Below are positions 1 to 35,919 of a stretch of 35,919 nt of DNA, piece after piece. The stretch's first letter is position 1. Every line of letters begins with the position of its first letter. Origin of the DNA: a virus; IMG/VR virus record IMGVR_UViG_3300033148_003177, positions 1 to 35,919 of that record; one strand, 5' to 3'. The translations under genes and the position numbers were made by a program. The notes beneath the pieces were generated by a model that worked only from the letters and a program-made list of their open reading frames with translations, was not told where the DNA came from and searched no databases.

Positions 1-2
1 AA

Positions 3-161
3 TTATTTTTTGTCAATAGCTTCTCGCAACGTAAGCATAGCGGCACCACCAGTGATTAATTGCCAGGCTTCTGTTGGGTCTAACTTTCCTAAGAATAAAC
101 CAATAGTAGCAAAGATAATAGTAAATATTCCCAATACATATGTTTTCTTTCCGTTTAACAT
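3..161 (-). CDS. Small membrane protein, holin candidate
   Basis: This 52-residue protein was found by translating the minus strand. It begins MLNGKKTYVLGIFTIIFATI, with a hydrophobic segment at about residues 8-23. A second, weaker apolar stretch (residues 34-44) follows a short polar loop, and the end is charged (REAIDKK). The size, the Lys-rich N-terminus and the position after the endolysin gene fit small phage holin-like proteins of the Pam3-gp28 type, a resemblance from memory that has not been searched. It would make the inner-membrane hole that releases the amidase encoded just upstream. The start has no Shine-Dalgarno sequence, but the recurring AAAGTCGA motif lies 25 nt before the ATG. 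The gene is certain enough as an ORF; the holin role is inference. Confidence 0.65.
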   Translation of the reverse strand: MLNGKKTYVLGIFTIIFATIGLFLGKLDPTEAWQLITGGAAMLTLREAIDKK

Positions 162-186
162 TTTTCTATTAATTTGATTGATAATA

Positions 187-194
187 TCGACTTT
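187..194 (-). promoter_or_regulatory. AAAGTCGA motif upstream of holin candidate
   Basis: Minus-strand AAAGTCGA lies 25 nt before the ATG at 161, which has no Shine-Dalgarno sequence. It is one member of a recurring set placed 22-26 nt before late start codons. Confidence 0.35.
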
Positions 195-220
195 TTTAAA
201 TATACGGACCCTGTAATCAT

Positions 221-754
221 CTATGTAACAGGTTTTTTATACTTCAATAGGTATTTATATATCTTCTCTCCTGGACAAAGCGTAGATTTTATATCTAAAT
301 GTCCATAGACTTCAGAATAAGGAATTCCATATTTGATTCGTTTTCTATCTAACCATTTTTTTAATTCATCTTTCATTACTTCTGTAAATTTAGTATTATC
401 TCCCATCATACAAATACTTAAAGCATTTTTATTCCAATAACCAGGTTTTCCAGGTTCTACACAATGAGCTCCTTCTTCATTATCTGCTCTTGCTTGAAAA
501 ATCTTACCACTGAATTCCATAAAATAATGATATCCAGCATAGAATCCTAGACTACTTTTAAACCCCCAAATCATTTCATGATATCTATTCACTCCATCGA
601 AGTCTAAATTACCTCCTCCGTAATGAACTACTATATGTTTAGGGTCGTCAAGATTCGGAATAGTTAATTTAGCATTCAATAACTTAACCCTTAATTGAGC
701 TATTATAATTTTTAGTTGTTCTATTATTTGTTCTAATTTTTGTTCTAAATTCAT
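221..754 (-). CDS. N-acetylmuramoyl-L-alanine amidase endolysin (Amidase_2/PGRP fold)
   Basis: This 177-residue endolysin should cleave the amide bond between N-acetylmuramic acid and L-alanine in peptidoglycan at lysis. The T7-lysozyme/PGRP pattern is visible. A zinc histidine lies in IVVHYGGG (His44), the conserved AGYHYF stretch follows, and the second His and Cys ligands are His152 and Cys160 in GHLDIKSTLCPG. Their 8-residue spacing is as in T7 lysozyme. Residues 1-30 form a Leu/Ile/Lys/Glu-rich amphipathic helix (MNLEQKLEQIIEQLKIIIAQ), probably a coiled coil, which is not part of the catalytic domain. There is no cell-wall-binding domain at the C-terminus. The ATG overlaps the stop of the upstream gene (ATGA), suggesting coupled translation within the lysis cassette. 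Confidence 0.92.
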   Translation of the reverse strand: MNLEQKLEQIIEQLKIIIAQLRVKLLNAKLTIPNLDDPKHIVVHYGGGNLDFDGVNRYHEMIWGFKSSLGFYAGYHYFMEFSGKIFQARADNEEGAHCVEPGKPGYWNKNALSICMMGDNTKFTEVMKDELKKWLDRKRIKYGIPYSEVYGHLDIKSTLCPGEKIYKYLLKYKKPVT

Positions 755-1014
755 TTTTTTTGTAGAAATGCTGTTAATTGTTCTATCATTATAACTAACC
801 TACTACTTGTTTTTTCTAGAGCTTGATTTGATTTAGTGTTATGGTCTATATGATTACCGACTATTTTAACAAAATTCTTTTCTTGTTCCATAATAAAAGC
901 AATAAATCGCACATCCTTTTCTCTGCTAGACCTTAGAAATTCTTTTACTATAATAACTATACCAACTATTGCGGCACTCCCTATACTTAATTGTGTGAAG
1001 TCTGCTATATTCAT
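751..1014 (-). CDS. Membrane-anchored lysis-cassette protein, function unknown
   Basis: This 87-residue protein has one strong membrane segment near the N-terminus (about residues 10-26, SIGSAAIVGIVIIVKEF). A long charged, probably helical tail follows. It sits between the tail adhesin and the amidase, overlapping both by 4 bases. Position and topology suggest a holin, antiholin or membrane-linked lysis helper; the predicted coiled tail also recalls the small proteins that accompany phage holins. No catalytic motif is visible. The holin-like gene at 3-161 is the competing candidate, so the two may act as a pair. The coding call is secure from the tight overlaps; the function is inference from context. 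Confidence 0.6.
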   Translation of the reverse strand: MNIADFTQLSIGSAAIVGIVIIVKEFLRSSREKDVRFIAFIMEQEKNFVKIVGNHIDHNTKSNQALEKTSSRLVIMIEQLTAFLQKK

Positions 1015-2600
1015 ATTTCTATTGAGTTAATTGTTCCTACACTTCCGCTCGAACCTGCGGAACCAACAGAACCAGGATTTCCAGAAGAACCTCCAGTTCC
1101 AGCACTGCCAGCCGCACCTCCAGAACCTGCAGAAACATTTACTGTTAATGAAGAATTATCTACGTCAAATATTTTATAAAAAACTCCTCCATTACCTCCG
1201 TTACCACCATCTCCTCCATCTGAACCATTTCCATTCTCATAACTATTATTTGCACCATCTCCTCCATCTCCTCCATCTCTTCCGTTAATATTTATAGTTC
1301 CAGAACCATTTAACTCTCTGGTGTATAAAATTAATACTCCTCCACTACCTGCACCTCCTCCACCACCAGCTCCAGAAGCTTCGTTATCGCCGAAATGTCC
1401 ATTTTCTCTATTTCCATCATCTCCTCCGTTAATATTTATAATTCCGTTAATAGTAATTTTTCCAATAAATAAATAAACAGTTCCACCAGAAGCTCCACTT
1501 CCACCCCCATAACCACCAACAGAGTTAGCGTGTCCACCACTACCACTTGCACCAGAACCAGAACCTGCAGAACCTCTATATATTTGCATTATTCCAGTGT
1601 TATCAAAATCTACAAAATCTAACATTTTTTTCACTGCATCTAAAACTACATTAGGAGCGGTTACAGAACCAGCATCTCCCCCACTTCCAGGAATATAACT
1701 ATCATTTCCATCTTGACCTCCATCTCCACCAGAAGCTCCAGTAGAACCTATGCCTGAAGTAAAGTCATCTCCATCAGCTCCATCAATTCCATTTCCATAA
1801 GTTGGTGGATTATTTGCTCCAGTTTCCCCATCTGCACTTGCAAATAATGTTCCATTAGAATGTGCTTGTGCTCCCTTGGTTTTCCCAGAAGCATCTCCTC
1901 CATCTAAATTTATCTCTCCTCCGACTTGTAAATCAATCTCTTCGGCGTAAACCCTATAACCATCCATATTTAAAATTCCACCACTTGCAATCGTTAACTT
2001 CTTATAATTTTTATCTTCCGTTAAAGTAACACTAGTTGAAATGGTTACATTTCCATCTTTTTTATCTCCAAATTCAGCTAAATCAACATATGATTTTCTA
2101 ACTGCTTGATTATCCGTAGTTGGGTCTGAAGCAGGCAATAAAGGAATTGAAGTAAATGTCTTTATCCCTGTAATAGTTTGAGCTATTTGCAATAAACCTG
2201 TATCAACAAGTTTTATTTCAGTGGTACTAATTGCAATAGCAACTAATTTCTTATAAGTTCCTGGAGTAGTTCCAATAGCTCCTACACTATTAGTTAGATA
2301 ATATTTCTTACCAGCATCTAATCCTGTAAAACCAGCTACAATTCCATTATGTTGTAATGCGAATGTGTTACCATTAGAACCAGTTGTTCTGGCAAATCCT
2401 ACAAAATTACGAATAGTTTCTGTATTGGTTGAAGCATTAGTTTTATAACACTCTCCATCGGCATCTTTAACATAAACAGCCTGTGGAGTAGAGGAAACAA
2501 CTATATCTTCTCCTGCTGTTGCTAAAATTGGTAAATCCCTATTAATTTCGTCAGCTGTTATTTTTTCCCCTGCTGACTTGGGTCTTGCCGTATTACTCAT
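1011..2600 (-). CDS. Glycine-rich tail fibre / adhesin
   Basis: The protein has 529 residues. The first ~210 residues look like a generic fibre shaft attachment region with Ala/Thr/Gly-rich beta repeats (for example GLDAGKKYYLTNSVGAIGTT). From about residue 230 to the end it is dominated by Gly-rich loops (GGDGG, GSGASGSGG, GGGGGAGSGG) alternating with short hydrophobic beta strands such as GKITINGIININGG. This layout resembles the polyglycine-sandwich receptor-binding tips of T4-like adhesins (phage S16 Gp38), by composition rather than by proven homology. It lies downstream of the tail hub and just before the lysis genes, the usual place for a receptor-binding protein. The plus-strand Pro-rich ORFs across it are shadows of its composition. 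Confidence 0.8.
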   Translation of the reverse strand: MSNTARPKSAGEKITADEINRDLPILATAGEDIVVSSTPQAVYVKDADGECYKTNASTNTETIRNFVGFARTTGSNGNTFALQHNGIVAGFTGLDAGKKYYLTNSVGAIGTTPGTYKKLVAIAISTTEIKLVDTGLLQIAQTITGIKTFTSIPLLPASDPTTDNQAVRKSYVDLAEFGDKKDGNVTISTSVTLTEDKNYKKLTIASGGILNMDGYRVYAEEIDLQVGGEINLDGGDASGKTKGAQAHSNGTLFASADGETGANNPPTYGNGIDGADGDDFTSGIGSTGASGGDGGQDGNDSYIPGSGGDAGSVTAPNVVLDAVKKMLDFVDFDNTGIMQIYRGSAGSGSGASGSGGHANSVGGYGGGSGASGGTVYLFIGKITINGIININGGDDGNRENGHFGDNEASGAGGGGGAGSGGVLILYTRELNGSGTININGRDGGDGGDGANNSYENGNGSDGGDGGNGGNGGVFYKIFDVDNSSLTVNVSAGSGGAAGSAGTGGSSGNPGSVGSAGSSGSVGTINSIEI

Positions 2601-2800
2601 TTTTCAATTATTGTTATTTCTTTCGTGTTAAAATCTTCACGCAAGAAATTTATTATTTTTTTATTTTCGACTTTATCATCGAATATATATTCTTTTTCTT
2701 CAAATATAGAACTAATAATTTTATGTTTAAACCCTAATCTAGAAACTATCCGATATGCTTCTATTTTATCTACAACATCAATTTTAATATTTAATATCAT
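2597..2800 (-). CDS. Small protein of unknown function in tail-fibre region
   Basis: I do not recognise this 67-residue protein. It is rich in Lys, Glu and Ile, has no membrane segment or cysteine, and looks like a small alpha/beta domain (MILNIKIDVVDKIEAYRIVS, then a Lys-rich helix and a final ITIIEK strand). It lies 2 nt after the stop of the 2803-3339 gene and overlaps the adhesin start by 4 bases (ATGA). It is therefore part of the tail-fibre unit. Possible roles are a fibre chaperone or a structural spacer, but the sequence does not decide. Confidence 0.6.
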   Translation of the reverse strand: MILNIKIDVVDKIEAYRIVSRLGFKHKIISSIFEEKEYIFDDKVENKKIINFLREDFNTKEITIIEK

Positions 2801-2802
2801 AT

Positions 2803-3339
2803 TTATGCTGATGCTAATGTATATTTACAATCGACAACCCAAGCTTCTGTATTACTCTTAACCCAATCAACAGAAACGTGAGAAAATAGTTGTCCTGAAT
2901 CTACGCTGTCTGTTCCATCTATAAAGTTTCCAAATTCGGTGAAAGACCCATCGCATTCTGTTTCAGTATAATAAGCTGTCAAATAAGCAATTACTCCCGA
3001 AGATGTAAATGATGCTGTTGCGTTTCTATAATCTTCTGTATAAAGAGTTGTTTCTGTTCCATCAAAAGCTCCTGTTCCTAAACCTAAAGCCATTCTAGTA
3101 ATAAAACCGGTATAGGTATTGTCGTTGGCTAATAACCTAGCAAAGACATTTAATCCAGCATTACAAATAATATTTTCTTTAATTAACTCCCGATTCAATG
3201 TTCCTAGAATATAGAACTTTTTTCTATTCAATTTAAACTTGACTACAAACCTATTCCATAAAGTTTCAAGAAAACTCAATGTAGTTTGGTCGTAACTTCT
3301 AAACCTAATCTCTCCTTTAATTTTTAGTTTTGTTTTCAT
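2803..3339 (-). CDS. Tail-associated structural protein (probable fibre attachment)
   Basis: This is a 178-residue protein. After a basic first third (RFRSYDQTTLSF, FVVKFKLNRKKFYILG), the middle has a beta pattern common in phage tail-tip proteins: GLNVFARLLA, MALGLGTGAFDGTETTLYTE and FTSSGVIAYLTAYYTE. It ends with a strand typical of such proteins (AWVVDCKYTLA). The family is recognised only by pattern: small tail proteins that follow the hub and precede fibres. The start is preceded by a 30-bp non-coding gap with the AAAGTCGA motif 22 nt upstream and no Shine-Dalgarno sequence. This is one of the few real intergenic gaps in the tail module, so a local promoter is possible. Confidence 0.6.
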   Translation of the reverse strand: MKTKLKIKGEIRFRSYDQTTLSFLETLWNRFVVKFKLNRKKFYILGTLNRELIKENIICNAGLNVFARLLANDNTYTGFITRMALGLGTGAFDGTETTLYTEDYRNATASFTSSGVIAYLTAYYTETECDGSFTEFGNFIDGTDSVDSGQLFSHVSVDWVKSNTEAWVVDCKYTLASA

Positions 3340-3361
3340 ATACTATATTATAATTTATTTT

Positions 3362-3369
3362 TCGACTTT
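3362..3369 (-). promoter_or_regulatory. AAAGTCGA motif upstream of tail gene at 3339
   Basis: The motif is 22 nt before the start codon, in a 30-bp intergenic gap, followed by the AT-rich sequence TTATAATATAGTAT. A -10-like TATAAT lies within that stretch. Confidence 0.4.
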
Positions 3370-4860
3370 TTAATATAAATAACTTGTAAGGTCTAATAAC
3401 ATATCTCTACGAACATCATTATCGTCAACTATGGTGTGTAATCCTAATACCCATTCTATTGTCCAAGGATTTGCTCTAAGTTGTTCCGTAATATTAAGTG
3501 TGTTATGTTCTGCCTGTTCTGCTTGCCTAGTTACTAGTTCGGTAATTTCTAATATTTCTTCTAAATTTTCTAACACTTCAAGGATTTCGTTTTTATTAAT
3601 AGTTATCTTTCTATTTTCATTTACTATTAATTGTTGTAAAAATTCTACTATTCCAAACTTTAAACTTGATACGAAATAAACCGTCCACACCCCCTTATTA
3701 TTTCCAATCATTCTAAGCACTACTTTTTGAATTAAAAACGATTGGTCTAAACTTCTTATATCTGACTGGATATTTATTAATTGCCCAGACCTTAATCCGG
3801 ATACATAAGTCTGAAAACTGCCGGTCTTTAAAGGATTCTTATAAGCTCTTAATTCTGCCTTACCTCTATCTCTAGCTTCTTCTTTTGTAGCAATACTTTT
3901 ATCAACAATTTTATATCTAGATTCTCCATAACTACTTATTGAATCTGCATCTCTCGACCTACTTAATACTGGGAATAATGGTTTACCAGATATTGTTATA
4001 ACGGTATCCTTATTAATAACTCCAGAAGCTACAATGTACTTTCCATTATAATTCCATAAAAAATCATACCCATCAACAAATTGATTTAAGCCATCGATTC
4101 CAATATTGGCTTGTAATCCGTCTATATCTACTCCTGGTTCACTCGCATACTTATAAGCTAAATTAAAAGTATCCTGTTCTCCATCTGCGGTATATTGTTC
4201 TGACCTTTTCGTGGCTTCGTATTCTCCTCCTCTAACAAAGACATAATTTTTTAATTGAGATAAATCCTCATCAATCTTTAAACTATTAAAAATATATTTC
4301 TCATTAATATCTGTTAAGTTAAAATCTGAGGTTTCTCCTTCCTTATCAAAGAAATGAATATCTTTATTGTAATCTACATACCAATCATAGTTTACTATCT
4401 CTGCTAATTGTTGAAGTGCTTTAGATGGCTGTTCGTAATTAAAAGCGATATAATTAATTTCCAAATCACAAACTACATTGGTTGTCGTAAATCCGGCTGG
4501 CAAATAATCGTCTTTAATAAGCTCTATTATTTCGGCAACCGTCTTTTTTTCATAACTATCTATAACTAAACTTCTATCCATCTCATAAGTATAATCTTTA
4601 CATGTAACATTATACGATAATATCTGACTTCCTTTAACCTCTTCGGAAACCGTAATAATATGACCAGCAAAGATTCTTGTTCCACCATCAGTAACGATAA
4701 TCTCATTTCCCACTGCTGGTTTCCAAGTTTTACTTCCCCACTTCTTTACTCTAAATACTAAAGAATCAACCTGACTCGTCATTATGTCTTCTTTTCTAAA
4801 AGTGCTCCACTCTATAAATGATTTTCTTTCTGTTCCCTCTACTAATATACTTAAATTCAT
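3370..4860 (-). CDS. Tail hub / distal tail protein
   Basis: This 496-residue protein is encoded directly after the tape measure and overlaps it by 4 bases. The N-terminal ~100 residues (MNLSILVEGTERKSFIEWST, then RIFAGHIITVSEE and YNVTCKDYTYEMDRSLV) match the beta-rich start of phage tail hubs of the gp27/gpD/XkdQ type. There the protein caps the tail tube and binds the fibres. A helical segment (TVAEIIELIKDDYLPAGF) and a domain with KALQQLAEIVNYDWYVDYN and IHFFDKEG follow, again typical of hub proteins. The C-terminal ~100 residues become helical and acidic (EILEVLENLEEILEITELVT), perhaps for contact with the tape measure or fibres. Role assigned from gene order and motif pattern. Confidence 0.8.
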   Translation of the reverse strand: MNLSILVEGTERKSFIEWSTFRKEDIMTSQVDSLVFRVKKWGSKTWKPAVGNEIIVTDGGTRIFAGHIITVSEEVKGSQILSYNVTCKDYTYEMDRSLVIDSYEKKTVAEIIELIKDDYLPAGFTTTNVVCDLEINYIAFNYEQPSKALQQLAEIVNYDWYVDYNKDIHFFDKEGETSDFNLTDINEKYIFNSLKIDEDLSQLKNYVFVRGGEYEATKRSEQYTADGEQDTFNLAYKYASEPGVDIDGLQANIGIDGLNQFVDGYDFLWNYNGKYIVASGVINKDTVITISGKPLFPVLSRSRDADSISSYGESRYKIVDKSIATKEEARDRGKAELRAYKNPLKTGSFQTYVSGLRSGQLINIQSDIRSLDQSFLIQKVVLRMIGNNKGVWTVYFVSSLKFGIVEFLQQLIVNENRKITINKNEILEVLENLEEILEITELVTRQAEQAEHNTLNITEQLRANPWTIEWVLGLHTIVDDNDVRRDMLLDLTSYLY

Positions 4861-6743
4861 AATCTTAAATTTCTTTTAATTTTATCTAAGATTAGGTCTC
4901 CCATCTTTTCTGCAGACTCTTCATCTAATAAAGTGTTTCCGGTTATATTAATTGTAATATTTGCACCTATTCCTTTACTTCCTACGGGAATAATAGTCTC
5001 TCCTCCGTGAACAATCGCGGAAACTGGAGCTCCTATTGGACCTGGGACTATTCCTCCTGTAGCAAAACTAAATGGCGTTACTCCAGCTCCAATATCTACT
5101 AATTCTTGTGCGTAACCACCAACATCTTCAATAAACCCTCCTATGCCTTCACCTATACTTACTCCTAAATTAGAAGCCTGACTTGATAAACTACTTATTA
5201 AACCTGTTACTGGAGCTATAAAGTTTTTTATTCTATCAACTAATTCTCCAATTCTACTAGATGCCCATTCTACCTTTTCCACAACCCAATCCCAAGTATC
5301 TGCCCAAACTCTTTTAATTTCATCTATAAATTTTCCAAAGGCAGTAGTTATAATAGCCCAAACTTTTTTCATCGTATCACTAACCATTGTCCATTTACCT
5401 TGAACAAGAGTATTCATTTCCGTAAGCCATCTCATTAAAAATTCCGATAAAGCTTCACTTGCTTCTATAACTGGTTGCCAAATTGGTCTTAAAAATTCTT
5501 TCCAAACAATAAGAATTCCCTTATAGAAATATCCTAATGTCGTAAATATATCTATAACGTTTTGCGCCCAACCTTTTAAAGTTTCAATTATAGTATTGAA
5601 AATTATTATCGCTCTTTCACTAAGCCAATTCCAAACTCCAGTTAAAACTTCTCTAATTTTTTCCCAATTTTTCCAAAGCAATACTCCTACCGCAATTACT
5701 CCAGCAATAACTAATATCCAACCAAACATTGCTATTGACATACCCCCTATAACTACTCCTAAAAATTTAATAGCAATAACTAATGGTTTTACAATAACTA
5801 GAAAAGCCTTTACCATAGTAATTACACCCGTCATTACTGTAGTAACAATAGTCATTGCGGGTGCGAGTGCTACAAAAAACAATACTAATTGTTCTTGAAA
5901 AGGACTAAGTTGTCTAAACCACTCTATTAAATTACTAATACCTAATATCAATCTTGGAACGTGTTCTGTTATTAAAGGAGTTATGGTTCTTATTAATTCG
6001 TTAAATACGGGGTCTAAAACTTCTCCAATCTCTATGGCACTATCGGCCATTACTGCCTTCATTCTAGATACGGCTCCACTTAAACCTCCTGCCGAAACAG
6101 CTACATCTGCATAATTTTCTTCTAACTTTCCTAAGGTGTGATTTAAGACTGCCGTTTTTTCCTCAGTAATAGTTAATTCGCTTGCTTCTTTTCCTAATGT
6201 TATAGCATAATCTTCTTTAGCTTTTACTAAATCAACCGTAATACCCAAATTATCTAATATCATTTTAGACTCTCTGCTCATACCAGTAATCAAACTATCA
6301 AACATATAAGTTACATCCATACCTGTTGCTCTTGCGGCTTTTTTGGACAATTCTGCCATCTTTGTAAATTGGGTTCCGAAATCACTAAAAGATTCTGCTC
6401 CCATCAATGATAAAGCACGAGTTCCACCTCTAAGAATCGTTAATTTATCTAAGGTTCCAGCAGATGCATTGGCAACTCTATTCTCAAATTCTTCTACACC
6501 AAAGCCCATACCCTCTGTCATTGATTGAAACGCATCTTTAACACTGGCATATTTACCGGCACTCTCAGCTAACTTAAACCCTGCTACACCTACTCCAACT
6601 AAGGCTCCTGTAACAATTAAAGAAGCCTTATTAATTTTATCTAAATCTTTTTTGAAAGAATCTAAAGACTTATCAATTCCTTTCATTGAAGCGGATACCT
6701 GGTCTTTAAGTCTTATGATGATATCTAGTGTTGAAGTTGGCAT
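4857..6743 (-). CDS. Tail tape measure protein
   Basis: At 628 residues this is a short tape measure protein; at about 0.15 nm per residue the tail would be near 90-95 nm. The N-terminus has the typical helical start (LDIIIRLKDQVSASMKGIDK) followed by a hydrophobic Gly/Ala segment (SLIVTGALVGVGVAGFKLAE). The conserved tape-measure core follows, with AFQSMTEGMGF, GTRALSLMGAES and MILDNLGITVDL. A central hydrophobic block at about residues 285-355 would insert in the host membrane during DNA entry, and Trp-rich helices come next. A Gly-rich end (FSFATGGIVPGPIGAPVSAI) is also characteristic. It starts inside the gpT stop and sits between chaperone and hub, as expected for siphoviruses. Confidence 0.92.
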   Translation of the reverse strand: MPTSTLDIIIRLKDQVSASMKGIDKSLDSFKKDLDKINKASLIVTGALVGVGVAGFKLAESAGKYASVKDAFQSMTEGMGFGVEEFENRVANASAGTLDKLTILRGGTRALSLMGAESFSDFGTQFTKMAELSKKAARATGMDVTYMFDSLITGMSRESKMILDNLGITVDLVKAKEDYAITLGKEASELTITEEKTAVLNHTLGKLEENYADVAVSAGGLSGAVSRMKAVMADSAIEIGEVLDPVFNELIRTITPLITEHVPRLILGISNLIEWFRQLSPFQEQLVLFFVALAPAMTIVTTVMTGVITMVKAFLVIVKPLVIAIKFLGVVIGGMSIAMFGWILVIAGVIAVGVLLWKNWEKIREVLTGVWNWLSERAIIIFNTIIETLKGWAQNVIDIFTTLGYFYKGILIVWKEFLRPIWQPVIEASEALSEFLMRWLTEMNTLVQGKWTMVSDTMKKVWAIITTAFGKFIDEIKRVWADTWDWVVEKVEWASSRIGELVDRIKNFIAPVTGLISSLSSQASNLGVSIGEGIGGFIEDVGGYAQELVDIGAGVTPFSFATGGIVPGPIGAPVSAIVHGGETIIPVGSKGIGANITINITGNTLLDEESAEKMGDLILDKIKRNLRL

Positions 6744-6883
6744 TACTTTTTATTAGCTTTTTTATTATCCATTTTTAACTTATCCATTAATGTTTCTATA
6801 AACCACAAAGGTTGGCTTAGATATTCTTGATAAGTCCATCTCATTTCCTGGCAAAGACTTATTATCATGATTTGCTTTGTCAT
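6743..6883 (-). CDS. Tail assembly chaperone, gpT-like second frame
   Basis: A 46-residue ORF lies between the gpG-like gene and the tape measure. It begins MTKQIMIISLCQEMRWTYQE and then reads LSQPLWFIETLMDKLK. The LCxEMxWTYxEYxxQPxWF pattern is typical of the downstream tail-chaperone frame in siphoviruses. It lies in the -1 frame relative to the gpG-like gene, and that frame stays open for more than 50 bases upstream of this ATG, through the end of gpG. In lambda and many relatives the gpT part is made only as a gpG-gpT fusion by ribosomal frameshifting. The ATG here may therefore be unused; independent translation is also possible. It overlaps the tape measure start by one base. Confidence 0.75.
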   Translation of the reverse strand: MTKQIMIISLCQEMRWTYQEYLSQPLWFIETLMDKLKMDNKKANKK

Positions 6884-6931
6884 AAAGCCCGAACGATACA
6901 GTCGCCTATTATTTATTCGGGCTTCTCGGGG
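6884..6931 (-). promoter_or_regulatory. Candidate -1 ribosomal frameshift signal (slip run plus hairpin)
   Basis: On the minus strand, the run CCCC (6931-6928) lies just before the gpG stop. Five bases later begins a perfect inverted repeat, GCCCGAA / TTCGGGC (6922-6916 and 6893-6887). It can be extended by two A-U pairs and one G-U pair to a 10-bp stem (arms 6916-6925 and 6884-6893) with a 22-nt loop that contains the gpG stop. The Pro tRNA on CCC can re-pair fully after a -1 slip. Spacing and strong G-C stem match known frameshift stimulators. There is no U-tract after the stem, so it is not an obvious terminator. Confidence 0.55.
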
Positions 6932-7242
6932 TCCACTATCTTATCTATCTCCCTCTTAACAATATCGTAATCTCTTTTATCCATTGCAAGCATTGTGTCC
7001 ATGATGTTTTCACTCTTACCATCAATAGACTCTATTAACATTTCCATGCATTTCTTTTCTCTTTCTAATATACAAGTTCCATCAATGGAGTCAAAATTAA
7101 AATCTTTACCACTGACCTTCATTTTCATTTCCTTAAACATAACCGATTGAATCTCTTGGTCTTCACCTGCAGTTATCCAAGATTTAATTAAGACTTTACG
7201 CTTACTAATAGGAACTATAATTTCTCTTGTTTCTCTATTCAT
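6913..7242 (-). CDS. Tail assembly chaperone, gpG-like
   Basis: This 109-residue, charged, mainly helical protein is encoded between the tail tube and the tape measure. It has the general form of siphovirus tail assembly chaperones: an N-terminal strand region (REIIVPISKRKVLIKSWIT), the stretch AGEDQEIQSVM, and a helical C-terminal half ending in KRDYDIVKREIDKIVDPE. Such proteins keep the tape measure soluble while tube subunits assemble around it. The end of the gene carries a candidate -1 frameshift signal leading into the gpT-like frame. The start follows a 14-bp gap after the tail tube stop, has no Shine-Dalgarno sequence, and the AAAGTCGA motif lies 22 nt upstream. Confidence 0.82.
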   Translation of the reverse strand: MNRETREIIVPISKRKVLIKSWITAGEDQEIQSVMFKEMKMKVSGKDFNFDSIDGTCILEREKKCMEMLIESIDGKSENIMDTMLAMDKRDYDIVKREIDKIVDPEKPE

Positions 7243-7256
7243 AAATCAATTGTTGA

Positions 7257-8228
7257 CTAATAACTCGACTTTCTATTTCTCACTACAATATCTATTGTTT
7301 TTGCGTCTTCAGAACTATATTCACCAATGAAATCTAATCCTTCTGTTGCAATATCGTCTATAGGTAATTCGGGAGAGTAATTCTCAAATCTCATCTTAGC
7401 AACTCTAATTTGAATAAATTCCGACAAACCTCCACCTATTTCATTACCATTAAACTCTATAAGCATTGCTCTTTTCGTTAAATTTCTAAACAAATCTCTT
7501 TGAGTTGTGTCTTCAAAATTTAATGAAATATTACCACTAACATCGAAATTCTTAACTGCTATTGCGTCCACATCTTCATTACCAACAACATGAACTGCTT
7601 CTGCATTATTATTTACTATCAAAGTTAATTCTTTAATCTTTAACGGTGTTGCTGTAATCGCAGTAGCTAAATCAGCCGCTACTCTAACTCTAGCATCCTT
7701 AAATGTAAATAATGTTCCCGATACTGTAGATAATGTTCCTGAAGTTGATGTAACTGGATATCTCGATAAAATATTAGCAGTCAATTCAGCCATCCCATCT
7801 GCAAAATTTAATTCTGCACTATTAACTACACCATAAGGAAATAAGTTCTGGTCTATTCCTGCTCTATTAGATATAATAGAAGTTGTTAATGGGACATTAT
7901 TGGTTTTTCTTGTAAATGTGTGAGTATAAACTCCATCCCCCTCACTTACAGGTGTTCCAAAATTACCCATTACTAAACCAAGTAAAACCGGTGCTAATGT
8001 AGGGTCTAGATTAACTTTTAAATCTCCTCCACCTTCTTTCTTTCCCGTAACAGAACTTTCTCCTTGATTATCTCTAATTCCTCTAGCAGATAATTCTGGG
8101 ATTATTTCCATCTTCTCTTTTAAACTATTTTCCAAAAACGGAATATAAATAGTACTTGGTTCTACTGGAACTCCAGGATTAGTTTCTAAGGTTATATTAA
8201 CCCAACCTCTTTTTCCTACTACTATCAT
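7257..8228 (-). CDS. Major tail tube protein
   Basis: This 323-residue protein is the main candidate for the subunit that polymerises into the tail tube. The sequence is beta-rich, with patterns typical of tail tube proteins: GKRGWVNITLETNPGVPVEP near the start, PELSARGIRDNQGESSVTGK, then GGGDLKVNLDPTLAPVLLG, and a later NISLNFEDTTQRDLFRNLTK. The first of these is the Gly-Gly-Trp/Val start shared by many tube proteins that follow a tail terminator. It starts inside the stop of a 56-residue gene and is followed by the gpG chaperone, as expected. The N-terminal tube motif plus context make the call strong; a C-terminal Ig-like decoration is not evident. Confidence 0.85.
   Translation of the reverse strand: MIVVGKRGWVNITLETNPGVPVEPSTIYIPFLENSLKEKMEIIPELSARGIRDNQGESSVTGKKEGGGDLKVNLDPTLAPVLLGLVMGNFGTPVSEGDGVYTHTFTRKTNNVPLTTSIISNRAGIDQNLFPYGVVNSAELNFADGMAELTANILSRYPVTSTSGTLSTVSGTLFTFKDARVRVAADLATAITATPLKIKELTLIVNNNAEAVHVVGNEDVDAIAVKNFDVSGNISLNFEDTTQRDLFRNLTKRAMLIEFNGNEIGGGLSEFIQIRVAKMRFENYSPELPIDDIATEGLDFIGEYSSEDAKTIDIVVRNRKSSY
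7265..7272 (-). promoter_or_regulatory. AAAGTCGA motif upstream of gpG-like gene
   Basis: The motif lies 22 nt before the start codon, inside the last codons of the tail tube gene, and is followed by GTTATTAGTC. It closely resembles the capsid site, where GATTATTAGTA follows. Confidence 0.4.
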
Positions 8229-8395
8229 TTTCTTTTTCTTCTAGTTTTAGAACGGCTAACCTCTTTAACCTCTCTAAAATTAGGATTACTTAATAATTTT
8301 TGCCCGACCTTTATTGATACCTCTACTATTTCCCCTTTCGTCCAACGACGCTCGGGTATAACCGTATTTACCGTATTGACTACTTCAATTTTCAT
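8225..8395 (-). CDS. Small basic protein between tail terminator and tail tube
   Basis: This 56-residue ORF starts MKIEVVNTVNTVIPERRWTK and ends in a very basic tail (SRSKTRRKRK). It overlaps both neighbours (ATGA at the 5' end, with its TGA inside the start of the tail tube gene), which strongly supports translation. I do not recognise a family. The RRWTKGEIVEVSI stretch looks like a beta hairpin and the Lys/Arg end could contact nucleic acid or an acidic protein surface. A role in tail completion is possible from position alone. Confidence 0.6.
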   Translation of the reverse strand: MKIEVVNTVNTVIPERRWTKGEIVEVSIKVGQKLLSNPNFREVKEVSRSKTRRKRK

Positions 8396-8829
8396 TGTAT
8401 TATTGTTTCAGCAGTTTCAACTTGTAACGTTATATCTATTACTAGTTGAGTACTATTATTAATATACCCCTTATCGGCTTTTATGGGGGTTGTTTTTAAA
8501 ACTTTAGCTATTCCCAAATCGTTATCAGCTCTAAATACTCCACAGACTTCATAGGTTTCATCTCTTGCTACCTGTTCTCCTTTCTCGGGAGTAAAGCCTG
8601 TTTCCTCAAATACTTCCTGAACAATTCTAATCATGTATTGATAAGTGACTTTATTTCTTTGATTATCCAAATCTACCGAAGTAGCTCCTTCAAAAACTAC
8701 ATAAGCAAATGGATAACCCGCTCCTTTATTAGTTGGATATCTATATACTCTAACCGTTCCATCGGTTCCTTTCAAAGAATCTATTGTTTTTAACTTATCT
8801 ACTATGGCGTCAAAAATTGTGCTAATCAT
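8392..8829 (-). CDS. Tail terminator / tail completion protein
   Basis: This 145-residue protein lies between the HK97-gp10-like gene and the tail tube, where the tail terminator (gpU type) is usually found. It begins with a helix (IFDAIVDKLKTIDSLKG), then strands VRVYRYPTN and YPFAYVVFEGATS, QYMIRIVQEVFEETG, a helix with VARDETYEVCGVFRAD, and a final strand pair (TQLVIDITLQVETAE). This alpha/beta order matches the terminator fold of lambda gpU and related proteins, which form the ring that stops tube growth and joins the head. The assignment rests on length, fold pattern and gene order. Confidence 0.7.
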   Translation of the reverse strand: MISTIFDAIVDKLKTIDSLKGTDGTVRVYRYPTNKGAGYPFAYVVFEGATSVDLDNQRNKVTYQYMIRIVQEVFEETGFTPEKGEQVARDETYEVCGVFRADNDLGIAKVLKTTPIKADKGYINNSTQLVIDITLQVETAETIIQ

Positions 8830-9287
8830 TGTCTTAATAAGTGGTTAATTGTTTCTTCAAATGCTCTAACTAATTTATCTTTTGTTTGTTCGAATGCCGG
8901 AACCATAAATGGATGTGCCTTCGTTCCCTTTCTAGATATTGCTTTCGATAATGCGTAAGGATTAATTCCCTTACTTCTTGCCCATCTACCTATTGCTACC
9001 GGTGAAACATAGTGCGGTTTAGTTCCAAACTCTACTCCTTTAGCATAAGGTTCTGTTGCTTGAACTTTTCCTACGGTTTCTCTATTACTATACTTAACCT
9101 CTTCTCTTATTGACCTTCTCAATGCTCCTGTAAATACTGGAACTAACTGCCTTGCTTTCGTTTTCAATGTAGTAGTTACGACATACATTGTTCGTTTCAT
9201 TTGAGCTGATAATTTTTCTTCACTTATACTATCTAGTTTTTTATTTAATTCATCTAATCCTTTAACTTGTATTTCAAATGCTGGCAT
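8826..9287 (-). CDS. HK97-gp10-like tail component / neck protein
   Basis: This 153-residue protein matches the HK97-gp10 family pattern. It starts with a strand and helix (FEIQVKGLDELNKKLDSISE), followed by TLKTKARQLVPVFTGALRRS and then PYAKGVEFGTKPHYVSP. These correspond to the family's typical VDTGxLRxSI and YAxxVEFGT motifs, here as VFTGALRRSI and YAKGVEFGT. A basic Trp-containing stretch (AIGRWARSKG) and HPFMVPAFEQTKDKLV close the domain, again typical. Proteins of this family take part in head-tail joining or tail completion. The gene overlaps the terminator by 4 bases and lies one base after the head-closure gene. Confidence 0.88.
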   Translation of the reverse strand: MPAFEIQVKGLDELNKKLDSISEEKLSAQMKRTMYVVTTTLKTKARQLVPVFTGALRRSIREEVKYSNRETVGKVQATEPYAKGVEFGTKPHYVSPVAIGRWARSKGINPYALSKAISRKGTKAHPFMVPAFEQTKDKLVRAFEETINHLLRQ

Positions 9288-9288
9288 A

Positions 9289-9615
9289 TTATTTTGGTCT
9301 ACTTAAATTTAATTGAACACTTAATCCTAAAGGTCCATTATATTCCTCTACCCCTCTAACCATTAATGTCATTCCAGATATTGTAATTGTTCCCGATAAA
9401 ACTATTTGCATACCATTTTTAATTCCAGACATTGTCGTAAATCCTTGGTATAATTTTTCGTTTTCTCCTAATCGCGATAATGCTACCTGTTCTGGTGATG
9501 CTGGTTGAATATTTACTTTTAAGGCTCCTAATTCTACATATCCTTCTTTATCTGAATCGTTGCTATCAGGGTCTAATTTTTTTAGTATTCCGTCATTTTT
9601 GTATACAATAAACAT
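9289..9615 (-). CDS. Head closure (stopper) protein
   Basis: This 108-residue beta-rich protein lies between adaptor and HK97-gp10-like genes. The stretch LKVNIQPASPEQVALSRLGE followed by NEKLYQGFTTMSGIKNGMQI and a C-terminal strand (LSVQLNLSRPK) resembles the small beta-barrel head-closure proteins (SPP1 gp16 / HK97 gp9 class). These seal the portal-adaptor channel after packaging. The motif with VNIQPASPEQ is common in such proteins, where it forms the barrel loop. Function is assigned by pattern, size and order; other small neck proteins could look similar. Confidence 0.72.
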   Translation of the reverse strand: MFIVYKNDGILKKLDPDSNDSDKEGYVELGALKVNIQPASPEQVALSRLGENEKLYQGFTTMSGIKNGMQIVLSGTITISGMTLMVRGVEEYNGPLGLSVQLNLSRPK

Positions 9616-9616
9616 C

Positions 9617-10258
9617 TTAATACGTATTTTTTCTATATTTATTTAATATCTCTTTAGCTTCTTTTAACATTGTAGATTCTCTCGTATTATAACTCATACT
9701 TATTGCTCCTTGACTCATACTTCTTAAATTCTGAGATGTCGATGGTCTTCTCATATTACTTAAAACTATTAAACCTGTAGCTTCTTTAATTCCACTTGGA
9801 ATTGTGTAATATCCTGCCATATAAGAAATTCTCGCATAAGAAAATCTATTCCTAACAGAGAAGAAATTTGAGATTGAAATATTTCCACTTAATTCTATTT
9901 CAGAATAAGGATATCTAATATGTCTTTTAGAGTCTGGGATATCGTATTTTGCATCTCCATTACCATCTATTAAACCTAATTCACTTATAGATGTTCCTAA
10001 TTTTAACTCTATTTTTGAGACCGATACAATTGGAATCTTTTTAGTGAAAATTATTAAATCACCATCTGTACTTGCCTTTGCTTGACAAGTTTCATTTGTA
10101 ATAACTTCTACTTTCAAAGAATAATTTATATACTCATCAATATAATCTGATGCTCTCGTAATCATTCCAGATAATACAATAGTTGAGTGTTTACTAAAAT
10201 CCATATTAGGATTCCAGGCTTTTAACTCGTCAACACTAATGTAATTTGTTTTATTCAT
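9617..10258 (-). CDS. Head-tail adaptor (connector) protein
   Basis: This 213-residue protein shows the usual adaptor design. A short N-terminal segment (NYISVDELKAWNPNMDFSKH) leads into a helix (MITRASDYIDEYINYSL), a central beta insertion (IPIVSVSKIELKLG, then YPYSEIELSG) and a C-terminal helical part (IPSGIKEATGLIVLSNMRRP). In HK97 gp6 or SPP1 gp15, these helices bind the portal ring. The residues near RISYMAGYYTIPSGIKEAT are a frequent signature of this family (xxYxAGYxxxPxxIKxA). The gene overlaps the membrane-protein gene upstream by 8 bases and starts the neck block. Confidence 0.82.
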   Translation of the reverse strand: MNKTNYISVDELKAWNPNMDFSKHSTIVLSGMITRASDYIDEYINYSLKVEVITNETCQAKASTDGDLIIFTKKIPIVSVSKIELKLGTSISELGLIDGNGDAKYDIPDSKRHIRYPYSEIELSGNISISNFFSVRNRFSYARISYMAGYYTIPSGIKEATGLIVLSNMRRPSTSQNLRSMSQGAISMSYNTRESTMLKEAKEILNKYRKNTY

Positions 10259-10499
10259 TTTCTATTAAAATTATAGTGTCTGTTATTTGTATCTCTCCAT
10301 TATCGTTAACTTCATATAAATTAATGTCAATACTCCCTCTTTGTTTTACGACTCTATGAATTTCGTTTTGGACTCTTATAATGGTCGTGTTTTGTTCTTT
10401 CGCTATTCTATTAGTAAACCATTGATTACTAAAATAAATACCTCCTATTGCTAATAAAATTATAAGTACGATTGTTTTTACTAATTCCATTTTATTCAT
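10251..10499 (-). CDS. Small membrane-anchored protein in capsid-neck interval
   Basis: This 82-residue protein has one N-terminal membrane segment (residues ~7-24, VKTIVLIILLAIGGIYFS). A soluble tail follows with a Gln/Arg-rich helix (NTTIIRVQNEIHRVVKQRG) and a short beta hairpin (DINLYEVN, IQITDTIILIENE). I do not recognise the family. It follows two genes with signal peptides and precedes the adaptor gene with an 8-base overlap, so all three exported or membrane proteins are expressed with the capsid genes. It could anchor or process the secreted neighbours, or act in the cell envelope at the end of infection. There is no cleavage-type Ala-x-Ala after the segment, so it likely stays anchored. 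Confidence 0.6.
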   Translation of the reverse strand: MNKMELVKTIVLIILLAIGGIYFSNQWFTNRIAKEQNTTIIRVQNEIHRVVKQRGSIDINLYEVNDNGEIQITDTIILIENE

Positions 10500-10516
10500 T
10501 TTTTTTTAATTAATTA

Positions 10517-12082
10517 TTAATCGAATATTATTATCATATGATATACTGCTTCTGGAACACTAGTATCTATAGTAAACCATCTTGATATTGTCCAATCTCC
10601 ATAAGTATTACCCCCATTCGGGTCTATGCCTCTTACTTTCCAATAATAAGTATCTGTAACTAAAGCGTCCCCAACTTGAACGGTGAACGATACTAATTGT
10701 CCAGATGTAAATGGGTCTGTATTGTCTGGGTCTCCAGCAAAACCACTATCTGTTCCTGAAACCTTGTCAAGTAAATCACCTGTATCAAAAGTATCAGCTG
10801 TGTCTATTTGTATATTATATCTAATATCATCACCATTTCCGTCTGTCCCAGTAAACTCTAATGTTGGAGTTGTGTCTACTCCAAATGCTGTTTCATCTGC
10901 TGTATTAAGCTCTACCGTTGGAGCTACCGGTTCAGCTGATTCTTTAAATTCTACCATTAAACCTATCCAAGAAGCAGAACTGTCTTGACTTCCAGAACCT
11001 TTAGAAAAACCAACTTCATAACTATCTAAGACTGTTGTGGTAAAACTTCCTCCTCCTGGTCTTAAATCTCTAGCTTCTACAAATTTAGAAACAAAACCTG
11101 TTGCTAAAGCAAAACTAGTATCATAATTAGTAGAATTATCTCTTTCTCTTATATAATGGTCTGTTCCTGGTCCAGTACCTCTATTTCTTCTTCCTAATGC
11201 CATAACAGAATAAATATCACCAGTAATATCTGTCGCTGATGTAGGTTGCATTGCAAATGATATTCCTACTGCATCAGATGTAGTATAACTAGCATAATCT
11301 GCATCGCTAATAGGAACCTCATCACAATCTGTATAAGCACCTGCGTCTAAAGCGTCTCCTGTTCCTGCTCCATTTGGAAGTAACATTTCAACTGATGTTC
11401 CTCCTGGGTATCCATCTCTATCAATAACTATATCGTCTATATACCAGACACCTGTTTCTCCTGCGTGAGCAGTAGCATTTCCAAAATACACTCCGTCAAA
11501 ATAAGTACTGCCTAAAGCTAAAGTATCTAAACCACTTCCAGTCAACTCTACATCTCCATCTATTTTAGCCTCAATTATTCCAACCGTATCGCTAAGAACA
11601 ACCTTAATTTCAATATAGTGCCAAGCATCTTCTGTTAATGCGTTTGTAGAAGTTTCATTAAAATCTGATGGTTGGTCGCTATTTATTCGTATATGTCTAT
11701 CTGTTGTTAAGTATAAATCAACCACATTAACGTTTCCATCATCTTCGACTATACCTATCTTACTTTCTAAACTTGGAGCAGAGTCAACATAAAGCCAAAA
11801 CTGAATATAAATAGTAGCATCTTCAACAAAAATACCAGTAGTTATTCCAATATAAGGAAGTCGTTGAGTAGCAGGAGAATCAATTTTTAAAGAATAATCT
11901 CCTGTTCTTACTATTGTCTGGTCGTAAATTGGAGTAGTTCCAAGAACACCTTGAAATTCTAATACACTTCCTGATTCTGCTCCGTTTAACCATCTTCTTT
12001 CAGTAGCAGAAGTTGTCAAAGGAAATAATCCTAGTAGAATTACTATCAAAAAGAAATTTAAAATTTTAGCTTTAATCTGCAT
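10517..12082 (-). CDS. Secreted LamG/FnIII-like protein in the virion operon
   Basis: This 521-residue protein has a clear signal peptide: MQIKAK basic end, hydrophobic core ILNFFLIVILLGLFPLT, and a type I site TSA|T after residue 26. The mature part begins with a concanavalin/LamG-like jellyroll (about residues 30-225) carrying RTGDYSLKIDSPATQ, ATIYIQFWLYVDSAP, DAWHYIEIKVVLSD and VWYIDDIVIDRDG. A second beta domain follows (to ~385), and the C-terminal ~120 residues look like fibronectin type III (YNIQIDTADTF, TYYWKVRGIDPNG). Such domains bind carbohydrate or proteins. The gene overlaps the upstream fibre gene by 11 bases. An exported glycan-binding protein in a capsid operon is unusual: it may be a virion decoration loaded after export, or a surface protein altering the infected cell. 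Confidence 0.72.
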   Translation of the reverse strand: MQIKAKILNFFLIVILLGLFPLTTSATERRWLNGAESGSVLEFQGVLGTTPIYDQTIVRTGDYSLKIDSPATQRLPYIGITTGIFVEDATIYIQFWLYVDSAPSLESKIGIVEDDGNVNVVDLYLTTDRHIRINSDQPSDFNETSTNALTEDAWHYIEIKVVLSDTVGIIEAKIDGDVELTGSGLDTLALGSTYFDGVYFGNATAHAGETGVWYIDDIVIDRDGYPGGTSVEMLLPNGAGTGDALDAGAYTDCDEVPISDADYASYTTSDAVGISFAMQPTSATDITGDIYSVMALGRRNRGTGPGTDHYIRERDNSTNYDTSFALATGFVSKFVEARDLRPGGGSFTTTVLDSYEVGFSKGSGSQDSSASWIGLMVEFKESAEPVAPTVELNTADETAFGVDTTPTLEFTGTDGNGDDIRYNIQIDTADTFDTGDLLDKVSGTDSGFAGDPDNTDPFTSGQLVSFTVQVGDALVTDTYYWKVRGIDPNGGNTYGDWTISRWFTIDTSVPEAVYHMIIIFD

Positions 12083-15000
12083 CGATAGTATAAGTTATGC
12101 AATAATTGACGAAATTAACCTCTCCAGTGTTCGTTCCGAAATCACACTCAAATCTTTCATTAGCTGTAAATGAAGCATTTGTAATTGAGCCATCGTCGGC
12201 TGTTCCAGCTGTACCACAAACTATCTCTTCAAAATAATTAGTTCCATCTCCACAAGTAACTGCATAACTTGTTCCTCCTTCTGCTCTACAATAAATATCT
12301 GTAACTGTAATAGCGTGTTTTGGAGACCATAAAGGAATATCATCATATACATCTGCCGTTGTAGAAGCAACCGTGAAACATTTTTCAGTTTCGTAAGTTA
12401 AAACTCTTTCAGAAGCTCCATAGTATAAGAATTGGTCTGAGGTAGTGTCTATTCCTATTTCTCCTGCACTATCTATGGTTGGGTCTCCTTGTGGAATTGC
12501 TAACGAGCTCGTAAATATGAAATCATCTCCTTCGTCTAATTCTGAAGCTGAAATGCTATTTGCGGGAACTGTAACTGCTGTTGTAAAGGTTGGAGAGTCT
12601 ATAGGAGCATATACGGATGCTAATGCTGTTCCTCCTATTGTAATATCATTGGTTACTTCTAAATCAGTAAACCAACCTTTTAATACTCTATTAGTAGTAT
12701 CCGCTAAAGAGCCAGTCATTGTAATATCGTTTGCTCCTAGTATTAACGTTCCAGAGCTTGTTATTGAACCAACCCCTAATGTTCCTATTCCTGCTAAATT
12801 AAGAGTTGCGCTTGTTCTATTTATGTCTACAGCCGTAGTTCCAATATAAAATGTTTGGTCTATAAGAGCATAAGTTCCAAAGTCTGAAATATCTGCTTCC
12901 ACCAATTGATGCCATACATTAGTTCCAGGGTCATCGTCCCACATTAAAAATCTATCAGCATTAGGGTCAACTGCAACATCGCTTAAATCAAATAAACTTT
13001 CACCAGTAATATCTGTTAAATAAGTTCCCAAATCGCTTATATCTGCTTCTACTAATGCTCTACTTTCCCAACTATCCCCATCTGCCATTAAAGCGTTTTT
13101 ATCTGTAGGAGTCGTTACTCCAACATCTGATAAGTCTGATAATTGAGTTGCTCCGGCTCCTCCTTCAGCTTCACATTGAATAGCTGATGCTGTAGCATTC
13201 CAAGTACAATATTTAGTGTCTGTAGTGGTTGCAGTCTTAGTTAATGTTGCATCTGTTACCCAAGATTGAAGTTCGGAAAATGTATTTATGTCTTCATCTT
13301 GCATATAATTTGTCAGGGCAGAAGTAGTAATAAATGCACTTGTAGAATTATTATAATTTGATAAGTCGGTATCTACTTCTATGGTAGTGTTAGAAAGTAT
13401 TGCTGAACTCCCTCCTGTAATTGTAAGAACCGTAGAAGTCGCTTCTGTTAAATTTCCCTTATTTATATTAATATCAAAATTATCTGCTGGGTCTTCTACA
13501 ATACTAAAAGTAGTTCCGTCAAAATCAAATATAGGAGCTATTGCCGTCTGAGACACTCCATCAACTTCAAATCCTGCAAAAGTATCTGAACTAGCTTTAT
13601 TATTAAAAGTATCCCAATCTGTATCTGATAAATAACCACTGGTATCCGTATCTGCCTGGGATATACTAACAACATTAGCTGTAATATCTAAAGGACTTGT
13701 TGCACTTGTAATTCTATTAGTATAAGCTGTTTCAAAATTAGTTTCTTGAGTTCCTGTTATTAAAACTAAACCACCTCCGTCTGTAAAATTATCTATTCCA
13801 AAAATAGGAGTTGCTCCACTAATAACGCTCTGGTCAATATAAGTATGGCTTGCTCCAGATTCTCCTATGTGAGTATAAGCTGAATCATAATTACTTTTAA
13901 GGGTAGTGTCTAAATCTGCTTTTAAGCCACTTGCGTCAATGCTTAAATCTATGGTGGTACTATTCTGCGTTAATACATCGGCAGTAATATCATAGGTAGT
14001 AAGAGTTAAATTTATACTATTTGTATCACTAATTGTAGTACTTTCTGTTATCTTGTCGTTAAAAGTATCCCAATCAGTAGTACTTAAATATCCACTATTT
14101 GTAGTGTCTGCAGGTTGGGTTGCAATAGTATGTTGGGCAGAGGTTAAATGATAATATTCATCTGCTATTCCACCTTGCAATGTTCCTAATTCATTATGGT
14201 CTGCTACGGCTGTTCCACTAAAATACTTATCTGTAACCATTTGAATAGTAGTAAAAGAACCTCCGGCTTGAGGAGCAACAATTTTTCCAATCAAAACACC
14301 AAATTCAGTTAATTGGTCTGGTCTTGTTGGCTCTCCTTCTTCTTCTGCTTCTGCTAAAGAGTAAGAACCTCTACCATAAACAACATAAACATCTTCATCA
14401 TCTATGTGCTTATAAACCCAATGAGTTCCGTATTTTGCTACTCCTACAGTTCCCAACGTTCCATCTCCATCATCGTAATGTTCGTAATCTATTACGTTTA
14501 ATGGCGTTCCTTCTGTCCAACCACTACCACTATCTTGATATACTGGAATAAAAGTTGTTGTTGCTGAATCGTATGAATTAGGAATAAACATATTTATTCC
14601 ACCGAAAACAATACCTGAGGTCATTGTAAAATTATTAGTTCCAGAATAAGCTATAGTGCTTCCACTACTTAATTCTAGATTTCTTAAAGTTACTGCTCTA
14701 GTATGTAATTTTTGAACTCCATCTTGAAAATCGTAACCACCGGAAATATAATGAACGTTCCCAAAGGTATCTTTCATTACCTTGCCAATAGGAATATTGG
14801 TTTTGGCTAAAGCGTAAGGGTTTGTTTCTGAAAGAGTTATTGTAGGACTTCCTGAGTTATAATTTAAAGATATACTTGTAGCTGTAATAGTCTGATTATC
14901 TTGTTCTGTTAATATTGCATATTTAAGTGGAGCCGTAACACTATCTGTGGTTCTAAATAAAGCCGTTAAAGCGGCAACTTTAAATGTCCCTGCGTTTGTT

Positions 15001-16646
15001 CCTTCTGTAATAACACCTCCGGTCATAATTCCAGGGCTATCAGCGTAAGCATTATCTCTACCTAATTCACTTAAAGCTGTTTCAATTTCTGTTCCTACAA
15101 AATAATCTGTTGTATCGGTAATAGGAATATCTAATGCTGAAACTTGGTTAGCTCCTGTTCCCCAATCAATAAAAGTATCATTTATGCTATCTGTTTTAAT
15201 ATCTGCTGTTATATCATAAGTAGAAAGAGTAAAATCAATTCTATCACTATCAGAAATTGTTGTGCTTTCAGTAACTTTATTATTAAATAAGTTCCAATCT
15301 GTAGAGTTTAAATAACCATCTGTACTTGTATCTGCTTGAGTAATTGAAGCTGTGTTACTACTAAAAGCTAAAGGAGATGTCCAAGAAGTAACTCTAGTTA
15401 AACCTACTTCTGCTAAAACACTTTCTAGTTCTGTTCCTGTAAAATAACCAGCACTATCATAAATCTTAATACCTTCTGCATTAAAATTAACAGACTTATC
15501 AAAAAGCATTACTCCTAACCATAACTCCTCTCCAGCAGTATAAGTTCCGGGGTCGGTATTAATATCGCGAACAAGACCAAAAGTAGTAATATAACCAGTT
15601 GCATTATCGGCTATATCGTGAGTCGCTATACCTATTGTCGTGTGAGAAGTATTGTAAGTATCTGCTTTAGCCAATGAAATTACAGGTCTATTTCCTATGG
15701 CCGTACTAACATAAACAACTTGACCATTATTTATTTGACTTTCTGTTTTATTAGTAGCTCTAATATGTTGCTCTTGACCAACCTGTAAAACAACATCGCC
15801 GTTTTCAGTTCCTACGTTCAAAGTTTTATCATCTTCACTCCACCAAATACGACCTTCTTGAGTTGCTACCGTAGATGTCGTATTAAAATCAAAATAATCT
15901 ACATTAATAATTTCGTTATTATTTAAATCTAATCTATCAGTTAAATTTAATCCTGTAAATTCGGGAGTACTACTCGTACTAATACCTTGAATAGTGTCTA
16001 ATTCTGTACTTGTTATTTTTAAATTATTAACATTAAAATCAATACTTGCTGTTTGAGATGAATATTGTAATCCGTCTCCCCAAGTATCTACTCTCTTAGA
16101 ATAAGAATCGTCCCAATTAGTATTTGTTAATCCTGAAAGAAGACCTGTATCACTTATTATTCCTAAACTATTTTGGATTAATTTACCTGTAGTTTCGTCA
16201 AACCTGACAATAGCATTATCTGTTGAAGTAGCCGAACCTACTACATCTCCTGCTCCAGAAGGACTATCCCATATAGGTGCTACCGATACTCCACTCGATT
16301 TTAAATATGTTCCGTCGGCTCCTAAAGCTAATTCGGTTACATCTCCACTAGCATCTGAGTAAAATAATCTCCAAGCGGTTTGGTCTACGAACTCTGTTAA
16401 ATTAGTATATCCGGCTCCCGCAGTCCCACAAGAAAATAATCCGTCTGAATCTGTTTTAAGACTATCACAACTACTTAAAGAGCCTATTTTAAAATCCCAA
16501 GTATTATTAATTAAACCAATAACATCGGCTCGTCTTGTAAAAAAGTTTAAAGGAATAATATTAGCAAAGACCTGTAATGGTATTAAGGCTATTACTAATC
16601 CTATAAATATCTTCGTTATAAAATTTTTTATTTTTAATATCTCCAT
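12072..16646 (-). CDS. Giant fibre-like protein with signal peptide
   Basis: At 1524 residues this is the largest protein in the window. It has an N-terminal signal peptide (hydrophobic core IFIGLVIALIPL, type I site VFA|N after residue 28). The body is Thr/Ser/Asp-rich and looks like a beta-structured fibre. A shaft pattern (NAIVRFDETTGKLIQNS, FTGLNLTDRLDLNNNEIINV) and three copies of a GYLxxTDWxxFNxK motif are visible. A longer ESTTISDxxxIxxTLxTYDI segment follows two of the copies. Cysteines occur in local pairs (SSCDSLKTDSDGLFSCG; YCTWNATASAIQCE) with six more in the last ~110 residues. This would fit disulfide bonding in an oxidising compartment. It overlaps the repeat protein gene by 13 bases. 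It may be a head/neck fibre or an exported surface protein. Confidence 0.75.
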   Translation of the reverse strand: MEILKIKNFITKIFIGLVIALIPLQVFANIIPLNFFTRRADVIGLINNTWDFKIGSLSSCDSLKTDSDGLFSCGTAGAGYTNLTEFVDQTAWRLFYSDASGDVTELALGADGTYLKSSGVSVAPIWDSPSGAGDVVGSATSTDNAIVRFDETTGKLIQNSLGIISDTGLLSGLTNTNWDDSYSKRVDTWGDGLQYSSQTASIDFNVNNLKITSTELDTIQGISTSSTPEFTGLNLTDRLDLNNNEIINVDYFDFNTTSTVATQEGRIWWSEDDKTLNVGTENGDVVLQVGQEQHIRATNKTESQINNGQVVYVSTAIGNRPVISLAKADTYNTSHTTIGIATHDIADNATGYITTFGLVRDINTDPGTYTAGEELWLGVMLFDKSVNFNAEGIKIYDSAGYFTGTELESVLAEVGLTRVTSWTSPLAFSSNTASITQADTSTDGYLNSTDWNLFNNKVTESTTISDSDRIDFTLSTYDITADIKTDSINDTFIDWGTGANQVSALDIPITDTTDYFVGTEIETALSELGRDNAYADSPGIMTGGVITEGTNAGTFKVAALTALFRTTDSVTAPLKYAILTEQDNQTITATSISLNYNSGSPTITLSETNPYALAKTNIPIGKVMKDTFGNVHYISGGYDFQDGVQKLHTRAVTLRNLELSSGSTIAYSGTNNFTMTSGIVFGGINMFIPNSYDSATTTFIPVYQDSGSGWTEGTPLNVIDYEHYDDGDGTLGTVGVAKYGTHWVYKHIDDEDVYVVYGRGSYSLAEAEEEGEPTRPDQLTEFGVLIGKIVAPQAGGSFTTIQMVTDKYFSGTAVADHNELGTLQGGIADEYYHLTSAQHTIATQPADTTNSGYLSTTDWDTFNDKITESTTISDTNSINLTLTTYDITADVLTQNSTTIDLSIDASGLKADLDTTLKSNYDSAYTHIGESGASHTYIDQSVISGATPIFGIDNFTDGGGLVLITGTQETNFETAYTNRITSATSPLDITANVVSISQADTDTSGYLSDTDWDTFNNKASSDTFAGFEVDGVSQTAIAPIFDFDGTTFSIVEDPADNFDININKGNLTEATSTVLTITGGSSAILSNTTIEVDTDLSNYNNSTSAFITTSALTNYMQDEDINTFSELQSWVTDATLTKTATTTDTKYCTWNATASAIQCEAEGGAGATQLSDLSDVGVTTPTDKNALMADGDSWESRALVEADISDLGTYLTDITGESLFDLSDVAVDPNADRFLMWDDDPGTNVWHQLVEADISDFGTYALIDQTFYIGTTAVDINRTSATLNLAGIGTLGVGSITSSGTLILGANDITMTGSLADTTNRVLKGWFTDLEVTNDITIGGTALASVYAPIDSPTFTTAVTVPANSISASELDEGDDFIFTSSLAIPQGDPTIDSAGEIGIDTTSDQFLYYGASERVLTYETEKCFTVASTTADVYDDIPLWSPKHAITVTDIYCRAEGGTSYAVTCGDGTNYFEEIVCGTAGTADDGSITNASFTANERFECDFGTNTGEVNFVNYCITYTIDAD
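13595..15345 (-). repeat. Three GYL-TDW-FNxK repeats inside the giant fibre gene
   Basis: Three in-frame copies lie near 15275-15345, 14050-14115 and 13595-13660. They encode DGYLNSTDWNLFNNK, SGYLSTTDWDTFNDK and SGYLSDTDWDTFNNK. The first two are each followed by ESTTISD and a TLxTYDITAD strand. The motif is a recurring element of long trimeric phage fibres as far as I know the family. DNA identity between copies is partial, pointing to old duplication rather than recent expansion. Confidence 0.7.
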
Positions 16647-17599
16647 AATTCTATTTCTACTTTTTGAGCATCTACACCTGGTGCTCTTAAATAAATTTTT
16701 AATTCATATAAATAAACTCCAACTAATTCCTTGCCTGCCGACCCAGCTGGAATAGTTATATATCTTGTGCCTGTTTCTTTTTCCGCATAAGCTAATCTTA
16801 AATCGTAACCATAATCTCTTAATTTAATTAATGCTTTTCCTGTTCCGTGAGGAATTGTAAAGCTATATTCGGTATCTTTATCATCTAAATCAACTATATG
16901 TATTTCTGGAGTTTTAGGTTTTTTACTAGCATTTCCTATTGCTGTAGCCATTTCGGACAAAGCATTATACCAAGCCTTACCATCTGTTAATCTAACATTT
17001 ATGAAAAAGTCTGGATTCTTTGCAAAAAACTTTACTATTTCTTCTACATCGAACCTATTCTTTTCTATTTTTGAAACTATATTATCAATTAATTCCTCGG
17101 GTAATTTTGAAATTTCTATCTTTCTTATTGCTTCAGGAAAGTTTTTAACAATAATTTCTTTTAATGGTTCAGGAAAATTTAAATCTAAAACTGCCTTTTC
17201 TAACCTTATTAACTTATTAATAATCTCTTTATCATCTATTTCTTGTAAATTACTTACCTCTACCCTTCCTTCAACTTTCTGTTTTTCTGGAAGATTATTA
17301 ATTTTAACACTTCCCATAATTTTTTGAATTTCAGGAAAATTCTTAACAATCAAAGAACCTATTATCTTTTGAATTTCGGGGAAGTTATTAATTTTCATAG
17401 AACCCTCTACCTTTTGAGTCTCTGGAAGATTTTTAACTTTAACAGTTCCCTCTATCTTATTAAGGTGTGGTGGTGTAAATAGTTTTTCAATAAAATCCTG
17501 AACCGTCATTTTCTTTAACAGATTCCTTGAAGTACTAATTTTCTTAGATTCCTCTCCTAGTATTTTTAATTCGTTTTTAAATGGTTTTTCGTTTTTCAT
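16634..17599 (-). CDS. Repeat-containing structural protein downstream of capsid
   Basis: The protein has 321 residues and no signal peptide. Residues 1-47 are a basic helical start. Residues 48-122 are five tandem 15-residue repeats of the form K(V/I)xGxxKVxNxPExQ, for instance KVEGSMKINNFPEIQ and KIMGSVKINNLPEKQ. Related strand-turn repeats occur in phage fibres and tail proteins. A helical stretch follows, and the C-terminal ~90 residues form a beta domain (YSFTIPHGTGKALIKL, RYITIPAGSAGKELVG, VEIELWRY) typical of virion proteins. Located right after the major capsid gene, it may be a head decoration, head fibre or the base for the giant fibre encoded next. The start has no Shine-Dalgarno sequence and is preceded by paired inverted repeats. 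Confidence 0.68.
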   Translation of the reverse strand: MKNEKPFKNELKILGEESKKISTSRNLLKKMTVQDFIEKLFTPPHLNKIEGTVKVKNLPETQKVEGSMKINNFPEIQKIIGSLIVKNFPEIQKIMGSVKINNLPEKQKVEGRVEVSNLQEIDDKEIINKLIRLEKAVLDLNFPEPLKEIIVKNFPEAIRKIEISKLPEELIDNIVSKIEKNRFDVEEIVKFFAKNPDFFINVRLTDGKAWYNALSEMATAIGNASKKPKTPEIHIVDLDDKDTEYSFTIPHGTGKALIKLRDYGYDLRLAYAEKETGTRYITIPAGSAGKELVGVYLYELKIYLRAPGVDAQKVEIELWRY

Positions 17600-17619
17600 A
17601 ATTTTTACTATAATTGACT

Positions 17620-17663
17620 TTCAAACTACATTGAGGAAATTAGTTTGAACAAAATCCTCAATG
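17620..17663 (-). promoter_or_regulatory. Two interleaved inverted repeats after the capsid gene
   Basis: Between the capsid stop and the next start lie two perfect 9-bp inverted repeats with interleaved arms. Repeat 1 is TTCAAACTA / TAGTTTGAA (17620-17628 with 17641-17649). Repeat 2 is CATTGAGGA / TCCTCAATG (17629-17637 with 17655-17663). The order of arms is 1-2-1-2, so the two hairpins exclude each other in RNA, apart from a strained pseudoknot with no connecting bases on one side. No U-tract follows. A bistable mRNA element, a 3' stability hairpin for capsid mRNA or a protein-binding site are possible. Confidence 0.55.
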
Positions 17664-17680
17664 AGCCAATTTGGATTAGA

Positions 17681-18694
17681 CTATACGGCTAATCCGCCTA
17701 TCTTATACCAGTATGGCTCTGCTATACGTTTCAAAACTGTCGCTTCTGCAATAAATGCTGTCTTAGCAAATGCAGTGTTAGGAACATCTAACTTAATCAG
17801 TGGAATCAAATCTTCCATCTCAACGTGATTCTCTCCCGCAGGAGATTTCATTGCACCTAGAACTGCCCAACTACCCATATATCTAGAAGTAACAATCTTA
17901 ATTGTCTGTCCTGTTACTGGAGAAACAATTTCAGTCACTCTTAGATTTGCCCTTGCGGCACCTTGGTCACTTACGACAATCCTATTAATTGAACCACTAG
18001 CTTGTAACTCGTCAGACAAAGCTCTTGTCTGTCTTGCTCCAATAAATAAATGGTCACAAACACCTCCAGCTTCAAATACAGTCTGGTCGTAAACACCTAT
18101 ACCAGATGCAGTCAAAAGAGATGCTGAACCACTATTTGTAGTAATTTGTTTTAATAAACCGTCAAAAGCGTTGGAATCAGCGGCACTATCACCATTGATG
18201 ATTAAGTATTCCTCACCCAACATCGTTTCTAGAGTTTTAATCCTAATTAACTGTTCTTCTGCAGGCACATGGTTTTTAGATGCGGCAATCTGTAATAAAC
18301 CAACTGAAACTTTTCTACCTAACAACTTATAAGCGGCAGTTGCTACGCTGTAGGTTTGAGTTGTTTCATTAGGAGTTCCGGCATCTGCAAATGTGATAAC
18401 TGAACCACTACCAGTTGCACTTGGGTCCAATTTAGAAGTTAATTTCTTCCAAGCCGTAGCTTGTCCACTTCCAGCTTTTCTGGGCATAATGCTTCGAATA
18501 GGTGTAGCAGTAGGAATTATTAACTTAATAATTGGGTCAAGGTTTTCTGCGACGAAGATAGAACGGCTTGAAGGACTAAATGAATATGTTCCAGTTGTAA
18601 CAGCCGCTTTTTGCAAAGCTTGTGCTAATAACTCTAACGTATTCTCTTCGCCCAACATACCTTTTAACAAGTTCATATCAATGTTCTTATTCAT
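17681..18694 (-). CDS. Major capsid protein, HK97 fold
   Basis: This 337-residue protein directly follows the protease/scaffold gene. It begins with a helical N-arm (MNLLKGMLGEENTLELLAQA), then a typical capsid sequence: PIIKLIIPTATPIRSIMPRK (the start of the E-loop/P-domain), a long helix with LETMLGEEYLIINGDSA, and AFDGLLKQITTNSG. The A-domain has a VTSRYMGSWAVLGAM stretch and the end LIPLIKLDVPNTAFAKTAFI is typical of the last strands. The pattern GxxYLIINGD with FDGLL is common in HK97-fold major capsid proteins. The ATG follows a 48-bp gap that carries the AAAGTCGA motif 26 nt upstream and no Shine-Dalgarno sequence, which is odd for what should be the most abundant protein. Confidence 0.88.
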   Translation of the reverse strand: MNKNIDMNLLKGMLGEENTLELLAQALQKAAVTTGTYSFSPSSRSIFVAENLDPIIKLIIPTATPIRSIMPRKAGSGQATAWKKLTSKLDPSATGSGSVITFADAGTPNETTQTYSVATAAYKLLGRKVSVGLLQIAASKNHVPAEEQLIRIKTLETMLGEEYLIINGDSAADSNAFDGLLKQITTNSGSASLLTASGIGVYDQTVFEAGGVCDHLFIGARQTRALSDELQASGSINRIVVSDQGAARANLRVTEIVSPVTGQTIKIVTSRYMGSWAVLGAMKSPAGENHVEMEDLIPLIKLDVPNTAFAKTAFIAEATVLKRIAEPYWYKIGGLAV

Positions 18695-18720
18695 CGTATA
18701 TTAAGGAAATACTAATAATC

Positions 18721-18728
18721 TCGACTTT
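18721..18728 (-). promoter_or_regulatory. AAAGTCGA motif upstream of major capsid gene
   Basis: The motif lies 26 nt before the capsid ATG in a 48-bp gap with no Shine-Dalgarno sequence. GATTATTAGTATTTCC follows, nearly the same as downstream of the gpG site. Confidence 0.45.
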
Positions 18729-18742
18729 GTATAACGTTTAAC

Positions 18743-20227
18743 TTATATGGATGCTCTTAACTCTTGCTTTTTTAGACTGAACTTTACAGCCAAATCAGCT
18801 AATTGTTTTTTCAACTCCGCCTCTCTTTCAGGATTTGCTCCTGGGCTAAGAGCCAAAGCTTTTTGATAGACCTCATCTATCTCCTTCTGTATCTCCATTA
18901 CTTCTTTTCTAAGGGTAGTAATATCTTTAGGTTCGTTATCACCTTTACCACCCTCTTTGCCTTTTTCTACGGCAAAACTTTTCTTGGGTCTTTCACTAAC
19001 CGGTTGCTCGCCAAACTTCTTAATTTGCTCTTCTAAAGAAGTTACTGTTTCTTCTAACTTCTCTACTTTAGCAGAGTTTGCCTTAGTCAACTGTTCAGTC
19101 ATTTCCCCAAACTTTTTAGTTAATATAGCCTCTATATCAAAGGCTCCCTTTTTCGTATCTTTCTTAGCTTCTAATGAGATTGCTCCCATAACACTATCTA
19201 ATGCTTTATTTATGAGCTTAATTACTGCTGGAGCTCTTTTGTTGTTTTCAAAAGCACTCACTAACCATTTAAGATTTCCCGCAACATCACTTAAAGCTAC
19301 GACTTCATGAACATCTTTCTTTATATTACTAGGCTTTATTACTTTTTCTTCTTCTTTGATTTCTTCCTTAACTTCTTCTTTTACTTCTTCCTCCTCATCA
19401 TCCTCTTCCTCTTCCTCTTCGTCTTCATCATCATCTTCTTCAGTTTCTTCCTCTTCCTCTTCGTCATCGTCATCGTCGTCTTCCTCTTCATCATCTTTTT
19501 CTATTCCATCTGCCGATTCTTTATTTTCAACCGTCTCGGTTCCTTCTTCTTGTGCTCCAGATTCTTGATTCTCAACAGTATCCTTCTTTTCTTCTTCTTT
19601 TACTTCTTCGGTTCCTTCCTCCTTCACTTCTTCTTCCTTAACCTCCTTTTCTTCTTTAACTTCCTCAGTTTCTTCTTCTTTAATTTCTTTCTCTTCCTTT
19701 ACCTCTTCTACTGGTTTCTTTTTTCTCCTACGTACTTTTTCTACTTCTTTTTTCATAATATTATCAAATATTTTTACTATTAATTCGACCTTTTGTTTTG
19801 AATCATCTCTTTTAACCATTTCAAATACTGCTTCTGGATTTGCTGGTCTATCAACGATACTAATCTCGAATAACTCTATTGCCTTAATAACATTACCTAC
19901 CTTTTCTAAGACTCTACCACCAATGGAAAACCCTTTATAAACTTTTTCTTTAACCTTTTCCCAGGCATCTTTATCTACAATCTTAGCTCCAATCCAAGTT
20001 CCGTGCTTATCATGCATAAATTCTTTCGTCACTCCTACTGCTGACGGTTGATGCATTTCTCTAATATTGGCAAACTTCATATAATCTGCCCAAGCTTTTT
20101 TAATTGCTTTTCTCTTAACAACCTCTCCTTGGCTATCCTCAACCTCTGTTGAAATATAACCATAAACCATCTTTTTGTCCTTATCTACCTTTTCAAAAGG
20201 TATAAAAATTTTTGATTCGTTTTTCAT
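18743..20227 (-). CDS. XkdF-like prohead protease fused to acidic scaffold-like region
   Basis: The protein has 494 residues. Residues ~1-145 match the XkdF-like/HK97-type prohead protease: MVYGYISTEVEDSQGEVV, a probable catalytic His59 in NIREMHQPSAVG, GTWIGAKIVDKDAWEKV, the nucleophile candidate Ser101 in YKGFSIGG, and ELFEISIVDRPANPEA. Residues ~172-296 are an extreme Glu/Asp/Lys run with a long Asp/Glu core, preceded by a basic patch (RRRKKK). The C-terminal ~190 residues are helical with coiled-coil character (KLEETVTSLEEQIKKFG), as in scaffolding proteins. So protease and scaffold are probably one polypeptide that organises the capsid and is later removed. The ATG has a GGGGGA about 12 nt upstream, one of the few Shine-Dalgarno-like sites. 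Confidence 0.85.
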   Translation of the reverse strand: MKNESKIFIPFEKVDKDKKMVYGYISTEVEDSQGEVVKRKAIKKAWADYMKFANIREMHQPSAVGVTKEFMHDKHGTWIGAKIVDKDAWEKVKEKVYKGFSIGGRVLEKVGNVIKAIELFEISIVDRPANPEAVFEMVKRDDSKQKVELIVKIFDNIMKKEVEKVRRRKKKPVEEVKEEKEIKEEETEEVKEEKEVKEEEVKEEGTEEVKEEEKKDTVENQESGAQEEGTETVENKESADGIEKDDEEEDDDDDDEEEEEETEEDDDEDEEEEEEDDEEEEVKEEVKEEIKEEEKVIKPSNIKKDVHEVVALSDVAGNLKWLVSAFENNKRAPAVIKLINKALDSVMGAISLEAKKDTKKGAFDIEAILTKKFGEMTEQLTKANSAKVEKLEETVTSLEEQIKKFGEQPVSERPKKSFAVEKGKEGGKGDNEPKDITTLRKEVMEIQKEIDEVYQKALALSPGANPEREAELKKQLADLAVKFSLKKQELRASI

Positions 20228-20234
20228 AATTTTA

Positions 20235-21077
20235 TTATTCCCCCGTCCATCCGACTTTACTATGGACTATTAATGGGGTTGAATATTCTAATAAACATCT
20301 ACAATTTGGGTGTTCTGGTGGTCTTGAATGACCTGACGAGAACACTGCGTCTATTCCTACTAATCCTTCGTCTTCATTTGCACTACACGCTTCAGATACT
20401 CTATCATCTCCTGCTGTTGCCCACTTCTTACCACTTGCATTATTATTAATTGCTGTTCGAAGCTCTGTTCTATTAACAATCTCTGCCATTTCTGTTTTAA
20501 CTATTCTTTCTGTTCTATATTTATAAGTATCCGAAATCTTTTCTCTAATTTGATTTGCTATCTCATTATCTGTTAATTTATTCTTTTTCCCTTCTATAAT
20601 TCTATTTCCCAACCATTCTTTTGTAGTATTGTCCACAGTATCTATTAATAAATCAACCCTATCTCCTAAATCTTGAATTATGTCTTTATTCGTTAAATTA
20701 AAATCTAATGTTATTCCTGCTTTATCAAGAAATGATTGTCCTCCTCTATTAGCAAACCAGACATAATATTCTACCAAAATAACTGCCGACAAAAAAGTAG
20801 ATATGGGTTCTAGATTTTCCTCAATAACCTCTCTAATCTCTTCTTCGTCTTTTTCTGTCCATATAGGTTCGTCTTGTTTTCCAATTCTATCCTTTATTTG
20901 TTTTAAAAAATCGGTTCTTAATAATTGCGATGTTTGTGTTAGGAACGAACTATAAATCTCATTTTCAAATTCTTTAAATTTTTTACTTCTCTCGATACTT
21001 GCTAAAACTGAATTTATTTTATTCTTTTTAAAGAATTCGTCTATAACCTTTTGTAATTCTAGTAATTTCGATTTCAT
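20235..21077 (-). CDS. Minor head protein, Mu gpF-like
   Basis: This 280-residue protein carries the MuF-like C-terminal domain. RTERIVKTEMAEIVNRTELR is followed by KKWATAGDDRVSEACSANED and then HSRPPEHPNCRCLLEY, with its conserved His-Pro-Asn-Cys-Arg-Cys at about residues 256-261. The N-terminal ~150 residues are helical. Gene order (portal, MuF, protease, capsid) is the classical one. Family members are minor capsid components needed for head assembly and perhaps injected with DNA. The last bases of the gene contain the motif AAAGTCGG 23 nt upstream of the protease start. It overlaps the portal gene by 4 bases. Confidence 0.92.
   Translation of the reverse strand: MKSKLLELQKVIDEFFKKNKINSVLASIERSKKFKEFENEIYSSFLTQTSQLLRTDFLKQIKDRIGKQDEPIWTEKDEEEIREVIEENLEPISTFLSAVILVEYYVWFANRGGQSFLDKAGITLDFNLTNKDIIQDLGDRVDLLIDTVDNTTKEWLGNRIIEGKKNKLTDNEIANQIREKISDTYKYRTERIVKTEMAEIVNRTELRTAINNNASGKKWATAGDDRVSEACSANEDEGLVGIDAVFSSGHSRPPEHPNCRCLLEYSTPLIVHSKVGWTGE
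20251..20258 (-). promoter_or_regulatory. AAAGTCGG motif upstream of protease gene
   Basis: This variant of the motif lies 23 nt before the protease ATG, within the end of the MuF gene. Unlike the others it is followed by a GGGGGA that could serve as Shine-Dalgarno sequence, so chance occurrence is more likely here. Confidence 0.3.
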
Positions 21078-22714
21078 ATTTTTCTTAATTTCTCTGATAC
21101 ATCTTCTTTTAATCTTAATATCTTAGAAATAAGTAAATCTTTTTTCATAACATCTAATTGTTCGTCAAAAATCTCTCTAACCTCTTCTACGGTTTTAATT
21201 AGGTATAATCTTGCTTCTATTAATTTTTTAGTGCTACTATTAATCTTATCTGTTTTAAATGTTCTAAATTTTCTTTTTTGTTTTATATCTTTAATTGCTC
21301 TTTTTCTCCAAACCTTTGTCTCTTCAATTTCTTCCTCTTCTTTTTCTTTTTTAGGCTCTTTCTTAGATTTTCCTTCTTCCTCTTCTTCTTTTTTAGGATT
21401 AAGTAAATCTTTTACTAATATAGGACCTGAGCCTGTCTTAATATAATGGTCTAAACCTATAGGTTCTAAATCGTTTTCTTTTCTAACCTCGTCTACCGAC
21501 TTAACTCCTATATTTATTAATCTTTCATTTACTTCAGCATCTGTCGCTTTATCTTCTTTATCTAAACTTTGCCATTTAAACTCTAAACCCTCTACTCCAA
21601 AATCATCTTCTATAATACTATTAAATAATGCTTTTAATGTTGCTAACATTGGCTCTAATCCGAACTTCATAGCAATATCATTTTGAACTTCTGCTGATGC
21701 TTTAGGCACTTTATCAGTATATCCTATTTCGCTTGGTGGAATATCGAATAATGCACAAGTCTTTAATAGTAACCATTTCTCATATTCCAAGAACTTCATA
21801 TCTTCCGCTTTCTTTGTTGGGACATAACCTGTTCCCGTTCCTCCAGGAATTAATTTAATTTTTTGTTGTTTCCCTGGAACACCCGCAATCAAAGTATCAA
21901 AATATAATTGGAACTCTGCTAATTGTTTAGGTGTCCAAGTATCCGGAACACTTAAGAATCCTTCTGGAACATTTCCCTCTGTCAACATACTTAAATTATA
22001 AAGTTGTGAACGAAGAGCTCCATCGATTCCTATAATTAAACATTCTAGAGGAGATAACCCATAAGGAGTATTAGACCTCGGGTTCATCATCAAATACATC
22101 ATTTTATCCGCTGTAAACGAAGCTACCTTACTTCCATTAATCCATTGCTCAAATGCTTTTTTAGGAGGTTCGGGAGTGCTTCCATCTTCCATTACCCTTA
22201 ATCTAATAGTAGAAGCATCAACGGTAATTAATTTTGTTAATTCTCCATTTCTTAATTTATCTTTCCATATAGCGGCACCGTCCAACACTAATAAATCCTC
22301 AATAATTTCGTTTATAAATTCTTTAAAACTAGCAAATCTTCCACCTGGTTTTTTAAAGAACTTCGTTATTACATCTATTTGTTTTTGATATTTTTCCGGA
22401 TTATCTTTTTCGTCTACAGGACCAATATACCATTTTACTCCTTCAACTTGTCTTTTTCTTCTATTAATACACGCTCTCGCAATATCATAACTTTCAGATA
22501 ATGCACGTAGGAGTTTAAAATTAATACTCCTCGCTCTTTTCATATCAGTCTTTTTTACTGACGACATTCCTATAGGAACTGCAAAATGTTGAGGACTAGC
22601 TCCTATCTTATCTTGCTGAATTTTTATAACCTCTCCCTGTTCCTTTATCCTATCTACGAAAGGTTGGGTTATAGGTTTAATTATTTTTTCTTGTATAAAT
22701 TTATCCCAAAACAT
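21074..22714 (-). CDS. Portal protein
   Basis: This 546-residue portal forms the dodecameric DNA-entry vertex. Visible family features are an N-terminal helix, ALSESYDIARACINRRKRQV with VEGVKWYIGP, then LLVLDGAAIWKD, and the signature NPRSNTPYGLSPLECLI at about residue 210-225. A long helical wing/stem follows (KWLLLKTCALFDIPPSEIGY with NDIAMKFGLEP). From about residue 440 the protein continues into a Lys/Glu-rich low-complexity stretch and a basic helical tail, beyond the usual portal core. It is the first gene after a perfect sigma70-type promoter and a 110-nt leader, so it likely starts the virion transcript. No terminase large subunit lies upstream of it in this window, which is unusual. 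Confidence 0.93.
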   Translation of the reverse strand: MFWDKFIQEKIIKPITQPFVDRIKEQGEVIKIQQDKIGASPQHFAVPIGMSSVKKTDMKRARSINFKLLRALSESYDIARACINRRKRQVEGVKWYIGPVDEKDNPEKYQKQIDVITKFFKKPGGRFASFKEFINEIIEDLLVLDGAAIWKDKLRNGELTKLITVDASTIRLRVMEDGSTPEPPKKAFEQWINGSKVASFTADKMMYLMMNPRSNTPYGLSPLECLIIGIDGALRSQLYNLSMLTEGNVPEGFLSVPDTWTPKQLAEFQLYFDTLIAGVPGKQQKIKLIPGGTGTGYVPTKKAEDMKFLEYEKWLLLKTCALFDIPPSEIGYTDKVPKASAEVQNDIAMKFGLEPMLATLKALFNSIIEDDFGVEGLEFKWQSLDKEDKATDAEVNERLINIGVKSVDEVRKENDLEPIGLDHYIKTGSGPILVKDLLNPKKEEEEEGKSKKEPKKEKEEEEIEETKVWRKRAIKDIKQKRKFRTFKTDKINSSTKKLIEARLYLIKTVEEVREIFDEQLDVMKKDLLISKILRLKEDVSEKLRKI

Positions 22715-22824
22715 AATAAAACGACTCTTTTAATCTATTAATAATACGATTATACATTATAACCCTGTATTAATAGACATTGAGCCGTCTAGCAGTCGCA
22801 CCCGAAGGTGTCAATTATCTATTT
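22715..22824 (-). promoter_or_regulatory. Structured 5' leader of the virion operon
   Basis: From the predicted start near 22824 to the portal ATG the leader is about 110 nt. It holds a 4-bp stem closed by a UUCG tetraloop (CACC-TTCG-GGTG, 22799-22810) and a 5-bp hairpin TAGAC / GTCTA (22774-22778, 22787-22791). The second hairpin's 8-nt loop contains TCAAT, complementary to ATTGA located just before the first hairpin (22811-22815). This permits a compact pseudoknot. An AT-rich imperfect repeat (TATTAATAC / GTATTATTAATA) follows. No known riboswitch class was recognised. No clear Shine-Dalgarno sequence precedes the portal ATG. Confidence 0.4.
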
Positions 22825-22830
22825 AATACC

Positions 22831-22859
22831 ATTATATAATGTTATCATTTTTTTGTCAA
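22831..22859 (-). promoter_or_regulatory. Consensus sigma70-type promoter for the virion operon
   Basis: On the minus strand TTGACA (22859-22854) is followed by exactly 17 bases and then TATAAT (22836-22831). Both hexamers match consensus perfectly. Expected transcription start is near 22824. It sits at the boundary between the sugar-gene block and the portal gene, overlapping the last codon of a zinc-ribbon gene. This suggests host RNA polymerase transcribes the late genes, or that the promoter is active throughout infection. Confidence 0.88.
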
Positions 22860-23053
22860 GGTTTTATGCGAAATATTAAAAATTTATCACGACCATCAAT
22901 TTTTATTTGTACTCCGCATTTACATTTAGCTTCATATTTCATTGATTCAAATTTAATGATTTGCCTATTTCGAGTTTCTATTTCAAAGACTCCTTCTTTA
23001 GTATAACTTAATAACCTTTTACATATAGGACATCGCCAAACTTGATTATTCAT
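22856..23053 (-). CDS. Small zinc-ribbon protein (Com-like)
   Basis: This 65-residue protein has four cysteines arranged as CPIC (residues 9-12) and CKC further on (YEAKCKCGVQIKI). The short strand-rich sequence fits a zinc ribbon and recalls the Com-type zinc fingers of Mu-like phages, which act as RNA-binding translational regulators. Similarity is to the general pattern only. The gene overlaps its upstream neighbour by 4 bases and its end overlaps the virion promoter. A regulatory role in the switch to late genes would fit the position but is inference. Confidence 0.6.
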   Translation of the reverse strand: MNNQVWRCPICKRLLSYTKEGVFEIETRNRQIIKFESMKYEAKCKCGVQIKIDGRDKFLIFRIKP

Positions 23054-23271
23054 TTTTTTCTTTTTTCACATATTCTTGATACGCCATCCGACCCTTTAAC
23101 TAGCATTCTATTTGCTGGTAATTTGCTTATAATCTTTCTATCATTAGTATCAAAGGTTAAAGTGTAAAAGACTCCATCGTGTTCGCACCCTAAAGGTTTT
23201 CCCCTATTGTCGTAATGAATTTTTAGGCTAAAATCAAAGGGTTTTCCACAATAAGAGCAGATGTTCTTCAT
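23050..23271 (-). CDS. Small cysteine-containing protein, putative zinc finger
   Basis: This 73-residue protein starts with a CxxC zinc knuckle (NICSYCGKPFDFSL) and has further Cys/His residues in GCEHDGVFYTL and a single Cys near the end (SRICEKRKK). The spacing could bind one zinc ion. It is basic overall. No family was recognised. It overlaps the glycosyltransferase gene upstream (ATGA) and the zinc-ribbon gene downstream, so the pair probably forms one translational unit at the end of the sugar block. Confidence 0.55.
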   Translation of the reverse strand: MKNICSYCGKPFDFSLKIHYDNRGKPLGCEHDGVFYTLTFDTNDRKIISKLPANRMLVKGSDGVSRICEKRKK

Positions 23272-24800
23272 TTAAACTTCTTTATAAACTTTGACAATAA
23301 TCCTTCCTTCTCTTCAAAATGAATACAATGCTTATGTTTAATCTTACAGACAGGACAAATATCATTTCTTCCTAATTTAGTAAAATCCGTTTCTTCTTCT
23401 ATCTGTGCTAACTTCCTATCGTTAAGAGCTTCTTTATAAGCACTTTCAAATAACATTATCCACTTTTTACCAATTAAATCTCCGTCCCAATGTAATTCTG
23501 AAACCCACCTAAAACCATTATCTACCATTATCTTAACTTTATCTTTATGTTCCATTACCCACTCCATCTTATCTGCTAAATCGTTAACATCGCAAGTAGG
23601 TCTTATTCTATTATTATCATTTGCTAACACTACGAAGTTATTCACATTTTTTCCACTTTTAACTAATAACCCTCTTTCGTTATTTCCTATAATCTCATTC
23701 ATTGCCGTATTGCCTGCCATGATAACCGGCTTCTTAACCGACATCCCTTCAACTACGGATAACCCAAAGCCTTCTCCTAATGAAGACGAGAATACGCAAT
23801 CAACCGCATTATAAAGTTTATTTACGGTCTCTATTGGGTATCCATGATTTACCGCAAACATCTGAGCGTTTGGTAATGCCCACTCATCTCCTACTACAAA
23901 CTTTAATTGTTTAGATATCTCTATTAAATCTAACCCAGACTCATCTTTATACAAGCAATGAAAATAAAAATACACATCTTCTTTTCCTTTTGCTCTTCTC
24001 CTATCTAATAATACTTTACACGCTTTCATACTAGTAATTAAATCCTTTCTAGGTTGATTTCGATTCATATTCATAAAAACAAATTTTTCTGAACTTCCTC
24101 CAAATAAATTCTTTCTTAATTCTTCTCTTTCTCCTTCTTTAAAAGGAATTGGAAAGAAGTCTTTTTGATTAATTCCGTGATAAATAACGTTTAATTTAGA
24201 TTTCAATAATTCATATTTCTTCTTATTCGTTTCTTTTTGTTTATCGTCCAATAAACTATCTTCGTCTGTCTGATAAATCTTTAGACACTCTTCGTAAGCA
24301 TATTTAGTATAGGCGACAGGGTAATCTATTAATAAAACCGTCTTATCAACCCAATCATATGTTGGAGTAGCATCTATAGGAAAATAATAAATAGTTTTAA
24401 ACTTCTTATCAGCTGGTAATGATAAATTTGTTTCTACTATCTTAGGAATTAAACTCGTCAAAACAAAAGTGTCTTGTAATATCCACACTAAGTCATACAC
24501 TCCTTCTCCTAACTTATCTAAAAATGCTTGTCTTCCAAACAAATCCTGATAAAGAGGATTAGGAATTAAATTACTAGATGCTGGATATATCTTATAAGGA
24601 TACTTCTCTCTATCATAGAATTGTCCATCAAAATTAATCCCAATAACATCTATATCATACTTCTCTGTATTATGTAAAACTTTTAGAATATTTTTAGATA
24701 CTTGAGCAAATCCTGTTGCGCACGTTGGAGTATCCGCTAATACTAATACTCTAACTTTCTTACTCTCCTTGTTTTGTATATTTGATTGTTTTGTTTTCAT
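23268..24800 (-). CDS. GT-B glycosyltransferase (GT4-like) with SEC-C-like zinc tail
   Basis: This 510-residue glycosyltransferase should transfer a sugar from a nucleotide donor with a retaining mechanism. The N-terminal Rossmann half starts VRVLVLADTPTCATGFAQVS. The donor half has FMNMNRNQPRKDLITSMKA and the EX7E motif in SLGEGFGLSVVEGM (around residue 341). The last ~40 residues add a short metal-binding tail with GRNDICPVC (Cys482, Cys485) and HCIH (Cys492, His494), resembling a SEC-C motif but with CxxC in place of CxC. That tail is not part of the GT fold. The start overlaps the upstream GT2 gene by 41 bases; no better in-frame start follows before the Rossmann strand, so the upstream ATG is kept. 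Confidence 0.85.
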   Translation of the reverse strand: MKTKQSNIQNKESKKVRVLVLADTPTCATGFAQVSKNILKVLHNTEKYDIDVIGINFDGQFYDREKYPYKIYPASSNLIPNPLYQDLFGRQAFLDKLGEGVYDLVWILQDTFVLTSLIPKIVETNLSLPADKKFKTIYYFPIDATPTYDWVDKTVLLIDYPVAYTKYAYEECLKIYQTDEDSLLDDKQKETNKKKYELLKSKLNVIYHGINQKDFFPIPFKEGEREELRKNLFGGSSEKFVFMNMNRNQPRKDLITSMKACKVLLDRRRAKGKEDVYFYFHCLYKDESGLDLIEISKQLKFVVGDEWALPNAQMFAVNHGYPIETVNKLYNAVDCVFSSSLGEGFGLSVVEGMSVKKPVIMAGNTAMNEIIGNNERGLLVKSGKNVNNFVVLANDNNRIRPTCDVNDLADKMEWVMEHKDKVKIMVDNGFRWVSELHWDGDLIGKKWIMLFESAYKEALNDRKLAQIEEETDFTKLGRNDICPVCKIKHKHCIHFEEKEGLLSKFIKKFK

Positions 24801-25563
24801 CGTTAAAGGGTTTATTATATATTTCTTTTCCTGGGAACCCTCCCCACTTCTTCACAAAATAAGCCTTAGAGTCTGCGAATTGTTCTGGTTTAGTAAATCC
24901 TCCTGGGTGCCCATCTTGTGTTTGAGTTTTAGAAGCAAAATGATAGAACATCGACATCGGACAACATAATGCTACTAATCCTGCCTTTTGTATTCTGTAA
25001 TGCATATCGTTATCTTCGTAATATGCTGGGAAGAACCCTTCATCAAAATAACCTACTTTCTCTATTAACTTTCTATTAATCATAAATGAAGAGAAGTTTG
25101 GATGAGGACTTTCCTCTAATCCTTGTTTATCGTTATCTCCTTTATCAAATATTTCTGTAGGCACTCCACACTCCATCCTTAAATCTAAACTAGAAACTAA
25201 AACCGTTGTCTCGTCCTTCTTATCTAACCTCTCAGCTAACACTTTAATTGCGTTTTTATGAAATAACACATCGTTATTAGCAATCAAGATATAATCATAT
25301 CCCTCTTTAAACCCTAAATCTATTGCGTTATTCCACGCTCTCTGAACTCCTACATTATCATTATACCTTGTGACTATAAAATCCTCTCTCTCACTCGCTA
25401 ACTTATTTGACTCAACTTCTGTTGGGTCTGTAGAACCATTGTCTACTAATAAAACTTTTAATTCAATTCCCTCAAGGTTTTGATTAAAAAGAGTTTCTAT
25501 GGCTTGTTTCGTATAACTGTGCCATATATTAACCGCAGTTACTACTGCTAAAACTTTAATCAT
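24760..25563 (-). CDS. GT2-family glycosyltransferase
   Basis: This 267-residue GT-A-fold enzyme is of the GT2 type. The nucleotide-binding start reads VLLVDNGSTDPTEVES (DNGS at residues 41-44). NVGVQRAWNNAIDLG follows, and a metal-binding NND at residues 96-98 stands in place of DxD. FDEGFFPAYYEDNDMHYRIQ contains the acidic catalytic region (ED). Such enzymes resemble rhamnosyl- or N-acetylglucosaminyl-transferases of O-antigen/capsule clusters. The gene overlaps its nucleotidyltransferase neighbour by 4 bases. It is probably inverting, adding one residue of the glycan; donor and acceptor cannot be read from the sequence. Confidence 0.88.
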   Translation of the reverse strand: MIKVLAVVTAVNIWHSYTKQAIETLFNQNLEGIELKVLLVDNGSTDPTEVESNKLASEREDFIVTRYNDNVGVQRAWNNAIDLGFKEGYDYILIANNDVLFHKNAIKVLAERLDKKDETTVLVSSLDLRMECGVPTEIFDKGDNDKQGLEESPHPNFSSFMINRKLIEKVGYFDEGFFPAYYEDNDMHYRIQKAGLVALCCPMSMFYHFASKTQTQDGHPGGFTKPEQFADSKAYFVKKWGGFPGKEIYNKPFNDENKTIKYTKQGE

Positions 25564-26009
25564 TTTTTAATACTATTATAATTTTCTATTAATTTATCTA
25601 TAAGCCAACTCGATGATTGACTTTTACCTCCACCAACAGCAAAACGCATCTCAATACCTAATTCTTCACAAATTGCCTTCTCAGGAATATTTCCTAAGGT
25701 CCTATCTCCACCTTTTGCAAAGATATCAGGTTTGATTGAACCAAGACTTTTAATTACTGTTTGGTCTTTATCTATACATTTTACGACTTTATCAATGTAT
25801 TTCATTGCTTCTAAAACACTTTTTCTTTCATTAAAATCCATAAAGGCATAACCTTTTTTAGACTTTAGAAAGTCATCTGAATTCAAAATACATACCACTC
25901 TTCCATTTTTGCCTGCTAAATGCCTAGCTCCCTTAAAATACTCTACGTGACCCGAATGTACTGGGTCAAAACCTCCACTTATAACTACAATTTTTCTATC
26001 TTCATTCAT
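25560..26009 (-). CDS. Nucleotidyltransferase, HldE-C/RfaE-like
   Basis: This 149-residue protein has the HxGH cytidylyltransferase fold. GGFDPVHSGH lies at residues 12-21 (His18, His21), and IFAKGGDRTLGN at about residues 97-108 resembles the conserved region of sugar-phosphate adenylyl/cytidylyltransferases such as the HldE C-terminal domain. The end contains SSSWLIDKL, equivalent to the phosphate-binding ISS motif. Reaction expected: sugar- or alditol-phosphate plus NTP gives an activated NDP-sugar. Substrate is unclear (heptose-1-phosphate, glycerol-3-phosphate or similar). It overlaps the methyltransferase gene by 4 bases. It would supply the activated donor used by adjacent transferases. 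Confidence 0.88.
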   Translation of the reverse strand: MNEDRKIVVISGGFDPVHSGHVEYFKGARHLAGKNGRVVCILNSDDFLKSKKGYAFMDFNERKSVLEAMKYIDKVVKCIDKDQTVIKSLGSIKPDIFAKGGDRTLGNIPEKAICEELGIEMRFAVGGGKSQSSSWLIDKLIENYNSIKK

Positions 26010-26560
26010 CTTTTTATTCCTATTATGTAAACGTATTCAAGACCATCATTGTTATTGTAAAACGCTTTAACTTCGACTATTTTAAACGCTTTACGAACTA
26101 GGTCTATTCCTTGTTTAACACTTAATAATCTTCTACCAGTATCTCTATCCTTTCCATATCTTGGAAAATAAAGTCCTGGAGCTCCAAATAATAATAAACC
26201 TCCTTTTTGTAATATCTTCCTTATATTATCAAGAGCATCTCTAATCAATCCTTCATTGTCAAACGTATAAACGCCTTCTGCTCCTATATCACTCTTAATC
26301 TGTTCAAATACTCCATTAAATATAACTCCATCAAAAGAATTAGGGTCAAATGTTGTATCTGTAATATCGTCAATGATATCCGCTCCGGAGTTCGGATTAA
26401 TATCTGAAACTATAAAATGTGAATCTGGAAAAAATGGTTTATAGTTCCAAGAAGTTGATTTGCCTATATCTAAAACCTTAGGCTCTACTACTTTTAAACT
26501 ATTCTCGAAACCAGGTATAAGTTCGTTATTAAGATATTGTCGCCATCTACTTAGACTCAT
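26006..26560 (-). CDS. SAM-dependent methyltransferase-like protein
   Basis: This 184-residue protein has a class I methyltransferase layout. A degenerate motif I (PKVLDIGKSTSWNYKPFF), an acidic strand end (FIVSDINPNSGADIIDDI), motif-IV-like DGVIFNGVFEQI and a ILQKGGLLLFGAPG strand follow in order. Motif I lacks the usual Gly-rich GxGxG, so SAM binding may be altered. It ends with VEVKAFYNNNDGLEYVYIIG. Methylation of a sugar or of the glycan end is likely from the cluster. It overlaps both neighbours by a few bases and its start lies within the end of the CgeB-like gene. Confidence 0.72.
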   Translation of the reverse strand: MSLSRWRQYLNNELIPGFENSLKVVEPKVLDIGKSTSWNYKPFFPDSHFIVSDINPNSGADIIDDITDTTFDPNSFDGVIFNGVFEQIKSDIGAEGVYTFDNEGLIRDALDNIRKILQKGGLLLFGAPGLYFPRYGKDRDTGRRLLSVKQGIDLVRKAFKIVEVKAFYNNNDGLEYVYIIGIKR

Positions 26561-27530
26561 AAATTTCTTTATATAAATATGTTATATGATTCTTTCGACC
26601 TGCAAGAATCTCTATTAAGTCACCACACCTGTTTTTCCAAGTATGATGTTCCTGAACAAATTCAAATGCTTCCTGTTGCATATTTTCCCTTGCCAAAGGT
26701 TGCTCTATCCACTCTTTATATAACTCTACGGCTTCTTGAGGAGTATCAAAGAACATTGCGTGTTTCTTATTTCTTAAAATCTTATCTAATCCTTTGGCTC
26801 TATGAGCTAAACAAAACCCTCCTGCTCCAGTTATTATAAAAGGCCTATCAGAAGCAAATTGTTTTATATGACTAACAAAATCATAACTTAAAGATATACT
26901 CGCTGAAGCGTATATCGGAACATTAATACTTCTTGTTCTATCTCCGTATGCTGTTGGAGAAGAAAACACTTTAATTGGTAATTTATTATCTACTAATGCT
27001 GTTACGCAATCTATTCTTCCTGGATACCTCCCTGGGTTCATTGTTCCTATAAATACAAAAGGATTATAATATCTAGGCTTAACCTTAGGTCTTTCTTTAA
27101 GAATATAACTAGCATAAGGCATTACTATGCATTTCTCTCTATCTATATTCCACTTCTTTGCGTGTTGGTTTAATTGATGGTCTTGATTAAAAGCAATTAA
27201 ATCTACCCAACCTAAATCTACACTTACTCTTTCCGATACATCTTTATAATCCCCCTCTTGATATATAAATTTAAAACCTAATTCCTTTTTTAAATTAGAC
27301 ATCATCTCTACAACCTTTCCTATGTCGTGTTGATTTCCATCTATTAAACATTGACAAAAAATTATATCGGGTTTTATTTTACGTATCTCGTGCTCTACTA
27401 AACTAAGAGTATTGTTTACCAATTCTACACCGTAGAACTCGTGTCCTAAGGCCCTAAAACCCTCGCTTACACCCTTTGTAATAGTTTTATACGGGCGACT
27501 TATATATTGTCCCAAACCTATAATTTTCAT
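26547..27530 (-). CDS. CgeB-like glycosyltransferase
   Basis: This 327-residue protein looks like a GT-B enzyme of the CgeB/Glyco_trans_1_2 type. The N-terminus MKIIGLGQYISRPYKTITKG precedes an IRKIKPDIIFCQCLIDGNQH strand pair, and the linker region reads RYYNPFVFIGTMNPGRYPGR. The C-terminal part carries RPFIITGAGGFCLAHRAKGL, ending in MFFDTPQEAVELYKEWIEQP and a helix with ENMQQEAFEFVQEHHTWKNR. That order (FIxTGAGG, FDTPxEAxE, YxxHTWxxR) is characteristic of CgeB-like transferases. The final half is well preserved, so catalysis is plausible. Donor unknown. It is sandwiched between two methyltransferase genes with short overlaps. Confidence 0.8.
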   Translation of the reverse strand: MKIIGLGQYISRPYKTITKGVSEGFRALGHEFYGVELVNNTLSLVEHEIRKIKPDIIFCQCLIDGNQHDIGKVVEMMSNLKKELGFKFIYQEGDYKDVSERVSVDLGWVDLIAFNQDHQLNQHAKKWNIDREKCIVMPYASYILKERPKVKPRYYNPFVFIGTMNPGRYPGRIDCVTALVDNKLPIKVFSSPTAYGDRTRSINVPIYASASISLSYDFVSHIKQFASDRPFIITGAGGFCLAHRAKGLDKILRNKKHAMFFDTPQEAVELYKEWIEQPLARENMQQEAFEFVQEHHTWKNRCGDLIEILAGRKNHITYLYKEIYESK

Positions 27531-28027
27531 TTTATTACTATTAAACGAACATCCCTTTTAGGGTGATGTTGTATATTTTTAACTTCTTTTATCTTAGTAA
27601 ATCCGACCTTCTTTACTAATGCTTTAATTTCCTCTGTTCTCCAGACATATTTATGATAATTAAGAACATAAGGAATTTCTGTTTTTTGTCCTCCGTAAAA
27701 CCCACATCTTGGTTTACTAAAAGGGTCTTTTTTATCACTCTTTAAATATTCTTTAATACATTTATCTAAATCGGTAAACTCTATTTCTATAAAACAACCT
27801 TTCTTTAATACTCTAAACCACTCCTTAAGAACACCCTCTAATTCCCACCTATAAAAACTTTCTAATACATGAACAGCTTGAATTTCTTCTACCGACTTAT
27901 CAGGAAAAGGTAAACTTCTTATATCTCCCACATAACTTACTCCTTTAAAAGGATAAATGTCCATATTAACATAATCCTTTTTAATTTGTTGCCCACACCC
28001 AAGATTTAACCTGATTCTTTTTAACAT
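27527..28027 (-). CDS. SAM-dependent methyltransferase (paralogue 1)
   Basis: This 166-residue class I methyltransferase has a clear motif I, RLNLGCGQQIKKDYVNMDI (residues ~6-24). SYVGDIRSLPFPDKSVEEIQ follows, then HVLESFYRWELEGVLKEWFR and VLKKGCFIEIEFTDLDK. This is the pattern of the predicted methyltransferases found in polysaccharide clusters (the 'GCGxxxxxGYxNxD' group). It overlaps its paralogue at 28021-28557 by 7 bases and the CgeB-like gene by 4. The two are similar in organisation and probably arose by duplication; they may methylate different sugar positions. Confidence 0.85.
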   Translation of the reverse strand: MLKRIRLNLGCGQQIKKDYVNMDIYPFKGVSYVGDIRSLPFPDKSVEEIQAVHVLESFYRWELEGVLKEWFRVLKKGCFIEIEFTDLDKCIKEYLKSDKKDPFSKPRCGFYGGQKTEIPYVLNYHKYVWRTEEIKALVKKVGFTKIKEVKNIQHHPKRDVRLIVIK

Positions 28028-28557
28028 TTTATTGCTTTACCTATTAATTTATAAGGCTCTTTCCACTCTTCGTATGCTTTCATCGAATAACCAAATTCAA
28101 CACTTTTAAATCCATATTTTTCTAATAATAGGCTTAAGTATTGCTCGTTAAATAAATTTTTATGCTTTCTAGCATTAACTTCATCTTTATTATTTAAATA
28201 ATGAGTATTCTTTTGTCCATTAACATTGTTCCATAAATATGTTAAATCAGTTCTATCTGCTTCTTGCCAATAATGTTCTCCTAACATTAAAGCACATTTA
28301 ATTCCATTGGGTAACCCAAATTCAAACACTCCATTTGTTTTTAATATTCTAGCTATTTCCCTTATAACCTCAGTAACCTGTTTAGGAGTAAAATGTTCTA
28401 AGAACTCTGAACAACTAACCTCATCAATAGAATCTGTCTCGAAAGGAAGTCCTTTTAATATATCGGCAACCACATCGGGTTTAACACTTTCCCTGATATC
28501 TACATTTATGTATCCCTCTAAAGGATAGCTACCACAACCTAAATTAACTTTTTTCAT
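28021..28557 (-). CDS. SAM-dependent methyltransferase (paralogue 2)
   Basis: This 178-residue class I methyltransferase has motif I VNLGCGSYPLEGYINVDIRE, then DVVADILKGLPFETDSIDEV, EFLEHFTPKQVTEVIREIAR and ILKTNGVFEFGLPNG, in the usual order. An inserted region (residues ~105-145, KCALMLGEHYWQEADRTDLT and a His-rich stretch) distinguishes it from paralogue 1. The C-terminus is KYGFKSVEFGYSMKAYEEW. The start overlaps the GT4 gene by 4 bases. Expected substrate is a sugar or glycan hydroxyl in the shared pathway. Confidence 0.85.
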   Translation of the reverse strand: MKKVNLGCGSYPLEGYINVDIRESVKPDVVADILKGLPFETDSIDEVSCSEFLEHFTPKQVTEVIREIARILKTNGVFEFGLPNGIKCALMLGEHYWQEADRTDLTYLWNNVNGQKNTHYLNNKDEVNARKHKNLFNEQYLSLLLEKYGFKSVEFGYSMKAYEEWKEPYKLIGKAIKC

Positions 28558-29429
28558 AATCGTTTAATAAAATGCTTAGTAATATCTTTTGACTCCTTGT
28601 ATACCTCTATCCACATTTTTCTATATCTTTTAGCTATTTGTTTCCAGGTCCACTTTTCTTTTATTATTAAATCTGGCAAAAATTGTTTTATTCCATCTTT
28701 AATATCTTCTATTGTCTTATCTATAATAACCACTCCGGGTAAATCATTTACATTACCTACATCGGTGCAAATTACTTGTTTACCACAAGCTAATGCTTCT
28801 AATACTACATTACTACTTCCTTCGTCGTCTGATGCTAATATAAGAACATCTATCATATTATAAAAATTAACCATTTCTCTATGAGTCTTATATTCTTCAG
28901 GATGATTACTTCCATCGTTAAGTAATTCAACATATTTATCTAATTGTTGACAGGCTTTTTCTATCAAATCATATCCTTTAGCTCTTGTTCTTGTTCCAGC
29001 AAAACCTATAACTAACTTTCCTCTCCTTCTCGATTTAAATAATTTTATATCTACTCCATTAGGAATATAAACACAATTATCAAAACATCCTGCTAATTTT
29101 TTATTTAACGCGACTACTTTAGCAGACCTTTCAAAGATAAACTCTAAATCATCTCTATCTTGAAATAACCCTGAAACGGCTCCGTGACTATTTAAACTAG
29201 TTGTCATTGTATTAGGGAATTGTTCAAACCAATACTTGTAACTTGCTATTCCTCCACAACAGAAATGAACAATATCATATCTCTTATAATAATGATTTAA
29301 ATTAGAGGGATTAACCTCTCCCATATCTTTAATCGTAAAATGCCAATCGGGAATATATTTAACAATTGCTTTGGCTCTATTGTGAACCGACCAATTATTC
29401 TTTTCGTCTACTATTAATAATATCTTCAT
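28554..29429 (-). CDS. GT4-family glycosyltransferase
   Basis: This 291-residue GT-B enzyme is shorter than typical GT4 proteins (350-400). It begins MKILLIVDEKNNWSVHNRAK. The linker is VYIPNGVDIKLF and the donor half starts KLVIGFAGTRTRAKGYDLIE; the EX7E motif is in SDDEGSSNVVLEAL. The N-terminal half is compact (DIVHFCCGGIASYKYWFEQF). It is clearly paralogous to the gene at 30304-31161, which shares the MKILLVTID/NDWAV start and order of motifs, with the radical-SAM gene between them. The 44-bp gap upstream is one of the larger gaps in this block; an AGG lies about 9 nt before the ATG. Confidence 0.88.
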   Translation of the reverse strand: MKILLIVDEKNNWSVHNRAKAIVKYIPDWHFTIKDMGEVNPSNLNHYYKRYDIVHFCCGGIASYKYWFEQFPNTMTTSLNSHGAVSGLFQDRDDLEFIFERSAKVVALNKKLAGCFDNCVYIPNGVDIKLFKSRRRGKLVIGFAGTRTRAKGYDLIEKACQQLDKYVELLNDGSNHPEEYKTHREMVNFYNMIDVLILASDDEGSSNVVLEALACGKQVICTDVGNVNDLPGVVIIDKTIEDIKDGIKQFLPDLIIKEKWTWKQIAKRYRKMWIEVYKESKDITKHFIKRL

Positions 29430-29473
29430 TTTATCAACCTATACATTTTTTAATAATTTTAAGCGTAAGGAAA

Positions 29474-30310
29474 TCACAAACCTAAACATTTTTTACAAAA
29501 TGGTATATTTTTAAAATTCCTTTCTTGTAATTCCTTGTTATATTGATGCTTCTTACCTTGAACCTTTTTGCTAAAGATACCGTCTTTCTCATTTCCATAT
29601 ACTTGAGTGTTAGTATCGTCGGCACAACAACCTACTAAATCTCCGTTCCATTGGACAAATATCATAGAGCCAAATACACACTTATTTTGGTCTCTATCGG
29701 GAAAAGATAACTCTGTATCGTCTGTCTGGTGGTGGTATGTATGTAATCTCTTTTCCATATATCTAAAGTTCTTTCTTCCATCAAGTAAGTTATGATAATC
29801 TTCTACGGTTTCGTCTTCGTTCTTCCTCGTTATCATTTTTTGAAGAACTACTTGGAAAGGATTATCGTATTTTTCAATCATATCTAATAAACACTTGATA
29901 TTCTCTACTACTAACTTAAAGTCCGAACCCGTATTAATTAACTCCATTAACTCCTTTCTACTTGAATTTAAACTAACCCTTAACCAAGAGATACAAGTAT
30001 ATTTCATTAACCTTTCTATATTCTCTTCCGTTAATAGGTTCCCATTAGTACTAAAATCTACATTGGTAAAGCCTTTTTCTTGTAAATAATCTAGGTTTTC
30101 CCATAGATAAGTGTTTAAAAAGGGTTCTCCTACACCATGTAAAGCTACTCGCATTCCTTTATATAACTCTGCATCTTTCTCTAATAATTGGTCTATTATA
30201 CTCTTAAATCGCATTGGTGTCATATAACCTCTACCTCTCTGATGTAGTCTATTTGAACAATTACGACATTGAAGATTGCAGTGATTTGTTTGTTCTATTA
30301 ATATTAACAT
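29474..30310 (-). CDS. Radical SAM protein with SPASM-like C-terminus
   Basis: This 278-residue enzyme carries the radical-SAM CX3CX2C cluster in QTNHCNLQCRNCSNR (Cys11, Cys15, Cys18), followed by a SAM-contact GVGEPFLN (Gly-Glu-Pro near residue 61) and the strand FSTNGNLLTEE. The C-terminal part has cysteines as in SPASM domains: DQNKCVFGSM, NGDLVGCCADD and PFCKKCLGL. SPASM enzymes bind extra iron-sulphur clusters and modify peptides or sugars. In this cluster a sugar dehydration/epimerisation or a glycopeptide change is possible. It starts with a good Shine-Dalgarno (AAAAGGA, 5 nt before the ATG), rare in this window. It overlaps the GT4 gene upstream by 7 bases. Confidence 0.88.
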   Translation of the reverse strand: MLILIEQTNHCNLQCRNCSNRLHQRGRGYMTPMRFKSIIDQLLEKDAELYKGMRVALHGVGEPFLNTYLWENLDYLQEKGFTNVDFSTNGNLLTEENIERLMKYTCISWLRVSLNSSRKELMELINTGSDFKLVVENIKCLLDMIEKYDNPFQVVLQKMITRKNEDETVEDYHNLLDGRKNFRYMEKRLHTYHHQTDDTELSFPDRDQNKCVFGSMIFVQWNGDLVGCCADDTNTQVYGNEKDGIFSKKVQGKKHQYNKELQERNFKNIPFCKKCLGL

Positions 30311-31161
30311 AATTGTCCTTTTAAAAATTGATTATAAACTCTTAGATATTTCGACGCTATAATATCCCAAGTAAAATTATCCATCATTTGTTTTCTTCCA
30401 TAAACCTTTCTAATTCCCTCCATAATACTTCCCACATCTCTATGAACAAGAATAACTCCGTCTAAATCTCTTGCTATGCCTATATCCGTTGATATAACTG
30501 GTATATTCATTGCTAAGGCTTCTAAGGTAGGATTATGACAACCCTCTCCCTCACTTGCTATTACTAAACAATCAAATTTCTTATAAATCTCAGGCATTTG
30601 GTTGTGTGGAGTAACTGCTTTAGGATATTCATTTCCGTCATGTATAAAGTTAATACCTAAGTTTTCACAAGCTTCTTTTATTAAATGATAACCCTTATAC
30701 TTATCTCTCCTACCTACAAAACCAACGGTAAAACTATATTCAGGTTTAAATAACTTAACATCTACACCATTTGGAATATATATTACTGGAGTTTTAACTC
30801 GAGGACTTATTGCGGCATTTAACCTATTACTTAACGCGATAATACCTGCTGAGTTTTCATATACCTCTATCAATTTCTTTTTATCATCCCACATACCTTC
30901 TATTGACCTATGACTTACTATACTTGTAAAAAATTTATTAGGATATTGTTTAAATCTATCATAGAACTCTGTTAGACCTCCACTAAACAAGAATTGAATG
31001 ATATTGTAATCCTTAACCCATCTATCAAAATCAGGTTTAATAAAATGCCTATCCTTAATAGTAACTATATGTCTTTCTTTAAGGAATTCTTTCGCTAATG
31101 ATTGAGCTCTAAATGTAACTGCCCAGTCATTATTGTCTATGGTAACTAAAAGTATTTTCAT
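30304..31161 (-). CDS. GT4-family glycosyltransferase (paralogue)
   Basis: This 285-residue GT-B enzyme has the order MKILLVTIDNNDWAVTFRAQ, a short acceptor half, VIYIPNGVDVKLFKPEY, a donor half starting FTVGFVGRRDKYKGYHLIKE, and the EX7E motif in SEGEGCHNPTLEALAM. IPVISTDIGIARDLDGVILV follows, a typical donor-binding end. Its organisation and motifs match the GT at 28554-29429, pointing to duplication around the radical-SAM gene. It overlaps the deacetylase gene by 4 bases. Donor and acceptor are not readable. Confidence 0.88.
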   Translation of the reverse strand: MKILLVTIDNNDWAVTFRAQSLAKEFLKERHIVTIKDRHFIKPDFDRWVKDYNIIQFLFSGGLTEFYDRFKQYPNKFFTSIVSHRSIEGMWDDKKKLIEVYENSAGIIALSNRLNAAISPRVKTPVIYIPNGVDVKLFKPEYSFTVGFVGRRDKYKGYHLIKEACENLGINFIHDGNEYPKAVTPHNQMPEIYKKFDCLVIASEGEGCHNPTLEALAMNIPVISTDIGIARDLDGVILVHRDVGSIMEGIRKVYGRKQMMDNFTWDIIASKYLRVYNQFLKGQLC

Positions 31162-31631
31162 TTATTAAAAGGTAAATCTTTAATATTAATTGACCAATAA
31201 TGAAAATTAAAAACCTGTCCACCTATTCTATTATCCACTCTTAATCCTAATCGCTTACAAGCTTCTTCCACTTCCTTACTTACCTTATTCCAAGGTGGAT
31301 AATAAGTAGTTATTTGTTTTAAAGTATTATCTAATATTCCTTTACCATATCTACGAGTTACATTCTCGTTCCAATAAGTAATTGCTCTTTGAAAGTCTAA
31401 TCTAACTTTTATTTCCGATAACTTACTATAATCTTTATGGGTCCAACCATGTAATTGTATATCTAATAGAGGAGCATTAACTAAATAATGAAATAAACCA
31501 TAATTGTCTGCTAAACCTTCAAATAAGACTGCGCAAATATGAATCTTCTTGTTACTTATAAAAGTTTCGTGAAGTTTCTTAAATTCACTTAAATCTGTCC
31601 ATTTACATATATCGTCGTCTCTATATAGCAT
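31158..31631 (-). CDS. Polysaccharide-deacetylase-like protein
   Basis: This 157-residue protein has the metal-binding pattern of the NodB superfamily in miniature. MLYRDDDICKWTD (Asp5-7) precedes LLDIQLHGWTHKDYSK, whose His61 and His65 give the H-x3-H pair. A later TTYYPPWNKVSKEVEEACK corresponds to the conserved arginine/proline motif region of deacetylases. The domain is about 40-50 residues shorter than usual, so some strands are missing or the reaction differs. It would remove acetyl groups from an N-acetylated sugar or glycan. It lies between two GT4 genes, consistent with tailoring of the same polymer. Confidence 0.72.
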   Translation of the reverse strand: MLYRDDDICKWTDLSEFKKLHETFISNKKIHICAVLFEGLADNYGLFHYLVNAPLLDIQLHGWTHKDYSKLSEIKVRLDFQRAITYWNENVTRRYGKGILDNTLKQITTYYPPWNKVSKEVEEACKRLGLRVDNRIGGQVFNFHYWSINIKDLPFNK

Positions 31632-31632
31632 T

Positions 31633-31785
31633 TTAATATTTTTTACTTGCTCTTTCTAAATCAGTTGACCAACTCCATAAAAAGACTCCTAAAGCTATTT
31701 TCCAATCTATACAATATAACATTATAATAGCTATTAACCCTATAACCCAACTCATTATCGTAAGTCCTAATTTAAATTGATTCAT
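31633..31785 (-). CDS. Small membrane protein in glycan cluster
   Basis: The protein has 50 residues from the Met of MNQFKLGLTIMSWVIGLIAI, or 67 residues if translation begins at 31836. The shorter start is preferred because the longer one overlaps the previous gene by 65 bases while this one overlaps by only 14. Two hydrophobic stretches (about residues 4-22 and 26-37) are separated by a Cys-Ile-Asp-Trp-Lys turn, so a small hairpin in the membrane is expected. It ends in a charged tail (STDLERASKKY). Function unknown; it could tether or support the membrane-associated transferases. Confidence 0.5.
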   Translation of the reverse strand: MNQFKLGLTIMSWVIGLIAIIMLYCIDWKIALGVFLWSWSTDLERASKKY

Positions 31786-32707
31786 ATATGTTTTTAATTT
31801 TTTTACATACATCTTCCCAATGGAACCCGTGACCATTTAACCAATTCGACAAGTCTTGATTATAACCTTTATCCCATTGCTTTTTAATCTTTAATTTAAT
31901 ATCTTCTATATTCATTACATCGGCTACTTCTATAAATGGTAGGTCTTTACCTCCTAATCCTCTGTTCGTATATACTATATTAGCTCCTGATGCTCCGGCT
32001 TCTAGTATTGTATAACTATACACTTCCCAGTCAGACAAAGAACAAAATACCTTGGCTCCTGCGTATAGTGCAGGCATTATATCTCTTGGAACCTCACTCA
32101 AGTAAATCATTTGTGGGTATATCTCTTTAATCTTCTCTAAGTAACCCTTTTCAAAGGAGGGTCCGACAATCAATAAAGGAAGTTTTAATTCTTTACACGC
32201 TTTAGCTAATAAATGAAAACCTTTACCATTACATATTCTACCGGCTCCCATAACATAACTTCTATTGTTATTCCCTACTACATCGTAAAACATCTTGTCT
32301 ATTCCGTTTGGGATTATATGAAACTTTTCATCTCCATCACACTTGGTTTTCTCTTTAATTAAATCCTTTTCTTCTTTAGACATACATATAATCGCGGAAG
32401 AGTCATCACATACTTCTTTCTGGTCTATATATTTAAATGTATCGTGCTCTATTGGGTGATATATGGAACTAACTACAAATTTACTTTTAGCATTACTTTT
32501 AGCGTTTTGCCAATGTCCTTTAGTCCAAGTCATCGATAAATGAAAGAAATGAACTATGTCTACATCTTTAACTTCAGGAGTATTTACGCTATGGGAAAAC
32601 CTTACATCTACTCCTAACTTCCTAAGTCCTTGTATTATCTTATCTATCTTTAATGAATCGGCTCCCATCCAGTCATTTGGGTTTCTATTTTGAATTAATA
32701 CTTTCAT
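31772..32707 (-). CDS. GT4-family glycosyltransferase
   Basis: This 311-residue GT-B enzyme begins MKVLIQNRNPNDWMGADSLK, then carries HFFHLSMTWTKGHWQNAK, SAIICMSKEEKDLIKEK, IIPNGIDKMFYDVVG, MGAGRICNGKGFHLLAKACK and the EX7E motif in SDWEVYSYTILEAG. It ends with NWLNGHGFHWEDVCKKIKNI. The features are those of GT4 enzymes with a compact N-terminal half. It starts with an AGAAG Shine-Dalgarno-like sequence about 7 nt before the ATG, located within the upstream small gene. The donor is unknown; retaining mechanism expected. Confidence 0.88.
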   Translation of the reverse strand: MKVLIQNRNPNDWMGADSLKIDKIIQGLRKLGVDVRFSHSVNTPEVKDVDIVHFFHLSMTWTKGHWQNAKSNAKSKFVVSSIYHPIEHDTFKYIDQKEVCDDSSAIICMSKEEKDLIKEKTKCDGDEKFHIIPNGIDKMFYDVVGNNNRSYVMGAGRICNGKGFHLLAKACKELKLPLLIVGPSFEKGYLEKIKEIYPQMIYLSEVPRDIMPALYAGAKVFCSLSDWEVYSYTILEAGASGANIVYTNRGLGGKDLPFIEVADVMNIEDIKLKIKKQWDKGYNQDLSNWLNGHGFHWEDVCKKIKNIYESI

Positions 32708-32868
32708 TAATCTTCTCTTTCCATTTCAAAAACTACATAATGTATATCTTTCGTTCCTGTAGGCTCAACTTCTACCCAAACCTTATAACCACTACTAGCA
32801 AGAGCAACTACCGTGTTATCTCTATCTCGTTCATTTTGAATTATTATTTTTACTATATTTTTAGGCAT
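32707..32868 (-). CDS. Small protein, function unknown
   Basis: This 53-residue ORF was read directly from the minus strand. It begins MPKNIVKIIIQNERDRDNTV and continues VALASSGYKVWVEVEPTG and HYVVFEMERED. It is coupled to the GT4 gene (TAATG overlap), so it is probably real. The pattern of beta strand, helix and beta hairpin could be a tiny ACT-like or ferredoxin-like fold. I do not recognise a family. No cysteine or membrane segment. Confidence 0.55.
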   Translation of the reverse strand: MPKNIVKIIIQNERDRDNTVVALASSGYKVWVEVEPTGTKDIHYVVFEMERED

Positions 32869-32872
32869 ATTT

Positions 32873-33067
32873 TTATAATTGATACGTTGGATAAATTATA
32901 CTTATTGCGTGACTTTTACACTTAGGACACTTTAACTTACTACTATCTATTACCTGTTGAGCCTTTATAGGTCTCCACTCTGTCCAGACATTATTACACT
33001 TATTACAGGCAAATTCTAAACATATCTCTTCGGCTAAAAGTCCTTTTCCTAAATTTATTCTTTGCAT
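32873..33067 (-). CDS. Small zinc-ribbon protein
   Basis: This 64-residue protein carries two CxxC knuckles: CNKCNNVWTEW (residues 21-24) and CPKCKSHAI (about 47-50). Together they should bind one zinc ion as a zinc ribbon. It ends SIIYPTYQL. One of several tiny zinc-binding proteins in the sugar block; nucleic-acid or protein binding is the usual role. It begins within bases of a membrane-protein gene and has no membrane segment. Confidence 0.65.
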   Translation of the reverse strand: MQRINLGKGLLAEEICLEFACNKCNNVWTEWRPIKAQQVIDSSKLKCPKCKSHAISIIYPTYQL

Positions 33068-33068
33068 G

Positions 33069-33221
33069 TTACCTTGGGTAGAATATACAATAAGACATTA
33101 ATAATATAAACACTAGCATAAACCTATCTGCACTTTTATTGAAATACAAATCAATGGTTGCAATAAACGTAATAGCTATAATTATAAACTCTTCCGGGTT
33201 TGCTACGATAAAGCCTAACAT
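33069..33221 (-). CDS. Small membrane protein
   Basis: This 50-residue ORF was read directly from the sequence. It begins MLGFIVANPEEFIIIAITFI and has two hydrophobic segments (about residues 12-27 and 34-47) with a short polar turn (NKSADR). The ATG lies within the stop of the GT2 gene, and the stop is one base before the start of the zinc-ribbon gene. A two-segment membrane protein is likely. Function unknown. Confidence 0.55.
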   Translation of the reverse strand: MLGFIVANPEEFIIIAITFIATIDLYFNKSADRFMLVFILLMSYCIFYPR

Positions 33222-34159
33222 CTATTATAATCACTACCTATACGTAATGGGAAGAATCCTTTAAATCTTTCAAAGAATTTTTTCTCTGCCTCTCTATATA
33301 TTACATCGTCCCAACTAACAGGAGTAGGACTCTTATGATAACTAGGCATTGCTCCTTTTATCCAGTCTTGATTCTTATTTTCCCAATCTTTAAATGATGT
33401 TATTCCTAGATGTTCTTTACACCAATCTTCTGAAGCAGTAGTATGTTTTTCCTCGTGGGCTACTGTCTGTCCAGATACATGGTCACATTCGATACCTAAT
33501 ACGGCTACACGCTTTCCTTTCTCTATTACCTGACAAGACATTAATCTATCGTAGAAGTGATGCATTGGAAAGTCTTCAATAAAACCTATCTCTTCTAGAG
33601 TTTCTTTTCTAAATATCATAACACAACCATCTACAACAACGGCTGGTTTTAAATCTGTTATTACTCTACCATGAACACTTGCTTTAGAACCTTTCCAGTC
33701 TTTTACTCCCTTACCTTGGAAATTAGACATTGTTCCACTACCTCTACCTCCCCAGGCATCCATTTCATCTGAGCCTATAAAACCTATTAAGCCTAATTTA
33801 TTGTCGTATTCAAAACACTTTATAACTCTATCGTCCCAACCTTTCTCATAGATAAGCATATCACTATGAAAGAATGTTATAACTCCTCCTTTAGCGTTAT
33901 CTAATCCTTGTTTAAATGTAGGATAGACTCCTATATTAATCTCATTAGTTATTACTCCTAATCTATCTGTCTTACCCGTTACATCCCAATTAATTCCTAA
34001 TGTTTCTAACTTATTAGATATCTTCTCTGTGCTACCATTATCTATAATTAATACCTCTACCTCTTCGGGCCTTGTTAGATTAGCAGTTAAAAGGTTTAAA
34101 GACTCTACAAAGAGAGGGTGTTGATTTAATACTGGAATTACTATTGATAATTTAATCAT
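33215..34159 (-). CDS. GT2-family glycosyltransferase
   Basis: This 314-residue GT-A enzyme has IIDNGSTEKISNKLE (DNGS at residues 40-43). A donor-binding stretch ITNEINIGVYPTFKQGLDNA and the metal-site analogue HSD at residues 98-100 follow. Later, VVDGCVMIFRKETLEEIGF and FPMHHFYDRLMSCQVIEKGK (with a conserved Asp region) complete the domain. The C-terminal ~70 residues (from about HEEKHTTASEDWCKEHLG) look like an extra tail and are Trp-rich (WENKNQDWIKG). It overlaps the small membrane protein genes on both sides. Inverting transfer expected; substrate unknown. Confidence 0.88.
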   Translation of the reverse strand: MIKLSIVIPVLNQHPLFVESLNLLTANLTRPEEVEVLIIDNGSTEKISNKLETLGINWDVTGKTDRLGVITNEINIGVYPTFKQGLDNAKGGVITFFHSDMLIYEKGWDDRVIKCFEYDNKLGLIGFIGSDEMDAWGGRGSGTMSNFQGKGVKDWKGSKASVHGRVITDLKPAVVVDGCVMIFRKETLEEIGFIEDFPMHHFYDRLMSCQVIEKGKRVAVLGIECDHVSGQTVAHEEKHTTASEDWCKEHLGITSFKDWENKNQDWIKGAMPSYHKSPTPVSWDDVIYREAEKKFFERFKGFFPLRIGSDYNRC

Positions 34160-34346
34160 CTGTTTTTTTAATATGGCTAGTTAAATCTTCTAATACTATA
34201 ATTAATAATGTTGCTATTAAGAGGAACCCATTAAGACATAATATATAGATGTTTTGAATAAGTCCTCCAAATAACATTAAAATAAAAGATGCTATTATAA
34301 TCCCAAAGAGTATCAAGGCTTTTCGTTTAAAACTTTTAGTAGACAT
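34152..34346 (-). CDS. Small two-segment membrane protein
   Basis: This 64-residue protein has a basic start (MSTKSFKRKA), two hydrophobic segments (LILFGIIIASFILMLFGGLI and NIYILCLNGFLLIATLLIIV), and a charged end (EDLTSHIKKTDD). It is an inner-membrane hairpin by appearance. It overlaps the GT2 gene by 8 bases, suggesting coupled translation and possibly a partner role for a membrane-linked transferase. Family not recognised. Confidence 0.6.
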   Translation of the reverse strand: MSTKSFKRKALILFGIIIASFILMLFGGLIQNIYILCLNGFLLIATLLIIVLEDLTSHIKKTDD

Positions 34347-34348
34347 AT

Positions 34349-34582
34349 CTATTTAAAGTTAATTTTTTTATATTCCTCGTAACACTCTTTACAAACCTCT
34401 GAGACTTTAACTACTTTACTTGCTTCCTGCATTCTTTGAGTAGTACTCTCATTAATTTGCATTGATTTATTTATAAGTAACTCCTTAACCTCAGCTTCTG
34501 TTCTTACATAACCTAGGACTACGTAAAAGAGTTCTCCATCTATTTGCTTACTACACTTATCGCATTTAAACATTTGAGACAT
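34349..34582 (-). CDS. Small zinc-finger protein
   Basis: This 77-residue protein has CDKCSKQI near the start (residues 7-10) and CKECYEEYKK near the end, separated by a helix-rich middle (RTEAEVKELLINKSMQINES). The two CxxC pairs could form one zinc site linking both ends. The gene is 2 nt upstream of the membrane-protein gene, and no Shine-Dalgarno sequence is seen. Function unknown; a regulator or adaptor role is conceivable. Confidence 0.6.
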   Translation of the reverse strand: MSQMFKCDKCSKQIDGELFYVVLGYVRTEAEVKELLINKSMQINESTTQRMQEASKVVKVSEVCKECYEEYKKINFK

Positions 34583-34601
34583 TGTATTGTTTTAAATTAA
34601 T

Positions 34602-35342
34602 TTATAATCTCTTATGACACTCAGCACATAATTTATCGCTATGCTTTAAATAATTTTTAACTAACTTACTTCTTATCTCACTTGCTGATATTGTCTTAAG
34701 ATAAGGAAGGACGACTGTTTTACCCCCTATTGATTTCATATATTCTATCTCTTTTGTTTTACCATCTTCCCACTCTTTACATATAACATATACATCGGGT
34801 TTATACTTCTTTAATAGTTTTAAAGGACTAAACCCATTAGCTGGAATTACTATATCTACATCTCTCATTGCTGATATCGTTTTTGCCCTGTATTTATAAG
34901 GTATTACTGGAATCTTAGACTTATAGTCCTTGTACAACCTATCTGTGTTCACACCCACAATTAGATAATTTCCGTTTGCTTTTGCCCTCTCGATAAATCT
35001 TACATGACCATAATGAAATAAGTCAAATGAACCTTGTGTAAAGACTATTATCCCACCATATCTTCTTATAAATTCTTCAACAGATATTATTGTCTTTATA
35101 TCTCCTTTCTCAACTTTATCTTCGTAGATATCCGCATCACCATAAGTTAGATTATAACTACTACTTTTTACACAACCAACACAAGTGTCTTTACCGTAAC
35201 AATTCCAATCGTTAAGTCCCGTTGGTTTACCTCCTCCATTCCATTTAATATAAGGAAGCATCTTTTCTATCGCTTTCATTAACTTATTCCACTCTTTACT
35301 TGTTCTACAATTAACTACGAATTGTATTTTTTTCTTACTCAT
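34602..35342 (-). CDS. Cytidylyltransferase-like enzyme with extra N-terminal domain
   Basis: The protein has 246 residues. Residues ~95-235 form an HxGH nucleotidyltransferase: TQGSFDLFHYGHVRFIERA (His110, His113), YLIVGVNTDRLYKDYK, YKPDVYVICKEWEDGKTKEI and ISASEIRSKL. This order fits TagD/PCT-like glycerol- or sugar-phosphate cytidylyltransferases. Residues 1-~92 are an added region with KWNGGGKPTGLNDWN, CVGC and LTYGDADIYEDK, ending in IISVEEFI. The Trp-Gly-Gly/Tyr-Gly-Asp pattern resembles small phage proteins of unknown function. The very C-terminus has CAECHKRL. So the enzyme activates a sugar or alditol phosphate; the N-terminal region might bind a partner. Confidence 0.82.
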   Translation of the reverse strand: MSKKKIQFVVNCRTSKEWNKLMKAIEKMLPYIKWNGGGKPTGLNDWNCYGKDTCVGCVKSSSYNLTYGDADIYEDKVEKGDIKTIISVEEFIRRYGGIIVFTQGSFDLFHYGHVRFIERAKANGNYLIVGVNTDRLYKDYKSKIPVIPYKYRAKTISAMRDVDIVIPANGFSPLKLLKKYKPDVYVICKEWEDGKTKEIEYMKSIGGKTVVLPYLKTISASEIRSKLVKNYLKHSDKLCAECHKRL

Positions 35343-35479
35343 TTTTTAATTGGTTTAACTAATGGTTCTTTTATCCTTTCCCCGCACCTTAAACAAATAT
35401 CTAAAAATTCTTTAGTACTAGCTTCTTCTCTTATCTCTACTTTAATGCCACATCTTGGACACTTAATTATTCGGGCCAT
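35339..35479 (-). CDS. Very small zinc-ribbon protein
   Basis: This 46-residue ORF was read directly from the sequence. It has CPRCGIKVEIR (Cys7, Cys10) and CLRCGERIK (Cys29, Cys32): two CxxCG knuckles, a minimal zinc ribbon. The stop overlaps the start of the cytidylyltransferase (ATGA), which supports translation. It joins the other small zinc-binding ORFs of the region. A transcription-related or RNA-binding role is usual for such ribbons but is not shown. Confidence 0.6.
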   Translation of the reverse strand: MARIIKCPRCGIKVEIREEASTKEFLDICLRCGERIKEPLVKPIKK

Positions 35480-35507
35480 TCTGTATCTATTTCTTCATTT
35501 TTATATA

Positions 35508-35919
35508 TCATTGCATCCATTCTTTATTTCTAATTTGCCACGCTATAGTTTCCTTCATCGACTCTTCAAAGGATACTTTAGGTTTCCAGCCTAACTCTTT
35601 TAATTTATCTCCGTTAAGTCCGTAATGTAAATCGTGTCCAGGATTATCTTCGTGGAAGTATTGTAATTCTGTTATGGCGTCTTTACCCATTAGTTTACTT
35701 ATAATCTCAACTAATTCCTTATTATTTATCTGTTTATCTCCTACTATATTTAATCTTACTGGTCTATCCATACTTCCATCACTATGTATAATAGGCTTTA
35801 CATTTTTAAGAATAAACAATATTGCGTCTGCAGAATTTCTTGAGTGTAAATAATATCTACTTCCTATCTCTCCGTTCTTAGCAGAGTGTATCTTAATAAC
35901 TTTTCCATACTTTATATAT
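35508..35919 (-). CDS. Nucleotide-sugar dehydratase/epimerase (SDR), C-terminal part
   Basis: The frame is open from the right edge, so the 5' end lies outside the window; about 137 codons are visible. Sequence KYGKVIKIHSAKNGEIGSRY with YYLHSRNSADAILF is the substrate-binding half of extended SDR enzymes such as dTDP-glucose 4,6-dehydratase (SRxYLHxxxxADAI). PVRLNIVGDKQINNKELVEI, then ELGWKPKVSFEESMKETIAW, form the typical end. The catalytic YxxxK and NAD-binding GxxGxxG lie beyond the edge. The enzyme would make a 6-deoxy-4-keto sugar or epimerise a nucleotide sugar. It is the first visible gene of the sugar block. Confidence 0.88.
   Translation of the reverse strand, partial: YIKYGKVIKIHSAKNGEIGSRYYLHSRNSADAILFILKNVKPIIHSDGSMDRPVRLNIVGDKQINNKELVEIISKLMGKDAITELQYFHEDNPGHDLHYGLNGDKLKELGWKPKVSFEESMKETIAWQIRNKEWMQ

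What the first reader, a model, noticed from the sequence alone, without database searches (positions are those of the whole stretch)
10251..16646. Signal-peptide proteins inside the capsid operon
Between the capsid-linked repeat protein and the head-tail adaptor lie three successive genes with N-terminal export or membrane segments: a 1524-residue fibre (site VFA|N), a LamG/FnIII-like protein (site TSA|T) and an 82-residue anchored protein. They overlap neighbours by 8-13 bases or lie 17 bases apart, so they are co-expressed with virion genes. Virion proteins normally assemble in the cytoplasm. In the fibre, cysteines come in local pairs, as expected for disulfides formed outside the cytoplasm. 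Hypotheses: virion fibres that are exported and attached at the membrane or after lysis, or a phage-encoded surface layer on infected cells for adhesion or exclusion of rivals. This is the best candidate for an undescribed system here.
Basis: partly seen in the sequence, partly recalled or inferred. Interest (0 to 1): 0.66.

Follow-up and report, generated by a model that had tools for sequence, protein, structure and literature searches.

The report
Phage fibre genes carrying export signals
This uncultured virus puts bacterial export signals on the fibre genes in its capsid operon, as at least twelve other viruses in the public collection do, which suggests that some virus fibres mature outside the cytoplasm rather than inside it as textbooks assume.

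Summary
Three consecutive genes in the head operon, fibre (12072-16646), lectin-like protein (10517-12082) and 82-aa protein (10251-10499), start with signal-peptide or anchor segments. No other head or tail gene does at its N-terminus. The fibre has no alternative start codon in its first 50 codons, so the segment is translated if the gene is. It is not a quirk of one contig. A scan that did not ask for hydrophobicity found eight distinct viral fibres with a signal peptide placed 4-8 residues before the ordinary fibre N-terminus (NPFTxxxDY). L048 is a ninth; L045, L046 and L047 are signal-peptide fibres without the motif. Where context is available they sit in head modules with at least three capsid lineages, usually just downstream of the same small partner gene that accompanies signal-less fibres. 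Signal-peptide fibres are richer in paired cysteines (1.43 vs 0.28 Cys per 100 aa); six are enriched in N-glycosylation sequons. The window's closest relatives carry a signal-less fibre, or none, at this position. Best reading: an exported version of a known phage fibre cassette, cleaved so that the normal docking N-terminus is regenerated. Whether it then joins virions or stays on the cell surface is undecided. SignalP and proteomics were unavailable.

The parts
12072..16646 (-). 1524-aa fibre with N-terminal signal peptide
   Evidence: ORF; only one possible start codon in 50 codons; segments up to 70% identical to signal-less phage fibres; 69% identity over 39 aa (residues 81-119) to the signal-peptide fibre of L068
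16563..16646 (-). signal peptide of the fibre, residues 1-28, predicted cut VFA|N
   Evidence: MEILKIKNFITKIFIGLVIALIPLQVFA|N; rule-based call
16512..16556 (-). degenerate NPFTxxxDY-like segment IPLNFFTRRADVIGL just after the cleavage site
   Evidence: second-best of 10,939 positions in the window proteome, shuffle p 0.009, but score 1.5 against 26-45 in clear members
15519..15773 (-). Phage_cement_2-like domain in the fibre, residues 292-376
   Evidence: PF09956, E 3.9e-5, 24.4 bits against cut-off 24
12099..12380 (-). C-terminal six-cysteine domain of the fibre (Cys 1423-1516)
   Evidence: cysteine positions; low-confidence all-beta model, pLDDT 55
10517..12082 (-). 521-aa protein with signal peptide (residues 1-26, TSA|T), probably lectin-like
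   Evidence: weak phrog_2448 match; a signal-peptide Laminin_G_3 protein lies two genes after the signal-peptide fibre in L061
10251..10499 (-). 82-aa membrane-anchored protein, one N-terminal TM segment
   Evidence: small anchored genes also lie just before the adaptor or neck gene in L047 and L064
16634..17599 (-). capsid-linked repeat protein, proposed docking partner; its C-terminal domain differs from that of close relatives
   Evidence: homologous to L016-L018 repeat proteins; in L017/L018 the C-terminus is the fibre-partner domain
17681..18694 (-). major capsid protein
   Evidence: PF17236 SU10_MCP, E 1.5e-14
9617..10258 (-). head-tail adaptor
   Evidence: PF05135, phrog_442

Best explanation
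This is a Sec-exported version of an ordinary tailed-phage head/neck fibre cassette. The fibre is made with the other late virion genes, sent across the membrane and cut by signal peptidase. The cut leaves a mature N-terminus at about the place where signal-less fibres begin. Outside the cytoplasm the fibre forms local disulfides and, in the archaeal-like relatives, probably receives N-glycans. The co-exported lectin-like protein and the small anchored protein hold it at, or link it to, the envelope. The mature fibre then docks through its N-terminal segment on the virion partner protein (the repeat protein) during or after lysis. Shown by sequence: signal segments, conserved position, N-terminal motif and partner gene in relatives, cysteine and sequon signatures. 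Inferred: actual export, cleavage, glycosylation, docking and its timing.
For: (a) A scan requiring only MKK-gap-NPFTxxxDY found 10 in-frame proteins; 9 (8 distinct) are signal peptide plus NPFT fibre, and L048 is another. (b) After predicted cleavage 4-9 residues precede the motif, against about 4-6 in signal-less fibres. (c) The gene just upstream belongs to one small-domain family in both classes: L061, L064, L070, L072, L073, L076 and, more weakly, L048, L068, L069 with signal; L003, L012, L017, L018 without. (d) Major head proteins are confirmed in L061, L068, L069, L072 and L073, and a portal-like gene precedes the cassette in L070 and L076. (e) Cys per 100 aa is 1.43 in 13 signal-peptide fibres against 0.28 in 13 others; Mann-Whitney p = 0.0005 on per-protein values of nearly the same sets. 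(f) Sequons exceed expectation in L045, L046, L047, L061, L070 and L072 (z 2.9-6.5) and in no signal-less fibre tested. (g) The next gene is also exported or anchored in 6 of 9 signal-peptide loci against 1 of 10 others, p = 0.02. (h) Relatives with 73% identical MCP carry a signal-less MSYKYNPF fibre after the homologous repeat protein.
Against: The window's own motif is degenerate, and its partner protein has a different C-terminal domain from the common partner family. Capsids assemble in the cytoplasm, so exported fibres would have to meet them late. Some signal-peptide fibres have only one to three cysteines (L064, L069, L073, L076), so disulfides are not universal. The window fibre shows no sequon excess. 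No proteomics exists, and the predictor is a simple rule rather than SignalP.
Confidence: 0.47

Rival explanations
1. The fibre, lectin-like protein and anchored protein are exported and stay on the infected cell. They work as a receptor mask or surface adhesin, giving superinfection exclusion or stopping progeny from sticking to debris, and are not virion parts.
For: The whole trio carries export or anchor segments; the next gene is also exported or anchored in 6 of 9 signal-peptide loci; L061 has signal-peptide fibre, signal-peptide Laminin_G and anchored genes in one row; the window keeps a separate signal-less tail fibre at 1011-2600.
Against: It does not explain why the fibre docking motif and the adjacent partner gene are kept in signal-peptide versions, nor why the genes sit at the site that holds ordinary fibres in close relatives.
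Confidence: 0.33
2. The N-terminal segment is a hydrophobic virion anchor or assembly tag on a cytoplasmic fibre, not a working export signal.
For: Virion proteins of tailed phages normally assemble in the cytoplasm; export was not measured.
Against: Cleavage-site-like residues sit at a constant distance before the motif; cysteine and sequon enrichment follows the segment; the same segment type starts the neighbouring genes.
Confidence: 0.1
3. Genes borrowed from host surface proteins: a cargo of host adhesins in the late operon with no virion function.
For: The signal-peptide loci resemble cellular exported proteins in composition; the site is variable between relatives.
Against: The window fibre shares long segments with phage fibres, up to 70% identity, carries a phage cement domain, and its relatives have the phage fibre N-terminus and partner gene.
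Confidence: 0.08

Closest known systems
Signal-less NPFT fibre cassettes (partner gene plus fibre) of tailed phages, e.g. L012, L017/L018 and the prophage locus L102
   Same: Same genomic site, same N-terminal motif in the relatives, same partner gene just upstream
   Different: No signal peptide, few unpaired cysteines, neighbours mostly not exported
Head fibres and spikes of RcGTA and capsid-first binding of haloarchaeal virus HFTV1 (PMC7296036, PMC9973310)
   Same: Fibres or spikes linked to the head that bind the cell surface
   Different: No sequence link was tested; the passages read do not mention signal peptides
Surface-displayed bacterial DGR proteins against phage DGR fibres (PMC6199706)
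   Same: That study reports signal peptides or TM regions on bacterial surface-displayed DGR proteins
   Different: It reports that phage DGR proteins lack them and takes this as support for phage origin; the fibres here break that rule
Phage-encoded receptor-masking lipoproteins such as T5 Llp (own knowledge, not tested)
   Same: Phage protein exported to the host surface
   Different: Llp is a small early lipoprotein; these are large late-operon fibres

Membership tests
NPFT fibre cassette of tailed phages | NPFTxxxDY-type motif close to the mature N-terminus | tested here: inconclusive
   Window NFFTRRADV scores far below members (1.5 against 26-45) yet second of 10,939 positions; clear in nine signal-peptide relatives
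NPFT fibre cassette of tailed phages | small partner-domain gene directly upstream | tested here: not met
   The window repeat protein shares its conserved central region with L017/L018 but has another C-terminal domain
NPFT fibre cassette of tailed phages | location in the head-tail gene block | tested here: met
   Between MCP/repeat protein and head-tail adaptor
Phage fibre | sequence segments shared with known or virion-type fibres | tested here: met
   tblastn to annotated phage tail fibres and up to 70% identity to L002
Sec-exported protein | n-, h- and c-region of a signal peptide at the only start | tested here: met
   Rule-based; not tested with SignalP
Sec-exported protein | cleavage and presence outside the cytoplasm | not testable with these tools
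   Needs proteomics or fusions
Phage cement protein (PF09956) | small capsid decoration protein | tested here: not met
   Only an 85-residue domain inside a 1524-aa fibre, at the cut-off score
LamG lectin | significant Laminin_G/concanavalin profile match | tested here: not met
   No Pfam match for the window protein; met in L061

The most novel reading that the evidence does not exclude
A widespread group of tailed viruses of bacteria and archaea secretes its head fibres through the host Sec pathway, lets them mature outside (disulfides, N-glycans), and attaches them to particles only at or after lysis.
Probability: 0.4. Interest if true: 0.82.

Novelty: new variant of a known kind. Interest (0 to 1): 0.62.

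Why it matters
Tailed-virus particles are thought to be built wholly in the cytoplasm, and lack of a signal peptide has been cited as support for phage origin (PMC6199706). Recurrent signal peptides placed directly before phage fibre N-termini would mean that some fibres mature outside the cell. That would open phage fibres to disulfides and glycosylation, or reveal a late surface-display strategy. It is directly testable by virion proteomics.

Tried and rejected
A Cys-motif scan (CDxLxTDxxGxxxCG) in viral and genome collections gave only chance matches. The lectin-like protein had no confirmed relative in viral contigs, annotated phages or PDB, and no BLAST similarity to the LamG-like proteins of L061 or L012. 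AlphaFold models without alignment were too poor for fold search. The partner-domain profile was sought in five phyla: a prophage with a signal-less fibre turned up in one (L099/L102), a short motif protein in an archaeal-phylum contig (L101), a non-fibre context in L098, and nothing in the other two. The signal-peptide NPFT pattern had no match in 395 genomes of one phylum, so hosts stay unknown. Literature searches of the open library found no description of this; subscription papers are not covered. Considered and rejected: start-codon misannotation of the window fibre.

Full report
WHAT WAS CHECKED. The window is a whole IMG/VR virus record of 35,919 bases. On the minus strand it reads portal, MuF-like protein, prohead protease, SU10-type major capsid protein, repeat protein, fibre, lectin-like protein, 82-aa protein, head-tail adaptor, tail genes and an amidase. 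All three begin with a positive n-region and a long hydrophobic core, and two have good signal-peptidase sites. The fibre has no other start codon in its first 50 codons. The rule used.9% of shuffled proteins, and the clustering of three adjacent calls has p about 0.014. SignalP was not available.

THE SITE IS A VARIABLE FIBRE SLOT. Contigs with 73% identical capsid protein carry a related repeat protein followed, where the contig continues (L017, L018), by a fibre gene that starts MSYKYNPFxKGxDYYE, without signal. Contigs with 68% and 50% identical capsid protein (L019, L020) have no fibre there: the adaptor follows. So the slot after the capsid gene takes different fibre cassettes, and in this virus it took one with export signals.

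THE SAME THING RECURS. Signal-peptide fibres were found in head modules of other virus contigs: L045 (followed by another signal-peptide gene), L046 (followed by one with a lectin-like look), L047 and L048. In L048 the signal is followed at once by QYNPYTTSYDF, the N-terminal motif of ordinary fibres. A scan of 2.9 million viral contigs for MKK, a gap of 22-32 codons and NPFTxxxDY, with no demand on the gap, returned ten in-frame proteins, nine of them (eight distinct) signal-peptide fibres. The MKK start does favour signal peptides, so this count is not a frequency. Contexts include MCP, partner gene, signal-peptide fibre, adaptor (L073) and portal, MuF-like gene, partner, signal-peptide fibre, protease, MCP (L072). 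L061 has partner, signal-peptide fibre, signal-peptide gene and signal-peptide Laminin_G protein, close to the window arrangement. Capsid families differ between them.

THE FIBRE IS AN ORDINARY FIBRE WITH A SIGNAL IN FRONT. Signal-less fibres in other contigs start with the same motif. The small gene just upstream is homologous in both classes. Predicted cleavage leaves 4-9 residues before the motif, close to the signal-less start. The window fibre itself has only a degenerate form of the motif, but its residues 81-119 are 69% identical to the signal-peptide NPFT fibre of L068, and other segments match signal-less fibres at up to 70%.

SIGNS OF LIFE OUTSIDE THE CYTOPLASM. Thirteen signal-peptide fibres hold 134 cysteines in 9,359 aa, 113 of them with a neighbour within 25 residues (75 expected). 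Thirteen signal-less fibres hold 30 in 10,847 aa. In the window fibre nine of ten cysteines are close neighbours, p = 0.0007. N-x-S/T sequons are in clear excess in six signal-peptide fibres (z 2.9 to 6.5), in no signal-less fibre, and not in the remaining genes of the five contigs tested. The window fibre shows no sequon excess, so glycosylation is not proposed for it. An amidase-type lysin in the window suggests a bacterial host; the sequon-rich relatives look archaeal, which is inference.

MECHANISM. The most economical reading is export by Sec, cleavage that restores the usual fibre N-terminus, folding with disulfides outside, and later docking on the virion partner. The retained motif and the retained partner gene in relatives favour a virion role. 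The co-exported lectin-like and anchored genes leave surface display as a serious rival. No experiment separates them here.

STATUS. Shown: sequence features, recurrence, gene pairing, composition contrasts. Inferred: export, processing, docking, host. Not found in the open literature searched, which is a limited library.

Noticed in passing
window 23268-35918: A 12-kb island of glycosyltransferase-, methyltransferase-, cytidylyltransferase- and radical-SAM-like genes upstream of the portal; no terminase recognised in the window. Labels are from reading the sequences, not from profile searches.
   Followed up: no
window, all genes: Almost no Shine-Dalgarno-like motif upstream of starts (2 of 42).
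   Followed up: partly
L045 6026-7219, L046 2740-3744, L057 12164-13240, L059 12636-13664: A similar glycosyltransferase-like gene lies shortly after the capsid and decoration genes in four related viruses.
   Followed up: no
L004 10537-17847: A 2437-aa protein with N-terminal membrane helices and a very large sequon excess (91 against 42) directly downstream of a signal-less fibre.
   Followed up: partly
L057 20545-21039: N-terminally anchored exported-type protein in the head-tail interval, resembling archaeal exported proteins.
   Followed up: no
L101 (reverse strand) 4972-5148: A 58-aa protein with the NPFT motif and no fibre, in a contig of an archaeal-phylum genome.
   Followed up: no
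L069 1127-1492: The fibre partner protein itself carries a signal peptide, next to a signal-peptide fibre.
   Followed up: partly
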